Shown one piece after another: positions 1 through 64,000 of a stretch of DNA of 64,000 nucleotides. The position numbers were made by a program, and so were the translations under genes. The stretch comes from Geodermatophilus telluris (GTDB lineage Bacteria; Actinomycetota; Actinomycetes; Mycobacteriales; Geodermatophilaceae). Position 1 is the stretch's first letter; every line of letters starts with the position of its first letter. Location: the NCBI RefSeq assembly GCF_900102745.1, contig NZ_FMZF01000006.1:279559-343558 (forward strand), written 5' to 3'. The notes beneath the pieces were generated by a model. It was not told the DNA's origin and did no database searches. It worked only from the letters and a program-made list of their open reading frames with translations.

Positions 1-1
1 C

Positions 2-409
2 CTCCTCGACTTCGCCGAATACCTCGAGGCACACGCTGACGAACTCGCGATGCGGGACCGCATCGTCGCCGCGAACCCGGTCCTGCTGCCCCGCACGCTC
101 CTCGTGCAGCGCGAGTGGGAGGCGGAGCTCACCCGCGCGCTGGCAGCAGCGCGCGGTGTGCCGGACACCGACCCCACCGTGTGGTGGAACGCAGCCCTGG
201 GGCTGGTCGTCATCCGCGCTGCCTTCCGCCGCTGGCGGGGCGAGGCGGCAGCCACCCTCCGGGGGTGCGTGCGGGAGAGCCTCGCGGAGGCACGCGCGAC
301 GATCGCCACGCGTGCCGCCCCGGGCACGACTCCGGCCCACCCGGACCCGGCGACTCCTCCGGCGCTCGAGGACGAGAGGGCGCGGGAGGGACACGACGGC
401 GACGGGTGA
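2..409 (+). CDS. TetR-family regulator, C-terminal part (5' end outside window)
   Basis: The frame is already open at base 2 and runs to a stop at 407-409, giving about 135 residues of a C-terminal region. The helical segments, with an NPVLLPR stretch, a WWNAALGLVVIRAAFRRW stretch and a closing charged Pro/Glu-rich tail, resemble the ligand-binding part of MftR-like TetR regulators from actinobacteria. The DNA-binding helix-turn-helix would lie upstream of the window and cannot be checked, so the family call is by resemblance of the tail only. The next intact gene is on the opposite strand and convergent. Confidence 0.6.
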   Translation, partial: LLDFAEYLEAHADELAMRDRIVAANPVLLPRTLLVQREWEAELTRALAAARGVPDTDPTVWWNAALGLVVIRAAFRRWRGEAAATLRGCVRESLAEARATIATRAAPGTTPAHPDPATPPALEDERAREGHDGDG

Positions 410-457
410 CGGTCGTCCCCCGGCCGGTCCCGCACCGGTCGGCCGGGGACGGGCCGC

Positions 458-817
458 TCAGGAACTCGCAGGACGACCTCCTCGCAGCCGGGGTGTCGGA
501 GGACGACGGCCGGCGCGTCCCGGTACGGGTGGTGGGCACCGATCGGCGACGTCTGCCCGCAGGCCGGGTTCGCCCCACCGGAGATCGAGGAGACGCGCGG
601 CTCGCCGGTCCCCCACCTCGTCGTCGAGGAGCTCCCGGTCGGTGTCCCGGCTGTCACCGAGTCCGTCGCCGTCGTCCTCGTCGAGGTGCTGCGGCCACTC
701 CCTCGCCGAGCGAGCGCCCAGGCTCTCCCCGGTGACCTGCTCCCAGTGCGTCGTCCCCCGGTCACGGACGGCCCCACGGCCGGTCGACGTGCCGACCAGC
801 CGCGTGCCACCCCGCAC
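458..817 (-). pseudogene. Decayed DUF5709 gene fragment
   Basis: Reading the minus strand, residues about 15-78 of this frame (roughly 775 down to 584) match the intact DUF5709 protein encoded at 56911-57384: both carry a GTT...TGE.L..R.A.E block, then DDGDGLGD, then DTD.EL.DDEVGD.RA.RL. The normal start region and the C-terminal half, including the family's AEEAAVH end, are absent, and the frame runs on into unrelated Arg/Pro-rich sequence. I see a remnant rather than a working gene. It fills most of the 420-base space between the TetR tail and the redoxin gene; nothing else is recognisable there. Confidence 0.6.
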
Positions 818-828
818 GGGTGGGGCGC

Positions 829-1776
829 TCAGCCGAAGGTGGAGGCGTAGGCGTCCGCGCCGGCCTCGAGGAACTGGACCTCCAGCGTGCGGTCGCGGAT
901 CGGCCCCTGCTGACGGATCAACTGGTAGAGGCGGCCCTCGCGCAGCACACCCGTTCCCTCCTCGCTGACGTCCAGGCCGTGTGCCGAGGCGGGGGCCTCG
1001 CCGTCGAGGACGACACGGAAGGGAACCGGTCGCCGGCCCCCCGGAGCGAGCACCAGGTGCACATCGCGGGCGTGGAAGCCGATGGCGATGCTCCCGCCGG
1101 CCTCACGCAGCCGCACGCTCTCGGCGCCGACGGACCAGTCGCCCCGGAGGCTCCACCGTCCGGGCCGGAGGCCGGGCGACGACGTGTGGCTGGTCGAGCC
1201 GTCGGTCGCGTACCCGCTCGGCGGTACGGGCGGCAGTCCGCGCCCGCTGCCGAGGTAGGTCTCGGGCGTCCGCAGGTTCGCCCAGTCGGCTGCCGCCTCG
1301 ACGCCGGCCGCGACGACGTCGACGAGTTCCCGGTCGACCCCGAGCAGCCGCTGGACGAGGCGCTCGGACTCCTCGTAGCGTCCCTCGCCGGAGTACTGGT
1401 CACGGATGACGCCGTCGGCGTCGACGAAGTACAGCGCCGGCCAGTAGTGGTTGCCGAAGGCGTCCCAGATCCGGTGGTCGTCGTCGACGGCCACCGGGTG
1501 GTCGATCCCACGGACCTCGATCGCCTGTCGCACGCCGTCGAGGGAGCGTTCGAAGGAGAACTCCGGCGTGTGCACTCCCACGACCAGGAGCCCGTCGGCC
1601 CGGTAGGCCCGTGACCAGGCCCGGATCCAGGGCGCCGTGCGCAGCCAGTTGATGCAGGTGAGGGTCCAGAAGTCGACCAGGACGACGTGGCCGCGCAGCG
1701 CGGCAGCGCTCAGCGGGCCGCTGTTGAGCCAGCCGGACGCGCCGTCGAGCGGGGGCATGTGGACGCGGGTCAGCAT
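829..1776 (-). CDS. Thioredoxin-fold redoxin (DipZ C-terminal type)
   Basis: A 315-residue protein starting at ATG 1776, chosen over a longer frame because GGGAGG lies about 7 bases upstream and the N-terminal motif begins there. The thioredoxin fold (about residues 25-165) has the DFWTLTCINW motif: Cys41 is kept but the second Cys of the usual CxxC is Trp44, as in many actinobacterial redoxins related to the periplasmic part of DipZ. Without a resolving Cys at that place it is more likely a peroxidase-like or single-Cys protein than a classical disulfide reductase (inference). The C-terminal 130 residues are a beta-rich domain like the one that follows the redoxin in DipZ. No signal peptide is evident. 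Confidence 0.8.
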   Translation of the reverse strand: MLTRVHMPPLDGASGWLNSGPLSAAALRGHVVLVDFWTLTCINWLRTAPWIRAWSRAYRADGLLVVGVHTPEFSFERSLDGVRQAIEVRGIDHPVAVDDDHRIWDAFGNHYWPALYFVDADGVIRDQYSGEGRYEESERLVQRLLGVDRELVDVVAAGVEAAADWANLRTPETYLGSGRGLPPVPPSGYATDGSTSHTSSPGLRPGRWSLRGDWSVGAESVRLREAGGSIAIGFHARDVHLVLAPGGRRPVPFRVVLDGEAPASAHGLDVSEEGTGVLREGRLYQLIRQQGPIRDRTLEVQFLEAGADAYASTFG

Positions 1777-1933
1777 GTCGGTCCTCCCGGGACGTCGCGC
1801 CGCTCCGACGGGCTGCAGGTGGACCCGGGACGCGCTACGCCGTCCCGGGCCGATGCGGATGGCCGTCGACGTGACGGCCCGTGCGGCCCGCCCCGGCTGC
1901 GCCTGGCCGCCGCCACGACCCCGCGGATGCACC

Positions 1934-2608
1934 TCAGCTGGGTGGCTGCTCTCCGGTCTGCTCGCGCCGCATGAACTCGGCGTACCACTGCGGCCAGTCG
2001 GGGTCGGCCTGACCAGTGCGGGCCTCGTGCTCGCCGTGCGCGGCAGCTGCCCGCCGCAGGGCCTGGGACAGGTCGTCCGCCGACGCGTAGGTCGTCTCCC
2101 CCTCGACGCGCCCGGGGAACCGGGTGGTGACCTCCTGCAGGACCCAGCCGTTGCCGTCGGGGTCGGTGAAGTCCAGGAACGACCCGTAGGTGCCGCGGTC
2201 GGGGTGGGGGCCGGGCACTGGTGGGTCGTTGCCGGGGAACCGGCACGCGTAGCCCTCCTGGCAGTGGTAGACGCCGCTGTTCGGCACCCCTCGGGCCACG
2301 AGGTCGGCGTGGGCGGCCTCGATGTCGCCGACGACCAGGTGCAGGCCCTGCGCGGAGCCGGGCGCCGCCGAGGTGACGTTCGTGCCGAACTGGATGGAGC
2401 ACGCCGATCCCGGAGGCGTGAACTGGATGCCCCGGAAGTGGTCGCCGCCCCGGAAGTCGCCGTCCAGCCGCCACCCCAGCCCCTGGTAGAAGGCCATCGC
2501 CCGGTCGACGTCGGACACGGGGATGACGATCACCTCCAGCTTCATGTCGACCGTCGCGACACCCGCCGCTGCTGCGCTCTCGTCGCGCCGGACCTCGGTG
2601 GTGCTCAT
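1934..2608 (-). CDS. VOC-family (glyoxalase/bleomycin-resistance fold) protein with extra C-terminal helix domain
   Basis: 224 residues, ATG at 2608 preceded by GAGGAGGG. A VOC domain spans residues about 22-165 (MKLEVIVIPVSDVDRA start, FTDPDGNGWVLQEV end), the fold used by glyoxalases, dioxygenases and antibiotic-binding proteins; substrate unknown. Residues about 175-217 form a separate tail with the pattern HGEHEA...W..WYAEFM that matches the free-standing 62-residue protein at 6428-6616. A second VOC protein (5901-6341) lies directly before that small gene, so the same two parts occur fused here and split there. Divergent from the LuxR regulator at 2922, which may control both. Confidence 0.85.
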   Translation of the reverse strand: MSTTEVRRDESAAAAGVATVDMKLEVIVIPVSDVDRAMAFYQGLGWRLDGDFRGGDHFRGIQFTPPGSACSIQFGTNVTSAAPGSAQGLHLVVGDIEAAHADLVARGVPNSGVYHCQEGYACRFPGNDPPVPGPHPDRGTYGSFLDFTDPDGNGWVLQEVTTRFPGRVEGETTYASADDLSQALRRAAAAHGEHEARTGQADPDWPQWYAEFMRREQTGEQPPS

Positions 2609-2834
2609 CCCGCCCTCCTCGCTGTCTCGGACGGGCTCGACGCTGCCTCCGGGAGCGCTGCCTCACACCAGGGGGACACCCTGGGCGGCTCCCTGGTGCT
2701 GCGCGTCCGCTCGCCCCCCGGCCCTCCCGCCGCGCGCGAGCGGGTGCACGACCGGCCGGCGGGGCCACTGGGTGCTCGGTCACTCGCCCTGCGCACCGGC
2801 TCGCCCGTGCCGGTCCGGAGGAGTGCCACACCGC

Positions 2835-2847
2835 AGTGAGAGTCACT
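2835..2847. promoter_or_regulatory. Inverted repeat, candidate operator between divergent genes
   Basis: AGTGA-GAG-TCACT is a perfect 5-bp inverted repeat with a 3-base centre, followed at once by TATCAT, which would make a reasonable -10 hexamer for rightward transcription. It lies in the 313-base space between the divergent VOC gene (start 2608) and the LuxR-type regulator (start 2922). The position suits an operator or an autoregulatory site; which protein binds is unknown. No other feature was recognised in this intergenic stretch. Confidence 0.35.
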
Positions 2848-2921
2848 ATCATCTGCTCCCGCCGCCCTCACCGGTGGCCGGGTACCGCAGCGCGCTGACC
2901 GACGAGACGGGCGGTGTCGGC

Positions 2922-5702
2922 ATGGCTCTCCCCAGCTCCCTGCCCGGTCTGCTCGGGCGGCGTGGCGAGTCCGACCGGTTGAGCAGCCTCGTGGCGGCGG
3001 CGAAGGCGGGACGCAGCCAGGTCCTGGTCCTGCGCGGCGAACCGGGGATCGGCAAGACCGCCCTGCTCGACGTCGTCCTGGACCGCGCGGTGGGCTGCCA
3101 GGTGGCGCGCGCATCCGGGGTCGAGTCGGAGATGGAGCTCGCCTTCGCCAGCCTGCACCAGATGTGCAGCCCCTTCCTCGACCGGCTGGACGACCTGCCG
3201 CCCCCGCAGCGGGATGCGCTGGGCACCGCGTTCGGGCTCCGGTCGGGCAACGCGCCGGACCGCTTCCTCATCGGCCTGGCCGTCCTCACCCTCGTCGCGA
3301 CGGTGGCGGACGACGGGCCGTTGGTCTGCGTCGTCGACGACGCGCAGTGGCTGGACCAGGCCTCGGCGCAGGTCCTGGAGTTCGTGGCCCGCCGGCTGGG
3401 TGCCGAGAGGGTGGCTCTCGTGGTCGCCGTGCGAGAACCCGAGGGGGCTCTCCGGTTCACCGGACTCCCGGAACTGCGGGTGGGCGGACTGGGGCCGCAC
3501 GACGCCGCGGCGCTCCTGCAGTCGGCCCTGACGGGCCCCCTCGACCCGAGGGTCCGGGAACGGATCCTCGCCGAGAGCCACGGCAACCCCCTCGCCCTGC
3601 TGGAGCTGCCTCGGGGGCGGTCGACAGCGGACCTCGCCTTCTGCAGCGACCCCGGGGCCACGACCCCGCCCCTGCCCCTGCGCCTCGAGCGCACCTTCCT
3701 GCAGCAGGTGGAGCCGCTCCCCCGTCCGGCGAAGCGGCTGCTGCTCACGGCCGCGGCCGATCCGGTCGGTGACGTCCTCCTTCTCTGGCGCGCCGCCGAC
3801 CTGCTCGGCATCGAGGCCGAGGCGGCGACGGCGTGCGAGGCCGCGGGGTTGATCGAGCTGCGGGACCGGATCCGCTTCCGGCACCCGCTGGTGCGTTCGG
3901 CCGTCTACCGGTCGGCCACCCCGTCGGATCGCCGCAGGGTGCACGCAGCGCTCGCCGAGGTGACCGACCCCTCCCTCGACCCCGACCGGAGAGCCTGGCA
4001 CCGGGCCTGTGCGGCGGTGGGACCGGACGAGGTCGTGGCCGCAGAGCTGGAGCGCTCCGCTGACCGTGCGCTCGCCCACGGTGGTCTGGCGGCAGCGGCC
4101 GCCTTCCTGGAACGGGCGACGGCGCTGACGCCCGATCCCGGGCGACGGGCCCAGCGCGCCCTGGAGGCCGCTCAGGCCGAGGTGACCGCCGGCCGGTTCG
4201 CCGCGGCGGCGAGCCTCCTGACCGCAGCCGCCCTGGGTCCGCTGGGCGAGGCGGACCGGGCGCGGCTGGAGCTGCTGCAGGCGCAGATGTCCTTCGCCGC
4301 CCACCACGGCAACGGCGCCCTGCCGCTGCTGCTGGGGGCGGCGCGGCGCCTGGAGCGGCTCGACCCGCGACTGGCCCGCACCACCTACCTCGACGCGCTG
4401 GCGGCGGCGCTCTTCGCCGGACGGTTCGCAGGGGGCCCGGGTGCGCGCCAGGTGGCCGAGGCCGCCAGCAGCGCCCCGCCCGCCGAGGTCGTCGGCAAGG
4501 GAGACGTCCTGCTCGACGGCCTCGCCGTCCGGTTCACCGACGGGTACGCGGCATCGGCGCCCCTCTGCCGTCGCGCGGTCCGGATGTTCGTGGACGACGA
4601 GCTCACCCTGGACGAGGCCCTGCGCTCGGCCTGGCTGGCGGCCTCCACGGCGGTGTCCCTGTGGGACGACACCGGATGGGACGTCCTCACCCGCCGACAC
4701 CTGCAGACCACCCGGCAGGCCGGAGCCCTCAGCGCCCTGCCCCTCGCGCTCACCAGCCGCGTCTTCGTGCACCTGTTCACCGGCGAGCTCACCGCGGCCG
4801 CCGCTCTGGTGCAGGAGTTCCAGTCCCTCGCGGAGGTGACCGGCGGGGTGGGCTCGCTGGCCCCGTACGGCCAGGCGTGCCTCGCGGCAGTACGCGGGTC
4901 CGCCGAGATCGCCGAGCCGGTGATCGCCAGCTGCCTCGAGGACGTCGTCGGCCGCGGGGAGGGGGTCGGCGTCAACGTGGTGCAGTGGGCCCGCGCCGTG
5001 CTGTGCAACGGCCACGGGCGCTACGAGGAGGCCCTGCAGGCCGCCCGGGACGCAGCAGCCGACCCGCTGGAACCCGGTCCTCCGCAGTGGGCGCTGGCCG
5101 AGGTGGTCGAGGCGGGCGCCCGCACCGGGGACACCCGGGCGGCGGGCGCGGCCGCCGAGCAGATCTCGGCGATGGCCCGCTCCACCGGCACCGACTGGGT
5201 GCTGGGCGTCGAGGCGGCGAGCCGCGCCCTGCTCGGCGACCGGCGCACCGCCGAGGACCTCTACCGCGAGGCCGTCGACCGGCTGGACCGGACGTCGGTG
5301 CAGGTCACGCTCGCCCGCACCCGCCTGCTCTACGGCGAGTGGCTGCGCAGGGAGGGGCGCCGCGTGGATGCCCGCGCCGAGCTGAGGGCGGCGCACGAGG
5401 CGCTGAGCGCCATGGGGCTCCACGCGTTCGCGGAACGCGCGCGGCACGAGCTCCTCGCCACCGGGGAGACGGTCCGCAAGCGCACCCCCGACACCCCGAC
5501 CGAGCTCACGCCCCAGGAGGCGCACATCGCCCGGCTCGTGGCGCAGGGCCTGACCAACCCCGAGATCGGCGCCGCGCTGTTCATCAGTGCCCGGACCGTC
5601 GAGTGGCACCTGCGCAAGATCTTCGGCAAGGTCGGCGTGGCCACGCGCCGGGAGCTGCGCCGGTCCGTGCTCGAGGTCGACCGGGCGTCCGCGAGCGCCT
5701 GA
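2922..5702 (+). CDS. Large LuxR-family transcriptional regulator with AAA ATPase domain
   Basis: 926 residues from ATG 2922, placed where the family's LLGRRGE N-terminus begins; no strong ribosome site, so the start is the least certain part. Domains: STAND/AAA ATPase with Walker A GEPGIGKT (residues 39-46) and Walker B VVDDAQWLD, a long helical repeat region (about 400-850), and a C-terminal LuxR helix-turn-helix (LTPQEAHIARLVAQGLTNPEIG). Such proteins are one-component activators that switch on after inducer and ATP binding. Flanked by two VOC genes and a flavoprotein, so these are its likely targets (inference). A paralogue lies at 57428-60250. Confidence 0.9.
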   Translation: MALPSSLPGLLGRRGESDRLSSLVAAAKAGRSQVLVLRGEPGIGKTALLDVVLDRAVGCQVARASGVESEMELAFASLHQMCSPFLDRLDDLPPPQRDALGTAFGLRSGNAPDRFLIGLAVLTLVATVADDGPLVCVVDDAQWLDQASAQVLEFVARRLGAERVALVVAVREPEGALRFTGLPELRVGGLGPHDAAALLQSALTGPLDPRVRERILAESHGNPLALLELPRGRSTADLAFCSDPGATTPPLPLRLERTFLQQVEPLPRPAKRLLLTAAADPVGDVLLLWRAADLLGIEAEAATACEAAGLIELRDRIRFRHPLVRSAVYRSATPSDRRRVHAALAEVTDPSLDPDRRAWHRACAAVGPDEVVAAELERSADRALAHGGLAAAAAFLERATALTPDPGRRAQRALEAAQAEVTAGRFAAAASLLTAAALGPLGEADRARLELLQAQMSFAAHHGNGALPLLLGAARRLERLDPRLARTTYLDALAAALFAGRFAGGPGARQVAEAASSAPPAEVVGKGDVLLDGLAVRFTDGYAASAPLCRRAVRMFVDDELTLDEALRSAWLAASTAVSLWDDTGWDVLTRRHLQTTRQAGALSALPLALTSRVFVHLFTGELTAAAALVQEFQSLAEVTGGVGSLAPYGQACLAAVRGSAEIAEPVIASCLEDVVGRGEGVGVNVVQWARAVLCNGHGRYEEALQAARDAAADPLEPGPPQWALAEVVEAGARTGDTRAAGAAAEQISAMARSTGTDWVLGVEAASRALLGDRRTAEDLYREAVDRLDRTSVQVTLARTRLLYGEWLRREGRRVDARAELRAAHEALSAMGLHAFAERARHELLATGETVRKRTPDTPTELTPQEAHIARLVAQGLTNPEIGAALFISARTVEWHLRKIFGKVGVATRRELRRSVLEVDRASASA

Positions 5703-5900
5703 GCCGCGCACCGGCCCGCGGCGCGGCCGACCGCCCCGACCGCGTGCGGTCCACCCGCGGCCGCGGGGGCCGACCGCACCCGGGCAGGCCCGTCCCCTCG
5801 GCCGGCCAGGGTCTTCCCCTGGGGCGAGCACGGCGTCCGGCGCGCCACGGTCTCCCTGACACCGCTCAGGTGCCGGCAGCCGGACACGAGGAGGTCCACC

Positions 5901-6341
5901 GTGGACATGAAGCTCGAGGTCGTCTCGGTGCACGTCGCCGACGTCGACCGGGCCAAGCAGTTCTACAAGGAGCTGGGCTGGCGCGAGGACGCCGACTTCC
6001 CGGGCGAGGGCGGCTACCGCGTCGTCCAGATGACACCGCCGGGGTCGCCGACCTCGGTCCACTTCGGCACCGGCACCGTCCAGCCGGACGGCCCTGTCCA
6101 GGGCGTGTTCCTCGCCGTCTCGGACATCGAGGCCGCCCGCGCCGAGCTCGCCGCACACGGCGCGCAGGTCAGCGAGGTCTTCCACGACGCCCACAAGGGC
6201 CCGTTGCGGGCCGACCCCGCAGCGCGGGTCAGCGGACCGCACCCCCAGCGCCTCAGCTACGCCTCCTACGCGACCTTCAGCGACCCCGACGGGAACACCT
6301 GGGTCCTGCAGGAGATCACCACCCGCCTACCCGGCCGCTGA
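5901..6341 (+). CDS. VOC-family (glyoxalase-fold) protein
   Basis: 146 residues from GTG 5901, 6 bases after GAGGAGG (5888-5894). A single VOC domain fills the protein (MDMKLEVVSVHVADVDRAKQFYKELGW, ending TFSDPDGNTWVLQEITTRLPGR). It is clearly related to the VOC part of the protein at 1934-2608, sharing the KLEV start, TPPGS motif and GPHP...YASF segment, but lacks that protein's C-terminal tail. The tail is instead encoded by the next gene, 86 bases downstream. The enzymatic role cannot be read from the sequence. Confidence 0.85.
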   Translation: MDMKLEVVSVHVADVDRAKQFYKELGWREDADFPGEGGYRVVQMTPPGSPTSVHFGTGTVQPDGPVQGVFLAVSDIEAARAELAAHGAQVSEVFHDAHKGPLRADPAARVSGPHPQRLSYASYATFSDPDGNTWVLQEITTRLPGR

Positions 6342-6427
6342 CACCGCCCCGACCGGAGCGCCGACAGGTCGGTGCCCCGGCCGGCGGGCGACCTCCACGC
6401 GATCCCTCCGTGACCGAGAGGACCACC

Positions 6428-6616
6428 ATGGACGTCAACACCCTGACCGCCCTGCTCCGCGAGGCCGAGGAGCAGCACGGCCCCTACGAGGCGACCGCCC
6501 CTCCGCACCACTGGTCGGGCTGGTACGCCGCCTACGTCACCGCCCGCGAGCACGGCCGCACCGTCGAGGAGGCCGCGACCGAGGCGTCCCGGCACCTCGA
6601 GGGAGCGCGGCGATGA
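6428..6616 (+). CDS. 62-residue helical protein, free-standing version of a VOC-protein tail
   Basis: ATG at 6428 with GAGAGGA 5-11 bases upstream. The sequence has EEQHGPYEA followed by HHWSGWYAAYVTAREHG and an acidic helical end. It corresponds to residues about 175-217 of the fused VOC protein at 1934-2608. The stop overlaps the start of the flavoprotein gene (ATGA at 6613-6616), so the two are translationally coupled. Function is not known; conservation as both a fused and a split partner suggests it works with the VOC proteins. Confidence 0.75.
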   Translation: MDVNTLTALLREAEEQHGPYEATAPPHHWSGWYAAYVTAREHGRTVEEAATEASRHLEGARR

Positions 6617-7977
6617 CGACCGACCACGACGTCGTCGTCCTCGGCGGCGGCGCGCCCGGTGAGCACTGTGCGGCGGCGCTCGCGGCGGGAGGGCTGCGCG
6701 TGGCGCTCGTCGAGCGAGAGCTCGTCGGCGGCGAGTGCTCGTACTGGGCCTGCATCCCGTCCAAGACGCTGCTGCGCGCCGGCGAGGCCGTGCACGCCGC
6801 ACGCGAAGCCGGCGCCACCGCGCAGGTCGACGTCCACGCCGCCCTCGCCTGGCGTGACGAGATGGTGTCGCACCACTCCGATGCCGGCCAGGAACGGTGG
6901 CTGGACGCCCACGGCATCGACCTGCTCCGCGGCACCGGCCGACTCGCCGGGCCCGGCGCCGTCGAGGTGGACGGCACCCGGTACACCGCCGGGCACGTGG
7001 TCCTCGCCTGCGGGTCCGACCCCGTGCTGCCTCCCGTCCCCGGGCTGCAGCACCTCGACGGTGTGTGGACGAACCGCGGGGCGACCGGCATGACCGAGGT
7101 GCCCCGCCGGCTGCTCGTGCTGGGTGGCGGTGCGGTCGGCGTCGAGATGGCCCAGGCCGTCCGACGGCTGGGAGGCGAGGTCGTCCTCGTCGAGATGGGC
7201 GACCGGTTGCTGGCCCGCGAGCCTGCGCCGCTCGGCCACGCCCTCGGTGAGGTGCTGCGCCGAGACGGCGTCGAGGTGCTGCTCGACACCCGGGTGGAGC
7301 AGGTCCGGCGCGAGGGCAACGACGTCGTGCTGACGCTCGGGGACGGCCGCGAGCTGCGCGGCGACCGCCTCCTGGTCGCCACCGGCCGCCGTCCGCGGGT
7401 CGAGGGGATCGGCCTGGAGACGGTCGGGATCTCCCCCGACGCCCGGGGCGTCCCGGTCGACGCCCGGTTGCGGGCGGCCGAGCGGACCTGGGCCATCGGC
7501 GACGTCACCGGCCTGTGGCAGCTCACCCACGTCGGCAAGTACCAGGCCAGGATCGCCGCCGCCAACATCCTCGGGGAGCCGCGCGAGGCCGACTACGAGG
7601 CGGTGCCCCGCGTGGTCTACACCGACCCCCAGGCGGCCGCCGTGGGGGCGACGGAGGCGCCCTTCTCCGCCACGACCGCGATCGCGGACGTCGCGAAGAC
7701 GGCGACCTACACCCGGGAGTACGCCCGGAGCACCGGTCACCTGACCCTGCTCAGCGACGGCCACCGGCTGACCGGCGCGCACGCCGTCGGCCCGGAGGCC
7801 GGCGAGTGGCTGCAGCAGGCGACCCTGGCCGTCCGGGCCCACGTGCCGCTCGAGGTGCTGCTGGACACCATCCAGCCGTTCCCGACGTTCTCCGAGGTCT
7901 TCCTCGCGACGCTCCTGAGCCTGCACGGAGCCGTGGTGGCGAGACGGCGCGAGCTCGTCCAGGCGGCACCGTCCTGA
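6613..7977 (+). CDS. Lipoamide-dehydrogenase-like FAD/NAD(P) oxidoreductase
   Basis: 454 residues, start ATG 6613 overlapping the preceding stop. FAD-binding GGGAPGEH at the N-terminus, then the redox-active pair in [10 protein letters not shown] (canonical CLNVGCIPSK, so the C-x4-C spacing is kept), a second nucleotide fold [15 protein letters not shown], and AIGDV before the dimerisation domain. The C-terminal catalytic His of lipoamide dehydrogenases and mercuric reductases (HPTxxE) is replaced: the motif reads FPTFSE. The disulfide may therefore be present without the usual acid/base partner. It probably forms an operon with the VOC protein and the 62-residue protein. Substrate unknown. 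Confidence 0.85.
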
Positions 7978-7993
7978 ACCGAGCCGTCCGCGC

Positions 7994-8043
7994 GGCCGTG
8001 CCGCCGGGACCCGGGGCGCATCCCGGGTCCCGGCGGCACGGCC
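7994..8043. terminator. Bidirectional hairpin terminator, 22-bp perfect stem
   Basis: Bases 7994-8015 are the exact reverse complement of 8022-8043, with a 6-base loop (GCGCAT). It lies between the convergent flavoprotein gene (stop 7977) and the MOSC/reductase gene (stop 8071) and so can end transcription from both sides. There is no T-tract, as is usual for high-GC actinobacterial hairpins. Confidence 0.85.
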
Positions 8044-8070
8044 GGAGCCTGCCCGGGGACCCGGGTCGGC

Positions 8071-9807
8071 TCAGAGGGCGAGCGCCAGGTCGGTGACCGG
8101 CGTGCTGCAGCAGATGAGCGCACGTCCCTCCGGTGGCCGCTCCAGAGGCTCGGACGCGTAGCTGACGCGGCCGGCGAGGACGGTGCTCTCGCAGGTGTGA
8201 CACGTCCCGTTGCGGCACGAGAAGCGCACCGGCACGTCGCAGGCCTCGGCCAGCTCCAGCAGGGTGCCGGAGTGCGCGTCCCAGGGAACCGTCAGCCTGC
8301 TCCGCACGAAGCTCACCGCGGGACCCGGACCCGGCGGTCGGACCCCCGGCGGCGGGTGGGGCGCCCGCGGCGTCCCCGTGGCCACGATGCCCGACGTGGT
8401 GGCGCCCTCGCTGCCGAAGACCTCGACGGCGACCCGCTCCGGTGGCACCCCGCGCGCCGCCAGGCCCGCGCCCAGGTCGCGGAGGAACCCGGCGGGGCCG
8501 CAGAGGTAGAAGTCCGCGTCGAACGGCACGCCGGCGTCCTCGAGCACGCCGGCGCCGAGCCGGCCCACCACGTCGGGCCGGGCGCCGGCGCCTGGCCGGG
8601 GCCGGCTGTGGGCGACCAGCCGGTGGGCGTCGGGGAGCCGCGCCAGGAGCTCGTCCACCTCGGCGGCGAACGCCTGCTCCGCGTCGTCCCGGGCGCCGTG
8701 CACCCACCACACCGTCCGCGGATCGCGCCGGACGGTCAGGTCGTGCAGCATCGCCAGGACCGGGGTGGCGCCGACGCCCGCGCTGACGAGCACCACCGGA
8801 CGCTCGCCGGCGTGGAGCGTGAACCGTCCCCGCGGGGCGGCGACCTCGACGAGGTCCCCGACCTGCACGGTGCGGTGCAGCAGGCCGCTGGCCGAGCCCC
8901 CGGGCTCCAGCTTGACGCTGACCCGGTAGCCGGACTGCGCGTCCGGCGGACGGGACATCGAGTAACTGCGCAGCACCGGGTGCGCCTCGGCGTCGGGCTG
9001 CAGGCGCAGCGTCAGGTACTGGCCCGGCTCGGCGGCCGGCACCGCACCGCCGTCCGCGGGCAGGAGGCGGAACGAGCTGATCGTGCTGCTCTCCGCCTGC
9101 TTCGCCGCGACCCGCATCGGCCGGAAACCCTCCCAGGCCGGCCGGGACGCGGCCTCCTCGGGAGCCTGGTCGAGCAGCGCCCGGAAGCTGTCGCGCCAGC
9201 CCCGGCTCAGCGCGGGGATGGCGACCGCACGGCGCAGCGTCGCCCGCGACCGGCCCGGCAGGTACAGGAGAGCGTCGACGTCCGCCACGGTGAGACGGTC
9301 CTGGGCCTCACCGGTCCTGACGATCTCCTGACCTGCCTCGACGAGACCCTCCTGGAGGACCCGCAGGTAGAACCCGGGCCGGTGATGGGCGACCAGGAGC
9401 GTCGGCATCTCGGGGACGCCCAGCCGGATGCCGACGCGGTAGCAGGTGACCCGCGGCTGCGTGACCTCGAACTCCGCCTGCCCGATGCGGTACCGGTCTC
9501 CGATGCACACCTCGTCGTCGGGCAGGCCCTCGACGGTGAAGTTCTCGCCGAACTGGCCGTGGACGAAGTCCTCCCGACCGAGGACCTGCTCCCAGTAGCG
9601 GTAGGACCCGATCTGGTACACGAAGACGGCGCGGTGCTCGCCGCCGTGAGCCAGCCGGTCGGCCTGCTCGTCGCCGTCGATGTTGATGCGGCGCACCATC
9701 CGGACGCCGGGGACGGGCTGTTTGTAGACGGCGGTGCGAACCGTCCTCCCCCGCCAGGACACCTCGCGTGGCCCGCCGACGTTGACCGACAGCAACCGAT
9801 CGGTCAT
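8071..9807 (-). CDS. MOSC domain - ferredoxin reductase - 2Fe-2S ferredoxin fusion protein
   Basis: 578 residues from ATG 9807 with GAGGAGG about 8 bases upstream. N-terminal MOSC domain (about 1-150; HGGEHRAVFVY, GQFGENFTVEG, Cys in VTCYRVGIR) followed by the 3-alpha domain of YiiM-like proteins, then an FAD/NAD(P)H reductase (about 225-470; RSYSMS, VSAGVGATPVLAML) and a C-terminal plant-type ferredoxin with CRNGTCHTC and a later Cys. Known relatives move electrons from NAD(P)H through FAD and 2Fe-2S to a molybdenum or haem centre, often to reduce N-hydroxylated compounds. Single gene, convergent to the flavoprotein. Confidence 0.9.
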   Translation of the reverse strand: MTDRLLSVNVGGPREVSWRGRTVRTAVYKQPVPGVRMVRRINIDGDEQADRLAHGGEHRAVFVYQIGSYRYWEQVLGREDFVHGQFGENFTVEGLPDDEVCIGDRYRIGQAEFEVTQPRVTCYRVGIRLGVPEMPTLLVAHHRPGFYLRVLQEGLVEAGQEIVRTGEAQDRLTVADVDALLYLPGRSRATLRRAVAIPALSRGWRDSFRALLDQAPEEAASRPAWEGFRPMRVAAKQAESSTISSFRLLPADGGAVPAAEPGQYLTLRLQPDAEAHPVLRSYSMSRPPDAQSGYRVSVKLEPGGSASGLLHRTVQVGDLVEVAAPRGRFTLHAGERPVVLVSAGVGATPVLAMLHDLTVRRDPRTVWWVHGARDDAEQAFAAEVDELLARLPDAHRLVAHSRPRPGAGARPDVVGRLGAGVLEDAGVPFDADFYLCGPAGFLRDLGAGLAARGVPPERVAVEVFGSEGATTSGIVATGTPRAPHPPPGVRPPGPGPAVSFVRSRLTVPWDAHSGTLLELAEACDVPVRFSCRNGTCHTCESTVLAGRVSYASEPLERPPEGRALICCSTPVTDLALAL

Positions 9808-9856
9808 CCCACAGCCACCTCCTCGAGCCGTTGCGCCCGGCGCCAGGTCCGTCTCG

Positions 9857-10447
9857 CTACAGGGCGCGCAGCACGGGGTCAGCGTCCTCGTCGTGGAAGA
9901 ACCGCGAGTGGTCTCCGGCCTCCCACGCCTCACGGAAGCCAGCCGCACTGAGGTCCCAGTCCGGCCGGATGTCCCGGGTGACCTCGCGCAGGTCGCGCCG
10001 CAGGTCCTCGACCGAGGGCCGACCCCAGTACCAGTAGCCGTTGTAGACGCTGTGGATCACCAGCCCGGGCTTGAGCACGAGCGTGTGCGGGACCATCGGG
10101 TCGTGATGGGGGTCGGTGTACTCCTTGATGTCGAGGTCCTTCTGCACCTTGCGACCGACGTCGGACAGGAAGGTCCAGGTCGCGCCCACCGAGGCCCGGA
10201 ACTCCCGGGTGGTGACGATGTTGTCCGTCGAGATCGTCACGATGCGCGTGTAGGCGACCGCGAACTCCGCCTGCACGGCTGCCAGCCTGAGGTGCTGCTG
10301 GTTGTCCTTCGGGCAGTAGTGGCCGCGGGAGAGCAGCAGGACCAGCGGGTCGCTGCCCTGCAGTTCGCTCAGGCGTCGCCGCTTCTTGCTGTGGTCGGTC
10401 AGTTCGTAGTCGGGGAACGTCCCGCCGGGGACGATGTCGGCGCGCAT
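9857..10447 (-). CDS. Peroxiredoxin-like AhpC/TSA family protein
   Basis: 196 residues from ATG 10447 with AAGGAG upstream. Thioredoxin fold with a DYELTDHSKKRRRLSEL entry, LLLSRGHYCPKDNQQ around the single likely peroxidatic Cys, and IVTISTD. The RGHYCP motif replaces the usual FTPVC of AhpC or the WCPFC of peroxiredoxin-like PRXL proteins. A role in removing peroxides is inferred. It lies 49 bases upstream of the MOSC fusion gene on the same strand, so the two may be co-transcribed. Confidence 0.8.
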   Translation of the reverse strand: MRADIVPGGTFPDYELTDHSKKRRRLSELQGSDPLVLLLSRGHYCPKDNQQHLRLAAVQAEFAVAYTRIVTISTDNIVTTREFRASVGATWTFLSDVGRKVQKDLDIKEYTDPHHDPMVPHTLVLKPGLVIHSVYNGYWYWGRPSVEDLRRDLREVTRDIRPDWDLSAAGFREAWEAGDHSRFFHDEDADPVLRAL

Positions 10448-11024
10448 GTCTCTGCTCCTTGACGAGGACGTCAGCCGCTGTCGGACGGAGTCCGGCATCA
10501 GCCCCCGGCGTGGGTGGACGGACGGCGGAGCCATCGCCGCAGCCACCGGTCGAGCAGCTGCCCGAACGCCTGGAGGTGCTCGAACGCATCCGGGGACCAC
10601 ACGCCGCCGACCTCCCAGCCGGATCGAGTGCTGCTGGAACGGTGGGCAGCCTCGCGTGCACGGCGGTCCGTCGCGCCCGTGAGACCCACGGGCCCGGAGA
10701 CGACGACAGCCCCCTCGCACCTGTGCCCGGTGGCATCCGCAGTCCCCGCCCGCGCTGCGCCGTCGTCAGGGCAGGACGGCCGACGCACGCGGGTCGCCGG
10801 CGAGCCGTCCGCGCGACCGGCCGGGAGACGCTCCAGGTCCTGGCCGGAGACCACCGGCGGCGGCTCCTCCGGCAGTCGCTCTCGTCCGTGAGCCGCACCA
10901 GGTGCCTCCCGCACGGGTGGCCCGTGCGGGAGGCCTGCGGTCACGGGGAGCGGGCGCCCTGGGTGTCGGGCGCCAGTGGTTCCCACGGGCGCGACAGCCG
11001 ACGTCACCGGTGAGGCTCACCGCC
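10448..11024. other. 577-base stretch without a convincing gene
   Basis: Between the divergent peroxiredoxin-like gene and the SDR gene. Several open frames exist but all read as Arg/Pro/Ser-rich shadow sequence. The only clear structure is the hairpin at 10904-10934. A short minus-strand patch near 10500-10620 (WEVGGVWSPDAFEHL then LLDRW) reads more like real protein but has no support on either side. Confidence 0.4.
10904..10934. terminator. Hairpin, 14-bp perfect stem with 3-base loop
   Basis: Bases 10904-10917 pair perfectly with 10921-10934 around a TGG loop. The structure is as strong as the terminators elsewhere in the window, yet both flanking genes are transcribed away from it. It may mark the end of a lost gene, or act as an attenuator or insulator in the 5' region of the SDR gene. 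Confidence 0.6.
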
Positions 11025-11873
11025 ATGACCGAGGAGACCTCGCGCACATGGTTCGTCACGGGAGCGTCGTCAGGGATCGGCCTGGCTGTCGCTCGGGCGG
11101 CCGCCGGTCGCGGCGACAACGTCGCCGCACTGGCCCGCACCACGGCAGCACTCGACCCGCTGGTCGAACGACACGGGTCTCGCGTTCTCGGACAGGTCGC
11201 CGACGTACGGCGGCCCGCCGACGTCGAGGACGCCGTCGCCCGGACCCTCGACGCGTTCGGCCGGATCGACGTGGTGGTCAACAACGCCGGCTACGGCCTG
11301 TTCGGGGCCGTCGAGGAGTCCACGGACACGCAGGCCCGGGCCACCTTCGAGACCAACGTCTTCGGGGTCCTGCACGTGCTGCGGGCGACGCTGCCGGTCC
11401 TGCGTGCCCAGCGCAGCGGGCACGTCCTGCAGGGGTCGTCGTACTACGGCCGGATCGCCGAGCCGGGGGTCGGGCTGCTCAGCGCCACCAAGTACGCCGT
11501 CGAGGGTCTCACCGACGCCCTGGTCCCGGAGCTGGAACCCCTGGGCATCAAGGTCACCCTGGTCGAGCCCGGCCCGACCGCCACCGCCTTCCTCTCCAAC
11601 CTGGCCGTCGCCGATTCGATCGCCGACTACGACCAGACGGTGCGCGAGGTGCAGAAGGCCATCGGCGAACTGCCGCCCGAGACCTTCAACGCCCCCGATC
11701 GCGTCGCAGCGGCGATGCTCTCCGTCGTCGACGCCGAGCGCCCCCCGCGGCGCCTCGTCACCGGCAACTTCGCGGTGAAGGTGATCCGCGAGGCCCTCGA
11801 GAGCCAGCTCGCCGAGCTCGAGGCCTGGAAGACCACCGCACTCGCCGTGGACGACGTCCTAGTCGCCTCCTGA
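11025..11873 (+). CDS. Short-chain dehydrogenase/reductase with altered active site
   Basis: 282 residues from ATG 11025; only a weak GTGAGG precedes it. Classical SDR layout: TGASSGIG cofactor motif near residue 14, NNAGYG near 87, a SSYYGR segment carrying the catalytic Ser, and the usual YxxxK position. There the sequence reads LSATK, with Leu152 (CTC) in place of the catalytic Tyr and Lys156 kept. Relatives I know have YxATKYAVEG here. The rest of the fold, including VEPGPTATAF, looks intact, so the protein may be inactive as a dehydrogenase or use a different mechanism. Confidence 0.85.
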   Translation: MTEETSRTWFVTGASSGIGLAVARAAAGRGDNVAALARTTAALDPLVERHGSRVLGQVADVRRPADVEDAVARTLDAFGRIDVVVNNAGYGLFGAVEESTDTQARATFETNVFGVLHVLRATLPVLRAQRSGHVLQGSSYYGRIAEPGVGLLSATKYAVEGLTDALVPELEPLGIKVTLVEPGPTATAFLSNLAVADSIADYDQTVREVQKAIGELPPETFNAPDRVAAAMLSVVDAERPPRRLVTGNFAVKVIREALESQLAELEAWKTTALAVDDVLVAS

Positions 11874-12244
11874 CCCCCGGTGCGCCGGCCCTCGGACGCG
11901 ACTGGGCGGCGGCGAGCCAGACGCCCGGGGACCGGGCAGCACATCCGGCCTGCGACGACGACCCCGACGGCGTCGACGGCCACCTATCCGAGGAGACCGA
12001 GCAGGCGGATGCGAGTGCCGGCGTCGCGGCGTACGACGGCGTGCACAGCTGGCTGACCGACGTCCGGGAGGACGCCCCGGACACCCGAGCGCGGCTCGTC
12101 GCGGACCGGTGGGCGCAGGAAGGCGTCTGTGCCCCGCACCGGCGCCGCGGCGAGCCGCAGGACAGCCGGCCCCCACGGGCGACGCGTCCCGTCGTGTCGC
12201 ACCTGCCGCACGACCTCACCGAGCGAGGTGGAGAGGAGCCACGC
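11874..12244. other. 371-base stretch, open in one frame but no recognisable gene
   Basis: Between the SDR and the metallo-beta-lactamase-fold gene. One plus-strand frame stays open throughout in phase with the downstream gene and reads as acidic, helix-like sequence (SEETEQADASAG, SWLTDVREDAPDTRARLVADRW), but it has no start with a ribosome site and matches no family I recognise. It could be a remnant. No hairpin or operator was seen. Confidence 0.35.
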
Positions 12245-12985
12245 ATGCGCATCCAGAGGATGCCCTGGGCGGGCATCAGGATCGAGACCGCGAACGGGCG
12301 GATCGCCATCGACCCGCTGTTCACCCTGGAGGAGGGCTGGGGGCCACCCAGGGACCCCTTCTACCCCCTGACCGACTTCGGGCCGGTGGACGCCGTGCTC
12401 AGCACCCACCTGCACACCGACCACTTCGATGCCGAGGCCATCGCTGACTTCTACGGCGCCGACCTCCCGGTCTACGTCCCCGACCAGGCTGTGGACGACG
12501 CGCGGCGCAGCGGGCTGACCGGCATCATCGGCGCCATCGTCGGCCAGCCGATCCGAGTGGGGGCACTGACCATCACCCCGACCTTCTCCGTGGACGGGAT
12601 CGGGGACGCACAACACGCCTACGTCGTGGAAGCCGACGAACGCCGCATCCTCCACTGCGGAGACACCCTGTGGCACGGCTACTGGTGGAAGATCAGGGAG
12701 CAGTTCGGCGCCTTCGACGCCGTCTTCCTGCCCGTCAACGCCGCCACGGTGGAGTTCCCGGGAGTGATCCCCAGCGGGCTGCCGGTCATCATGTCGCCCG
12801 AGCAGGCGGCCGCAGCGGCCGTGGTGCTCGGAGCCGAACAGCTGGTCCCCATCCACCACGGGACCTTCCACAACCCCCCGTGGTACGCCGAGACCCCTGA
12901 CGTCCTGTCCCGGCTCGAGACCGCCACCGAGGACAGGGTGACGCTCACGATCATGGAGGCGAAGGACGAGCTCACCCTGACCTAG
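12245..12985 (+). CDS. Metallo-beta-lactamase-fold hydrolase (UlaG-like)
   Basis: 246 residues from ATG 12245, 6 bases after GAGAGGA. The metal site motif STHLHTDHFD (HxHxDH) is near residues 57-65, followed by CGDTLWHG carrying the bridging Asp and HHGTF providing a further His. The arrangement and the absence of a beta-lactamase N-terminus fit the UlaG/RNase-Z-like soluble MBL hydrolases; substrate unknown. It is probably a separate transcription unit; the next intact gene is 780 bases away. Confidence 0.85.
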   Translation: MRIQRMPWAGIRIETANGRIAIDPLFTLEEGWGPPRDPFYPLTDFGPVDAVLSTHLHTDHFDAEAIADFYGADLPVYVPDQAVDDARRSGLTGIIGAIVGQPIRVGALTITPTFSVDGIGDAQHAYVVEADERRILHCGDTLWHGYWWKIREQFGAFDAVFLPVNAATVEFPGVIPSGLPVIMSPEQAAAAAVVLGAEQLVPIHHGTFHNPPWYAETPDVLSRLETATEDRVTLTIMEAKDELTLT

Positions 12986-13049
12986 CCACGCGTCAGTACC
13001 GTGAGCTGTCGCCGGAGGACTGGCGAGCCGTCGGGCGGCCGTGGAGCGT

Positions 13050-13077
13050 GGCCAGTGGCCAGCGGCCAGCGGCCAGC
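13050..13077. repeat. Short tandem repeat, four 7-base units
   Basis: GGCCAGT followed by three exact GGCCAGC units. It lies in the noncoding stretch after the MBL-fold gene. A slippage-prone microsatellite; no coding frame uses it convincingly. Confidence 0.75.
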
Positions 13078-13399
13078 GGATGAGGTTCCCGAGCCGCAAC
13101 CAGAGGCCGGACGACAGCTGTCAGTTCCTGGCCACCGGGTCTTCCCTGACACCGCCGACGCCTGCGTGTCCCCGCCGACGCGCTCGGATCGCACGCCGCC
13201 GCCCCCTTCGGCGACGCCTCGCCCGATGAGACGAAGTGATCTCGTCCGGCCGGAGGGTCAGGGTGCGACCGTGCCCACGGAGCCGCGCACACCGCGTCCC
13301 TCCCCCACCAGGACGGCCGATGGTGGGACGGCTCCCGCGCCACGGTGCCCAGGTCCCCCCGCGGCCACTCGATCGCCTCGGTGCTCCTGCAGGTCAGGA

Positions 13400-13640
13400 G
13401 CCCGGGGCGTTCGCGTCTCGGGACACTCCGGCCCGTGGCACCCGCTGTGGTGCGCCACGCCCTCCTGACCGTGGAGCCGGCGCTGGGCCTGCGCGAGGCG
13501 GCGATGCCGTCCCGGAGGACGTGCCCGCCGTCGTCGGCCACCCAGGTGCAGCTCGGCGTCCTCGACGGCACCGAGGTGCTCCTCGTCGAGCGGCTGCCGG
13601 CACCCGGCGCGGTCGTCGACCACACACGCACGACCGTGGT
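13400..13640 (+). pseudogene. IclR-family regulator remnant with frameshifts
   Basis: A frame starting near 13410 reads LGTLRPVAP then GLREAAMP (from about 13486), jumps one frame to read VPEDVPAVVGHP (about 13507-13543), and returns to read QVQLGVLDGTEVLLVERLPAPGAVV (to about 13632). Joined, this follows the linker and ligand-binding start of IclR proteins (LREAAMP-LED...VQLGVLDG-EVL-VE). The helix-turn-helix and the rest of the effector domain are missing. The remnant explains the middle of the 780-base gap (12986-13764) before the esterase; the rest of that gap holds only the 7-base tandem repeat. Confidence 0.6.
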
Positions 13641-13764
13641 CCTCCGGCCGGGCGGCGTCGGGCGCCGGCAGGCAGGATGTCCGCGGCCGGCCGAGCTCCC
13701 GAGCGGCGGGCACCGGACCGAGCAGGGGTCGTGCCGGCAGCCGGCACGCAGGAGGGAGCCGAGG

Positions 13765-14757
13765 ATGAGCCGATCGCGGTACGAGGTGGACCCCGGCCTG
13801 CGGAGGGCGGGCCGGCTGCTCGGCCGCCTGACGCCCAGCACCCCGGGTGGCTTCCGGCGGCAGGTCCGGGTGATGAATGCCCTGGCCCGGCGCCGCCACC
13901 GCCCCGGCCGCGAGCGCAGCCAGGTCCGCGGCGACATCGAGGTGACCCAGCGCTGGACTCCCCGCCGCGACGGCTCGCCCCTGCGCCTGCTGGTCGTCCG
14001 CCCGGCCGTCCCCCGCCGGCAGGCACCCGGTGTGCTGTGGATCCACGGCGGCGGCTACGCCCTCGGCACCCCGGAGCAGAGCCTGGCCACGGCCCGGCGC
14101 CTGGTCACCGCCGCCAACGCCGTGGTCGTCCTGCCCGACTACCGCCTGTCGGTGCAGGCGCCCTACCCCGCGGCGCTGGACGACTGCTACGACGCCCTGC
14201 TGTGGCTGCGCGACTCCGCCGGCGACCTGGGCGTCGCCGACGACCAGCTGGTCGTCGGCGGCGAGAGCGCCGGCGGCGGCCTGACCGCGGCGGTCACCCT
14301 GGTGGCCCGCGACCGGGGCGAGGTCGCCGTCGCCTTCCAGGTGCCGCTGTACCCGATGATCGACGACCGCCCCACCGCGTCCTCGCGGGACAACACCACC
14401 CCGGTGTGGAACACCACCACCAACACCGCCGCCTGGGACCTCTACCTCGGGGACCTGCGCGGCGGCGACGTGCCGGCCTCCGCGGCTCCGGCGCGGGCCA
14501 CCGACCTCGCCGGCCTCCCCCCGACGCTGACCTTCGTCGGCGACATCGAGCCCTTCCACGACGAGGTCGTCGACTGGTGCCGGCGCCTGGAGGCCGCCGG
14601 CGTGCCGGTCAGCCTCGAGGTCTACCGGGGCGCCTTCCACGGCTTCGACCTCGTCGCCGCGTCCGCTCCGATCAGCCGGAAGGCGCGCGCCTTCCTCGTC
14701 GACGGGTTCCGCGACCACCTCGCCCGCCACCGCGCGCCGCAGCCCGCCCGCCGCTGA
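13765..14757 (+). CDS. Alpha/beta-hydrolase, hormone-sensitive-lipase-type carboxylesterase
   Basis: 330 residues from ATG 13765 with GGAGGGA 7 bases upstream. HGGG oxyanion motif at 94-97, nucleophile Ser168 in GESAGG, acid near 260-262 (GDIEPFHDE), catalytic His292 in FHGF. This is the full esterase/lipase set of the HSL family (acyl hydrolysis of short esters; natural substrate unknown). No signal peptide. The IclR remnant directly upstream may be its former regulator. Confidence 0.88.
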   Translation: MSRSRYEVDPGLRRAGRLLGRLTPSTPGGFRRQVRVMNALARRRHRPGRERSQVRGDIEVTQRWTPRRDGSPLRLLVVRPAVPRRQAPGVLWIHGGGYALGTPEQSLATARRLVTAANAVVVLPDYRLSVQAPYPAALDDCYDALLWLRDSAGDLGVADDQLVVGGESAGGGLTAAVTLVARDRGEVAVAFQVPLYPMIDDRPTASSRDNTTPVWNTTTNTAAWDLYLGDLRGGDVPASAAPARATDLAGLPPTLTFVGDIEPFHDEVVDWCRRLEAAGVPVSLEVYRGAFHGFDLVAASAPISRKARAFLVDGFRDHLARHRAPQPARR

Positions 14758-14790
14758 CCGGCACCCGCTCCCGGCCGGCCGCTGCGGACG

Positions 14791-15315
14791 TCATCCCGTG
14801 GTCGGCTCGTCCCGGGCCGGTGGACGGAGCAGCGTCCAGCGCCAGACCCGTTCGCCGTCCTCGAGGTCCTCGCCGTCGTGGCCGAAGCCGGCCTTCCGCA
14901 GGACGCTGGTGGACGCGTTGCGCTCGGGCAGCGTGTGGGCGACCACCCTGGTGACCTGCTCGTCGGCGAGGGCCTCGGCGACCATGGCCCGGGTCGCCGC
15001 GGTGGCCAGGCCGCGACCACGGCGTCCTCCGGCGATCTCGTAGCCGATCTCGACGGCGCCCTCCTCGGGCGGGCCCTTGAAGCCGCCCCAGCCGACCAGC
15101 TCCCGCGGCTCACCGGAGACGAAGAACCGCGCGCCCCACGGCGAGGTCGTGGACGCCGCGGCGAGGGCGCCTCGCGTGGCCAGGAGGGCCTCCCGGAAGG
15201 TCACCCAGCCGGGCGCCACGTCGTGCCCGAGCGCACGCGCGAGGGCGTCGTCACCGGCGATCGCGGCGTCCAGCAGGTCCACGGTGACGGGCACGAGGCG
15301 GATCACGGTCCCCAT
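14791..15315 (-). CDS. GNAT-family N-acetyltransferase (RimJ-like)
   Basis: 174 residues from ATG 15315. The GNAT fold is shown by IGYEIAGGRRGRGLATAATRAMV, the acetyl-CoA pyrophosphate loop with the R/Q-x-x-G-x-A pattern, and the ERNASTSVLRKAGF segment typical of the RimJ/RimL branch. It transfers acetyl from acetyl-CoA to an amine; target unknown. Divergent from the DUF3500 lipoprotein gene with a 103-base intergenic region. Confidence 0.85.
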   Translation of the reverse strand: MGTVIRLVPVTVDLLDAAIAGDDALARALGHDVAPGWVTFREALLATRGALAAASTTSPWGARFFVSGEPRELVGWGGFKGPPEEGAVEIGYEIAGGRRGRGLATAATRAMVAEALADEQVTRVVAHTLPERNASTSVLRKAGFGHDGEDLEDGERVWRWTLLRPPARDEPTTG

Positions 15316-15418
15316 CGTGCCCGCCGGCGCCGAGCCGTACTGCGGTCGCAGTACGCCGGACGGCAGGGCCTGCGGAGGGACGACGACGGCGGAGCGCTCG
15401 GACGCGGACGCTGTCGGT

Positions 15419-16639
15419 GTGAACCCCCGCGTCCCCACCACGTCCCTCGCCGCGAGTGCGGCCGTGCTGCTGTCCCTGGGGCTGGTCGGCTGCGGCTCGG
15501 GCGACAGCGGCGACTCGTCGTCCGCGTCGACCTCGGCCAGCGCGACCTCGTCCCCCGCGACCTCCGGCTCCGGCGACGTCGTCGCCCTGGCCGAGGCGTT
15601 CGCGGCCACGCTGGACGAGGAGCAGGCCGCAGCGCTCCAGCAGGACTACACGTTCGCCAACGCGAGCAACTGGTCGAACCTCCCCGACGCCCTGCTGACC
15701 GGTGGCGGCGGTGCCGCGCCGGGCGGCGGCACCCCGCCGAGCGGAGCGGCACCCAGCGGTGGAGCGCCCAGCGGCGGCGCGCCCAGCGGTGGAGCGCCCA
15801 GCGGCGGTGCGGGCTCGGCCAGCAGCACCGGCCGGGTCGGCCTGCAGACCGACAGCCTCACCGACGAGCAGTGGTCGGCCCTGGAGGACCTGCTGGCCGG
15901 CGTCACCGGCAGCGCGGCGGACGAGGGCTTCGACGAGATCCTGCAGCACCTCGCGGCCGACGACTACCTCGCCGACAACGGCGGCGGGGACGACTACGGC
16001 CGGGGCGACTACTTCATCGCCTTCCTGGGTGAGCCCAGCGACTCGGGCACCTGGGAGCTGCAGTTCGGCGGCCACCACCTGGCGGTGGCCAACACCTACG
16101 TCGACGGTGCCCTGGCCGGGGCCACCCCCTCCTTCCGCGGCATCGAGCCGCTGGGCACGGTCGAGCAGGACGGGGAGACGGTGCAGCCCGAGCAGCAGGA
16201 GCAGGCCGCGTTCGCCGCGCTGCTCGGCTCGCTGGACGACGACCAGCTGGCCGCCGCGCAGCTGTCGCAGAGCTACGGCGACATCCTGCTCGGCCCCGGC
16301 AACGACTGGGCGTTCCCGGAGACCTCGGAGGGCCTGGTCGGCTCGGAGCTGGACGACGAGCAGAAGGCGCTGCTGCTGGCCGCCATCGCCACCTACGTCG
16401 GGGACGTCGACGACGCCGACGCGGAGACCATCCTCGCCGGCTACGAGGGCGAGCTCGACGACACCCACGTCGCCTTCTCGGGCACCAGCTCGGTCAGCGA
16501 GGTCGGGGACTACGTCCGCATCGACGGGCCGTCGGTGTGGATCGAGTTCTCCCTGCAGAACGGCATCGTCCTGGACGGCGCCCACCTGCACGCGGTGTGG
16601 CGGGACAAGCAGTCCGACTACGCCGGCCTGACCTCCTGA
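15419..16639 (+). CDS. DUF3500 lipoprotein
   Basis: 406 residues from GTG 15419. A lipoprotein signal ends in LVGC with Cys25 as the lipidated residue, followed by a Ser/Thr/Gly-rich linker and the DUF3500 domain (about 45-400), recognisable by GGHHLAVANTYVDG and repeated LDDDQ/LDDEQ acidic helices. Within it, four 15-base repeats encode PSGGA units. The downstream HupE/UreJ-type gene begins 1 base after the stop, so the two form an operon. DUF3500 has no settled function; the His-rich motif and the neighbour suggest metal or small-ligand handling at the cell surface (inference). No ribosome site at close range, so the start is moderately certain. Confidence 0.85.
   Translation: MNPRVPTTSLAASAAVLLSLGLVGCGSGDSGDSSSASTSASATSSPATSGSGDVVALAEAFAATLDEEQAAALQQDYTFANASNWSNLPDALLTGGGGAAPGGGTPPSGAAPSGGAPSGGAPSGGAPSGGAGSASSTGRVGLQTDSLTDEQWSALEDLLAGVTGSAADEGFDEILQHLAADDYLADNGGGDDYGRGDYFIAFLGEPSDSGTWELQFGGHHLAVANTYVDGALAGATPSFRGIEPLGTVEQDGETVQPEQQEQAAFAALLGSLDDDQLAAAQLSQSYGDILLGPGNDWAFPETSEGLVGSELDDEQKALLLAAIATYVGDVDDADAETILAGYEGELDDTHVAFSGTSSVSEVGDYVRIDGPSVWIEFSLQNGIVLDGAHLHAVWRDKQSDYAGLTS
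15752..15811 (+). repeat. Four in-frame 15-base tandem repeats inside the DUF3500 gene
   Basis: Units at 15752, 15767, 15782 and 15797 start CCCAGCGG and alternate between two variants, so it can also be seen as a 30-base unit repeated twice. They encode consecutive PSGGA pentapeptides. Copy number could vary by slippage without breaking the frame. Confidence 0.8.
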
Positions 16640-16640
16640 G

Positions 16641-18059
16641 ATGACGGCGACCCCGGCCCGGACCCCGCGCCGACCCCTGCGCGGGGTCCGGGCCGGGGCG
16701 CTCGGGCGACGGGTGGCCGGCGCCGTCCTGCTGGTCGCCGTGGCCCTGCTGCTGTCCGCCGGCCCCGCCTCGGCGCACGTCGTCCCGTCCAGCGTGCTGC
16801 AGCTCGACCTGCACGCCGACCGGGTCGACGGCGACCTGCTGGTGCCCGCCACCGACCTGGCGACCGCCAGCGGGCTGCCCCTCGTCGGGCAGGACGGCGC
16901 CGGTGCACCCGTGGACGCGGAGACCGCCGACGCCGTGGCCGGGTACCTGACCGACAACGTCGCGGTCACCTCCGACGCCGGCGACTGGGAGGTCCGGGTC
17001 AGCGACGTCGCGACCACCACCACCGAGCAGTACGGCACCGGGACCTTCCCCGCGGTCACCGCCGACGTCGTCCTCGTCCCGCCGGCGGGCGCCGACGTGC
17101 ACCGCTTCGAGCTGGACTACGACGCCGTGGTGCACCAGGTCGTCACCGCCGACGCCTACGTGGTGCTGCGCAGTGACGACACCGGCGCGGTCGTCGCCGG
17201 TGACCTGCCGGCCTCCCTGGGGACGGTCACGGTCGACACGGTCACCGGCACGATCCCCGCGCTGCAGGTGGACCTGACCGCCGACACGGGGGGCGGGAGC
17301 CGGGCCGGCTTCCCCGAGATGGTCGCCCTGGGCGTCTCGCACGTCGCCGAGGGCACCGACCACCAGCTGTTCCTGCTCACCCTGCTGCTCCCTGCCCCGC
17401 TGCTGGCGGCCGCGGGCCGGTGGCGGGCGACCGTGCCGGCCCGGAGGACCGTCCGGCGGATCACCGGCACCACGCTGGCCTTCACCCTCGGCCACTCGGC
17501 CACCCTCGCCCTGGGTGCGCTGGGGCTGCCGGTGCCCGGCCGGGCGGTCGAGGCCGCGATCGCGGTGAGCATCCTGGTGGCCGCCGCGCACGCCGTCCGG
17601 CCGCTGTTCCCCGGCCGGGAGCCGCTCGTCGCCGGCGTCTTCGGCCTCGTCCACGGACTCGCCTTCGCCGGCACCCTGTCCGGGCTCGACCTCTCCGGCG
17701 GCGAGCTGGTGCGCGGCCTGCTGGGGTTCAACGTCGGCATCGAGCTCGCGCAGCTGGCCGTCGTCCTCCTGGTGCTCCCGCCGCTGGTCGTGCTCGCCCG
17801 CACCCCGGCCCACCGGCGCCTGCGGGTGGCCGCCGCGGTGCTGACCGGGGTGGCCGCGACCGGGTGGCTGCTCGACCGGGTGGGCGTGGACACCCCGCTG
17901 GCCGGCGCCGCCGACCGGCTGGGACCGGCCTCGCCGTGGCTGGCCGGGTTGCTGTGGGTCACCGCCGTCGTGGTGCTGGCCCGGGCCCGCACCGGCTCCG
18001 TGCCGCCGCCGGCCCCGGTGGGGGGACACGACGTCCCGCTGGCCGGTTCCGCCCGGTGA
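16641..18059 (+). CDS. HupE/UreJ-type membrane protein with extracytoplasmic N-terminal domain
   Basis: 472 residues from ATG 16641, 1 base after the DUF3500 stop. A signal peptide ends at about ASA|H, so the mature protein would start with His46. A beta-rich extracytoplasmic domain (about 46-220) is followed by seven or so membrane helices with the family motifs SHVAEGTDHQLFLL, FTLGHSATL and GLVHGLAFA, whose His/Asp residues are thought to bind metal. HupE/UreJ proteins are linked to nickel or cobalt import in hydrogenase and urease loci, but no such enzymes are nearby. Pairing with DUF3500 suggests a metal-uptake unit (inference). Confidence 0.85.
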   Translation: MTATPARTPRRPLRGVRAGALGRRVAGAVLLVAVALLLSAGPASAHVVPSSVLQLDLHADRVDGDLLVPATDLATASGLPLVGQDGAGAPVDAETADAVAGYLTDNVAVTSDAGDWEVRVSDVATTTTEQYGTGTFPAVTADVVLVPPAGADVHRFELDYDAVVHQVVTADAYVVLRSDDTGAVVAGDLPASLGTVTVDTVTGTIPALQVDLTADTGGGSRAGFPEMVALGVSHVAEGTDHQLFLLTLLLPAPLLAAAGRWRATVPARRTVRRITGTTLAFTLGHSATLALGALGLPVPGRAVEAAIAVSILVAAAHAVRPLFPGREPLVAGVFGLVHGLAFAGTLSGLDLSGGELVRGLLGFNVGIELAQLAVVLLVLPPLVVLARTPAHRRLRVAAAVLTGVAATGWLLDRVGVDTPLAGAADRLGPASPWLAGLLWVTAVVVLARARTGSVPPPAPVGGHDVPLAGSAR

Positions 18060-18099
18060 CGGCCGCCGACGGTCGCGGTGCGCCCGTACCGTGCCGGGC

Positions 18100-19266
18100 G
18101 TGGGTGCAGCACCGGCAGGACGGCCGCCGACCCTGCGGTACGGCGTGACCGTGGCGGCAGCGACGCTGCTGGCCGCGGTGGTCCCCGGCGGCGAACCACC
18201 CGGACCGGACGGCGGTCGGCCGTGGGCCGTGCTCGTCGGGGCACTGCTCGGCGGGGCCGCACTCCTGCTGCTGCGGCGGCGGCCGGCCCTGGCGGTGCTG
18301 GGCTGCCTGGCGGTCTGCACCACCGTCCAGCTGCTGCTCGGCGCGCCCACCGGTCTGGTGGTGCTCGTGCTCGTGGCCCTGCTCCTGGTCGCGCTGCGGC
18401 GGCCGCTGCGCGTCGCGGTCGTGCTGCTGGCGGTCTGCTGCCTGGTCTACCTGGGCACCGACCTCGCCACGGGCGGCTGGGACAGCCGGGTGCTCGCCCC
18501 GCTGGCCCTCATGGCGGCCTGCACCGCCGCCGGTGTCGCCGTGGCCGGGCAGCAGGCCCTGGTGCGCGCGGCCACCGAGCGGGCCGCCGCGGCCGAGCGG
18601 ACGCGGCAGGACGAGGCCGACCGGCAGGTCGCCGACGAGCGGCTGCGGATCGCCCGCGAGCTGCACGACGTCGTCGCCCACCACGTCGCGGTGATGGGGG
18701 TCCAGGCCGGCGCGGCCGAGCAGCTGCTGGACACCGACCGCGACCAGGTGCGCCTCGCGCTCGGCCAGGTGCGTGCCTCGGGGCGGACGGCGCTGACCGA
18801 GCTCGGCGCCGTGGTCGGTCTGCTGCGCACCCGCTCCGAGGCCGCCCACGTCGACGACCTGCGACCGGCCCCGGCCGGGCTGGCTCGCCTCCCCGAGCTG
18901 CTGGAGTCGGTCCGGACCGCCGGACTGCGGCTGACGGTGGCGGAGCAGCCGGAGGACCCCGGCGCGACCGGGCTCGACGAGGTGGCCGACATCGCGGCCT
19001 ACCGCATCGTGCAGGAGTCGCTCACCAACGCGCTCAAGCACGGCACCGGAGAGGCCGTGCTCGCCGTCGCGGCCCGGTCGGGCTCGGTGGTGGTCACCGT
19101 GACCAACCCGGTCCAGCCGGAGACGCGGCCGGGCGCCGGACACGGCCTGCTCGGCATGCGCGAACGAGCCGACCTGATCGGTGCGGAGCTCCGCGCCGGA
19201 CCCGGCGGGAACGGGTGCTTCACCGTCCACCTCCGCATCCCGACCCGCCGGCCGGCCCGCGCATGA
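18100..19266 (+). CDS. NarL-type sensor histidine kinase
   Basis: About 388 residues from GTG 18100. This start is chosen because TACCGT (18087-18092) lies 7 bases upstream, matching the leaderless pattern seen at other genes here; an in-frame GTG at 18091 is the alternative. Four or five membrane helices (to about residue 150), a HisKA_3 phosphoacceptor RIARELHDVVAHHV, and a HATPase domain with N-box NALKHG and GHGLLGMRERA. No extracellular sensor domain is evident. It overlaps the response-regulator gene by ATGA, so the pair is a complete two-component system. Confidence 0.9.
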   Translation: MGAAPAGRPPTLRYGVTVAAATLLAAVVPGGEPPGPDGGRPWAVLVGALLGGAALLLLRRRPALAVLGCLAVCTTVQLLLGAPTGLVVLVLVALLLVALRRPLRVAVVLLAVCCLVYLGTDLATGGWDSRVLAPLALMAACTAAGVAVAGQQALVRAATERAAAAERTRQDEADRQVADERLRIARELHDVVAHHVAVMGVQAGAAEQLLDTDRDQVRLALGQVRASGRTALTELGAVVGLLRTRSEAAHVDDLRPAPAGLARLPELLESVRTAGLRLTVAEQPEDPGATGLDEVADIAAYRIVQESLTNALKHGTGEAVLAVAARSGSVVVTVTNPVQPETRPGAGHGLLGMRERADLIGAELRAGPGGNGCFTVHLRIPTRRPARA

Positions 19267-19982
19267 CCGCACCGATCCGGGTGCTCCTGGCCGACGACCA
19301 GCCGCTGATCCGGTCCGGGGTGGCGGCCGTGCTCGGCAGTGCACCGGACATCACCGTGGTCGGCCAGGCCGGCGACGGCAGCGAGGCCGTCCGACTGGCC
19401 CAGCTGCACCGCCCCGACGTCGTCCTCATGGACCTGCGGATGCCGGTCCTCGACGGCATCGCCGCCACCCGGGCGATCACCGCCCAGCCGGCACTGGCCG
19501 GCGTGCGGATCCTCGTCCTGACCACCTTCGACAACGACCGCAACGTGCTGCTCGCCCTGCGGGCGGGTGCCAGCGGGTTCGTCGGCAAGGGATCCGAGCC
19601 GGCCGACCTGATCCAGGCGGTCCGGGTGGTCGCGGCCGGGGACGCGCTGCTCTCCCCGCGGGCGACCCGGGCCCTGGTCGAGGACTACGTGCTCGGCGGC
19701 GCGGACCCCGGCCCCCCGTACGACGAGGCGGCAGACGCCCGCGCAGCCTTCGGGCAGCTGACCGAGCGGGAGCTGGAGCTGGTGAGCTGGGTCGCGCTCG
19801 GGTCGAGCAACGCCGAGATCGCCGCGGCCCTGGTGCTGTCGCCGCTGACGGTGAAGACGCACGTCAACCGGGCGATGGCGAAGGTCGGTGCCCGGGACCG
19901 GGCGCAACTGGTCGTGCTCGCCTACCGCACCGGCCTGGTCCACCCGCGGACGCGACGACCGGGACCGCCCGGCCCAGCGTGA
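19263..19982 (+). CDS. NarL/LuxR-type response regulator
   Basis: 239 residues, ATG 19263 inside the kinase stop. Receiver domain with LADDQ acidic pair, phosphoacceptor Asp in VVLMDLRMP, Thr in LVLTTFD and Lys in FVGKGSE; C-terminal LuxR helix-turn-helix (LTERELELVSWVALGSSNAEIAA). Partner of the histidine kinase just upstream. Targets unknown; the HupE/DUF3500 operon upstream on the same strand is a plausible one. Confidence 0.92.
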   Translation: MTAPIRVLLADDQPLIRSGVAAVLGSAPDITVVGQAGDGSEAVRLAQLHRPDVVLMDLRMPVLDGIAATRAITAQPALAGVRILVLTTFDNDRNVLLALRAGASGFVGKGSEPADLIQAVRVVAAGDALLSPRATRALVEDYVLGGADPGPPYDEAADARAAFGQLTERELELVSWVALGSSNAEIAAALVLSPLTVKTHVNRAMAKVGARDRAQLVVLAYRTGLVHPRTRRPGPPGPA

Positions 19983-20104
19983 GCACGCGGGGACCGGCCC
20001 CGCCGTTCCCGTCGCTGCCGCAGCCCGCTCCGGGATGCCTTGAAACGAGCCGGCGTGGCCCCGACCATGCGGTCGGAACGGGGACGTGGCGAGGGAGGCG
20101 CGCC

Positions 20105-21709
20105 GTGCTCAGGACCGCGTACTGGCCTGCGGAGCAGCTCGAGTCGGTCCGCGAGGAGACTGTCGGCGACCTGCTGCGCAGCGCTGCCGAGCGGGCCCCG
20201 GACGCGGTGGCGCTGGTCGAGGGAACGGCCGAGGGGGACCGCCGCCGGTGGTCCTACGCGCAGCTGCTGTCCGAGGCCGAGCAGACGGCCGGGGCCCTGC
20301 TCGGCCGCTTCTCCCCCGGCGAGCGGGTGGCGGTCTGGGCCGACAACCTGCCCGAGTGGATCGTCCTGGAGATGGGCGCGGCCCTGGCCGGGCTGACCCT
20401 CGTGACGGTGAACCCGGCGCTGCGCGCCGACGAGCTGCGGCACGTGCTGCGGCACTCCCGCGCCTCGGGCGTGTTCCTGCGGCGGGAGTACCGGGGCAAC
20501 CCGATGGCCGACACCCTCGCGGCCGTGCAGCCGGACCTGCCGGACCTGCGCGAGAGCGTCCTGTTCGAGGACTGGGACGCCTTCCGCGCGTCGGGGAGCC
20601 CCACCGAGGCGTTGCCGGCGGTGTCCGCGGCCGACCCGGCGCAGGTCCAGTACACCTCCGGCACGACCGGGCTGCCCAAGGGCGCGGTGCTCCACCACCG
20701 CGGCCTGACCAACAACGCGCGCTTGTCCTACGTCGACGTCCTCGGGATGGGCGAGGGCGAGGCGGTCGTCAACCCGATGCCGCTGTTCCACACCGCGGGC
20801 TGCGTGCTGGCCACCCTGTCCTCGATCGCCAGTCTCGGCACGCAGGTCCTCCCGCCGTCCTTCGACCCGGGCCTGCACCTGCGCCTCGTCGAGGAGGAGC
20901 GCAGCGTCGGGTTCGTCGGCGTCCCGACCATGCTCGTCGCGCTGCTGGCGCACCCCGACTTCTCCCCCGCCCGCACCGCGTCCGTGCGCTGGGCGCTGTC
21001 CGGCGGTGCGCCCGTCCCGCCGCCCCTGCAGCGCCGCGTCGAGGAGCTCCTCGGGGTGCCGATGCACATCGTCTACGCGCAGACCGAGGCCTCCCCCGGC
21101 ATCACGATGACCCGGGCTGACGACAGCCCGGACGACCGGGCGGAGACCGTGGGCCGTCCCCTGCCGGCGACCGAGGTGAGGATCGCCGACCCGGCGGACG
21201 GCACCACCGTCGTCCCCGGGGCGGTCGGTGAGCTGTGCACCCGCGGGTACCACGTCATGACCGGGTACCTCGACGCGCCCGAGCAGACCGCCGCCGCGAT
21301 CGACGCCGACGGCTGGCTGCACACCGGCGACCTCGCCACCATGGACGAGCGCGGCTACTGCCGGATCACCGGCCGGCTGAAGGACATGATCATCCGCGGG
21401 GGCGAGAACGTCTACCCGCGGGAGATCGAGGACGTGCTGTCCGCCCACCCCGGGGTGGCCGAGGTCGCCGTCGTCGGCGTCCCGGACCCGGTGTGGGGCG
21501 AGCAGGTCGCCGCCTTCGTCCGGCCGGCTCCCGGTGGCGCGCCCACGGAGGCCGAGCTGGAGGCCCACTGCCGGCGGCAGCTGGCCCCGCACAAGACGCC
21601 GCGGCACTGGCGGTTCGTCGAGGCGTTCCGGCTGACCGGGTCGGGGAAGGTCCAGAAGTACCGCCTGCGGGAGGAGTTCGCCGCGCTGCCGGACCACGAG
21701 CCGGCCTGA
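20105..21709 (+). CDS. Fatty-acid/acyl-CoA ligase (AMP-dependent synthetase)
   Basis: 534 residues from GTG 20105 with GGGAGG 7-8 bases upstream. Adenylation motifs in order: YTSGTTGLPKG (ATP loop), a YAQTEAS motif, DGWLHTGDLATMDERGY, GRLKDMIIRGGENVYPREIE, and the C-terminal catalytic Lys in GSGKVQKYRLRE. It activates a carboxylic acid to acyl-AMP and then the CoA thioester; length and motifs fit medium- or long-chain ligases. Stands alone; convergent with the permease gene 43 bases away. Confidence 0.9.
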   Translation: MLRTAYWPAEQLESVREETVGDLLRSAAERAPDAVALVEGTAEGDRRRWSYAQLLSEAEQTAGALLGRFSPGERVAVWADNLPEWIVLEMGAALAGLTLVTVNPALRADELRHVLRHSRASGVFLRREYRGNPMADTLAAVQPDLPDLRESVLFEDWDAFRASGSPTEALPAVSAADPAQVQYTSGTTGLPKGAVLHHRGLTNNARLSYVDVLGMGEGEAVVNPMPLFHTAGCVLATLSSIASLGTQVLPPSFDPGLHLRLVEEERSVGFVGVPTMLVALLAHPDFSPARTASVRWALSGGAPVPPPLQRRVEELLGVPMHIVYAQTEASPGITMTRADDSPDDRAETVGRPLPATEVRIADPADGTTVVPGAVGELCTRGYHVMTGYLDAPEQTAAAIDADGWLHTGDLATMDERGYCRITGRLKDMIIRGGENVYPREIEDVLSAHPGVAEVAVVGVPDPVWGEQVAAFVRPAPGGAPTEAELEAHCRRQLAPHKTPRHWRFVEAFRLTGSGKVQKYRLREEFAALPDHEPA

Positions 21710-21751
21710 CCGCCCGGCGACCGCCTCGAGGAGCGGGGATCCGGGGACCGG

Positions 21752-23275
21752 TCACGGCGCCTCGTTGGGGTAGCCCTCCTCGTCCATCCGCCGGATCACG
21801 CGGGGGTCGAGCCGCCCCTCGCCCACGGCCGCGTCCACCTCGGCGTCGACCACGGCGCCGTGCTCGTGCATCCACCGGTCGGCGCGGGTCTCCGCGGCGA
21901 CCCCGTCGTCGGTCAGGTGGGCGTCGCCGATCACCTTCCGCCGGACGGCGTAGGCCACGAGCACCAGCGCCCAGGCCAGGAGGCTGAGCAGCAGCTGGGA
22001 CCGGGTGCCCTCGCGGACGAACATCTGCACCAGGATCGCGACGATCGCGGCCGCCGTGAGCAGGGTCAGCACCGGGTAGAGCCACATCTTCACCCGCAGC
22101 CGCTCCGGCGGGATCGTCGGCCGCATCCGCAGCTGGGAGAGCGTGATCAGCAGGTAGACGAACAGGATGATCGCGCCGGAGGAGTTGAGCAGGAACAGGA
22201 AGACGGTGTCCGGCGAGACGTAGGCGGCGATCACGCAGAGGAACCCGATGACCGACGACGACAGGATCGCCCAGGCCGGCACCCCCCGCTTGCTGATCCG
22301 CAGCATCCGGCCCGGCGCCTCGTGCCGCGCGGCGAGCACGAACAGCATCCGCGAGGCGGTGTAGAGGCCGGAGTTCAGGCAGGACAGCACCGCGGTGAGC
22401 ACCACCGCGTTCATGATCTCGGCCGCGGCCGGGATGCCCATCTCCTCCATCGCGGCCACGTAGGGCGAGCCGCCCAGCCGCGTGGAGTTCCACGGCAGGA
22501 TCGTGGCCAGCAGGAAGATCGACCCCACGAAGAACACCGAGATGCGCAGGACGACGGAGTTCGTCGCCCTGACGATCCCCCGCTCCGGCTCGTCGGACTC
22601 CGCCGCGGCGATGGTGGCGATCTCCGCGCCGACCATCGAGAAGATCACGATGACGATGCCCGAGAACAGCGCGCCGACCCCGTTGGGGAACAGGCCGCCG
22701 TGCTCGGTGAGGTTGGAGAAGTCGAGGTCGCGGCCCGGCCACAGGCCCAGGACGAACAGCGCGCCCAGGCCGATGAAGACCATGATCGTCGCGACCTTGA
22801 CGCCGGCGAACCAGTACTCGAACTCGCCGTAGGAGGCCACCGAGAACAGGTTGGTCGCCGTCATGAGCACCATGAGCACGAGCGCCATCAGCCACAGCGG
22901 GACGTCGGGCAGCCAGCGCTGCAGGATCCCCGCCCCGGCCACGGCCTCGAAGCCGACCACGATGACCCAGAAGTACCAGTACAGCCAGCCCACGCTGAAG
23001 CCCGCCCAGCCGCCGAGGGACTGCCGGGCGTAGTCGGCGAAGGACCCCGTCGAGGGGTTGGCCACCGCCATCTCCCCCAGCATCCGCATGACCATGACGA
23101 TCAGGACGCCGGTGATCGCGTAGGTCAGGAACGCCGCGGGTCCGACCTCACCGATGATCGCGCCCGAGCCGACGAACAGGCCCGCGCCGATGACACCGCC
23201 GATCGCGATCATCGTGAGGTGGCGCTGCTTGAGTCCCTTGTGGAGGTCGCCGCTGTTGGCGGGGCCGTGTGCCAT
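21752..23275 (-). CDS. APC-family amino-acid permease (AAT/GABA-permease type)
   Basis: 507 residues from ATG 23275 with GAGGGA about 7 bases upstream. About 12 membrane helices; the first has IAIGGVIGAGLFVGSG, the signature of the amino acid:proton symporters AroP/AnsP/GabP. The C-terminal cytoplasmic tail is unusually long and acidic (about 60 residues after the last helix). Probably a proton-coupled importer of an amino acid or GABA; specificity cannot be read. Confidence 0.9.
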   Translation of the reverse strand: MAHGPANSGDLHKGLKQRHLTMIAIGGVIGAGLFVGSGAIIGEVGPAAFLTYAITGVLIVMVMRMLGEMAVANPSTGSFADYARQSLGGWAGFSVGWLYWYFWVIVVGFEAVAGAGILQRWLPDVPLWLMALVLMVLMTATNLFSVASYGEFEYWFAGVKVATIMVFIGLGALFVLGLWPGRDLDFSNLTEHGGLFPNGVGALFSGIVIVIFSMVGAEIATIAAAESDEPERGIVRATNSVVLRISVFFVGSIFLLATILPWNSTRLGGSPYVAAMEEMGIPAAAEIMNAVVLTAVLSCLNSGLYTASRMLFVLAARHEAPGRMLRISKRGVPAWAILSSSVIGFLCVIAAYVSPDTVFLFLLNSSGAIILFVYLLITLSQLRMRPTIPPERLRVKMWLYPVLTLLTAAAIVAILVQMFVREGTRSQLLLSLLAWALVLVAYAVRRKVIGDAHLTDDGVAAETRADRWMHEHGAVVDAEVDAAVGEGRLDPRVIRRMDEEGYPNEAP

Positions 23276-23372
23276 GTCCGCTCCCTCGTTGGACGACGAG
23301 TCGGTGGGCTCCGGGCGTGCGACCAAGGATCGGGCCGTCGCCGGGTCGACGCCAGTGGGAACGACTCCGCTC

Positions 23373-23400
23373 GGTCAGGTCCCGTGCACGGGACCTGACC
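23373..23400. terminator. 28-bp perfect palindrome, probable terminator
   Basis: Bases 23373-23386 are the exact reverse complement of 23387-23400 (centre GTGCAC). Folded, it makes a 12-bp stem with a TGCA loop. It lies 43 bases after the stop of the small minus-strand gene at 23443 and about 100 bases before the permease start, so it most likely ends the upstream transcript; an operator for the permease is the alternative. Confidence 0.6.
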
Positions 23401-23442
23401 GGCGCGCGAGGAGCGGGCCCGGCGGACCGGGGACCGCGGGGG

Positions 23443-23709
23443 TCAGACCGTCCAGGCCGTCGTCTCGTCGAGGGTGACCAGGGCGGCGGCCTGCGCCTCG
23501 GTGAGGTCGCCGGAGCGGCTCCACCGCCCGCGCAGGTGCCGGCGGGCGGCCTGCGGGGAGCTCAGCCGCGAGCTGTCCGGGGACCAGGAGTCGAGGAGCA
23601 CCAGGCTGCGCACCAGGCGCCGGGGCCAGCTCCGGTCCGCCGGCTGACGGTCCGGCCGGGGACCGGGGGTGCGGGGGCCGGGCTCGAGGTGGTCAGCTGC
23701 GCGGGGCAC
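23443..23709 (-). CDS. Small hypothetical protein, 88 residues
   Basis: GTG start at 23709 with AGGAGA about 8 bases upstream. Pro/Arg-rich N-terminus, then RLVRSLVLLDSWSPDSSRL and a charged helical end (GDLTEAQAAALVTLDE). I do not recognise a family. It follows the MFS/cNMP gene on the same strand with a 124-base gap, so it could be the last gene of that transcript. Confidence 0.55.
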   Translation of the reverse strand: MPRAADHLEPGPRTPGPRPDRQPADRSWPRRLVRSLVLLDSWSPDSSRLSSPQAARRHLRGRWSRSGDLTEAQAAALVTLDETTAWTV

Positions 23710-23833
23710 GGGTGCTCTCCTGCGGTCACGAGGGGTGGCGCGTGCGGGACGGGGCCGCGTCCGGCACGCCCCGTCCACGGTACGACCGGGCCGGCGAGCC
23801 GGGGCGCAGGCCGGGGCGTGACGGTCCGCACCG

Positions 23834-25522
23834 TCAGCCGGGGTCCGGGCGGCCGTCGGGGTCGGGGTGCGGCCGGACCCGGTCGCGGTGCCCGTCCTCG
23901 CTGAGGTAGCCGCGGACGAGCTGCTCCGCGGTCGCGGAGGTGGCCGAGTAGCTGGTGACCGCCGCGACGAATGCGGAACCGCTGAGGGCGGCGAGCCCGG
24001 TGTCCTCGAGGGCGCGCACGGTCGCCGTCCGCGGGACCGAGTGCAGCAGCGCGATCTCGCCGAAGGAGTCGCCGGGCCCGAGCCGGCGGACCTCGCGCCC
24101 GTCGACGACGACGGCCACGGCGCCGGACTCGACGACGTAGAAGTCCTCGCCGCGGTCCCCCGCCCGGAACACGTCGGTCCCCGCCGCGACACCGAGCCGG
24201 CGCAGCCGCAGCGCCAGGCCCTCGATGGCCGGGACGGGCAGCAGCCGGAGCATGCGGACCCGGCGCAGCAGCCGGATGCGGTCGCGGCGCGTGCCGATGT
24301 CGGCGTCGATCGCCCGCAGCGCCGCCCAGCGCGCGGCGACCGCCACCGGGAGGAGGCAGCCGGCGACGGCGAGGGCGCCGGCGCCCCCCAGCGCGGAGAC
24401 GAGCAGGGGGACGGTCAGCGAGCCGAGCGCCACCGTCAGGGAGAACACCGCCTCGGTCAGGGCGAGCACCCGCGCCAGCGTCCGGTCGGGGACCAGCCGC
24501 TGCAGCAGGGTGAAACCGGTGACGTCGACCAGGGCGTTGGCCGCGCCGACGACCAGGAAGGCGCCGACCGCCACGGTGCTGCCGGTGACCAGCCCGACGA
24601 CGACGAGCGGCACCCCCCACATCGCGATCCCGGCGCCGAACAGCGTGCCCAGCCGGGCGCTGCCCGCGGCCCCGATCGTCGCCGTCGCCGCCACCAGGCC
24701 CCCCACGCCGAACGCCGCCCAGAGCAGCCCGACGCCCGGGCGGCCGAGGTCCGTGAGGTCCACCGCGACCACCACGGCCAGCACCGTCAGGGCGCCGCGG
24801 ACCACGCACTGCACCCCGCCCAGGACGATCACCTCCGCGGCCCGGGGGCGCCGGCGCAGCTCGCGCAGCCCGTCGGCGACGTCGGCGAGGACCCCGGCCC
24901 GCCCGCCCGGCGGGTCGCCCACCGGGCGGGCCGACTCGTAGCGCAGCCCGGCGGCGAGCACCCCGGCGACGGCGGCGAGTCCGGCGACCGCGGCGAACGC
25001 GGCCGCCGTGCTGGCCCCCGCGATCAGCGCGGCCGCGAGCAGCGGGCCCACCAGCGCCGCCAGGCCGTCGAGGACGGCGCGGACCGCGTTGACCCCGGCC
25101 AGCTCCTCCGGCGTGCTGCACAGCGTGGGGAACAGCGCACCGAGCACCGGCCGGTACGCGGCGTGGCAGACCGTGGAGGCGGTCAGCAGCGCGTACACGG
25201 CCACCGGCTCGCCGGCCACCGCCGCCAGCCCCGCTCCCCCCGCGGTGAGCGCCCGGACCCCGCACGTGACCACCAGCAGCCGGCGCCGCGGGACCCGGTC
25301 GGCGAGCACGCCCAGCCAGGGGAGGGCGAGCGTCGCGGGCAGCACCCGCAGGAAGCCGACGACGCCGACGCCGATAGCGCCGTCGGTGTCGAACGCGTAG
25401 ACCGTCATCGCGGTGAGGAACAGGAACTCGCCCGTCCACGCCGCCACCGACGACGACTGGGCGAGCCGGAGGTTGCGGTTGCCGGTCACCGATGCCCACG
25501 CCTCGCGGTAGGCACCGGGCAC
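23834..25522 (-). CDS. MFS transporter fused to a C-terminal cyclic-nucleotide-binding domain
   Basis: 562 residues from GTG 25522. The start is supported by TAGCGT 7 bases upstream (leaderless pattern). Ten to twelve membrane helices (about 20-400) with the MFS motif GVLADRVPRR, then a CRP-type cNMP-binding domain at about 425-530: GTDVFRAGDRGEDFYVVESG, FGEIALLHSVPRTATVRA. The cNMP phosphate-contact Glu (FGE) and Arg498 (PRTATV) are kept, so nucleotide binding is plausible. Transport gated by cAMP/cGMP would follow (inference); transported substrate unknown. Divergent from a deacetylase that also carries a cNMP-binding domain. Confidence 0.9.
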   Translation of the reverse strand: MPGAYREAWASVTGNRNLRLAQSSSVAAWTGEFLFLTAMTVYAFDTDGAIGVGVVGFLRVLPATLALPWLGVLADRVPRRRLLVVTCGVRALTAGGAGLAAVAGEPVAVYALLTASTVCHAAYRPVLGALFPTLCSTPEELAGVNAVRAVLDGLAALVGPLLAAALIAGASTAAAFAAVAGLAAVAGVLAAGLRYESARPVGDPPGGRAGVLADVADGLRELRRRPRAAEVIVLGGVQCVVRGALTVLAVVVAVDLTDLGRPGVGLLWAAFGVGGLVAATATIGAAGSARLGTLFGAGIAMWGVPLVVVGLVTGSTVAVGAFLVVGAANALVDVTGFTLLQRLVPDRTLARVLALTEAVFSLTVALGSLTVPLLVSALGGAGALAVAGCLLPVAVAARWAALRAIDADIGTRRDRIRLLRRVRMLRLLPVPAIEGLALRLRRLGVAAGTDVFRAGDRGEDFYVVESGAVAVVVDGREVRRLGPGDSFGEIALLHSVPRTATVRALEDTGLAALSGSAFVAAVTSYSATSATAEQLVRGYLSEDGHRDRVRPHPDPDGRPDPG

Positions 25523-25529
25523 GGCGCGG

Positions 25530-25535
25530 ACGCTA
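25530..25535 (-). promoter_or_regulatory. -10 hexamer TAGCGT, leaderless start of the MFS/cNMP gene
   Basis: On the minus strand TAGCGT lies 7 bases before GTG 25522, so transcription would start at or next to the start codon. The whole divergent space to the deacetylase gene (25523-25705) is 183 bases and may hold shared control sites; no clear inverted repeat was seen. Confidence 0.5.
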
Positions 25536-25705
25536 GCAGCGCGGCGGCGTCCGGGGGGTGCTCCGCGCAGCCGTTCGCGGGCCGGGGACCGCACCGTGCA
25601 CCGGACCGGCCCGCCGCCGCCCGGGGCGGGTACGGTGCGCCCCCGACCGGGGCCTGTCCCGCAGGTCCCGGCCACGTCCACGAGCAGCGGAGTCGACGGT
25701 GACCG

Positions 25706-26860
25706 ATGGCTGACGCCCCCTCGGTCCGGCCGCCCGGTCGGCCGCGCCCACGCGTGCTCGGCGTCTTCGCCCACCCCGACGACGAGACCATCTGCGCCGG
25801 TGGCACGTTCGCCAAGTACGCCGGCGCCGGCGCCGACGTCCGCGTGGTCTCCCTGACCCGGGGCGGGGCCGGCCAGATCAGGGACGCCGCCGTGGCGACC
25901 CGCGCCACGCTGCGGGCGGTGCGCGAGGAGGAGCTGGCCGCGGCCGGCGAGGCGCTCGGGCTGACCGGGGTGACCTGCTTCGACCACCCGGACGGCGGCC
26001 TGGCCGACGTCGACGGGCAGGTCCTGGTGGACCTCGTGGCGGAGCTCCTCGACGACCTGCGGCCCGACGTGGTCGTCACGTTCGGCCCGGACGGGTTCTC
26101 CGGTCACCCGGACCACGTCGCCGTCGGTGCCGCCGTCACCGCGGCCTGCCGGCAGCTCCCGCCGTCGGCGTCGACCCGGCTGTTCCACTGCCACCAGCCG
26201 CGCAGCGGCATGCTGCTGCGCGACCGCCTGGCCAGCTGGGTCGTCGAGCTGACCACCCGCTTCACGGGCACGCGGGACTTCGTCCGTGCGCTGTCGGTCT
26301 TCTCGCGCGAGACGACGGCCCTCGGCTACGCCGCCGACTTCGTCACCGTCGAGTGGTACCCCGCCGGCTCCTACCTCATCGAGCAGGGTGACGCCGCGAC
26401 CTCGATCCACTTCCTCCTGTCCGGGGCCGTCGAGATCCGGCGGGAGGGCGCGGACGGCCGGGTCCGGGTGGTCGACCGGTCCGGCCCCGGGGAGTTCGTC
26501 GGCGAGCAGGGCATCGCCACCGGCCGGCCGCGCAACGCGCACGTGGTCGCCGTCGACGACGTCACGACCCTCACGTTCCTGGCCTCCGACCCCGCCGTCC
26601 TCGGCGGCCCCCCGGAGCAGGGCTTCCCGCCCACCCGGACGCTGCCCTCCGGGGACCGGGTCGACGCCCGGGTGGACACGTGCATCGACGTCACGGACTT
26701 CGTCGGCCACAAGATCCGGGCCACCGCCGCCCACCGCTCCCAGTACCCGATCGACCCGGCGATGTTCCCCGAGCCGATCCTGCGGGAGATGTTCGGCGCC
26801 GAGTACTTCACCCAGGTCCTGCCGGAACCGGAGCTGCGGACCTCCCTCCTCGACGACTGA
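25706..26860 (+). CDS. PIG-L/LmbE deacetylase with an inserted cyclic-nucleotide-binding domain
   Basis: 384 residues from ATG 25706. N-terminal PIG-L fold with zinc motif HPDDE (23-27), GGLADVDG, and HPDH (134-137). At about residue 210 the fold is interrupted by a cNMP-binding domain (about 211-295: PAGSYLIEQGDAATSIHFLLSG, GEFVGEQGIATGRPRNAHV, with Glu and Arg of the phosphate cassette kept). PIG-L sequence resumes at about 319 (DARVDTCIDVTDFVGHKI...HRSQ). PIG-L enzymes hydrolyse N-acetyl groups from sugars, for example in mycothiol synthesis. The insertion suggests the deacetylase is switched by a cyclic nucleotide (inference). Confidence 0.88.
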   Translation: MADAPSVRPPGRPRPRVLGVFAHPDDETICAGGTFAKYAGAGADVRVVSLTRGGAGQIRDAAVATRATLRAVREEELAAAGEALGLTGVTCFDHPDGGLADVDGQVLVDLVAELLDDLRPDVVVTFGPDGFSGHPDHVAVGAAVTAACRQLPPSASTRLFHCHQPRSGMLLRDRLASWVVELTTRFTGTRDFVRALSVFSRETTALGYAADFVTVEWYPAGSYLIEQGDAATSIHFLLSGAVEIRREGADGRVRVVDRSGPGEFVGEQGIATGRPRNAHVVAVDDVTTLTFLASDPAVLGGPPEQGFPPTRTLPSGDRVDARVDTCIDVTDFVGHKIRATAAHRSQYPIDPAMFPEPILREMFGAEYFTQVLPEPELRTSLLDD

Positions 26861-26923
26861 CCGGGACCGGTACGGGACGGGATCGGACGTCGCCGACGGC
26901 GCTGCCGGGGCCGTCCGCGCTGC

Positions 26924-26929
26924 TAGGGT
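26924..26929 (+). promoter_or_regulatory. -10 hexamer TAGGGT, leaderless start of the DUF2652 gene
   Basis: TAGGGT lies 5 bases before ATG 26935; a transcript initiated about 6-7 bases after the hexamer would begin at the start codon. No ribosome site precedes this gene. This is the clearest example of the leaderless pattern in the window. Confidence 0.6.
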
Positions 26930-26934
26930 CCGGC

Positions 26935-27651
26935 ATGGCGACCCGGCGTGCGCTGCTCCTCATCGCCGACATCGGCGGCTACACGCAGTACATGCAGTTC
27001 CACCGCAGCGTCCTGGGGCACGCGGAGGCGGCCACGCGGCGCATGCTCGACCGGGTCGTCGGTGCGGCGCGGGACTTCGACCTGATCGAGATCGAGGGCG
27101 ACGCGGCGTTCCTCTCCCGCGACGTCGACGGGCTGGACGGTCCCGCGACGCTGGCGGCCACCACCCGCGCCGTCGTCGCCATGCACCGCGCCTTCCACGT
27201 GGAGCGGCGGTTCGTCGAGCTCAACATGTGCCCGTGCGGCAGCTGCCGGCAGACCAGCGACCTGCGGCTGAAGTTCGTCGCGCACGTCGGGGAGGTGGCG
27301 ACCCAGACGATCCGGCGCCGGAAGAAGCTCGTCGGCGTGGACGTGATCTACGTCCACCGGCTGCTCAAGAACGGCGTCGACGTGCCGGAGTACCTGCTCG
27401 TCTCCGACGACCTCTTCCGCAGCGGGGGCCCGGCCGCCGCCGAGCTGGCGATGCGGGAGGTCCCCCAGGACCTCGAGGGCATCGGGCAGGTGCAGACGTT
27501 CTTCGTCGACGTCGCGGACATGGCCGCACCGCCGGTCCTGCCGGACCTCTCGTGGTCCCAGCGCCTCGGCAGCACGCTGGGCATGGTCGGCCGGGGCCTC
27601 CCGCACGTCCTCCCCCGCCGGCGTCCCCGGCAGCTCGCCACGGCCGGCTGA
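26935..27651 (+). CDS. DUF2652 class-III-nucleotidyl-cyclase-like protein
   Basis: 238 residues from ATG 26935, apparently leaderless. It has the class III cyclase core pattern: LLIADIGGYT with metal-binding Asp12, EIEGDAAF with the second Asp56, LKFVAHVGEV, and GVDVIYVHRLLKN in the position of the substrate-binding/Asn-Arg segment. A CPCGSC Cys cluster (99-104) in the middle could hold a metal. DUF2652 proteins are homologous to cyclases but, as far as I know, not proven active. Its position 74 bases after a gene with a cNMP-binding domain, and near a second one, suggests that it makes or senses the nucleotide. Confidence 0.8.
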   Translation: MATRRALLLIADIGGYTQYMQFHRSVLGHAEAATRRMLDRVVGAARDFDLIEIEGDAAFLSRDVDGLDGPATLAATTRAVVAMHRAFHVERRFVELNMCPCGSCRQTSDLRLKFVAHVGEVATQTIRRRKKLVGVDVIYVHRLLKNGVDVPEYLLVSDDLFRSGGPAAAELAMREVPQDLEGIGQVQTFFVDVADMAAPPVLPDLSWSQRLGSTLGMVGRGLPHVLPRRRPRQLATAG

Positions 27652-27690
27652 GCCCGCGGGCCGGCCGTCGGAGTCGGGCACGATCCGGCC

Positions 27691-27996
27691 GTGGAGACCG
27701 AGCAGCTGCTGCGGACGGCGGCCGACCGGCTGGAGGCGCTCGCCGCCCGGACCACCGCCGGCGACTGGCGGGCCGGCGGGCTGCTGGCGACCCGTCCCGA
27801 GGTCGTCGCGCACCTCCCCGGCGGCGGCACGGAGCACGTGGCCGAGGCGCGGGCCGGCACCGGTGCGTGGATCACCGCCCTCTCCCCCGCGCTGGCCGCG
27901 CCCCTCGCGGGCTGGTTGCGCGCGGCGGCCGCGCAGGGTGCGGCCGACCCGGCGGCCGCGGCGTTCGCCCGGGCGCTGCTCACGCGGCTGCCCTGA
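27691..27996 (+). CDS. Small hypothetical protein, 101 residues
   Basis: GTG 27691 with CACGAT 6 bases upstream, fitting a leaderless start. The helical N-terminus (EQLLRTAADRLEALAART) is followed by TAGDWRAGG, a GGGTEHVAEARA segment and an Ala-rich helix. I recall similar uncharacterised proteins in actinobacteria but cannot name a family. It follows the DUF2652 gene by 39 bases and is convergent with the zinc protein gene at 28020. Confidence 0.6.
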   Translation: METEQLLRTAADRLEALAARTTAGDWRAGGLLATRPEVVAHLPGGGTEHVAEARAGTGAWITALSPALAAPLAGWLRAAAAQGAADPAAAAFARALLTRLP

Positions 27997-28019
27997 CCGC
28001 GGCGCGCTCGACGGCCGTG

Positions 28020-28322
28020 TCAGGCCTCGAGCCGGCCGGTCTCGTCGCGGATCGTGGCACCGGCAGCGGCGAGGGCCGCCTCGTGCTCCCGTCCGTGGTG
28101 GGCGCAGAAGAGCAGGTCGCCGCCACCGGGCAGCACGGCGCGGACGAACGCCTGCGCACCGCAGGGGCCGCGGCCGGTCCGGCCGTTGCGGCCGCCCACC
28201 ACGGCGGGGGCGTCGCAGCGGTCGGCGAGCGTCAGCGGGGCGACGGCGGGCGCCGCGGACACGACGTCGCGGTCGTGGGTGGCGTGGTCGTGGCCGGCGC
28301 GGTCGAGGGTGGCGCGGGGCAC
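28020..28322 (-). CDS. DUF7455-like zinc-ribbon protein with an expanded Cys loop
   Basis: 100 residues from GTG 28322 with GGAGGAA upstream. The C-terminal half (CGAQAFVRAVLPGGGDLLFCAHHGREHE) is the small actinobacterial zinc protein that normally begins TLADRCDRCGAQA, where Cys-Asp-Arg-Cys forms the knuckle. Here 16 residues (APAVVGGRNGRTGRGP) replace the Arg between the two Cys (Cys36 and Cys54). The rest, including Cys73 and the His residues, is kept. The insertion is in frame. Function of the family is unknown. Confidence 0.75.
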   Translation of the reverse strand: MPRATLDRAGHDHATHDRDVVSAAPAVAPLTLADRCDAPAVVGGRNGRTGRGPCGAQAFVRAVLPGGGDLLFCAHHGREHEAALAAAGATIRDETGRLEA

Positions 28323-28541
28323 TCGGTTCCTCCGGTCGGTCTCGAGGGGTGCGGGTCACGGGTGGGCGGTGGCACCGGTCTCCCGTGCTCGTGCGGGGGG
28401 TGGCGGCTCCCGCTCGACGTCTCCACCGTGCCGCCGGTGTCCGCGGGCCGCCACGGGCGGCGCCGGTCGACCCGGACCCCGCCCGCCTTCCGGCCGTCGG
28501 CAACCCGCGGCCGGCGGCGGCACGGCCTCCGCCCGGGACGG

Positions 28542-29450
28542 TCAGGTCCCGCCGGTCAGGCCCCGCCGCAGCTCGTCGACCGCCTGCGCCAGGCCCACCC
28601 GCGGGGTCCAGCCCCAGCGCCGGGCGCGGTCGGTGCGCAGCCGGCCGGTCCACACCGGCTCGTCGGTCCACTCGGGCGCGACGCCCAGCGCGTCGGTCAC
28701 CGTGCCCAGGTAGTCCCGCCAGGTCGCGGGCTCCCCCGCGACGACGACCGGGGTCGTGCCGCCGGCCACCGGGCCGCGCTCCGGGTCGTCGGCGGTCGCG
28801 ACGGCGCCCGTGGCGACGTCCGCGACGAGGGCCGCCAGGTCGTCGACGTGCACCCAGGCGAAGGTCTGCGCCGGGTTGGCGCGGCGCTCCCCGCCACGGA
28901 CCTGCTGCGGTCGCAGCGTGTTCCAGACCGACGTGTCGCCGGCGCCCAGGACGGCCGGCGGGCGGACCAGCACGGTGGTGAGCCCGCCGACCTGCGCGAG
29001 CGCGGCGTCGGTGGCGTTCTTGGTGTCGGGGTAGTCGCCGCTGCCCTCGGGCAGGAGGACACCGTCCTCGGCGACGTCGCCGACGCCGGCCGAGCGGTCG
29101 TAGACGCCGGCCGTGGACAGGTGCACGAAGCGGGCGACGCCGGCGTCCCGGGCGGCCCGGGCCAGGACCGGCGTCCCCTCGACGCCCACCCGGTGCTGCA
29201 CCTCGCGCGACGAGCCCATCGGGTGCACCGTCGACACGACCGCGTCGGCCCCCTGGGTCACCGCGCGGGCGACGGAGGCGTCGGCGAAGTCGCCGACGTG
29301 CTCGGTGACCCCGTCGAGCGCGGGCGCGCTGCCGGCGCGGCGGACGACGGCGCGCACCCGGGCCGACCGGGCGACGAGCGCCCGGCAGACCGCGGCACCC
29401 ACCAGCCCGTTGGCACCGGTCACCACGACGACGGGAGAGGAGTCGGCCAC
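28542..29450 (-). CDS. NAD-dependent epimerase/dehydratase family protein
   Basis: 302 residues from GTG 29450, 7 bases after CAGGGT (leaderless pattern); an in-frame GTG nine bases upstream is possible. Extended-SDR layout: VVVVTGANGLVGAA at the N-terminus, HLSTAGVY with the catalytic Ser/Thr, and a DYPDTKN segment in which Tyr-x-x-x-Lys gives YPDTK. The C-terminal domain has the WVHVDDLAALV motif. Acts on a nucleotide-sugar or similar substrate; identity unknown. Its stop is separated by about 220 bases from the zinc protein start. Confidence 0.85.
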   Translation of the reverse strand: MADSSPVVVVTGANGLVGAAVCRALVARSARVRAVVRRAGSAPALDGVTEHVGDFADASVARAVTQGADAVVSTVHPMGSSREVQHRVGVEGTPVLARAARDAGVARFVHLSTAGVYDRSAGVGDVAEDGVLLPEGSGDYPDTKNATDAALAQVGGLTTVLVRPPAVLGAGDTSVWNTLRPQQVRGGERRANPAQTFAWVHVDDLAALVADVATGAVATADDPERGPVAGGTTPVVVAGEPATWRDYLGTVTDALGVAPEWTDEPVWTGRLRTDRARRWGWTPRVGLAQAVDELRRGLTGGT

Positions 29451-29518
29451 GTCGTCCACCCTGCCAGCGGCTCCCCGGCCGCGCTGCGCGGGCACCGCCC
29501 GCGGACGGGTGCCGGGGT

Positions 29519-30517
29519 CTACGGGCGCCCGGCGAGGACGGCGTCCGCCTCCCGGGCGAGGTCGTGCACGAGGTCGGCCGCGGGCCGGACGTCGTCGACC
29601 AGCGCGCAGGACTGGCCGCAGTAGAGGACCGCCTGGTCGAGGTCGCCCTCGAACCCCTCCATCGGCATGAAGATGCCGTAGCGCGGCAGCTCGACCGTCT
29701 GTCCCGCGACCGGCATCTTGCCGATGACGTCCCCCTCACCGGCCCGGGACCCGGTCGGCGGCGAGCCGGCCGCCTCCCACTCCCGCACGGCCGCGTTGCG
29801 CAGCACCCGGTGCGGGGCGTCAGGCCACCCGACGTCGAACACCCGCGTGTGGAACGTGTCCTCCGCGGTCGCGGCGACGATGCGGTCCTTGTACTCCCGG
29901 GCGGCCCGCGACTCCGCGCTGCAGAGGAAGCGGGTGCCCAGCGAGACCCCCTGGGCACCGAGGGCGAGGGCGGCGGCGACCTGCCGTCCGGTCGCGATGC
30001 CCCCGGCCGCGACGACCGGCAGCGGGGCCACCGCCTGCACCGTCGCGGGCAGCAGGACCGACAGCGCCGTGGTGCCCCGCACGTGACCGCCCGCCTCGAC
30101 ACCCTGGACCATCACGGCGTCCACGCCGGCGGCCGCGGCGCGCCGGGCCTCGTCGACCGAGCCGCACTGCACCAGGACCCTCGTCCCGACCCGGTGCGCC
30201 TCCTCGACCCAGGGGCCCGGGTCGCCCCAGAAGAGCACGAGGACGGGCACCCGTTCCTCCAGGCAGCAGGCCACCGCGTCGTCGTCCATGAGCGGGACGA
30301 TCAGGTTGACCCCGAAGGGCCGGTCGGTGAGCGCCCGCAGTTGACCGATCGCCTCCCGGATCGCCGGCGCGGGCAGCCCGCCCATGCCCAGCACCCCGAG
30401 GCCACCGGCACCGCAGACCGCGGCCGCCAGCTCCGGGCCGGCGAGGCCGCCGCCCATGCCGGCGTTCCAGATCGGCACCTCGATGCCGAGGGACGTGCAC
30501 AGCGGGGTGGTCAGCAT
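29519..30517 (-). CDS. NAD(P)H-dependent flavin oxidoreductase (nitronate monooxygenase family)
   Basis: 332 residues from ATG 30517 with GGAGGT about 7 bases upstream. FMN TIM-barrel with PIWNAGMGGGLAGPELAAAV, VMVQGVEAGGHVRG containing the catalytic His of nitronate monooxygenases, VVAAGGIATGRQVAAALALGAQGV for phosphate binding, and LGTRFL. The family oxidises alkyl nitronates or serves in fatty-acid and catabolic pathways. It is 68 bases upstream of the epimerase on the same strand. Confidence 0.88.
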   Translation of the reverse strand: MLTTPLCTSLGIEVPIWNAGMGGGLAGPELAAAVCGAGGLGVLGMGGLPAPAIREAIGQLRALTDRPFGVNLIVPLMDDDAVACCLEERVPVLVLFWGDPGPWVEEAHRVGTRVLVQCGSVDEARRAAAAGVDAVMVQGVEAGGHVRGTTALSVLLPATVQAVAPLPVVAAGGIATGRQVAAALALGAQGVSLGTRFLCSAESRAAREYKDRIVAATAEDTFHTRVFDVGWPDAPHRVLRNAAVREWEAAGSPPTGSRAGEGDVIGKMPVAGQTVELPRYGIFMPMEGFEGDLDQAVLYCGQSCALVDDVRPAADLVHDLAREADAVLAGRP

Positions 30518-30664
30518 CGCGCACCTCCGGGGTGGCTGGGCCGTCGGGACCGGCAGGAGGGCACCGTAGACCCGGCCCGGGCGCCGTGGCGCTCCACCGG
30601 CGCGGGGCGGTGCGCGCGGCCGGCTGCCCGGTGGACCCGACCGGCCCGGGGCAGGATCGCGGCC

Positions 30665-31645
30665 GTGGCCGGCATGCGGAGGCGTCGGGTGTCCGGCCGC
30701 GGGCGGCTGGGGACGGGGCTCACCCCGGCGGCCGGAGCCGCGGTCATGAGCACCGGCATCCTCTCGACGGCGACGGAGAGCGCCGGTCTGACGGTGCTGT
30801 CCTGGCTGCTGCTGGCGCTCGCCGTCGCCGGAGGCCTCGTGCTGGGCACGCACCTGGTCGTCCGGTGGGCGACGGACCGCGCGGGGTGGCTGGCCGACGC
30901 CGCGACACCGGCCTCGCTCACCGGCGTGGCCGCGACGACGGTGATCGGTGGCCGGGTCACCGCCGCCGGCTGGACCGGCCCGGCGTGGCTGCTGCTCGCC
31001 GTCGCCGCGCTCCTCTGGGTCGTCCTGCTCCCCCGCGTGCTGCGGCACCGGCAGGTGCCCACGGTCGGCGGGAGCTTCCTGGTCTGCGTGGCCACGCAGG
31101 GGCTGGCCGTCCTGTCCGCCACGCTCGCCGGGGCAGCCGGCAGCCGCCCGGCGCTGTCCGCCGGCGTGGCCGCCTTCCTCCTCGGGCTCGTGCTCTACGC
31201 GGGAGTGCTGGCCCGGTTCGACTGGCGCCAGCTGGCCGTCGGCGCCGGCGACCAGTGGGTGGCGGCCGGGGCGCTGGCCATCACGAGTCTCGCGGGCGCG
31301 CACCTGGTGCTCGCCGCCGACCGGCTGGGCACACCGGGCCGCGTCGTGGGGCCGCTGCGCGCGCTGGACCTGGCGGTGTGGGGCCTGACCCTCGGGGGCT
31401 ACGCCGTCCTGCTGGCCTGCGAACTGCGCTGGCCGCGCCGGCACTACGACGTCCGGCGCTGGGCCACGGTGTTCCCCCTGGGCATGACCGCCGCCGCCGG
31501 CTTCGCGGTCGCCGAGGCGGAGCGGCTGCCCGCCCTGGCCCGCGTCGGGCAGGTCCTGCTGTGGCCCGCCCTGGCGGCCTGGGTGCTCACCGCGGCCGGT
31601 GCGGCCGCCGCCCTCCTGCGCCGGGGTCCCGCGGCGCCGGGGTGA
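30665..31645 (+). CDS. TDT-family (TehA/SLAC1-like) membrane transporter
   Basis: 326 residues from GTG 30665, 7 bases after CAGGAT (30652-30657), a leaderless layout. About ten membrane helices; the N-terminal GLTPAAGAAVMSTGILS matches the opening of tellurite-resistance/C4-dicarboxylate carriers, and FPLGMTAAA near the end is typical of the family. Probably an anion or dicarboxylate channel; substrate unknown. Confidence 0.8.
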   Translation: MAGMRRRRVSGRGRLGTGLTPAAGAAVMSTGILSTATESAGLTVLSWLLLALAVAGGLVLGTHLVVRWATDRAGWLADAATPASLTGVAATTVIGGRVTAAGWTGPAWLLLAVAALLWVVLLPRVLRHRQVPTVGGSFLVCVATQGLAVLSATLAGAAGSRPALSAGVAAFLLGLVLYAGVLARFDWRQLAVGAGDQWVAAGALAITSLAGAHLVLAADRLGTPGRVVGPLRALDLAVWGLTLGGYAVLLACELRWPRRHYDVRRWATVFPLGMTAAAGFAVAEAERLPALARVGQVLLWPALAAWVLTAAGAAAALLRRGPAAPG

Positions 31646-31654
31646 CCGGCCCGG

Positions 31655-31858
31655 CTACCGCGAGCGCTGCTGGCCGCGGGCGACGAGCACCAGCACGACG
31701 AGCACCAGCGCCAGCGGCGCCCAGGCCGGCAGCGCGAAGGGGCCGAGCACCAGCTGCGCGACCACCAGGAGGAGCTGGAAGCCGAGCCAGAAGCCGACGA
31801 GCAGGACGAGCCCGAACAGCAGCGGCCGCTCGCCGCGCAGACGCCTGAGGTGCTCCAC
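31655..31858 (-). CDS. Small two-helix membrane protein, 67 residues
   Basis: GTG 31858 with GGAGG 6 bases upstream. Residues about 12-34 and 40-62 are hydrophobic helices with a short positively charged start (HLRRLRGERP) and end (RGQQRSR). No family recognised. It is downstream of a DUF4097-like protein and a response regulator on the same strand, the kind of partner seen in cell-envelope stress modules. Confidence 0.7.
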   Translation of the reverse strand: MEHLRRLRGERPLLFGLVLLVGFWLGFQLLLVVAQLVLGPFALPAWAPLALVLVVLVLVARGQQRSR

Positions 31859-31953
31859 GTGCCCTCCTCCGCGCGCCCGCTCGGGCGCGTCGGACGGTCA
31901 ACGACCGGGGCGCCGCCGGCTGTTCCCCCTCCCCCTCCTCCGGGGGAGGCGCC

Positions 31954-32628
31954 TCACCGGGAGCGGACGGTGACCTGCCCGACGCCGGTCGACGCGTCGA
32001 TCGACCGCCCGGCGGAGGCGTCGTGGTCCACCTGCACCTCCGTGGGACCCACCGTCGCGTCGGCGTCGACGCGGTAGCGCCCGTCGGGCACGACGACCTC
32101 GACGTTGCCGGCCGCACCGGCGTCGACGCGGACCTCCCCGGGGGCACCGGTGAAGGTCGCGGTCACCGTGCCGGCCCCGGCACCCACCTCGAACAGCGGG
32201 ACGTCGAGGTCGACGGCGGTCACGTCGCCCACGCCGGTGTGCACCCGCACCGGGACGCCGGCGGGCACGGTGACCTCCTCCTCGGTCCAGCAGTGCAGGG
32301 CGAACCCCGAGCACCCGGACGTGATCCGCAGGACGCCGTCGACGAGCTCGTGCCGCGGCGCCGCGGAGGAGGTGAACAGCCCGTGCGGGGTGGACCGCAC
32401 GCCCACGGCGTCCCCGTCCCCGCCGCGCAGCGTCACCGGGCCCGCACCGATGTCGACGACGACCTCGCGCACGCCGGGGACGACGGAGCTCGTGCTGTCG
32501 TGGCGGACCTGCGTGGCGGCGGCGAGGCCCCCGACGAGGGCGGTCGCGGCCACCGCGCCGACGACCCAGCGGGAGCGGCGGCGCCGGGCCACCGGGGAGG
32601 GGACGGGACGGATCCGCGTGCTGGTCAT
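31954..32628 (-). CDS. Membrane-anchored DUF4097-like beta-repeat protein
   Basis: 224 residues from ATG 32628, which has GACCGT about 8 bases upstream and no ribosome site. A single N-terminal membrane helix (WVVGAVAATALVGGLAAAT) is followed by short beta-rich repeats (VVVDIGAGPVTLRGG, VHTGVGDVTAVDL, VDAGAAGNVEVVV, IDASTGVGQVTVR) typical of the DUF4097 beta-solenoid found in LiaF/PspC-type envelope-stress proteins. Two Cys (GCSGFALHC) could form a disulfide outside the cell. Lies directly downstream of the LuxR-type response regulator. Confidence 0.75.
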   Translation of the reverse strand: MTSTRIRPVPSPVARRRRSRWVVGAVAATALVGGLAAATQVRHDSTSSVVPGVREVVVDIGAGPVTLRGGDGDAVGVRSTPHGLFTSSAAPRHELVDGVLRITSGCSGFALHCWTEEEVTVPAGVPVRVHTGVGDVTAVDLDVPLFEVGAGAGTVTATFTGAPGEVRVDAGAAGNVEVVVPDGRYRVDADATVGPTEVQVDHDASAGRSIDASTGVGQVTVRSR

Positions 32629-32720
32629 GCCCGGCACGGTCGTCCTCCGCGGCGGCGCCCGGCAGCGGGACAACCCGCGACCGGGGCAGGGTTGTCCCTG
32701 CTCCCGCCGAACCGGTCGGC

Positions 32721-33398
32721 TCAGTGCCGGAGGAAGGCCAGCACCGCGAGCACCCGCCGGTTGTCGTCGGCGGCCTGGTGCAGTCCCAGCTTGGTGAACA
32801 CCGACCGCACGTAGGCCTCGACCGTCTTCTGGCTGAGGAACAGCTGCTCCCCGATCGCCTGGTTCGAGCGCCCCTCCGCCATCACCGCGAGCACCTCGCG
32901 CTCCCGCTCGGAGAGGGCGTCGAGGGGGCTGTGCACCCGGCGGCGGCCGACCAGCGTCGCGACGACGCCCGGGTCGACCACCACCCCGCCGGCCGCCACG
33001 CGGCGCACCGCGTCGCGGAGCTCCGCGAGGTCGGCGACCCGCTCCTTGAGCAGGTACCCGGCGCCGGTGGTGCCGCCGTCGACGAGCTGCAGCGCGTAGC
33101 CCGTCTCGACGTGCGCCGACAGCACCAGCACGCCCGTGCCCGGGTGCCGCTCGCGCAGCGCCCGCGCGGCCTCGAGCCCCTCGGTGGTGTGCGTGGGCGG
33201 CATGCGGATGTCGACCACCGCCACGTCCGGCGGGTCGGCGGCCACGCTGGCCAGCAGCGCCCCCGCGTCGCCCACCGCGGCCGTGACGGCGAACCCCGCC
33301 TCGGTGAGCAGCCGGGTCAGGCCCTCCCGGAACAGCACCGCGTCGTCGGCGACCGCCACCCGCAGGGCGCGCGCCTCGGCCGTCGGGATGGGCGACAC
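32721..33398 (-). CDS. NarL/LuxR-type response regulator
   Basis: 225 residues from GTG 33398. The start is supported by a TTGACA / 17-base spacer / GACGTT promoter directly upstream (leaderless). Receiver with VADDAVLFREGL, phosphoacceptor Asp in VVDIRMP, Ser in VLVLSAHVE, Lys in YLLKERVADL; C-terminal LuxR helix-turn-helix (LSEREREVLAVMAEGRSNQAIGE). It has no kinase in its own operon and is divergent, by 109 bases, from a receiver-only protein and a histidine kinase. Confidence 0.92.
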   Translation of the reverse strand: MSPIPTAEARALRVAVADDAVLFREGLTRLLTEAGFAVTAAVGDAGALLASVAADPPDVAVVDIRMPPTHTTEGLEAARALRERHPGTGVLVLSAHVETGYALQLVDGGTTGAGYLLKERVADLAELRDAVRRVAAGGVVVDPGVVATLVGRRRVHSPLDALSEREREVLAVMAEGRSNQAIGEQLFLSQKTVEAYVRSVFTKLGLHQAADDNRRVLAVLAFLRH

Positions 33399-33404
33399 GC
33401 GGAC

Positions 33405-33433
33405 AACGTCGGGGCGCGGGTCCGCCCTGTCAA
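33405..33433 (-). promoter_or_regulatory. Promoter TTGACA-17-GACGTT for the LuxR-type response regulator
   Basis: On the minus strand TTGACA occupies 33433-33428 and GACGTT 33410-33405, with exactly 17 bases between them; GTG 33398 begins 6 bases further on. A near-consensus housekeeping-sigma promoter with a leaderless transcript. Confidence 0.65.
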
Positions 33434-33507
33434 GGACCGTCCGCCACGACCTGCGGTACCGGGTTGACCCTGTACCCCCGGGGACGGCGCGTCGCGACCA
33501 TGGGGAG

Positions 33508-33879
33508 GTGCCGATCCGGCTCCTCATCGTCGACGACCACCCGTCGTTCCGGTCGCTCGCGCGCCGGCTGCTGGAGGACGAGGGCTTCGCCGTCGTCGGG
33601 GAGGCGGGCGACGGCCGGGGCGCGGTGCGGGCCGCCCGGGAGCTGCGTCCCGACGCGGTGCTGCTCGACGTGCAGCTGCCCGACGTCGACGGGTTCGTCG
33701 TCGCCGCGGCGCTGGCGGAGGACGCCGACCCGCCCGCGGTGGTGCTGGTGTCCAGCCGGTCCCGCGCGGACTACGGGCACCGCGTCGGCCGCAGCGCCAC
33801 CCGCGGGTTCATCGCCAAGGCCGAGCTCAGCGGGGCCGTGCTGCGGCGGCTCCTCGGCGACGGGCGGACCGCGTCGTGA
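33508..33879 (+). CDS. Receiver-only response regulator
   Basis: 123 residues from GTG 33508; GACCAT lies 7 bases upstream (leaderless pattern). It consists of a receiver domain alone: LLIVDDHPSFR, phosphoacceptor Asp in VLLDVQLPDVDG, Ser in VLVSSRSR, Lys in GFIAKAELSG. There is no output domain; the protein stops within 15 residues of the last receiver helix. The gene overlaps the following kinase gene (GTGA), so it is co-made with the kinase and may act as a phosphate sink or an allosteric partner. Confidence 0.88.
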   Translation: MPIRLLIVDDHPSFRSLARRLLEDEGFAVVGEAGDGRGAVRAARELRPDAVLLDVQLPDVDGFVVAAALAEDADPPAVVLVSSRSRADYGHRVGRSATRGFIAKAELSGAVLRRLLGDGRTAS

Positions 33880-35699
33880 GGCCGCCGGGCGGGCGGGGCC
33901 GGGCCGCGGTCGCCGCCGGTGGGGTGGCCGCCGGCCTGGGCGCCGCGGCGGCCCTGTCCTGGGGCGGGTACGACGTGCCCGCCGCGCTGGCCGCACCGAC
34001 GCTCGTGCTCGACCTCGCCGTCGGCTGGTCCTTCGTCGGCACCGGCCTGCTCGCCTGGTCGCGCCACCCCGACAACCGCACCGGCGCGCTGATGGTCGTG
34101 CTCGGCTTCGCGGCGCTCGGCCGGTACGCCGTCGCGGTCGCCTCGGACGTGGGCTTCGCCGTCGGGGTGCTGCTGGGGTCGCTGTACCTGAGCGTCTTCG
34201 TCCACCTGCTGGTCACCTTCCCCACCGGCCGGGCGACGACGTGGCCGCAGCGGGTCACCGTGACCGTCGGCTACCTGCTCTCCACCCCGCTGGACGGGTT
34301 CTTCCTCCTGCTCGGGGCGACGCGCGGCGCCCCGGCCGGCCTCCCGCCCAACGGGCTGGTCATCGTGCCCGCCCCCGCCGGCAGCCCGGTGCTCGTCGAC
34401 GCCGTGGTGCAGGGGGTCGTCCTGGCGCTGTGCACGGCGGTCCTCGCCATCGTGGCCGCGCGGTGGCGGCGGGCGAGCACCGCCGAGCGCCGCGCCATCG
34501 GCCCCGGGCTGCTGGGCGGCGTGCTGGTCGTGCTCGCGCTGATGGCGCAGCGCAGCGCGTTCGTGCTGGCCATCCACCCCGACGTCCGGGTCGGCTTCAC
34601 CTGGGCCGCCCGCACGGTGCTGGTCGTCTGGCCGCTGGCCCTGCTGTTCGGGCTGGTCCGCAGCCGGCTCGACCGCTCGGCGGTGAGCCGGATGATCGTC
34701 GAGCTGGGCGCGGGCCCACCCGGGCCCGAGCGGCTGCGCGGCGTGCTCGCGGCCACGCTGCACGACCCGAGCGTGGCGATCGCCTACTGGCTGCCCGAGC
34801 GCGGGGTGTTCGTCGACGCCCGGGGCGACCCGGCCGCGGTGGAGCCCCCCGCCCCCGGCCGCGGGGTGACCTACCTGGAGCGGGGCGGGTCCCGGATCGC
34901 CGCGCTCACCCACGACGCCGCGCTGGCGGGCGAGCCGGAGCTGGTCGCGGCCGTCGCGGCCGGTGCCGGGATGGCGCTGGAGAACGAGCGCCTGCACGCC
35001 GAGGTGCGCGCCCGGCTGCGCGAGGTGCAGGCCTCGCGGGCCCGGATCGTCGAGTCGGCCGACGCCGCGCGGCGCCGCGTGGAGCGCGACCTGCACGACG
35101 GCGCCCAGCAGCGGCTGGTGAACGTCGCCCTCCTGCTCCGGATGGCCCGCGGACGGCTGTCCGCCGGCCCGCCCGGGGAGGTGGACGCGCTGTTGGGTGA
35201 GACCGTCGACGAGCTGGCCGGGGCGCTGGAGGAGCTGCGCGAGCTCGCCCGGGGGATCTACCCGGCGCTGCTGACCGACTCCGGGCTGGGACCGGCCCTC
35301 GCCGCGCTCGCCGAGCGCTCGTCGGTCCCGGCCGTGGTCACCGGGGCGCCGCCCGGACGGTTGCCCGGCGCGCTGGAGCACGCCGCCTACTTCGTGGTGT
35401 CGGAGGGCCTGGCGAACGCCGCGAAGCACGCGGCGGCGGCGGAGGTCCGCATCGACGTCCGGGTGACCGACGGCGTGCTGGTGGTCGCGATCGCCGACGA
35501 CGGCGTCGGCGGCGCCTCCCTCGCCGGGGCCGGGCTGCGCGGCCTCGTCGACCGGGTGGCCGCGGCGGGCGGGCGGCTGCGGCTCGCCAGCCCGGCGGGC
35601 GGCGGGACGCGGCTGACCGCCGAGCTGCCGATCGCCCCCGCGGTACCGGCGGCCCGCAGCGAGCCGGACGCGCGAAGGGCGCCGTCCCCCTCTCCCTGA
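33876..35699 (+). CDS. Membrane sensor histidine kinase (HisKA_3, DHGAQQRL-like type)
   Basis: 607 residues, GTG 33876 overlapping the receiver stop. About eight membrane helices (to about residue 270, including FPTGRATTWPQR between helices), a coiled-coil linker, phosphoacceptor box RRRVERDLHDGAQQRLVNVAL, and a HATPase domain (NAAKHA, ADDGVGG, GLRGLVDRVAAAGG). A likely partner for both the receiver-only protein and the divergent LuxR-type regulator. Confidence 0.9.
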   Translation: MRPPGGRGRAAVAAGGVAAGLGAAAALSWGGYDVPAALAAPTLVLDLAVGWSFVGTGLLAWSRHPDNRTGALMVVLGFAALGRYAVAVASDVGFAVGVLLGSLYLSVFVHLLVTFPTGRATTWPQRVTVTVGYLLSTPLDGFFLLLGATRGAPAGLPPNGLVIVPAPAGSPVLVDAVVQGVVLALCTAVLAIVAARWRRASTAERRAIGPGLLGGVLVVLALMAQRSAFVLAIHPDVRVGFTWAARTVLVVWPLALLFGLVRSRLDRSAVSRMIVELGAGPPGPERLRGVLAATLHDPSVAIAYWLPERGVFVDARGDPAAVEPPAPGRGVTYLERGGSRIAALTHDAALAGEPELVAAVAAGAGMALENERLHAEVRARLREVQASRARIVESADAARRRVERDLHDGAQQRLVNVALLLRMARGRLSAGPPGEVDALLGETVDELAGALEELRELARGIYPALLTDSGLGPALAALAERSSVPAVVTGAPPGRLPGALEHAAYFVVSEGLANAAKHAAAAEVRIDVRVTDGVLVVAIADDGVGGASLAGAGLRGLVDRVAAAGGRLRLASPAGGGTRLTAELPIAPAVPAARSEPDARRAPSPSP

Positions 35700-35771
35700 G
35701 CCGGGGCCCCACCCGGTCCCCGGACCGCGTACCGCCGCCGACCGGGCGGCACCGACCAGGAGGGCAGCGAC

Positions 35772-36269
35772 ATGACACTGGACGCGACGATGGCCCGGGC
35801 CTTCGGCCTGGAGGGGGACGCCTGGCAGCGCCACGCGAACCCGTGGAGCGTCTACACCCGCGTCCCGATCCCGTGGCTGCTGGCCGGCGCGATCTGGACC
35901 CGCACCCGGATCGGCCGGTGGTCGCTCGTGCCGGTGGGCGCCGTGTGCGCGTGGACCGCGGTGAACCCCCGGGCGTTCCCCCCGCCGCGCTCGCTGGACC
36001 ACTGGGCGTCCCGGTCGGTCCTGGGCGAGACCTCCTGGGCCCGGCGCGAGGAGGTCCCCGTCCCGCCGCGGCACCGGGTCGCGCCGCACGTGCTGGGCGC
36101 CCTCAGCGCGTTGGGGCTGCCGTTCGTCGTCCGGGGGCTGGTCGTCCGGGACGGCTGGATGGTCGCGTTCGGGCTCGCCGTGCAGTCGGCCGGCAAGCTG
36201 TGGTTCCTCGACCGGATGGCCCTCCTGTACGACGAGGCCGCGCCGGCGCCGGCCGCCGCCACCCGCTGA
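35772..36269 (+). CDS. DUF6653-type hypothetical protein
   Basis: 165 residues from ATG 35772 with AGGAGGG 6-12 bases upstream. Membrane segments near 33-60 and 105-150; the pattern HANPWSVYTRVPIPWLLAGAIW, then AWTAVNPRAFPPP and WASRSVLGE, is what I associate with DUF6653. Function unknown. Single-gene unit closed by the hairpin at 36285-36316. Confidence 0.75.
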   Translation: MTLDATMARAFGLEGDAWQRHANPWSVYTRVPIPWLLAGAIWTRTRIGRWSLVPVGAVCAWTAVNPRAFPPPRSLDHWASRSVLGETSWARREEVPVPPRHRVAPHVLGALSALGLPFVVRGLVVRDGWMVAFGLAVQSAGKLWFLDRMALLYDEAAPAPAAATR

Positions 36270-36284
36270 GCGGGAGCGGCTACA

Positions 36285-36316
36285 GGGTCAGCCCTCGCGG
36301 AGTCGAGGGCTGACCC
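36285..36316 (+). terminator. Hairpin terminator, 13-bp perfect stem
   Basis: 36285-36297 (GGGTCAGCCCTCG) pairs with 36304-36316 around a 6-base loop, 15 bases after the stop at 36269. It separates the DUF6653 gene from the CPBP protease gene. Confidence 0.75.
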
Positions 36317-36382
36317 GCTGGTCGGGCACCTCCCGGGCGGCGAACCCTCGGGTCCGTCCCTCTCCACCCGACGGAGGTCCCC

Positions 36383-37213
36383 GTGTCCGGCGCCGTGTCC
36401 TGGGTGCGACAGCACCGACTGACCAGCTTCTTCGTCCTCGCCTACGTGGTGTCGTGGACACCCTGGGCCGTACACCTGGCGGGGGCGTCCCTCGGCACCC
36501 CGTTCTTCCCCGGCGGTCCGCTGGTGGCCGCGGTCGTGGTCGTCGCCGTCGCCGAGGGCCGGCCGGGGTTCCGCGAGCTCGGCGCGCGGCTGGTCCGGTG
36601 GCGGGTCGGCTGGGTCTGGTACGTCGTCGCGGTCGGCCTGCCGGTGGTGATGGTGCTCGTGACCGGCCTGCTCACCGACTGGCTGGGGGGTCCCGCACCG
36701 GACCTCTCCGCGGTCGTGTGGACCGACGTGGCCCTCGTGCTGGCCGTCCGCCTGGTGAACCCGACGGACAGCGCGCTGGGCGAGGAGCCCGGCTTCCGCG
36801 GCTACGCGCTGCCCCACCTGCAGCTGCGGTGGTCCCCGCTCGCGGCGGCCGGGGTGCTCGGCCTGCTGACGGCGGGCTGGCACCTGCCGCTGGTGGCGCT
36901 CGGCAACCTGGGCTGGATCGGACTGCCCTCGACCGTGCTCATCGCCTTCGTCTACGTCTGGCTGGTCGACCGCACCGGCGGCAGCCTGCTCATGGCGATC
37001 CTCTTCCACGCCAGCCAGGGCGCGTTCACCTTCGGCATGCTCGGCTTCACCGGAGCCGCGCAGGACCGCGCCGCGTACGTCTACGCCGGCGTGCTCGCCG
37101 TGGTCGTGACCGGCCTGGTCCTCGGGGACCGGGCGGCCTGGCGCCGGGCACCGCGGTCGGCCGTCGCCGGGGAGCCGGTGCCCGCGACCGAACGGGTGAC
37201 CTCCCGGCCGTGA
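36383..37213 (+). CDS. CPBP-family intramembrane metalloprotease
   Basis: 276 residues from GTG 36383 with GGAGGT 5 bases upstream. Seven or eight membrane helices and the family motifs EEPGFRGY (134-141, the EExxxR pair), AGWHLPL and LFHASQGAF supplying His residues. CPBP proteins cleave substrates in the membrane, as in Rce1 prenyl-protein processing and bacteriocin immunity; the target here is unknown. Confidence 0.88.
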   Translation: MSGAVSWVRQHRLTSFFVLAYVVSWTPWAVHLAGASLGTPFFPGGPLVAAVVVVAVAEGRPGFRELGARLVRWRVGWVWYVVAVGLPVVMVLVTGLLTDWLGGPAPDLSAVVWTDVALVLAVRLVNPTDSALGEEPGFRGYALPHLQLRWSPLAAAGVLGLLTAGWHLPLVALGNLGWIGLPSTVLIAFVYVWLVDRTGGSLLMAILFHASQGAFTFGMLGFTGAAQDRAAYVYAGVLAVVVTGLVLGDRAAWRRAPRSAVAGEPVPATERVTSRP

Positions 37214-37222
37214 CACCGGCCG

Positions 37223-37248
37223 CGGTGGGCCCGGCCACGGGCCCACCG
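37223..37248. terminator. Hairpin terminator between convergent genes
   Basis: CGGTGGGCCC (37223-37232) pairs with GGGCCCACCG (37239-37248) around a 6-base loop. It sits in the 52-base space between the CPBP protease and the convergent esterase gene, so it can serve both directions. Confidence 0.7.
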
Positions 37249-37265
37249 TCGCGCCGCGCGGCCGG

Positions 37266-38372
37266 TCAGAGACCGGCGACGAAGCCGCGGATGTCGCGGA
37301 CGGCCGCCCGGTAGGCCTCCGGAACGGCCGTCCGCCAGGACATCTCCGCGGCGTGGGTGAGGCCGAGGTTCACCCGGCCGACGACGGGCACGCCGGCGCG
37401 CTGCAACAGCCGGAAGTAGGCGATGCCCTCGTCGCGCAGCGGGTCGAGCTCGTTGACGGTGACGACGTGCGGCGGGAGCCCCTCGACGTCGGCCTCGGTG
37501 GCGAAGTAGGGCCAGGCCAGCGGGTCCTCGGCGTGCTCGCCGGTCGGGTCGTAGACCGCGACGAGCACGTCCATCATCTGGCAGTTGAGGTAGTGCCCGT
37601 CGTTCTCGACCAGCGAGGGCAGCTCACGCAGCTTGCGCTCACGGCTCCAGCCGTAGCCGCCGCTGATGTAGGGCACCATCGCGTAGACGCCGTCGACGCG
37701 GTCGAGCCGGTTCTCGCGGCGGGCCTTGAGCACCGTCGCCAGCACGAGGTTGGCCCCACCGGACTCGCCCTGCAGGACGACCTTCGTGATGCCCAGCTGC
37801 TCGCGGTGCTGGTGGACCCAGTCGAGGGCGCTGCTGCAGTCGTCCAGCCCGGCCGGGAACGGGTGGGCACCGTCGGCGGTCCAGGCGTTGCGGAAGTCGA
37901 CGGTGACCACCACCATCCCGGTCGCGGCGAGGTCCTCGCTCCACCGGACGTGCACCCGGTTGGCGGCCTCGAGGATCGTCATGCCGCCGCCGTGGAGGTA
38001 GACCAGGCCCGGCAGCGGCCCCGCGCTCCCGGCGGGGCGGTACACGTGCAGGCGGATCTCGTTGCCGTCGACCCCCGTGGTCGTCTCGACCCGGTGGTCG
38101 ACGTCCGGGCGCTCCTCGCCGTCCCAGTCGCTCGGGACCGCGGCGTACAGGCCCTCGAAGGCGGCGTGCGACTGGCCCACGAACTCGGCGACCGTCGCGG
38201 GGTCGGCGGTCCGGTCGACGGGCGGTGGCGCGGCGTGTCCGTCCATGTCGAAGGCGGCGAGCCCGGCCCGCAGCCCGGGGTGCAGCCGGGGATCGGTGCG
38301 GAGCTCGACGTCCGGGTCGGCGAGCCGACCCTCCTGCCGCGCGCGGACCGTCTCCTGCGTCGTCTGGTCCAT
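37266..38372 (-). CDS. Alpha/beta-hydrolase (HSL-type esterase)
   Basis: 368 residues from ATG 38372. HGGG oxyanion motif at 127-130, Ser204 in GESGGAN, acid in VNELDPLRDEG, His in LTHAAEM. The N-terminal 100 residues form a cap, longer than in the esterase at 13765. Upstream on the minus strand lies TTGACA / 17 bases / CACAGT (38442-38414), a good promoter. Hydrolyses a small ester; substrate unknown. Confidence 0.88.
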   Translation of the reverse strand: MDQTTQETVRARQEGRLADPDVELRTDPRLHPGLRAGLAAFDMDGHAAPPPVDRTADPATVAEFVGQSHAAFEGLYAAVPSDWDGEERPDVDHRVETTTGVDGNEIRLHVYRPAGSAGPLPGLVYLHGGGMTILEAANRVHVRWSEDLAATGMVVVTVDFRNAWTADGAHPFPAGLDDCSSALDWVHQHREQLGITKVVLQGESGGANLVLATVLKARRENRLDRVDGVYAMVPYISGGYGWSRERKLRELPSLVENDGHYLNCQMMDVLVAVYDPTGEHAEDPLAWPYFATEADVEGLPPHVVTVNELDPLRDEGIAYFRLLQRAGVPVVGRVNLGLTHAAEMSWRTAVPEAYRAAVRDIRGFVAGL

Positions 38373-38413
38373 CAGCCGTCCCGGAGCGTTGGGGTGCCCA
38401 CCTGAGGCGCCGC

Positions 38414-38442
38414 ACTGTGGTCGGGGTCACGCGTGCTGTCAA
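38414..38442 (-). promoter_or_regulatory. Promoter TTGACA-17-CACAGT for the esterase gene
   Basis: Minus strand: TTGACA at 38442-38437, CACAGT at 38419-38414, spacing 17. It would give a leader of about 35 bases before ATG 38372. Confidence 0.5.
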
Positions 38443-38540
38443 GGAGGCTCGACCGCCTGCGGGCGCGCCGGAACCCCTGGCGCGGCGGGGCGACCGGCGG
38501 TAGGGAGGAGTGTGTTCCACCCTCGACGAGGGAGCACCCG

Positions 38541-38684
38541 ATGGCCGACAAGTCGCCCCACGACGACCACACCGCGAAGAAGTCGGGCAAGGCCGTCAAG
38601 GCCAGGCGCAGCGAGCGCAAGGAGAAGCAGCAGGCCGCCTCGCAGGTGGAGCGGCTGATGCACCCGCGGACCGTCAAGCGCTGA
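38541..38684 (+). CDS. Small, highly basic protein, 47 residues
   Basis: ATG 38541 with GAGGGA about 8 bases upstream. Lys/Arg-rich (SGKAVKARRSERKEKQQAA), ending LMHPRTVKR. Such short basic proteins recur in actinobacteria; a nucleic-acid-binding role is possible but not shown. It is a good-quality small gene because start, ribosome site and codon bias agree. Confidence 0.65.
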   Translation: MADKSPHDDHTAKKSGKAVKARRSERKEKQQAASQVERLMHPRTVKR

Positions 38685-38706
38685 GCGACCCCGCCGGCGA
38701 GCCCGG

Positions 38707-39480
38707 TCAGTCCGACCAGACCGGCGGGCGCCGGTCGAGGAAGGCCGCCAGCCCCTCGCGGAAGTCCGCGGTCGCGCCGAGCGCCACCGCCTCCTCCCGC
38801 TCGATCGCCAGCCCCTCCGCGAAGGGCAGGTCGACCCCCTCGGTGACGCAGCGCCGGATCGCCGCCAGCGCGCGGGCCGGCTTGCGGGCCAGCCCCTCGG
38901 CGTAGCCCTGCACCTCCTCGCGCAGCCGCTCGGGAGCCACCACGACGTCGACCAGGCCGATGGCGAGGGCCTCCTCCGCGCTCAGCAGCGTGCCGTCGTA
39001 GAGGAGGCGCAGGGCGCGCGGCCGGCCGAGCAGGCGGGCCAGCGCCTGGGTCGCCCCGACCGGCGGGAGGAACCCGATGCCGATCTCCGGCTGCCCGAGC
39101 CGGGCGGTGCTCGCGGCGAAGCGGACGTCGCAGTGCAGCACGATCTCCAGGCCGCCCCCGACCGCGGTGCCGTGCACGGCTGCCAGGAGCGGTTTCGGTG
39201 CGGCGCGCACCCGCCGCACCAGGTCGTGGCACGCGTCCACCCAGCGGCGCATGCCGTCGTCGTCGGTGTCGGCGAAGACCCGCAGGTCCGCACCCACGCT
39301 GAAGTGGGCCTCCAGCGCGCTGCCGACCACCACCACCCGGACGGCGGGGTCGGCGAGGTGCTGCTCCAGCGCCTCCGGGACCTCCCGGAGCATCTCCCAG
39401 TGGAAGGCGTTGACCGGCGGGCGGTCGTACTCGATCCAGCCCACCCGGTCGCGCACCGTGACCCGCAGGAACTCGGCCAT
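38707..39480 (-). CDS. Enoyl-CoA hydratase/isomerase family protein
   Basis: 257 residues from ATG 39480 with GGGAGGG about 7 bases upstream. Crotonase fold: FSVGADLRVF and AAVHGTAVGGGLEIVLHCDVRFA form the oxyanion hole and CoA site; LGQPEIGIGFLPPVGATQ follows. The two catalytic Glu positions of enoyl-CoA hydratase read VHGTAVGGGLE and QPEIGI, so at least the second is present. Acts on acyl-CoA thioesters; exact reaction unknown. Confidence 0.88.
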   Translation of the reverse strand: MAEFLRVTVRDRVGWIEYDRPPVNAFHWEMLREVPEALEQHLADPAVRVVVVGSALEAHFSVGADLRVFADTDDDGMRRWVDACHDLVRRVRAAPKPLLAAVHGTAVGGGLEIVLHCDVRFAASTARLGQPEIGIGFLPPVGATQALARLLGRPRALRLLYDGTLLSAEEALAIGLVDVVVAPERLREEVQGYAEGLARKPARALAAIRRCVTEGVDLPFAEGLAIEREEAVALGATADFREGLAAFLDRRPPVWSD

Positions 39481-39540
39481 CCGCGCACCCTCCCACCGCG
39501 GCCCGGCTCCCGGGCCGGGTCGCGCCCCGGGGCGCGCGGC

Positions 39541-40566
39541 TCAGAGCCCGAGCCGGGCCGAGGCCGGGTCGGCCCAGCGGCTGCTGGAGTCGTAGCCCCG
39601 CATGGTGGTCACCGAGGCCCAGCGGCCGGTGCGGGCCAGCTCCCGCTCGCTGACGCCGGCTCGGTAGCCCTCCGTGGCGAACGAGCGGCGCAGGCTGTGC
39701 GGGCTCAGCCCCTCCAGCGGGACGCCGGCCCGCTCGGCGGCACGGCGCAGCACCAGCCGCACCGACGACCGGGCCATCCGCGTCCGGCCGATGCGCGGCT
39801 GCGCGCCCCGCCCGACGCTGCGGAACAGCGGTCCGGAGCCGCCGAGGTCGGCCGCCTCGACCCACGCCTGCAGCGCGCGGACCGGGCAGGTCCGCGCCCG
39901 CACCCCGGGCGCCAGGGCGAGCACCTCGCCGGCGCCCTCCTGGTCGGTCTTGGACCAGCGGATGGTGACGTCCAGGCCGCCGTGCCCGGCCGGGGTCAGG
40001 TCGCCCACGTCCAGCCCGCAGACGTCGGAGGCCCGCAGCCCCAGGGCGAAGGAGGTGAGGATGACCGCCCGGTCGCGCAGGCCCGCCGGCCCCGGGGGGA
40101 GGTCCTCGACGAGGGCGCGGATCGTCTGCGTGTCCAGCGCCCGCGCCTTGCGCGGACGGCGGCCGTCGCGGGCCGCCGTCCGCCGGATGCCCCGGAGGAC
40201 CTCCCGGGTGCCGGGGTGCTCCGACGGGCTGGGGTACCCGGCCTCGCGGTGCGCGTGCCCGATGCCGGACAGCCGGCGGGCGATCGTGCGGGGGCTGGCC
40301 CCCGCGTCGCCCAGCGCCGCCAGGTAGGTGGCCACCGCGGCGTCGGCCGCCGGCAGCGGGGTGAACCCGCGCTCCCGGGCCCAGGCCGACCAGGCGCGGA
40401 AGTCGGCGTCGTAGGCCCTGCGGGTGGACTCGGCCTTCGCGGCGGTGAGGTAGCGGCCCACCGCCGCGACGTCCCCGGGGAGCACCAGGCCCCCCTCGGC
40501 GGCGCTGACGACCGCCTCCCCCGCCCCGGTCGGCCCCGGCTCACGGCGGCCGTCCTCGGACTCCAT
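39541..40566 (-). CDS. Tyrosine recombinase (phage-integrase family)
   Basis: 341 residues from ATG 40566. N-terminal SAM-like core-binding domain (about 30-130) and catalytic domain with the full set: Arg178 (LGLRASD), Lys206, His290-x-x-Arg293 (SPHSLRRSF), Trp316 in place of the second His (GRWASVTT), and Tyr325. Length fits XerC/D-type and simple integrases. There are no phage or transposon genes nearby, and both flanking genes look chromosomal. The start codon lies inside a 9-bp inverted repeat (see 40560-40584) that also contains CATAAT, 8 bases upstream, a near-perfect -10. Confidence 0.9.
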   Translation of the reverse strand: MESEDGRREPGPTGAGEAVVSAAEGGLVLPGDVAAVGRYLTAAKAESTRRAYDADFRAWSAWARERGFTPLPAADAAVATYLAALGDAGASPRTIARRLSGIGHAHREAGYPSPSEHPGTREVLRGIRRTAARDGRRPRKARALDTQTIRALVEDLPPGPAGLRDRAVILTSFALGLRASDVCGLDVGDLTPAGHGGLDVTIRWSKTDQEGAGEVLALAPGVRARTCPVRALQAWVEAADLGGSGPLFRSVGRGAQPRIGRTRMARSSVRLVLRRAAERAGVPLEGLSPHSLRRSFATEGYRAGVSERELARTGRWASVTTMRGYDSSSRWADPASARLGL

Positions 40567-40584
40567 AACAGGTGATTATGGAGT
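40560..40584. promoter_or_regulatory. 9-7-9 inverted repeat over the recombinase promoter and start codon
   Basis: ACTCCATAA (40560-40568), 7-base centre CAGGTGA, TTATGGAGT (40576-40584): a perfect inverted repeat and one of the few AT-rich spots in the window. It contains the recombinase start codon (40564-40566) and, on the minus strand, CATAAT (40580-40575) as a -10. Two readings: an operator for autorepression, or a crossover core like dif or loxP sites, where 9-13-base arms flank a 6-8-base spacer. Confidence 0.7.
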
Positions 40585-40672
40585 GCCTCCGCCCGGTCGT
40601 GCGCACCGCCCCGGCCGTGCGTTCGTCCGCGTTCGTTCGTCGCACATGACGGACGGGTGCACACTGGACGAC

Positions 40673-41839
40673 GTGACCGAGGGGACGACGACCTGCGCCT
40701 ATCCGGACTGCGCCCTCCCCGTGGCCCCGCCCCCGCCCACCGGCGGCCGCTCGTCGTACTGCACGCGGCCGGACCACAACCGCACGACCGCCTACACCGC
40801 CCGCCGCGCCGCGGCAGCCGCCCGCACGGCCGCACCCGAGCCGCCCGCCACCCAGCACCCGGGCGCCCCCGCCGCCGAGACGCTGACCGGGGTCGCCGAC
40901 CGGCTCCGCGAGACCCTGGCGGCGATCGAGGACCAGGTGGGCCGCGCCCGGGAGGCGCTGACCCGGGCCGCGGACGCCGAACTCCTGGAGGCGGAGCGGG
41001 CGGCACTCCGCACCGACGCGCGCCGGGAGGTCGCCGAGGCCGAGCAGCGCGCGTCCCGGGCCGACCGGGCGCGCGCGGTCGCCGAGAAGGCCACGCGGGA
41101 GGCCCTCGACGTCGCCGCCCGGGCCGAGGCGGCCGCGGCGTCCTCCCGGGACGAGGCCGCCGCGGCCCGGGAGGACGCCGCGGGGGCCCGCGACCGGGAG
41201 GCGGCCGCCCGGGAGGACGCCGACGCCGCGCAGGCGACCGCGGAGCGGGCGCGCGCCGACGCGGGTGCGGCCGCGGCCGCCGCCGCCGAGGCCGAGGCGG
41301 GGCGGCTCGACGCCGAGCGCCGGCGCGAGGAGGCCGAGCGCCAGGCCTCCTCCGCCCGCGCCGGGACGGCCCGGGCGGAGGAGGCGCGCGACCGCGCGCT
41401 GGCCGAGGCCGCGGCGGCGCAGGAGCGGGCGGCGGCGGCGGAGGCCGCCCGCGACCGGGCGCTGGAGGCCGAGCGCGCGGCGCAGACGGAGGCCGGGCGC
41501 GTGCGGGCCGACGCGGTCCGGGCGGTCGGGCGCGCCGAGCAGGCGGAGGCGGCCGCCCGGCTGGGGACCACCGCCGCGGAGGGCCGCGCCCGCGCGGCGG
41601 AGGCGCGGGCCGACGCCGCGGCCGAGCGGGCGGCGGCGCAGGAGGCCCGCGCCGAGCGCGCCGAGCGCGCCGCCGAGGAGAGCCGGCGGGACCGGCTGCG
41701 CGCGGAGGAGGCACGCGACCGCGCGGTCGCCGACGCCGCGGCCGCGCGGGCCCGGCCGGCGGCCGCAGGGACACCGGGCAGCGAGGACCGGGACGCCGCG
41801 GCGGCGGAGGCCCACCCCCAGCAGGACGCCGTCGACTGA
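40673..41839 (+). CDS. Metal-knuckle plus long coiled-coil protein, divergent from the recombinase
   Basis: 388 residues from GTG 40673 (CACACT 7 bases upstream, leaderless pattern; ATG 40646 would add 9 residues). The N-terminal 40 residues hold a Cys/His cluster (CAYPDCALPV, then SSYCTRPDHNRTTAYTARR) that looks like a small metal-binding, DNA-contacting module. Nearly everything after residue 75 is Ala/Glu/Arg-rich heptad coiled coil (about 300 residues). The layout recalls KfrA-like DNA-binding coiled-coil proteins of plasmids. Divergent from the recombinase with the inverted repeat between them, so the two may act together. Function unproven. Confidence 0.8.
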   Translation: MTEGTTTCAYPDCALPVAPPPPTGGRSSYCTRPDHNRTTAYTARRAAAAARTAAPEPPATQHPGAPAAETLTGVADRLRETLAAIEDQVGRAREALTRAADAELLEAERAALRTDARREVAEAEQRASRADRARAVAEKATREALDVAARAEAAAASSRDEAAAAREDAAGARDREAAAREDADAAQATAERARADAGAAAAAAAEAEAGRLDAERRREEAERQASSARAGTARAEEARDRALAEAAAAQERAAAAEAARDRALEAERAAQTEAGRVRADAVRAVGRAEQAEAAARLGTTAAEGRARAAEARADAAAERAAAQEARAERAERAAEESRRDRLRAEEARDRAVADAAAARARPAAAGTPGSEDRDAAAAEAHPQQDAVD

Positions 41840-41954
41840 GTGCCGGCAGCGTCCCGCGCCGCCGGAGCACCCGGGCACCTCCCCTCGCGGCTACCGTGTC
41901 GCCGCGCGGCACCGGAGGCGCCCCGCCGTCCCGGGGGACCGAGAGGAGCCCGCC

Positions 41955-43268
41955 GTGAGCAGCACGCCGACCGAAGAGGACGACCGCTCCCGCGCGACCG
42001 CGGACCGGTCGCGGTGCGACGCCGTCGTCGTGGGAGGTGGCCCCGCGGGGATGGTGCTCGGACTGCTCCTCGCCCGCAGCGGCGTCGACGTCGTGGTCCT
42101 CGAGAAGCACGCCGACTTCTTCCGCGACTTCCGGGGGGACACCGTCCACCCCTCCACGCTGCGGCTGCTCGACGACGTCGGGCTGGCCGGGGCGTTCCTC
42201 GCGCTCCCGCACCAGGAGGTCGAGCGGCTCGGCGTCACGACCGACGACGGCGAGTTCACCCTCGCCGACTTCCGCCGCCTCCCGGGACCGTTCCGGTTCC
42301 TCACCTTCGTGCCGCAGTGGGACTTCCTCACCTTCCTCGCCGGGCAGGCGTCCCGGTACCCGCACTTCCGGCTGCTCCTGGGCGCCGAGGCGGTGGCCCT
42401 GCTCCGGCAGGACGGCAGGGTCGTCGGCGTCCGCCACACCACCGCGGACGGCGGCACGGGCGAGCTCCGGGCCACCCTGACCGTGGCGGCCGACGGGCGG
42501 GACTCGCGCCTGCGCGCCGACGCCGGCCTGGCGGTCCGGGAGTTCGGCGCCCCGATGGACGTGCTCTGGTTCCGGTTGCCCCGGGGAGCCGGCTCGGCGA
42601 GGCCGCCCTTCGGTGGCGTCGGGCGGCTCGCGCGCGGGCGGCTGCTGGTCCTCATCGACCGGGGGGACTACTGGCAGTGCGCCTACCTGGTGCGCAAGGG
42701 CAGCGTCGAGGAGGTCCGCGCGGCCGGCCTCGACGCGTTCCGCGCCGACCTGCTGCGCCTGCTGCCCGGCACGGAGGGGTCCGTCGCCGCCCTGCGGTCC
42801 TGGGACGAGGTGAAGGTGCTGTCGGTGCGGCTGGACCGGCTGTCCCGCTGGCACCGGCCGGGACTGCTGCTGATCGGGGACGCCGCGCACGCGATGTCCC
42901 CGATCGGCGGGGTCGGCGTGAACCTCGCCGTCCAGGACGCCGCGGCCGCCGCCCGCATCCTGGCGCCGTGGTTGCGCCGGGGCAGGGCCCCCTCCCCCGT
43001 CCTGGCCCGCGTCCGGCTCCGGCGGGTGCTCCCCACCGTGGTGACGCAACGGGTGCAGCGGCTCGTCCAGCAGCGCTTCGTCGACCGCCTGCTCACCGGG
43101 GACCGGCCGGCCGGGACCCCCGTCGTCCTCCGGCTGCTGCAGCGCTGGCCCGTCCTGCAGGGCCTCCCGGCCCGCGTCGTCGGCGTCGGTCTCCTCCCCG
43201 AGCGCGTGCGGTCCGCACCGCTGTCCGCGCCCCGGGAGGCAGCACGGGCCGGGCCGGGGCCCACCTGA
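41955..43268 (+). CDS. FAD-dependent aromatic monooxygenase family protein
   Basis: 437 residues from GTG 41955 with GAGAGGAG upstream. Rossmann motif GGGPAG at 27-32, the DG motif in TVAADGRDSRLR, and GDAAHAMSPIGGVGVNLAVQDA near 305-325 place it in the p-hydroxybenzoate-hydroxylase (group A) family; kynurenine 3-monooxygenase belongs to the same family. It lies 68 bases upstream of tryptophan 2,3-dioxygenase on the same strand, so an aromatic hydroxylation in the same pathway is plausible (inference). Confidence 0.88.
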   Translation: MSSTPTEEDDRSRATADRSRCDAVVVGGGPAGMVLGLLLARSGVDVVVLEKHADFFRDFRGDTVHPSTLRLLDDVGLAGAFLALPHQEVERLGVTTDDGEFTLADFRRLPGPFRFLTFVPQWDFLTFLAGQASRYPHFRLLLGAEAVALLRQDGRVVGVRHTTADGGTGELRATLTVAADGRDSRLRADAGLAVREFGAPMDVLWFRLPRGAGSARPPFGGVGRLARGRLLVLIDRGDYWQCAYLVRKGSVEEVRAAGLDAFRADLLRLLPGTEGSVAALRSWDEVKVLSVRLDRLSRWHRPGLLLIGDAAHAMSPIGGVGVNLAVQDAAAAARILAPWLRRGRAPSPVLARVRLRRVLPTVVTQRVQRLVQQRFVDRLLTGDRPAGTPVVLRLLQRWPVLQGLPARVVGVGLLPERVRSAPLSAPREAARAGPGPT

Positions 43269-43336
43269 GCCGGGCGGTCCCCGCGCGCGCCGGCACCGGA
43301 CGAGGATGGCCGCCGGCACGAGGAGAGGGAGGGGCC

Positions 43337-44185
43337 ATGGCGATCGAGGACGGCGTCCGCGCCATCGAGGAGGGGATGGCGACCGACTTCCGCGACCGGA
43401 TGGACTACGGCAGCTACCTGGACCTCGACGTGCTGCTGTCGGCGCAGCACCCGATCAGCGACCACCACGACGAGCCGCTGTTCATCATCCAGCACCAGAC
43501 CACCGAGCTGTGGCTGAAGCTCGCGCTGCACGAGCTGCGAGCCGTCCGCTCCTACCTGGACGCCGACGACGTCCGCCGCGCCCGCAAGGGCCTGGCCCGG
43601 GTCAAGCACGTCTTCCACACGATCACCGACCAGTGGTCGGTGCTGGCGACCCTGACCCCCAGCGAGTACACCGAGTTCCGCGGCGTCCTGGGCAACGCGT
43701 CGGGCTTCCAGTCCCACCAGTACCGCGCCGTCGAGTTCGTCCTCGGCAACAAGAACGAGCGCGTCCTGAGGGTGTTCGAGTCCCGGCCGCACGCGCACGA
43801 GCTGCTGGCCGCCGAGCTGGCGGCGCCGACGGTCTACGACGCCTTCCTGCGCCACCTGGCGCGGGCCGGCCACCCCGTCCCACAGCACGTGCTGCACCGC
43901 GACGTCCGCCGGCCCTGGGTGGAGGAGGCGGCGCTGGTCCCGGTGTACAAGGCGATCTACGAGGACACCACGACGCACTGGGCGGAGTACGCGACCTGCG
44001 AGGACCTCGTCGACCTCGAGGACGCCGTCCAGCTGTGGCGCTTCCGCCACCTGCGGACCGTGCAGCGGACCATCGGCTTCAAGCCCGGCACCGGCGGGAG
44101 CTCGGGTGTCGGCTTCCTCCGCCGGGCGCTCGACCTCAGCTTCTTCCCGGAGCTCTACACGGTGCGGACGCACATCGGCAGCTGA
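43337..44185 (+). CDS. kynA: Tryptophan 2,3-dioxygenase
   Basis: 282 residues from ATG 43337, GAGGAGAGGGAGG just upstream. Family signatures: YGSYLDLDVLLSAQ, FIIQHQTTELWLKL, FQSHQYR, HRDV and the C-terminal GTGGSSGVGFLRRAL substrate loop. It opens the indole ring of L-tryptophan with O2 at a haem to give N-formylkynurenine. Length is normal for bacterial enzymes. Probably co-transcribed with the flavin monooxygenase; convergent with the cyclase operon. Confidence 0.96.
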   Translation: MAIEDGVRAIEEGMATDFRDRMDYGSYLDLDVLLSAQHPISDHHDEPLFIIQHQTTELWLKLALHELRAVRSYLDADDVRRARKGLARVKHVFHTITDQWSVLATLTPSEYTEFRGVLGNASGFQSHQYRAVEFVLGNKNERVLRVFESRPHAHELLAAELAAPTVYDAFLRHLARAGHPVPQHVLHRDVRRPWVEEAALVPVYKAIYEDTTTHWAEYATCEDLVDLEDAVQLWRFRHLRTVQRTIGFKPGTGGSSGVGFLRRALDLSFFPELYTVRTHIGS

Positions 44186-44198
44186 GCACCGCGCGGGC

Positions 44199-45845
44199 TC
44201 AGTGGCCGCGGAAGGCCTCCTCCAGCCACCACGACGGCCGCCCGCGCGCCACCTTGGCGTCGACGAGCAGCGGAGCGCGGCGCGGGCCGGCGACCCAGGA
44301 CGCCACGGCGGCGACGTCCGCGGCGCTGCGCACGGTGACGGCCTCGAAGCCGTAGCCGCGGCCGATGGCGGCGAAGTCCGTCTCGGGGAAGCGGACGGTG
44401 TCCAGCACGTGCCCGTCCGGGCCGAAGTGGTGCACCTCGGCGCCGTACGCCGCGTCGTCGTAGACCACGACCACCATGGGCAGGCCCAGCCGGACGACCG
44501 TCTCCAGCTCGGCGGCGCCCATCAGCGCGCCCCCGTCGCCGAGCGCGGCGACCGGCAGCCGGTCGGGCCGGGCCAGCGCCGCGCCGATCGCCGTCGCCAG
44601 GCCCAGCCCCACCGACTGGAACGCCTGGGTGAAGCAGAACCCGGACTCGTCGGGGACGTCGAGGAACACGCTCGGGTGGCCCATGAAGTTGCCGGAGTCG
44701 ACGGCGACCACGCGCTCGGCCGGCAGCACGTCGTCCAGCGCGGTGGTCAGCGTCCGCGGGTCGACCCGGCCCTCCTCCTGCGCCTCCTCGTACGGCTCGT
44801 CGCGCCACCGGCCGCGCCGGGCGATCCCGTCGCGCACCTCCGGTGTGCGGTACCCGGTCGCCGGCTCGCCGAGGTGGGCGGCCACCGCCCCGGCGACCGC
44901 CCGGACGTCGCCCACGACACCGAGGGCGACGTCGCGGTGGGCACCGATCGCGTCGCCGTCCAGGTCGACCTGGACGACGACGGCGTCGTCGGCGAGCAGC
45001 CGCCCGTGCCGCGTGGTCCACATGTTGAGGGCGCAGCCCCAGCCGACGACGAGGTCGGCCCCGGAGACCAGCTCCGCGGCCAGCGGGGTGGCGAAGCCGC
45101 CGGACACGCCGAGGTCCCAGGGGCTGCCCCGGAACAGGCCCCGGGCGACCGCCGAGGTGGCCAGCAGGGCGCCGCAGCGCTCGGCCAGCTCCTCCAGCGC
45201 GGCGCGGCACCCCGGCCCCCGGGACCCGCGGCCGGCCACGAACACCGGGCGGCGCGCGGCCCGCAGCGCCCCGGCCAGCCGCTGCACCGCGGCCGGGTCG
45301 GGCGGGGGCGGCTCGGCGGCCGGGGTGGCCGGCGGCTCCCCGGCGGGGGCCGGGAGGGCCTGCACGTCCAGCGGCAGGTTGAGGACGACGACCCGCCGCT
45401 CGCCGCGGGCGGTGGCGACGGCCGCGGCGGCCTGCGCGACGGCGCCGTCGGCCGCGGTGACCCGCACCGGCACCGCCCCGACCGCCTCGGCGAGCGCTGC
45501 CTGGTCGACGGCGAAGTTCGACCGCGGCGACGTCGCCTCGGCGACGACGACGACCAGCGGCGTGCGGCTCTTGGCCGCCTCGGTGATCCCGGTCAGCGCG
45601 TTGGTGAGCCCGCAGCCCTGGTGCAGGCTCACCGCGGTCACCGTCCCGCTGGTCCGGGCGTGGGCGTCGGCCATGGTGGCGGCGCCGGCCTCGTGCCGGG
45701 CGGCGGTGTAGCGGGCGCCGGCGGCGACCATCGCGTTGGTCACCGCGAAGTTGCCCGAGCCCACGACGCCGAACACGGCCCTGATCCCGCACCGCACCAG
45801 GGCGGCGCCGACGGCCTCGGCGACGGTGCCGCCGGCCGCGCTCAC
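44199..45845 (-). CDS. Thiamine-diphosphate enzyme (acetolactate-synthase-like)
   Basis: 548 residues from GTG 45845, overlapping the cyclase stop (GTGA). Three-domain ThDP layout: N-terminal PYR domain with the activating Glu in ARHEAGAATMADA, central domain, and C-terminal PP domain with GDGGALMGAAELETVVRLGLPMVVVVYDDAAYG. No FAD motif is evident. Such enzymes decarboxylate 2-keto acids or join them to aldehydes; here, after an aminotransferase, a 2-keto acid from an amino acid is the natural guess (inference). Confidence 0.88.
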   Translation of the reverse strand: MSAAGGTVAEAVGAALVRCGIRAVFGVVGSGNFAVTNAMVAAGARYTAARHEAGAATMADAHARTSGTVTAVSLHQGCGLTNALTGITEAAKSRTPLVVVVAEATSPRSNFAVDQAALAEAVGAVPVRVTAADGAVAQAAAAVATARGERRVVVLNLPLDVQALPAPAGEPPATPAAEPPPPDPAAVQRLAGALRAARRPVFVAGRGSRGPGCRAALEELAERCGALLATSAVARGLFRGSPWDLGVSGGFATPLAAELVSGADLVVGWGCALNMWTTRHGRLLADDAVVVQVDLDGDAIGAHRDVALGVVGDVRAVAGAVAAHLGEPATGYRTPEVRDGIARRGRWRDEPYEEAQEEGRVDPRTLTTALDDVLPAERVVAVDSGNFMGHPSVFLDVPDESGFCFTQAFQSVGLGLATAIGAALARPDRLPVAALGDGGALMGAAELETVVRLGLPMVVVVYDDAAYGAEVHHFGPDGHVLDTVRFPETDFAAIGRGYGFEAVTVRSAADVAAVASWVAGPRRAPLLVDAKVARGRPSWWLEEAFRGH

Positions 45846-46618
45846 CCGCGCTCGACCAGCGCCAGCACCCGCGCCGGGGACCCGGAGCCGGAGACGATCG
45901 GCAGCGGGGCGGCGAGGACCAGCGCGCCGGTGGGCGGGAGCGCGGCCAGGTTCTGCAGCTGGGTCAGCCCGTACCGCCCGCTGCCCATGAGCGCCGCGTG
46001 GCACGGGAAGGGCGGGTCGAAGGAGTGCGCCGCGCCGGCGTCGGTGCCCACCGTCTCCACGCCCAGGCCGAGGACCGGTGACTCCTCGGCGATCCACCGC
46101 GCGCACGCCGGGGAGACGCCGGGGGTGTGCGGCCCCGTGTCGTCGGCGTTGAGGAAGTCCTGCTGGGAGGCCGAGCGGGCGTCCCAGCCGGTGCGGTAGA
46201 GCAGCCACCCGCCCTCGGGCAGCGGGCCGTGCTGCTCCTCCCACTGCCGCACGTGCTCGACCTCCAGCAGGAAGTCGGGGTCGGCGGCGGCCTGCGCGGA
46301 GAAGTCGAGCACCGCGGCCGGGGCGAGCAGCCGCCGCGCCGGCACCGACGCCACGTCGTCGCCGTCCCGCCCGGTGACCCAGTGGTTGGGCGCGTCGAAG
46401 TGCGTGCCGGTGTGCTCACCGGTCCGGAAGTTGTTCCAGTACCAGGCCGGGCCGCGGTCGTCGTAGCGGCTGAGCTCCTCGAGCTCGAACCGCGCGGTCT
46501 GGGCGAACGGCGGCGGCAGCTGGATGACCGGCGTGTCCGCCGACAGCGGTGCGGTGAGGTCGACGACCTCGATGCGGCCGGTGCTCAGGGCCTCGGCCAG
46601 CGTGGACAGGATCGACAT
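45842..46618 (-). CDS. Cyclase-family (KynB-like) metal-dependent hydrolase
   Basis: 258 residues from ATG 46618 with GAGGGA upstream. The cyclase motif HTGTHFDAPNHW binds the metal; VLDFS and a WLLYRTGWDAR segment follow the family. KynB-type bacterial kynurenine formamidases belong here, and tryptophan 2,3-dioxygenase is 1.7 kb away and convergent, which makes hydrolysis of N-formylkynurenine the leading idea. Other cyclase-family members act on different substrates, so this is an inference. Confidence 0.8.
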   Translation of the reverse strand: MSILSTLAEALSTGRIEVVDLTAPLSADTPVIQLPPPFAQTARFELEELSRYDDRGPAWYWNNFRTGEHTGTHFDAPNHWVTGRDGDDVASVPARRLLAPAAVLDFSAQAAADPDFLLEVEHVRQWEEQHGPLPEGGWLLYRTGWDARSASQQDFLNADDTGPHTPGVSPACARWIAEESPVLGLGVETVGTDAGAAHSFDPPFPCHAALMGSGRYGLTQLQNLAALPPTGALVLAAPLPIVSGSGSPARVLALVERG

Positions 46619-46705
46619 CGGCGTCCCTCGGGCGTCGGGGGCGGGAACCGGCCCAGCCAAGCAGACGACCGGCCGCCACGGCGACGGACCGGCGACGGGC
46701 GGGCG

Positions 46706-48100
46706 TCAGACCAGCTGCTGGGCCTCGGTCAGCGTGTGCCGCAGCACCTGCTCCATCTCGTCGAACTCCGCCTGCCCGCAGATCAGCGGCGGCGCGACCT
46801 GCACGACGACGTCCCCGCGGTCGTCGGGGCGGCAGTACAGGCCGTTGTCGAAGAGCGCGCCGGGCAGGAAGCCGCGGACCAGCCGGTCGCGCTCCGCGGC
46901 GTCGAAGGTCTCCCGGGTGGCCTTGTCCTTCACCAGCTCGATGGCCCAGAAGTACCCGTCGCCGCGGACGTCGCCGACGATCGGCAGGTCCAGCAGCCGG
47001 CGCAGCGTCGCGCCGAGCGCCTCCTCGTGGTCGAGCACCCGTTGGTTGAGCCCCTCGCGCTCCATGAGGTCGAGGTTGGCCAGGGACACCGCGGCGGAGA
47101 CGGGGTGGCCGCCGAAGGTGTAGCCGTGCGGGAAGGCCACGCCGGGGCGCAGGAACGGCTCGACCACCTTCTCCGAGGCGATCATCGCGCCGATCGGGCC
47201 GTAGCCGGAGCTCATGCCCTTCGCGCAGGTGATCAGGTCGGGCGTGTAGCCGAACTTCTCGCAGGCGAACGTCGTCCCGTGCCGGCCGAAGGCGCAGATC
47301 ACCTCGTCGGAGACGAGCAGGACGTCGTACTGGTCGCAGATCTCGCGGACCCGGTCGAAGTAGCCCGGCGGCGGCGTGAAGCAGCCGCCGGAGTTCTGCA
47401 CGGGCTCGAGGAACACCGCCGCGACCGTGTCGGCGCCCTCGAAGAGGATGGCCTCCTCGATCCGGTCGGCGGCCCAGCGGCCGAAGGCCTTGGGGTCGTC
47501 GGCGAACTCCGGGTGCCGGTAGAGGTTGGTGTTGGGCACCCGGAACCCGCCCGGGGTCAGCGGCTCGAAGTCCTTCTTCATGGCGGGCAGGCCGGTGATG
47601 GCCAGCGCGCCGTGCGGGGTGCCGTGGTAGGCCACCGCCCGGCTGATCACCTTGTGCTTCTGCGGCTTGCCGACGAGCTTGAAGTACTGCTTGGCGGCCT
47701 TCCACGCCGACTCCACGGCCTCTCCCCCGCCGGTGGTGAAGAAGACGCGGTTCAGGTCGCCGGGTGCCAGGTCGGCGACCCGCTCGGCCAGCTCGGCCTG
47801 CACCGGGGTCGTGTAGCCCCACACCGGGAAGTACGCCAGCTCGGCGGCCTGCTTCGCGGCCGCCTCGGCCAGCTCGCGGCGCCCGTGCCCCACCTGGACG
47901 ACGAAGAGCCCGGACAGGCCGTCGAGGACCCGGCGCCCCCGGTTGTCCCAGAGGTAGGCGCCCTCCCCGCGGGTGACCACCGGGACCGGCGTCTCCGGGT
48001 GGCGGCCCTGGCGGGCGAAGTGCATCCAGAGGTGGTCCGCGGCGCGGGCGGCCGTCGCGTCCGGCGCACCGGTGGGCGGCTGCTCGATCGAGGTGGTCAT
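46706..48100 (-). CDS. PLP-dependent class-III aminotransferase
   Basis: 464 residues from ATG 48100 with GAGGAG upstream. Fold type I aminotransferase: TTGGGEAVESAWKAAKQY (cofactor phosphate), VSDEVICAFGRHG, ITCAKGMSSGYGPIGAMI with the Schiff-base Lys in AKGM, and YTFGGHPVS. Class III enzymes of this shape move omega-amino groups (for example to pyruvate) or act on amino acids. First gene of the operon with the cyclase and the ThDP enzyme, 87 bases before the cyclase. Confidence 0.92.
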   Translation of the reverse strand: MTTSIEQPPTGAPDATAARAADHLWMHFARQGRHPETPVPVVTRGEGAYLWDNRGRRVLDGLSGLFVVQVGHGRRELAEAAAKQAAELAYFPVWGYTTPVQAELAERVADLAPGDLNRVFFTTGGGEAVESAWKAAKQYFKLVGKPQKHKVISRAVAYHGTPHGALAITGLPAMKKDFEPLTPGGFRVPNTNLYRHPEFADDPKAFGRWAADRIEEAILFEGADTVAAVFLEPVQNSGGCFTPPPGYFDRVREICDQYDVLLVSDEVICAFGRHGTTFACEKFGYTPDLITCAKGMSSGYGPIGAMIASEKVVEPFLRPGVAFPHGYTFGGHPVSAAVSLANLDLMEREGLNQRVLDHEEALGATLRRLLDLPIVGDVRGDGYFWAIELVKDKATRETFDAAERDRLVRGFLPGALFDNGLYCRPDDRGDVVVQVAPPLICGQAEFDEMEQVLRHTLTEAQQLV

Positions 48101-48165
48101 GACGCTCCTCGGGCTCGGGGGATGGCGGGCGCTCCCCCGAGTCTGCGACCACCCGCCCCCTGCCG

Positions 48166-50109
48166 TCACCCGGTGCCCGGGGGACCGTGCTCCGCCAGCC
48201 AGGCGACCATCGCCGTCCGGGTGGCGCCGGAGAGCCGGTGCCAGTCGGCCAGCGGCACGCGCGGCACGCCGGCCGCCCGGCAGGCGGCGGCCACCGCGCC
48301 GGGCGGCGCCTCGGGGTCCCACGCCGGGTCGAGCACCAGCGCGGGGCGGCCGGCCGTCGCGGCGAGCAGGTCGGCCAGCGTGTAGTCCGGCCGGGCCCGC
48401 AGCAGCGGCTCGCCGCAGGTGGGGGCGGCGAGGACCGCGCCGGCCAGCGGCACCTGCCCGAGGGCGGACACGTGCAGCGCCACCAGCGCGCCGGTGCCGT
48501 AGGCGGCCACCCAGGCCCGCTCGTGCCCGGTGGCGGCCACCGCGACGGCGGCCACCGCGGCCGCGTCGGCGGTCATCCGGCCCAGCGGTGAGGAGCCGGG
48601 ACCCGGGCGCTCGCCGTGCCGGGTGCCGCTGCCGACCGCGTCGTGGCAGGCGACCGCCCAGCCGGCCGCGGCCAGCAGCGCCGGCAGCGGCTCGGCCTGC
48701 TCGTAGCCCGCCCGCCAACCGGTCGCGGCGCACGGCGGGCCGAGCCAGAGCACCAGCCCGCGGCCGTCGCCACCGCCCGGCGGCCGCAGCAGGGTGACCG
48801 CCACGCCGTCCGGCGTCCGCAGGCCCTCCCCCGCCACCGGCGGACCGCCGTCGCTGCCACCCAGCGCGGCGCGGACGGCGGCGCGCAGCTGCGCACCGCG
48901 GACCGGCGCCGGGCCCGGCCGCACGCGGTCGGCCGGCCACGGGACCGGCGCCGGCGCCCCCCGCACGGGCCCGCGGCGGCGGGGCGGGCCGCCGAGCACC
49001 GACTGCGCCCAGTCCAGCTGCGCGGCCACCGCGGACCCGTCGGCCCGGTGGCCGCCGGGCCGCAGCGCCAGCTCCAGCGCGTCGGGCCGGCCGAGCAGGG
49101 CGAAGGCGTCGCGCGCGGCGTCGACCGCGGCGCGGGCGGCCGGGACGCGCTCGACCGGGTCCTCGACGGCCACCGACACCAGCACCGGCCGGGGCGCGGC
49201 CAGCGCGAGCAGCTCGTGGGCGTCGGTGGGCAGCCGGTGCTCCCGCCCGGCGAACCAGCGCAGCCGCGGGTGGTACCAGCCGGGGTAGTGCCGGGTGAGC
49301 AGCTCCACCCCCTCGCCGAAGTGCCGGTCGGTGCACAGCCGGGCGGGGATGGCGCCGAGCACGCCGCTGGAGCTGGACACGACGCCGGCGAAGCGGTCGT
49401 CGAAGGCGGCGGCCAGCAGCGCGGTCTTGCCGTTGCGGCTGTGCCCGCCGACCAGCACCCGGCGGGCGTCCACCCCGGGCTGGCCGGCCAGGGCGTCGAG
49501 GACCCGGGACAGCGCCCAGGCCCGCCAGGCCAGCCGGCCGGCGACGACGGAGGGGTGCGCCCGCTCGGCGGCCTCGGTGTCGTCGTCGCCGTCCGCGGCC
49601 GACACGAGGCAGGCGCCCCAGCCGCGGGCCAGCGCCGCCTCCGCCCAGGCCCCGTGGCTGGACTGCAGGAGGTAGACGGGCACGTCGCGGCGCACGCCGG
49701 CCGCGGGCACCGGCAGCAGCAGCCGCGCGCGCACCGACCAGCCGTCGCCGACGACGAGGTCCCGCGCCTCGACGCCGCCGTCGGTCCGCACCTGCCGCAC
49801 CTGCACGGCCGTGCGGCGCGGGGCGGGCGGCAGGTCCCCGGTCAGCCAGCGCCGCCAGCGGGCGCGCAGCACCGCACGGCGCGCCGGCCACGCGCCGGGG
49901 CCGGCGGGTCCGGCGGGGAGGCCCTCGACCGGCGACCACAGGCCGGTGCGCGCCGGCAGGCGGGCGAAGTCCGGCGCCGGCTCCCCGCCGGCGGCCAGCC
50001 ACGCCGCGAAGGGCGCGCTCGGCGGCAGGGCCCCGGCCAGCTCGGCGGTGTAGCGCCGCCGCCGCGCGGCGGCCGAGCGCCCGGTCCGCTCGGGGAGGAC
50101 CTGCGTCAT
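48166..50109 (-). CDS. Double alpha/beta-hydrolase protein related to glucuronoyl esterases (CE15)
   Basis: 647 residues from ATG 50109; TACCGT lies 8 bases upstream (leaderless pattern). The N-terminal part (to about 380) has the CE15-like features GHSRNGKTALLAAAFDDRF with the nucleophile Ser, YHPRLRWFAGREHRLPTD and VEDPVERVPAARAAV, GGHRADG. A second hydrolase-like domain (about 400-645) has WLGPPC, HDAVGSGTRHG and AAYGTGALVALH, in which the nucleophile position reads Thr/Gly rather than Ser, so it may be inactive. CE15 enzymes cut lignin-glucuronate esters. No signal peptide is visible, which is unusual for that job. Confidence 0.75.
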   Translation of the reverse strand: MTQVLPERTGRSAAARRRRYTAELAGALPPSAPFAAWLAAGGEPAPDFARLPARTGLWSPVEGLPAGPAGPGAWPARRAVLRARWRRWLTGDLPPAPRRTAVQVRQVRTDGGVEARDLVVGDGWSVRARLLLPVPAAGVRRDVPVYLLQSSHGAWAEAALARGWGACLVSAADGDDDTEAAERAHPSVVAGRLAWRAWALSRVLDALAGQPGVDARRVLVGGHSRNGKTALLAAAFDDRFAGVVSSSSGVLGAIPARLCTDRHFGEGVELLTRHYPGWYHPRLRWFAGREHRLPTDAHELLALAAPRPVLVSVAVEDPVERVPAARAAVDAARDAFALLGRPDALELALRPGGHRADGSAVAAQLDWAQSVLGGPPRRRGPVRGAPAPVPWPADRVRPGPAPVRGAQLRAAVRAALGGSDGGPPVAGEGLRTPDGVAVTLLRPPGGGDGRGLVLWLGPPCAATGWRAGYEQAEPLPALLAAAGWAVACHDAVGSGTRHGERPGPGSSPLGRMTADAAAVAAVAVAATGHERAWVAAYGTGALVALHVSALGQVPLAGAVLAAPTCGEPLLRARPDYTLADLLAATAGRPALVLDPAWDPEAPPGAVAAACRAAGVPRVPLADWHRLSGATRTAMVAWLAEHGPPGTG

Positions 50110-50179
50110 GCGCCCGCACGGTAGGGCGATCGGCGGCGCCGTGGGTGTCACGCGTGTTGCGTCCGGGCACTGCTGCGCC

Positions 50180-51067
50180 GTGCGCGTGCTGCTGGTGATC
50201 ACCGACGAGGACTGGTACGAGGACGCCGGCTACGCGGCCGCCTGGGTGCGGGCGCTGGAGGAGCAGGGCGCCGACGTCGAGCGGCTGGCCCGGGTGCCGG
50301 CCGACTGGCCGGTCAGCGGCCCGCCCCCGGGGCACTACGACCTGGCGATCGCGCACGTGCTGGTCGAGGAGGTGGTGGCCTACGCGCCGACCTTCGCCCT
50401 GGCCACCCTGCTCGAGGCGTCCGGCGTGCCCCTGCTCAACCCCGTCACCTCGCTGGTCGCCTCCGCCGACAAGCTGGTGACCCACGCCGTGTGGGCGGCC
50501 GCCGGCGTGCCGCAGCCGGCCGCGTGGGACCTCGCCCGGCTCGCGGAGTGGCCGCTGCCCGGCCGGCGGATGGTGCTCAAGCCCTCGCTCGGCGACGGCG
50601 CCCGCTACGTCGAGCTGGTCGGCGACCTGGACGCCGCCCGCCGGGTCGAGGAGTCCTGGCGGGCCGACGAGGCGGCCGGCGGCCACCGGCGCGGCACCTC
50701 GCTGCTGCAGGAGTGGATCGCCGAGCCGGCGTGCGCGCGCGTGTTCGCCACGCCCACCAGCACCTCCCTGGTCTACGAGAAGTCCCGGGAGGAGGGGGCG
50801 CTGGTCACCCACGGCACGGTCTACCCGCGGGTGTACGAGGCGCCGCCGGACCTGGCGCAGCTGGCCCAGCGCAGCGTCGCCGCGCTCGGTGGCGGGCTGA
50901 TGGGGGTCGACGTGCTCGTCGGGCAGGACGGCCGGCTGGTGGCGCTGGAGGCCAACGCGCCCTTCGGCTTCGACGTCACCGACCCCGAGCAGGGGCGGTG
51001 GGTGGCCCGCGCCGCCCTGGCCGCCGCGGAGCGCGCGGCGGCCCGGCGCGCGGCGGCCGCCGCGTGA
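50180..51067 (+). CDS. ATP-grasp ligase (RimK-like)
   Basis: 295 residues from GTG 50180. Pre-ATP-grasp domain (VRVLLVITDEDWYEDAGY, YDLAIAHVLVEEVVAYAP), then the ATP-grasp core MVLKPSLGDGARYVELVG, LLQEWIAEPA, and the Mg site GVDVLVGQDGRLVALEANAPFGFDV. The family joins a carboxylate to an amine or thiol through an acyl phosphate. The stop overlaps the start of a second ATP-grasp gene of a different subfamily, so the two work together. Partner substrates cannot be read. Confidence 0.88.
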   Translation: MRVLLVITDEDWYEDAGYAAAWVRALEEQGADVERLARVPADWPVSGPPPGHYDLAIAHVLVEEVVAYAPTFALATLLEASGVPLLNPVTSLVASADKLVTHAVWAAAGVPQPAAWDLARLAEWPLPGRRMVLKPSLGDGARYVELVGDLDAARRVEESWRADEAAGGHRRGTSLLQEWIAEPACARVFATPTSTSLVYEKSREEGALVTHGTVYPRVYEAPPDLAQLAQRSVAALGGGLMGVDVLVGQDGRLVALEANAPFGFDVTDPEQGRWVARAALAAAERAAARRAAAAA

Positions 51068-52422
51068 GCGCCGGGGAGAGCCTGGACGAGGCGCTGCTGC
51101 CCGACGGCGGCGACCGGCCGCACGCGGCCGCGGCGCTGGCCGCCGTCCGCGCGTACGGCCCGGCCCGGCTGGCCGCGGACGTGGCCCGCGACGTCGCGGA
51201 CCTCGGCCTGGAGCACGGTCCCGCGGGCGAGGCGCACCCGTTCACGGTCGACCCGGTGCCCCGGGTGCTGGAGCGGGCGGAGTGGGCGGAGGTCGCCGCC
51301 GGGCTGGACCAGCGGCTGCGGGCGCTGGAGGCCTTCGTCGCCGACGCGCACGGTCGGCGCGAGGCGGTCCGCGCCGGCGTGCTCCCGGCCGAGGTGCTCG
51401 ACAGCAACCGCCACCTCACCCCGGGGCTGCCCGCGCCGAGGCGCTGGATCGGCATGGCCGGGCCCGACCTCGTGCGCGGCGCCGACGGGCGGCTCGTCGT
51501 CCTGGAGGACAACGTGCGCACCCCCACGCTGCTGGCCTACGCCCTGGCCGCCCGCGACCTCGTGGCCCCGCGGCTCGGCGTGCAGCCGTCACCGGCGCCG
51601 GTGCACGAGGCCACCCGGGACGCGGCGCGGCGCATGCTCGCCGACGCCACCGACCTCCCCGACCCGGTCGTGGCGGTGCTCGGCGACGGGCCGCGCAGCG
51701 CGGTGGCCTGGGAGATCGACCGGCTCGGGGAGGTGGTCGGCGCGCCGGTCGTGCTGCCGGAGCAGCTCACCGCGCGCGGGGACGACCTGCTGCTGCCCGA
51801 CGGGCGCCGGGTGGACCTGCTGTGGCGGCGCACCAGCGAGGAACGGCTGACCGGTGACGACGGCCGCCCGAACGAGCTGGGCGAGCTGCTGCTGGCGCCG
51901 CTGCGCGCCGGCACGGTCACCGTCGTCAACGCCTTCGGCACCGGCGTCGCCGACGACAAGCGCACCTTCCCCTACGTGGAGGACCTGGTCCGCTTCTTCC
52001 TCGGCGAGGAGCCGCGGTTGCGCTCCCAGCCGGCCTACGACCTCGGTGACCCCGCGCAGTGCCGCGCCGCGCTCGACCGGCTGCCGGAGCTGGTGCTCAA
52101 GCCGCGGTCCGGCTCCGGCGGCCACGGGGTCCTCATCGGGCCGCGGGCGGACACCGGGCAGCTCGAGCGCGCCCGCGCCGCCGTGCTGGCCGCCCCCGGG
52201 GAGTGGATCGCCCAGGAGCCGGTGGCGCTCTCGACGCACCCCACCGTGGTCGACGGCGCGCTCGTGCCGCGGCACGTGGACTACCGGCCCTACGCCTTCT
52301 GCGCCGACGACGGGACGACCGTGCTGCCGGGCGGGTTCACCCGGGTGTCGCTGGCCGAGGGCGACCTGGTGGTCAACGCCTCGCAGGGCGGCGGCGGGAA
52401 GGACACCTGGGTGGTCGGCTGA
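51064..52422 (+). CDS. Circularly permuted ATP-grasp ligase
   Basis: 452 residues, GTG 51064 overlapping the previous stop (GTGA). It has the CP_ATPgrasp layout: LERAEWAEVAAGLDQRLRAL, VLDSNRHLTPGL, DLVRGADGRLVVLEDNVRTP, GTGVADDKRTFPYVEDLVRFFLGEEP, LVLKPRSGSGGHGVLIGP, and HVDYRPYAFC near the end. The alpha-E (DUF403) and transglutaminase partners that usually accompany this family are not here; the neighbour is instead a RimK-like enzyme. Confidence 0.9.
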   Translation: MSAGESLDEALLPDGGDRPHAAAALAAVRAYGPARLAADVARDVADLGLEHGPAGEAHPFTVDPVPRVLERAEWAEVAAGLDQRLRALEAFVADAHGRREAVRAGVLPAEVLDSNRHLTPGLPAPRRWIGMAGPDLVRGADGRLVVLEDNVRTPTLLAYALAARDLVAPRLGVQPSPAPVHEATRDAARRMLADATDLPDPVVAVLGDGPRSAVAWEIDRLGEVVGAPVVLPEQLTARGDDLLLPDGRRVDLLWRRTSEERLTGDDGRPNELGELLLAPLRAGTVTVVNAFGTGVADDKRTFPYVEDLVRFFLGEEPRLRSQPAYDLGDPAQCRAALDRLPELVLKPRSGSGGHGVLIGPRADTGQLERARAAVLAAPGEWIAQEPVALSTHPTVVDGALVPRHVDYRPYAFCADDGTTVLPGGFTRVSLAEGDLVVNASQGGGGKDTWVVG

Positions 52423-52518
52423 GCGGACGACGGCGACGGGGGGCCCGCGCCGCCGGCCTGCCGGTGCGGGACGTCGCCCCGGGCTCCGACCTCCGGCGGG
52501 TGTTCGTGCCGACGGCGC

Positions 52519-53118
52519 TCAGGCCGCCGGCGCGCAGGCGCGCACGACCAGCCCCTCGAGCGTCCCCCGCACCCCGCCCACCGCCCCGGCACTCGACGCG
52601 TCGAACCGCAGGCGGTAGGCCGCGACCACCTCGGCACCGGCCAGGCGCGGTTCGCCGGCCCGCACGAGCCGGCCGCAGAGCCGACCCTCCATGACCCCCG
52701 TGTCACCGCACCGCTGGCAGGCGTCGAACGCCGGCGCGCGGTGCGTGCCCTGGTTGGTCAGCCCGCTCAGCGTGCCGTGGACGACGCCGGCCCGGGAGCG
52801 CCAGGTGAACGTCGCGGTGTGCACGCCCCGGCGGTTCCCGTCGCCGTCGGTGTAGACGGTCACCAGGTCGACGCTGCCCAGCCGGCCGTCGAGGAGACGC
52901 CCCACCTCCGAGGCGCAGTCGTGGGAGCGCAGCTCCAGCTCCAGGTCCTGCTCGGTGGTGAGCGTCCGGCAGCCGTCCTCCGGACACTGGTGCTCCTGGC
53001 CCTCCGGGCGCGACAGCCGGCCCGCGACGTCCACGGACAGCTCGGACAGGCACACCTCGGCCGCGAGCAGCCCGGCGGGCCCGGCGTCGCACAGGTCGTG
53101 GCGGTCGCAGCAGGTCAC
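52519..53118 (-). CDS. Cys-rich hypothetical protein, 199 residues
   Basis: GTG 53118 with GGGAGGG upstream. About eleven Cys: a CC pair and CxxxxxC at the start (TCCDRHDLCDAG), single Cys at about 23, 45, 50 and 68, a CQRCGD knuckle around 135, and two more. Between them are beta-like stretches (VDLVTVYTDGDG, HTATFTWRSR). The Cys pattern fits metal or disulfide binding. No family recognised. It lies 94 bases downstream of the SNF2 ATPase gene on the same strand, so the two may be co-transcribed. Confidence 0.7.
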   Translation of the reverse strand: MTCCDRHDLCDAGPAGLLAAEVCLSELSVDVAGRLSRPEGQEHQCPEDGCRTLTTEQDLELELRSHDCASEVGRLLDGRLGSVDLVTVYTDGDGNRRGVHTATFTWRSRAGVVHGTLSGLTNQGTHRAPAFDACQRCGDTGVMEGRLCGRLVRAGEPRLAGAEVVAAYRLRFDASSAGAVGGVRGTLEGLVVRACAPAA

Positions 53119-53212
53119 GGTCCCTCCCCGGGTCGGTGCTCGGGCAGAGGAGGGCGGAGCCGCCGGCGGTGATACACGGCAGCTCACCGCCGGGCGAGGT
53201 CCGGTGCTCCGG

Positions 53213-55360
53213 TCAGACCGCCGCGAGGTCCCCGGGCCCGGCCGCCTCGCGCAGCGCGTCGGTGAGCAGCGCGACGAGCACCTCGACCTGCACGTCGTTC
53301 GGCGCGCCGGCCGGCTCGTCGGACCCGTCGAGCGCCCGGGCGGCGAGCCCGGCCTTGCTGTCGACCAGCTCGGCGACCCGGGCGTCGATCGTCTGCGCGG
53401 CGATGATCCGCCAGGCGGTGACCGGCTCGGTCTGCCCGATGCGGTGGCTGCGGTCGATGGCCTGGGTCTGCTCGGCGTCGGTCCAGGACAGCTCGGCCAG
53501 TACCACGTTGGAGGCGACCTGCAGGTTCAGGCCGACACCGGCCGCGGTCAGCGAGCACACCGCGACGGCGACCTCCGGGTCGGTGGTGAACGCGTCGACG
53601 CTGGCCTGCCGCGCCCGCGGCGTCTGGTCACCGCGGATTGAGGCGTACCGCACGCCCTGCCGGGCGAGGGCCTCCTCGGCGGCGTCCATCACGTCGACGT
53701 GCTTGGCGAAGAAGACGACCTTGCCGGCGCTGCGCGCGAGCTGCGCGGCGTAGTCCGCGGCCAGCCCGGCCTTCGCCCGGCCGATGCGCCGCATCGTGGC
53801 GAACACGTTCTCGCCGGTCCCGGTGGCCGCGTCCTTCAGCTCCGAGCGGGCCACCCGGCGCACCAGCTCGGCATCGACCTCCCCGGCGGCGGTGCCGGAC
53901 GACCGGGCCGCCAGCGCCGTCTCGTACTGCGCCACCATCCGGCGCACGAGGTCGCGCTCGGCCGCGCGGATCGAGCGACCCACCGGCCCGTCGAGCTCGA
54001 CGGGGAGGTCGGCGATGCGGCGGGCGGGGATGTCGGCGGCGACGTCGGCCTTGCGGCGGCGCACGATGCCGAGGTCGATCACGCACTGCCGGGCCGCGGC
54101 GGAGAAGCCGCGGTCGGCGGGCGTGAGGCCGGTGTCCTCGAGCGCGTCGAGCAGCTCGCCGAGGGGCGCGTCGTCGTCGATCCAGCCGAGGAACTGCCAG
54201 ATCGCCCGGAAGTCGTCGACGTCGTTGATCAGCGGGGTGCCGGTCAGCGCCATGAGCAGGGGCGTGCGGCCGAGGGACCGCAGCCGCGCGGACAGCTCGA
54301 GGACGTGCCGCGAGCGCTGCGAGCCCTTGTTCTTGATGAAGTGCGCCTCGTCGACCACGATCCCGCGGAACCCGAAGTCGCCGAGCCAGCCCACGTGCCG
54401 GTCGAGCACCTCGTAGTTGACGACGACGACGTCGGCGAACCCGTCGACCGTCTCGCCGTCGCCCTGCACCACGGTGGCCCGGCGGTGCGGCGTCCAGCGG
54501 GCCGCCTCCCGCGCCCAGTTGGTCTTCACCACGTTGGGCACGACGACCAGCAGCGGGTGGGCGCCGGCCGCCTCGGCGGCGAGCAGCGCCTGCGCGGTCT
54601 TGCCCAGCCCCGGCTCGTCGGCGAGCAGGAAGGTGCGGTGCCCGCCCGCGGCCGCGGCGACCACCTGTCCCTGGTGCGGCATGAGCTCCAGCCCGGCGGG
54701 GGTGAAGCGGGACGTCGGGACGGGCAGGTCCATGCAGGCCGGGGCGCCGGCGCCGGCCCGCTCGAAGGAGGTGAACAGCGGGCCGAGCAGCTCCCAGCCG
54801 GCCAGCCGGCGGGGCCGCGCCGGCCGCTGCGGGAGGGCGGAGAAGTCGGGGGCCAGGAAGGGGTTGGCCAGCTGCCGGGAGACCACCGACTGCGGCACCA
54901 CCCGCCGGTCGGGGCCGGCCGGGACGGCCTCGGCCGGCGCCGGCGCGGGCTCCTCGGGCGCGGGCTCCACGCCCAGGTCGCGCAGGATCTCCCGCCGCAG
55001 CGACCGGGCGGCGTCGGTGACGACGGCGTCCTCGCCGAGCAGCGCGAGCAGCCCGGCGTCGCGGACGGCGGTGGTCGCCAGGACCGTGGCCACGCCGTCG
55101 AGGCGCTTGAGCTGCTCGGCGCGGGAGCCGTCGCTGCCGGGCGCCGCCTGGACGCGGGCCCGCTCCTCGCGCAGCAGCAGGGCGACGGCCTGGAACCGGG
55201 TGCGCACCGACGGCGTGACGCGCCCGCGCGCGGCGGCCGCCTCGACCTCGCGCGCGGTCCGGGCGAGCACCGCGACGAGGTCGCCGTCGTGGCGCACCCG
55301 CCGGTCGCGCCGCGGGGTGGTGCGGCGGGCGCCCGTCTGGCGCCGGCCTGGTCGAGCCAC
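53213..55360 (-). CDS. SNF2-family DNA-dependent ATPase/helicase
   Basis: 715 residues from GTG 55360 with GAGGAGG upstream. The N-terminal 250 residues are unrecognised and helical (Arg-rich start GRRQTGARRTTPRRDRR). Helicase core: Walker A DEPGLGKTAQ, motif II DEAHFIKNKG, motif III ALTGTPL, then VVFFAKHVDV, RGDQTP, SLTAAGVGLNLQVAS and motif VI QAIDRSHRIGQT. Actinobacterial SNF2 proteins remodel DNA-protein complexes or serve in defence, but no methyltransferase, nuclease or other defence partner is next to it; the only same-strand neighbour is the Cys-rich protein. Confidence 0.92.
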   Translation of the reverse strand: MARPGRRQTGARRTTPRRDRRVRHDGDLVAVLARTAREVEAAAARGRVTPSVRTRFQAVALLLREERARVQAAPGSDGSRAEQLKRLDGVATVLATTAVRDAGLLALLGEDAVVTDAARSLRREILRDLGVEPAPEEPAPAPAEAVPAGPDRRVVPQSVVSRQLANPFLAPDFSALPQRPARPRRLAGWELLGPLFTSFERAGAGAPACMDLPVPTSRFTPAGLELMPHQGQVVAAAAGGHRTFLLADEPGLGKTAQALLAAEAAGAHPLLVVVPNVVKTNWAREAARWTPHRRATVVQGDGETVDGFADVVVVNYEVLDRHVGWLGDFGFRGIVVDEAHFIKNKGSQRSRHVLELSARLRSLGRTPLLMALTGTPLINDVDDFRAIWQFLGWIDDDAPLGELLDALEDTGLTPADRGFSAAARQCVIDLGIVRRRKADVAADIPARRIADLPVELDGPVGRSIRAAERDLVRRMVAQYETALAARSSGTAAGEVDAELVRRVARSELKDAATGTGENVFATMRRIGRAKAGLAADYAAQLARSAGKVVFFAKHVDVMDAAEEALARQGVRYASIRGDQTPRARQASVDAFTTDPEVAVAVCSLTAAGVGLNLQVASNVVLAELSWTDAEQTQAIDRSHRIGQTEPVTAWRIIAAQTIDARVAELVDSKAGLAARALDGSDEPAGAPNDVQVEVLVALLTDALREAAGPGDLAAV

Positions 55361-55681
55361 GAAGTCCTCCTCTGCGGTGCCGGGCAGGACCGCCGCGGCA
55401 GCGTGCTGCACACCCGCGGGCGGGACGGGGCCGTCCCGGCGTGGGGTGCGTGGTGCTCCGGACGCGGGACCGGCCCGCGGATCCGCAGGGATCGACGCTG
55501 CCGGCCCGGTCGGCACTCCCCTGTGACAACGCGTCCGCGGGTGCACCATTCCCCGTGCGGGGCCTCCTCGAACCGAGGGGGCCCACGTGCAGGGTAGGGC
55601 GCCGGTGGGCACGGACGCGGGCAGGCCCGCCCGCCGTCGCGCCGGGAGGGGCACCCACCGCCCGGCGGGGCCCGGGCGGGA
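55361..55681. other. 321-base stretch without a gene
   Basis: Lies between the SNF2 gene start and the cupin gene stop, both on the minus strand. Apart from the SNF2 ribosome site next to 55360, only small hairpins were seen (for example CCTCG-AAC-CGAGG at 55566-55578). It probably holds the SNF2 promoter; no clear hexamers could be assigned. Confidence 0.4.
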
Positions 55682-56053
55682 TCAGCCGAGGAGGGTCACC
55701 AGGGGCTGCCCGGCCTCCACGAGGTAGGTGGAGAGCATCTCCCCGGTGCCGGGGCCCACGTCGCGCGCGTCGTGCGGCGTGCCCGGCGGGATCAGGAACC
55801 CGTCGCCGGCGTGGAGGGTCAGCGTCTCCCGGCCCCGGATCGCCATCGTCACCGTCCCGGCGAGGATGTAGCCGACCTCCTCACCGGGGTGCGTGTGCCA
55901 GCCCGACGAGACCCCGACCGGGATCCGGGTGAGCACCTGGACGATCTCCCGCCCGGGGACGGACGAGGGGGCGCGCTGGACCTCGGTCCGCTCGAGGGTC
56001 CCGGCGAACGCGTCGGCCGGGGACGGGGCACTCCTCGCGGCTCCGGACACCAT
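55682..56053 (-). CDS. Single-domain cupin protein
   Basis: 123 residues from ATG 56053 with GGAGGAGG upstream. Cupin motif 1 in SSGWHTHPGEEVGYILAG (metal-binding His-x-His and Glu) and motif 2 in GDGFLIPPGTPHDARDVG. Small cupins of this type bind a metal and a carboxylate or sugar; the reaction is unknown. Divergent from the NRDE gene by 120 bases. Confidence 0.85.
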   Translation of the reverse strand: MVSGAARSAPSPADAFAGTLERTEVQRAPSSVPGREIVQVLTRIPVGVSSGWHTHPGEEVGYILAGTVTMAIRGRETLTLHAGDGFLIPPGTPHDARDVGPGTGEMLSTYLVEAGQPLVTLLG

Positions 56054-56173
56054 GACCGGACCTCCTCCGACGGTTCGCTGCACCGGCCGTCCCATCCTCC
56101 GGTGCGGGCCGGGCGGGCGCACCGGTCGGACGACTCCCCGACGCGCCCGGGCGGTGCCGGGGAGGATGCACGC

Positions 56174-56881
56174 GTGTGCACCGTGGTCGTCCGCTGGTCG
56201 ACAGGACAGCCCGTGCGGGTCCTCGCCCTGCGCGACGAGCTCACCACCCGCCCCTTCGACGATCCCGGCCGCTGGTGGCCCGACCAGCCCGACGTCGTCG
56301 CCGGCCGCGACCGGCTCGCCGGGGGCACGTGGTGCGCGAGCCGCGTCGCCACCGGGACGACGGCGCTGGTGCTCAACCGGGCGCGCGAGCGCGTGGCGGC
56401 CCCCGGCGCGGCCAGCCGAGGCGTGCTGCCGCTGCTCGGCGTGGCACACGGCACCGGCTGGCGCGACCACGTCGACCTCACGGGGATGGCCGGTTTCCTG
56501 CTGGTCCTGGCCGCGCCCGACCGGCTCCTCACCTGGGACTTCGACGGCGAGCGGCTGCGGGAGACCGAGCACCCGGAGGGCACCGTGATGGTGACCTCCG
56601 GGGGGCCCGAGGACCGCAAGACCGAGCGCCACCTCGACGCCTTCCGGGCGGCCGACCCTCCCGAGGGGTGGCGGGACCTGGTCCGGCAGGCGCCGCCGAG
56701 GGACGACCCCGGCGCCCTCGTCGTGCGCCACGAGGAGGACGGGCGGGTGTTCGCGACGGTGTTCGGCCAGCTGGTCGAGGCCGAGCCGGGGAGGCTGCGC
56801 CTGGACCACAGCAGGGAGCCCTGGACCGCCCGGCCCTGGCACACCCTCGCCGTGGAGCCGGGTGCGCCACGGGTCGTCTGA
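56174..56881 (+). CDS. NRDE-family (TANGO2-like) protein
   Basis: 235 residues from GTG 56174 with GGGGAGG upstream. It begins Met-Cys-Thr (MCTVVVRW), so after Met removal a Cys becomes the N-terminal nucleophile, as expected for NRDE/Ntn-like proteins. The family's defining NRDE motif is replaced: the segment reads ALRDELTTRPFDDPGRWW. Downstream ASRVATGTTALVLNR fits the family. Function of the family is unsettled; haem handling has been suggested for TANGO2. Confidence 0.75.
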   Translation: MCTVVVRWSTGQPVRVLALRDELTTRPFDDPGRWWPDQPDVVAGRDRLAGGTWCASRVATGTTALVLNRARERVAAPGAASRGVLPLLGVAHGTGWRDHVDLTGMAGFLLVLAAPDRLLTWDFDGERLRETEHPEGTVMVTSGGPEDRKTERHLDAFRAADPPEGWRDLVRQAPPRDDPGALVVRHEEDGRVFATVFGQLVEAEPGRLRLDHSREPWTARPWHTLAVEPGAPRVV

Positions 56882-56910
56882 CGCACGCCGCCCGGGCACA
56901 CCCCGGACCG

Positions 56911-57384
56911 TCACCCGGGCCGGTCGCCCTCGCCGGCGTCCTCCCGGGTGGCGACGACGTGCACGGCGGCCTCCTCCGCGGAGGCCGCCGCCGAGTCGAT
57001 CCCCGCGTCGAGGGCGTACAGCTCGGGCTCGACGTCCTCCCCCGCGTCCCCGCCGGCCGCGACGAGCCGGCCGGCCCGGACGTCGCCGACCTCGTCGTCG
57101 CGCAGCTCCCCGTCGGTGTCCGACACGTCGCCGAGGCCGTCGCCGTCGTCGGTCCAGCGGAGGTCGGGGAGCTCGCGGGCCAGCCGCCCGTCGAGGCCCT
57201 CGCCGGTGGCCTCCTCCCGCTCCGTCGTCCCCCAGTCGTCGACCGCCCAGGCCCGCTCGGCCGGGGACCAGCCCACGTCCAGGACGTCGCGGACGCCGAG
57301 CTGCTCGAGGGTGTCCTCCGGCTCGAGGACCCCGGTGGCCTCCTCGGGGTCGGTTCCGTCCGTGCCGTACCGCCCTGGGTCCAC
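56911..57384 (-). CDS. DUF5709 protein
   Basis: 157 residues from GTG 57384 with GGAGGAGGGCGG upstream. Acidic, with VLDVGWSPAERAWAVDDWG, a DDGDGLGDVSDTDGEL block, DDEVGDVRAGRLV and the C-terminal SAEEAAVHVV that define DUF5709. Function unknown; widespread in actinobacteria. It is the intact relative of the remnant at 458-817. Confidence 0.85.
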   Translation of the reverse strand: MDPGRYGTDGTDPEEATGVLEPEDTLEQLGVRDVLDVGWSPAERAWAVDDWGTTEREEATGEGLDGRLARELPDLRWTDDGDGLGDVSDTDGELRDDEVGDVRAGRLVAAGGDAGEDVEPELYALDAGIDSAAASAEEAAVHVVATREDAGEGDRPG

Positions 57385-57427
57385 GGCGTCCGCCCTCCTC
57401 CCGTGCGGCGGGTCCCGCGCCGACAGG

Positions 57428-60250
57428 CTAGGGAGCGGCGCGGCCCTCGTCTCGGGTCATCCGACCCGATCCCGCGGCGGGTGGTGGTCCGAGGGCGTCG
57501 CGGAGCGCCGCCCGGGTGGAGACCCCGAGCTTCGGGAACACGCGGTACAGGTGACCGGACACCGTGCGGGGCGAGAGGTGCAGCCGGGTCCCGATCTGCT
57601 TGTTGGACAGCCCCGACGCCGCGAGCGAGGCGATCTCGCGCTCCTGCGCGGTCAGCGTCGTCCAGCTGCGGTCCCGGACCGGCCGTCCGCCGTGCCCACC
57701 GGCGTGCAGCTCCTGCGCGGCGCGGGCCGCCCACGGCCGCGCACCGAGGTGCTCGAACGTCTCCAGGGCCGCGGTCAGCTCGACCCGGGCGGCGTGCGCG
57801 GCGCGGGTCCGGCGCAGGTGCTCGCCGTGGGAGAGCTGCACCCGGGCGCGCTCGAACGGGAAGCGGGCGGCTCCCGGGAGGGCCAGGGCCTCCCGGTGGA
57901 GGGCACCGGCCTCCTCCCCGGAGGCGGTGAGCGCCGCGGCACCCGCGGCGAGCAGCGCGAGGCGGGGGCTGCGGGAGACGACCGCCGTGCGCTGCACCGC
58001 GGCCACGTGCGCCGCGGCCTCCTCGGGGTGCCCGGAGCGCGCCGCGGCCTCGACCAGGTCCCGGGCCGTCCACAGGGCGACGGGGACGTGCCGCGCGAGC
58101 CGGCCCGGAGGGCTGATGGCGGCGCCGAGGCGCAGGGCCTCGTCGTAGTCGCCCCGGCCGAGCGCGGCCAGCGCCCGCGCCCGGCCGGCGAAGTGCTCGA
58201 GCATCGTCACCCCGCGGGGCGCGGCCCAGGCCACCATCTCGCCGGTCAGCGACCGGGTGGCCTCCTCGTCCCCGCGGGCGGCCGCGAGCAGGGCCAGGCA
58301 GTACAGGCCGGGCAGGGCGACGAGCCGGTACCCGAGCCGTTCGCCCCAGGCGACGCCCTCCTCCGCCGCGCGGGCGGCCTCGTCCCACCGCCCCTCGCGG
58401 TAGGCGTCGTGGCACAGCATCATCAGCGCGCTGACGGCGGAGGTCGCCGCGCCGCCGTCGCGCCCGTCCCGCACCACCCGCCAGAGCGCCCGCCGGCAGC
58501 CGGCGAGCCGGTCGACGTAGAAGGCGGCGATCGCCACCCGCACGATCCGGACGGGGTCGACCTCCTCGTCGACCGTGGCGACGAGCGCGTCCAGCCGCTC
58601 GAGGTCGGCCGGCGTGGCACCGGCCGGGTCGCCGTAGACCCGGCCCGACACCGCGAGCAGCGGGGGGACGCCGGGGCCGAGCCGGTCCAGGGCGCCCTCG
58701 AAGGCGCGCCACGGCTCCGGCCGGCCGCTGAAGTGGCACACCGCCATCAGCGTGTGCAGGGCCTCCTCCACCGGAGCCCCGCTCCGCCCGTGCGCGAGGG
58801 CACCGTCGATCCCCCGGACCAGCACCAGGTGCGCGGTGTCCACGTCGCCCTCACCGTTGAGCAGGTGGTGGGCGGCGGCCACCGCGGCGTGCAGCGACCC
58901 CTCGGTGCCCGGGTCCGCCCGCCGCGCCTCGCCCAGCAGGTCCGGGACGCTGTGCAGCCGACCCGCCACGTCGGCACCGACGTACGCGGCCTCGGCCAGC
59001 CGGCGGGCGCGGTCGGCACCGCGCGGGCTCAGGTCCGCGGCGCGCAGCAGCGCGCGGACGGCGCGGACGGCGTCGCCCTTGTGCACCGCGAGGTGCGCGG
59101 CGACCTCCAGCAGCGCCGCGGCCGGCTCGTCGGGGCCGACGACGGCCTCGGCCAGGTGCCACGCGCGCCGTTCGGGGTCCTCGGGGAGCAGGCCGGCCAG
59201 GACGGCGTGCGCGCGCCGCCGCTCCCCGCTGGTCGCCAGCTCCACGACCGCGGCGCCGGTGAGCGGGTGCCGGAAGGCGATCCGCCCGGCGTCCGGGTCC
59301 ACGCGGACCACCCCGGCCCGCTCGGCCGGGGCCAGGCCGTCGAGCCAGCCGTCGCCGGACGAGGCCGCGCGCAGCGGACCGAGGTCCCCCGTCCCGTCGA
59401 GGGCGGCGAGCAGCAGCAGCCGGCGCGTGTCCGCCGGCAGCCCGCGGACCCGCTCGGCGAACAGCTCCTGCAGCGGCGCGCTCAGCGTCAGCGACCGGGG
59501 CAGCGGCTCGGCCGCCCGCCGCTGCCCCTCGGTCATCGTCAGCGGCAGCTCCAGCAGCGCCAGCGGGTTGCCCTGGGCGGCCGACACCACCCGCCGGTGC
59601 ACCGCCGGGGCCAGCCCGGGGAACCGGCTCCCCAGCAGGTCGGCGGCGGCCGCCGCGTCCAGCGGCGGCACCTCGTGCCGGGGCAGGCCGGCGCGCAGGA
59701 GGAACGACCCGGGATCGGTCCGGACCGCGCCCAGGAACCCGATGCCGCTGCCCTCGAGGCGGCGGGCGACGAACCCGAGCACCCGGGCGCTGGCGTGGTC
59801 GAGCCACTGCAGGTCGTCGACGGCGACCAGGACCGGGCCGTCCGCGGCGGCCGCCCGCAGGAGCGCGAGCGCGGCGGCCGAGACGACGAGCCGGCCGGCG
59901 TCGGGCCCGGAGCCCACGCCGAGGGCCACGGCCAGCGCGCGCCGGTGCAGGGCGGGGAGGCCGCCGAGCCGGTCGTGCAGCGGCAGCAGCAGCTGGTTGA
60001 GCCCCGCGAAGCTCACCTTCGCCTCGAACTGCACCCCGGAGGCCCGCAGCAGGCGCACCCCCGACGCGGCCGCCGTCCGGCACGCCTCCTGCAGCAGGAC
60101 GCTCTTGCCCACCCCGGGGTCGCCGGTGAGCAGGAGCGCGCCGCCGGCGTCGGCCGGCCGGGTGAGGAAGGACCCGACGACGTCGAGGTCCGCCGTCCGG
60201 CCGACCAGGTCGGGCCCCGGCGCGCGGCTCCGGGGTCGGACGTCGTCCAT
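57428..60250 (-). CDS. Large LuxR-family transcriptional regulator with AAA ATPase domain
   Basis: 940 residues from ATG 60250 (GAGGGG upstream). Walker A GDPGVGKS (43-50), Walker B VLVAVDDLQWLD, a long helical repeat region, and a C-terminal LuxR helix-turn-helix (LTAQEREIASLAASGLSNKQIG, HLSPRTVSGHLYRVF). Same architecture as 2922-5702. Divergent from the decayed hydrolase gene at 60378, which may have been its target. Confidence 0.9.
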   Translation of the reverse strand: MDDVRPRSRAPGPDLVGRTADLDVVGSFLTRPADAGGALLLTGDPGVGKSVLLQEACRTAAASGVRLLRASGVQFEAKVSFAGLNQLLLPLHDRLGGLPALHRRALAVALGVGSGPDAGRLVVSAAALALLRAAAADGPVLVAVDDLQWLDHASARVLGFVARRLEGSGIGFLGAVRTDPGSFLLRAGLPRHEVPPLDAAAAADLLGSRFPGLAPAVHRRVVSAAQGNPLALLELPLTMTEGQRRAAEPLPRSLTLSAPLQELFAERVRGLPADTRRLLLLAALDGTGDLGPLRAASSGDGWLDGLAPAERAGVVRVDPDAGRIAFRHPLTGAAVVELATSGERRRAHAVLAGLLPEDPERRAWHLAEAVVGPDEPAAALLEVAAHLAVHKGDAVRAVRALLRAADLSPRGADRARRLAEAAYVGADVAGRLHSVPDLLGEARRADPGTEGSLHAAVAAAHHLLNGEGDVDTAHLVLVRGIDGALAHGRSGAPVEEALHTLMAVCHFSGRPEPWRAFEGALDRLGPGVPPLLAVSGRVYGDPAGATPADLERLDALVATVDEEVDPVRIVRVAIAAFYVDRLAGCRRALWRVVRDGRDGGAATSAVSALMMLCHDAYREGRWDEAARAAEEGVAWGERLGYRLVALPGLYCLALLAAARGDEEATRSLTGEMVAWAAPRGVTMLEHFAGRARALAALGRGDYDEALRLGAAISPPGRLARHVPVALWTARDLVEAAARSGHPEEAAAHVAAVQRTAVVSRSPRLALLAAGAAALTASGEEAGALHREALALPGAARFPFERARVQLSHGEHLRRTRAAHAARVELTAALETFEHLGARPWAARAAQELHAGGHGGRPVRDRSWTTLTAQEREIASLAASGLSNKQIGTRLHLSPRTVSGHLYRVFPKLGVSTRAALRDALGPPPAAGSGRMTRDEGRAAP

Positions 60251-60377
60251 CGGTTGTCCCCTCGGATGGGCTCGGCGGTCAGGTTCCCACCGCGGACAGC
60301 GACCCGGCCAGCCCCCTCGGCCCCGTGCCGGTCATCTGACGCGTGCGCCCGGCCCGCGGTCCGGCGATCCTGCTGCC

Positions 60378-61118
60378 CTGCCGCTGCGGCTGTCCCACGT
60401 CCCCGTCGGGGAGGTCTCGCTCCGCGTCCGCGTGGGCGGTTCCGGCCCCCCGCTGCTGCTCCTGCACGGGTACCCGGAGACCCACCTGGCGTGGGCGCCG
60501 GTGGCCGGGGACCTGGCCGAGGACTCCACCGTGGTGGCCCCGGACCTCCGGGGCTACGGCGACAGCACCGCGCCACCCGCGACGCCCGGTCACGGGAACG
60601 CCGGCAAGCGCGCCATGGCCCGCGACTGCGTCGCCCTGATGGGCCTGCTCGGCTTCGACCGCTTCGACGTCGCCGGGCACGACCGGGGCGGCCGGGTCGC
60701 CTACCGGATGGCGCTGGACTCCCCCGCGGCGGTGCGCCGCCTGACCGTGCTCGACGTCGTCCCGACCGGGGAGGTCTGGGCCCGCGGCGACGCCCGCTTC
60801 GCCCTCGCCTACTGGCACGGGGGGCTGCTCGCCCAGCCGCACCCCCTGCCGGAGCGGCTCATCGCGGCCGACCCCGAGTACTTCCTGTTCGACGCCGAGT
60901 TCGGCGGCGCGATCCGCGGCTTCCCGCCGGCGGCGGTGGCCGACTACGCCCGCTGCGCCCGCGACCCGGCGACCGTCGAGGCCGTGTGCGAGGACTACCG
61001 CGCCGGGGCCACCTGCGACCGCCGCGACGACGACGAGGACCGTGCCGCGGGCCGGCGGATCACCTGCCCGACGCAGGACCTGTGCGCCGGGCGGGGCGGC
61101 CCCTCCCGGGTCACTTGA
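60378..61118 (+). pseudogene. Decayed haloacetate-dehalogenase-like alpha/beta hydrolase
   Basis: The frame reads like family members from PLRLSHVPVGEVSLRV through HGYPETHLAW, DLRGYGDS, the nucleophile motif GHDRGGRVAYRMAL (Asp) and YFLFDAEFGG. Two defects: no ATG, GTG or TTG precedes the conserved start (only CTG at 60378), and the protein ends about 40-50 residues early after CPTQDLCAGRGGP, before the segment that would hold the catalytic His. The usual YWHWG is YWHGG. I read it as a recently broken gene. Confidence 0.65.
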
Positions 61119-61219
61119 CCGTTGCCGCTCCCCCCGGCCCGCGACGAGCGTCTCGCGCACCCCGGGCGGCCGGCCACGACGGCGCCCCGCCCGGTCCGCA
61201 CCCCACGGAGGAGACCACC

Positions 61220-61957
61220 ATGACCGAGGCACCGTCCGCGTCCCGCCCCACCGTCGCCCTCGTCCACGGCGCCTTCGCCGACAGCTCCGGGTGGAACGAC
61301 GTCGTCGCCCGGCTGCTCGCCGCCGGGGTGACCGTCGAGGCCGTCCCCAACCCCCTGCGCGGCATCACCCTCGACGCGGCGTACGTCGCCAGCGCGCTCG
61401 CGCAGATCCCCGGACCGGTGCTGGCCGTGGGCCACTCCTACGGGGGCGCCGTCATCACCAACGCCGCGCCCCGCGCCGGCAACGTCGTCGGGCTGGTGTA
61501 CGTCGCCGCGTTCGCCCCGGACGAGGGCGAGGTCCTGCAGGACATCGAGGCCGACTCGAAGGACAGCGTGCTGAACTCGGTCCTCGTCCCCCGGCGCTAC
61601 CCGACGGGCAACGGCGAGGACAGCGAGGTGGAGTTCTCCATCGACCCGGAGCACTTCCACGACGCCTTCGCCGCCGACGTCAGCGAGGAGACCGCCCGGG
61701 TGATGGCGGCGACGCAGCGCCCGGTCTCCGCCCTGGCCTTCAGCGAGAAGAACGGGACGCCGGGCTGGCGGAGCCTGCCGTCGTGGGCCGTGGTGGCCAC
61801 CGGCGACAAGGCCGCCGGGACCGACGTCGTCCGGCGGATGGCCGAGCGGGCCGGGGCGACCGTGACCGAGGCCGAGGCGTCCCACGTGGTCATGGTGTCG
61901 CGACCGGACGTCGTGGCCGACGTCGTCCAGCAGGCGCTGGCCGCGGTCTCCGGGTGA
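61220..61957 (+). CDS. Alpha/beta-hydrolase
   Basis: 245 residues from ATG 61220 with GGAGGAG 7 bases upstream. ALVHGAFADSSGW near the N-terminus, nucleophile in GHSYGGAVI, acid in ATGDKAAG, catalytic His in ASHVVMVSRPD. Small alpha/beta hydrolases of this kind hydrolyse esters or lactones and are often stress-induced; substrate unknown. Lies 101 bases after the decayed hydrolase on the same strand. Confidence 0.9.
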   Translation: MTEAPSASRPTVALVHGAFADSSGWNDVVARLLAAGVTVEAVPNPLRGITLDAAYVASALAQIPGPVLAVGHSYGGAVITNAAPRAGNVVGLVYVAAFAPDEGEVLQDIEADSKDSVLNSVLVPRRYPTGNGEDSEVEFSIDPEHFHDAFAADVSEETARVMAATQRPVSALAFSEKNGTPGWRSLPSWAVVATGDKAAGTDVVRRMAERAGATVTEAEASHVVMVSRPDVVADVVQQALAAVSG

Positions 61958-61987
61958 CGGTGGGCCGACCCCGGCCCGGCGCCCGGG

Positions 61988-63220
61988 TCAGTCCGCGGCG
62001 GGCGCCGCCGGGACGGCGCGGGCGGCGCCGCGCCGGGGCAGGGTGGCCGACGCGAGGGCGGCGGCGAGCGCCGCGCCGGCGGCGACCAGGAACGCCACCG
62101 TGAAACTGCCGGTGCGCTCGGCGATCCAGCCGCCCAGCTGCGGGCCGACCAGCTGGGCCAGCCCGAAGACGAGGGTGACCGCGCCGAAGGCCGCCGCGAA
62201 CCGGCGCGGGTCGAGGCTGTCGGCGAGGTGGGCGGCGAGCACGGCCGGCGCCCCGGACAGCGCGAGGCCGAAGACCACCGCCGACAGCACCGCCCACGGC
62301 TCGGCGCCGACCGGCACCAGGAGGACGGCGCCGGTCATGCCGACGTAGGTCCAGGTCATCGCCGCCCGCCGGCCCACGCTGTCCGACCAGCGGCCCACCA
62401 GCACCCCGCCGGCGACGATGCACACGCCGACCAGCGCGAACACCGCCGAGGCGTGGCCGGCGGCGAAGCCGGCGTCGTGCTGGTAGGCGGTGACGAGGAA
62501 CGTCATGTAGACGGCGATCGCCAGGCCGTACCCGCCGTAGGAGAGCATCGAGCCGACCCAGCCCGGCACCGCGCGCAGCGCCGAGATCCGGACCCGCCCG
62601 GCGACGGGGGTCGGCGGCGGCCGCAGCCACCGCAGCGCCGCGAGCGCCACCAGCGCGGCCAGCACCGCCTCGATGCCCCACACCGCGCGCCACTCGCTGG
62701 GTCCGGCGACGGCGTGCACCAGCGCGGTCAGCGCGCTGCTCGCCACCACGCCCACCCCGACGCCGCTGCCGGTGATCCCGATGGCCAGGCCGCGGCGGGA
62801 GGCGGGCACCGCGGCCCCCGCGATGCCGGGGGCCGGCACCCAGATGAGGGCCCCGCCGAAGCCGGCCAGCACCATGCCCGCCACGAGCACCGGCACCGAC
62901 GGCGCCAGCGCGAGCACCGCCACCCCCGCCGTGGAGCACAGGAGGCCCGCCCGCACCGAGGTCGCCGGCGCGAGCCGCTCCGCGGTGAGGCTGACCACCA
63001 GCGTCCCGGCCAGGTACGCGGTGAGGTTCAGCGTGCCGAGCAGCCCGGCCACGGCGTAGGAGTGCACCAGGTCGGCGTTCACCGCGGGCAGCAGCAGCGC
63101 GTAGCCGAAGCGCCCGAACCCCTGCGCCACGGCGGCGGACAGCACCAGGAGCGGGATGAGGACCCGGGGCCCGGCCGGCGGGCGCCCCTCCCCCGGCCTG
63201 CGGGCACGGAGGGGACGCAC
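61988..63220 (-). CDS. MFS transporter (YbfB/YjiJ type)
   Basis: 410 residues from GTG 63220. TAGGCT (63232-63227 on the minus strand) lies 6 bases upstream, a leaderless layout. Twelve membrane helices; the opening AVAQGFGRFGYALLLPAV is the YbfB/YjiJ signature. A drug or metabolite exporter is likely; substrate unknown. Convergent with the alpha/beta-hydrolase gene by 30 bases. Confidence 0.88.
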   Translation of the reverse strand: MRPLRARRPGEGRPPAGPRVLIPLLVLSAAVAQGFGRFGYALLLPAVNADLVHSYAVAGLLGTLNLTAYLAGTLVVSLTAERLAPATSVRAGLLCSTAGVAVLALAPSVPVLVAGMVLAGFGGALIWVPAPGIAGAAVPASRRGLAIGITGSGVGVGVVASSALTALVHAVAGPSEWRAVWGIEAVLAALVALAALRWLRPPPTPVAGRVRISALRAVPGWVGSMLSYGGYGLAIAVYMTFLVTAYQHDAGFAAGHASAVFALVGVCIVAGGVLVGRWSDSVGRRAAMTWTYVGMTGAVLLVPVGAEPWAVLSAVVFGLALSGAPAVLAAHLADSLDPRRFAAAFGAVTLVFGLAQLVGPQLGGWIAERTGSFTVAFLVAAGAALAAALASATLPRRGAARAVPAAPAAD

Positions 63221-63226
63221 CGGCGC

Positions 63227-63232
63227 AGCCTA
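63227..63232 (-). promoter_or_regulatory. -10 hexamer TAGGCT, leaderless start of the MFS gene
   Basis: TAGGCT on the minus strand followed after 6 bases by GTG 63220; no ribosome site is present. Confidence 0.5.
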
Positions 63233-63353
63233 GGCCGCCGGGACGGGGACCGGGCACCGGACGGGGTCGCCGGGACCGGAGGACCCTGGCGCGCCGCGGG
63301 TGCGTGCGGAGCATCGGCAGCGCCCCCGGAGGAACTCGTGGAGGGAGCCCGCC

Positions 63354-63815
63354 ATGACGCAGACGACCGGCTCGACGGTGTCGAGGGACCGGGCGCGCGA
63401 GGCGATGCTGCGCGTCGTCGCCCTGTGGGAGCAGGGCGACCTGTCCGCCGTGGACGAGGTCTTCGCCGACGGCCTCGTCTACCACGGTCCCCCGTTCCCC
63501 GACATGGACCGGGGCGGGCTGCGGGACTTCGTCGCCGCGTTCCGCACCGCCTTCACCGGGATCCACGTCCAGGTGCACGAGGACCTCGTCGACGGGACCA
63601 CCTCCGTGCACCGCTGGACGGCGGAGGCCGTGTTCTCCGGGACGACGACGCTGCTGCCGGGGGTGGAGCCGACCGGCAACCGCACGACCGCCGGCGGCGC
63701 CCACCTCCTGCACTGGTCCGGGGACCGGGTGTCGGAGGCCTGGCACGTCGGCGACTGGCTCGGCTGGCTGACGGGGGCCGGGGTGCTGCCCGCGCTGCCG
63801 GGCCCGGGCGCCTGA
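63354..63815 (+). CDS. SnoaL-like (NTF2-fold) protein
   Basis: 153 residues from ATG 63354 with GAGGGA upstream. Single NTF2-like fold: REAMLRVVALWEQGDLSAVDEVFADGLVYHGP, then a FVAAFRTAFTGIHVQVHEDLVDG sheet and WHVGDWLGWL at the end. SnoaL-type polyketide cyclases and ester cyclases share this fold, but many members are uncharacterised. Confidence 0.85.
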   Translation: MTQTTGSTVSRDRAREAMLRVVALWEQGDLSAVDEVFADGLVYHGPPFPDMDRGGLRDFVAAFRTAFTGIHVQVHEDLVDGTTSVHRWTAEAVFSGTTTLLPGVEPTGNRTTAGGAHLLHWSGDRVSEAWHVGDWLGWLTGAGVLPALPGPGA

Positions 63816-63926
63816 GGACCCCGGACCCGGCGCGGGGCCCGCGCGGCACGGCCGAGGTGCCGGGCCCGGCGGCGGTCCGCCGGTAGCCTGGGGGTCCGGT
63901 CAGGAGGTCACGGGAGGACGCACCGC

Positions 63927-64000
63927 ATGCCCGTCGCGCCGAGGCGGCGCCGCCCGCCCGACGACCTCCCGGCAGGGCAGCGGTGGACCGACCGGGTGCC
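63927..64000 (+). CDS. Start of a gene cut by the window edge
   Basis: ATG 63927 with GGGAGGA about 9 bases upstream; the first 24 residues (MPVAPRRRRPPDDLPAGQRW, then TDRV) can be read. The LPxGQRW pattern recalls the N-terminus of sulfite-oxidase-like molybdopterin proteins, but too little is present to be sure. TAGCCT at 63885-63890 may be its -10. Confidence 0.4.
   Translation, partial: MPVAPRRRRPPDDLPAGQRWTDRV

Follow-up and report, generated by a model that had tools for sequence, protein, structure and literature searches.

A DUF2652 cyclase-like gene adjoining exporter and deacetylase genes with cyclic-nucleotide-binding domains in Geodermatophilus telluris and other actinobacteria

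The window, that is, the whole stretch of 64,000 nucleotides analysed here, is from Geodermatophilus telluris (contig NZ_FMZF01000006.1, positions 279,559 to 343,558). An earlier note, made from the letters alone, had placed three genes side by side at 23834–27651, specifying an MFS exporter with a cyclic-nucleotide-binding (CNB) domain (MFS-CNB, minus strand), a PIG-L deacetylase with a CNB domain (PIG-L-CNB, plus strand) and a DUF2652 protein (plus strand). Open reading frames and Pfam domains confirm all three, and the features are as follows.

23834..25522, minus strand: MFS exporter with a C-terminal CNB domain, 562 amino acids (MFS residues 25–367, CNB residues 446–522)
23957..24187, minus strand: CNB domain of the MFS protein, phosphate cassette GEIALLHSVPRTA
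25523..25705, no strand: divergent intergenic region of 183 bases, from the ORF coordinates, presumed to hold the promoters
25706..26860, plus strand: PIG-L (LmbE/MshB-like) deacetylase with an inserted CNB domain, 384 amino acids
26267..26593, plus strand: CNB insert of the PIG-L protein, approximately residues 188–296, cassette GEQGIATGRPRNA
26935..27651, plus strand: DUF2652 protein, 238 amino acids, class III cyclase fold at residues 1–198, starting 74 bases after the PIG-L gene

The minus-strand protein possesses MFS_1 (3.8e-25) and cNMP_binding (1e-19) domains and the first plus-strand protein PIG-L (6.4e-33) and cNMP_binding (3.2e-19) domains, all above the curated cut-offs; the two CNB domains score 70.7 and 69.1 bits against PF00027 (cut-off 27.5). 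Both retain the Glu and Arg of the phosphate cassette, as had been noted earlier. The nearest NCBIfam model to the MFS protein is the TIGR00900 H+ antiporter (2A0121), at 96 bits against a cut-off of 319.6. The second protein belongs to the PIG-L/LmbE family by its Pfam score, its AHPDDE and GHPDH motifs and its MshB fold; its nearest models are those of BshB2 and MshB and its nearest structure is that of MshB, but it falls short of the NCBIfam equivalog cut-offs (89.3 of 224.35 bits for MshB, 101.8 of 195.25 for BshB2). The earlier description of CNB domains fused to both proteins holds as far as their presence goes, but that of the PIG-L protein lies within the PIG-L fold, between its catalytic and C-terminal parts, and is not appended to it. 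If it acts as a switch, it is the only one that we know of placed inside a PIG-L enzyme. The third protein contains DUF2652 (PF10851; 2.2e-38, 131.3 bits against a cut-off of 22.1).

Ten neighbouring frames (window 16641–36266) were scanned and specify transport, metabolism, two-component or unknown functions. Downstream are a 101 amino acid frame without a Pfam match (27691–27996) and an SDR/epimerase (28542–29495) which is near the unit in several other Geodermatophilaceae. The 4.8 Mb genome holds only five CNB domains and a single class III cyclase domain of canonical type, and linkage of the set recurs in other genera; the gene set in the window is therefore not due to chance. Two further CNB domains lie close together elsewhere in this genome (G000 C7, 198533–201227).

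The predicted model of the DUF2652 protein shows a clear class III cyclase fold. A profile of the family gave no match to PDB sequences at E values up to 1, although the fold search did. The two metal-binding residues which the earlier note had picked out, Asp12 and Asp56, are where it put them and are invariant in an alignment of 56 sequences, as are Glu52, His141 and Arg142; Lys131 is conserved in at least 90%. In the same alignment the transition-state Asn is absent, its position being held by an invariant Ile138, and the canonical base-specificity pair (Lys/Asp or Glu/Cys) is replaced by Glu52/Lys131, so that activity may be lost or changed. The invariant Arg142 we take, from motif spacing, to be the transition-state Arg. 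The same assignment is made in PMC4886424, according to which several established class III cyclases lack the transition-state Asn. A Cys motif, C99-x-C101-xx-C104 (CxCxxC), is conserved and could be a zinc or redox site. In one clade of PycC a Cys/His zinc site is required for activity (PMC11224242); the DUF2652 motif is at a different place in the chain. The window protein has 3074 relatives at E values up to 1e-5, and a search for DUF2652 on plasmids gave no match.

DUF2652 proteins were predicted in 2016, from their residues, to be nucleotide cyclase-like (Ramakrishnan et al., PMC4886424), with 20 neighbour associations given for 12 of them, and Mycobacterium tuberculosis Rv2561 was reported to have CNB neighbours. 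The window protein shares the Pfam family and class III fold of these proteins, and its residue class 'D,D; E,K; H,R' is that listed for Modestobacter marinus I4EWW4. Table 2 of that paper gives no MFS-CNB or PIG-L-CNB partner of DUF2652, and the portion of its text available to us describes no subfamily-wide linkage. DUF2652 is an orphan family predicted to be cyclase-like, and our literature search found no report of a test.

Loci were gathered from three sets of genomes: (a) Geodermatophilaceae (112 genomes), (b) the order of Segeticoccus G523 (396) and (c) the order of Kribbella G525 (293). The window subfamily of DUF2652 was separated from the others by score to a purpose-built profile (above 350 against below 211 bits, broken copies aside); Glu52 alone does not define it, since L169, on the other side of the split, also has Glu there. 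The earlier note had staked its reading on the genes being neighbours in related genomes. They are: a CNB domain, detected with a profile built from the loci themselves, lies within 1.5 kb of DUF2652 in 45 of 45 window-subfamily loci, the farthest at 1,444 bases, and MFS-CNB is present in 42 of them, in all three actinobacterial groups. Among the Geodermatophilaceae DUF2652 occurs in 21 of the 112 genomes, 20 of these (not G068) having the window subfamily; a CNB gene is beside it in all 20 and MFS-CNB in 18, while in G042 and G055 a solo CNB protein and PIG-L-CNB adjoin DUF2652 and MFS-CNB is elsewhere in the genome. In set (b) DUF2652 was found in 8 of 396 genomes, and the seven loci fetched have a CNB gene in 7/7 and MFS-CNB in 6/7. 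In set (c) it matched in 20 of 293 genomes; MFS-CNB is present in all 18 examined, L198 being counted among these with a broken DUF2652. Rows without a fetched locus are G628 (below the cut-off) and G1185 and G1100 (fragments). No intact DUF2652 of the window subfamily was seen without a CNB gene among the loci examined.

In the other DUF2652 subfamilies no CNB domain was found within 5 kb at any of 16 loci (L146, and 15 taken from 14 genomes in a phylum sample of 396), three of which are on contigs of just 4.6–7 kb; the CNB of L160 is 7.8 kb away and a marginal match in L163 (E 0.04) was left uncounted. Four mycobacterial loci, of the AKLEGD type, are among these controls together with twelve others; the fragment G311 was left out. 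A general rule tying DUF2652 to CNB genes was dropped for this reason.

Co-occurrence was examined in the 112 Geodermatophilaceae genomes. MFS-CNB (E up to 1e-40) and DUF2652 were each found in 21, of which 20 are common to both, and full-length PIG-L-CNB in 11, all within those 20; the hypergeometric values, uncorrected for kinship, are 6.7e-20 for DUF2652 with MFS-CNB and 6.7e-10 for PIG-L-CNB. In G050 and G056 PIG-L-CNB is on a different contig from the DUF2652–MFS pair. A twelfth genome, G073, was excluded from the count of 11; it lacks DUF2652 and carries a divergent gene resembling PIG-L-CNB, which is split in two and has only part of the CNB (L042, 7993–8711). Of the three-gene unit proposed earlier, the cyclase-like and CNB proteins are conserved, but PIG-L-CNB is present in just 11 of the 20 Geodermatophilaceae carriers: DUF2652 and MFS-CNB are the core, and PIG-L-CNB is optional.

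Gene order and strand fall into 11 arrangements among 48 loci with an open DUF2652. The DUF2652 tree requires at least 16 changes of arrangement and at least 11 changes in PIG-L presence; these are minima from a tree built by a 'quick' method, with 18 of 45 inner branches below 80 and arrangement codes assigned by hand. PIG-L counts are biased in loci fetched with the PIG-L protein as query, which are among the 80 matches listed. Since order and strand vary while the neighbours stay near, their proximity looks selected, and its persistence despite shuffling is hard to explain by shared ancestry alone.

The MFS cassettes retain Glu and Arg in 50 of 50 hits, which include two loci counted twice and one lone fragment, with R-T-A in 49 and R-S-A in L189; the solo CNB cassettes read R-T-A in 10/10 hits. 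Most actinobacterial PIG-L-CNB proteins have P-R-N-A. In some PIG-L CNB domains a cassette residue is lost: the Glu is replaced by Gln in L187 and L190, both beside DUF2652, and by Asp in L062, and the Arg is missing in L055, L068, L071 and L073. Thr in the CNB cassette occurs in cAMP-binding CRPs as well and is not diagnostic, so an attempt to deduce the nucleotide base from it was dropped. MFS-CNB proteins of the main type are 74–91% identical within the Geodermatophilaceae, a second type only 42–45%. The second subtype is found in G042 and G055 away from DUF2652 (L208, L209), near a gene which by eye we take to be glutamine-synthetase-like.

The three-gene make-up given in the earlier note proved incomplete, as there are two more recurrent partners, one a solo CNB protein and the other a PLP enzyme resembling cysteine synthase; both adjoin PIG-L-CNB in L043, L044, L048, L049, L055, L056, L059 and L070. 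L143 (G043, 9541–9849) retains remnants of both genes between DUF2652 and MFS-CNB, that of the cysteine-synthase-like gene being from its C-terminal end; they represent decay of the accessory module. The CNB nearest to DUF2652 in this locus is the solo CNB remnant, followed by the intact MFS-CNB. Broken genes were also seen in L198 (9174–9706; DUF2652 in pieces beside an intact MFS-CNB), L055 (5349–6028; DUF2652 split) and L144 (9245–10926; MFS-CNB split near the CNB). A class III cyclase of canonical type adjoins MFS-CNB in L043 of Kribbella (L197 is the same locus), a distant MFS-CNB homolog in L204, and PIG-L-CNB in L061, from a Dehalococcoidia MAG; none was found in the remaining PIG-L-CNB or DUF2652 unit loci searched. 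These anecdotal cases fit a DUF2652 protein that takes a cyclase slot.

The receptors also occur on their own. MFS-CNB homologs of at least 66% identity were found in ten genomes of set (b), four of which (G883, G889, G694, G919) have no DUF2652, and neither a cyclase nor DUF2652 was found beside MFS-CNB in these four; G565 has a 52% homolog and no DUF2652. DUF2652 is missing from 13 of the 18 PIG-L-CNB genomes checked, Chloroflexi included, most of them picked since no DUF2652 was adjacent, and the DUF2652 of two mycobacteria with PIG-L-CNB is of the other type. A canonical PF00211 cyclase is present in 8/8 genomes checked as well. The term 'self-contained', used of the unit earlier, is too strong, because MFS-CNB and the Chloroflexi PIG-L-CNB exist without DUF2652. 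From these cases and the cassette losses it follows that the receptors can serve other ligand sources or lose binding.

That the same gene set is kept in distant relatives despite changing gene order points to a putative small dedicated signalling system. On the basis of the genes and domains described above, of the predicted fold and its conserved residues, and of linkage and co-occurrence, we think it probable, with moderate confidence, that this is a post-translational second-messenger unit in which a cyclic nucleotide made by DUF2652 switches the linked CNB proteins; catalysis by DUF2652, its ligand and direct allosteric switching are what we infer. The DUF2652 protein would be a divergent, soluble nucleotide cyclase of class III type, producing a cyclic mononucleotide. 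This would bind the C-terminal CNB domain of the exporter and the CNB domain inserted in the deacetylase, and switch both directly, without transcription. DUF2652 and MFS-CNB would form the core, with PIG-L-CNB, the solo CNB protein and the cysteine-synthase-like enzyme as optional modules. The linkage gives one DUF2652 subfamily concrete candidate receptors and, if the reading is true, a transporter and a hydrolase are gated directly by a cyclic nucleotide. A bolder form, possible though on the unlikely side, is an orthogonal cassette: the Glu/Lys subfamily would make a private, non-canonical cyclic nucleotide (not cAMP), read by the linked CNB proteins and controlling export and amide hydrolysis at the post-translational level, and interchangeable modules would have been recruited repeatedly across actinobacteria.

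Three other explanations were weighed against the second-messenger unit. DUF2652 may be a pseudo-cyclase which makes no nucleotide, binding instead an NTP or a metal/redox signal and regulating the CNB proteins or buffering their ligand, with cAMP supplied by ordinary cyclases. The Ile at the transition-state Asn position, the unusual Glu/Lys pair and the conserved CxCxxC agree with this, as do the receptors found without DUF2652 and the PF00211 cyclase in all eight genomes checked. We nevertheless judge it unlikely: a site used for binding alone would seem not to require the invariant metal Asp pair together with Glu52, His141 and Arg142, and Asn-less class III cyclases are established (PMC4886424). 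Very unlikely, in our opinion, is a shared pathway, for example thiol or conjugate metabolism with export, in which the CNB domains read a global cAMP pool and DUF2652 has nothing to do with cyclic nucleotides. The likeness of the PIG-L protein to MshB, in model and structure, and to the BshB2 model, the cysteine-synthase-like partner and the solitary receptors would suit it, but the CNB domain is the common factor among otherwise unrelated partners, DUF2652 has a cyclase fold, and the DUF2652–MFS pair persists where PIG-L is absent.

A Pycsar-like phage defence, with the cyclase-like protein as infection sensor and its nucleotide as the signal that activates CNB effectors to arrest the cell, appears highly improbable. 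Pycsar, a pyrimidine cyclase with a CNB effector (PMC11224242), has the same two-part logic, and in the unit too CNB-fused proteins lie beside a class III-type cyclase; the unit is patchy and shuffled, and its CNB domains match PADLOC Pycsar effector models (best E values 7e-12 for MFS, 4e-9 for PIG-L and 2e-14 for solo CNB), as any CNB might. Against this, DUF2652 matches no PADLOC model, PycC included, at E values of 1 or below. Its partners, an exporter and a deacetylase of metabolic type, differ from TIR and small-pore effectors; there is no TIR domain in the Pfam results, and the PADLOC matches are confined to the CNB part. The ten frames around the unit (window 16641–36266) are of transport, metabolism, two-component or unknown type, and the main MFS-CNB type is 74–91% identical within the family, though the second type is only 42–45%. 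No defence role is indicated for the unit. It is of the cyclase plus CNB effector type, and is classed neither as Pycsar nor as a proven cyclase.

In mycobacterial Pat (Rv0998; PMC8556138), whose structure 4ava was among the Foldseek matches, a CNB domain directly controls an acetyltransferase, and a CNB–enzyme fusion is likewise seen here; in Pat the CNB precedes a GNAT domain, whereas here it is inserted in a PIG-L hydrolase and accompanied by a linked cyclase-like gene. MFS-CNBD fusions, the same type as ours, were named in a 2023 review (PMC10710835), which in the portion available gives no partner cyclase or function. Family 2B encapsulin shells also carry a cNMP-binding domain inserted in another fold, and some of their operons carry a cysteine desulfurase cargo (PMC8346489), but that protein is a shell protein and the CNB domain of the unit shows only weak profile similarity. 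The earlier statement that no such system had been described thus stands in part. DUF2652 as cyclase-like (PMC4886424) and MFS-CNB fusions (PMC10710835) are already in print; the DUF2652/MFS-CNB pairing and PIG-L-CNB (also sought as LmbE with cyclic nucleotide) were not found in literature searches which lay outside most subscription journals.

Some further neighbours were observed. A class V aminotransferase (SufS-like or pyridoxamine-pyruvate type) adjoins PIG-L-CNB in L067 (11180–12721), L074 (817–2709), L062 (11272–12792) and L069 (2642–3871), sharing one open frame with it in L067; three class V sequences were used as queries, and just one of them, from L074, matched a further PIG-L-CNB locus (L067). 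A sulphur or thiol theme (MshB-like, cysteine-synthase-like, and SufS-like neighbours in L062, L067 and L074) was considered too weak to claim. Distant MFS-CNB homologs lie beside a 429 amino acid frame matching CNB only in L211 (7217–10080) and beside a Crp-type regulator in L205 (7832–10214). Another cyclase/CNB cluster is that of L203 (3–7005), in which an MFS-CNB-patatin fusion, with an MFS-CNB homolog about 2 kb away, adjoins a class III cyclase-AAA-TPR protein.
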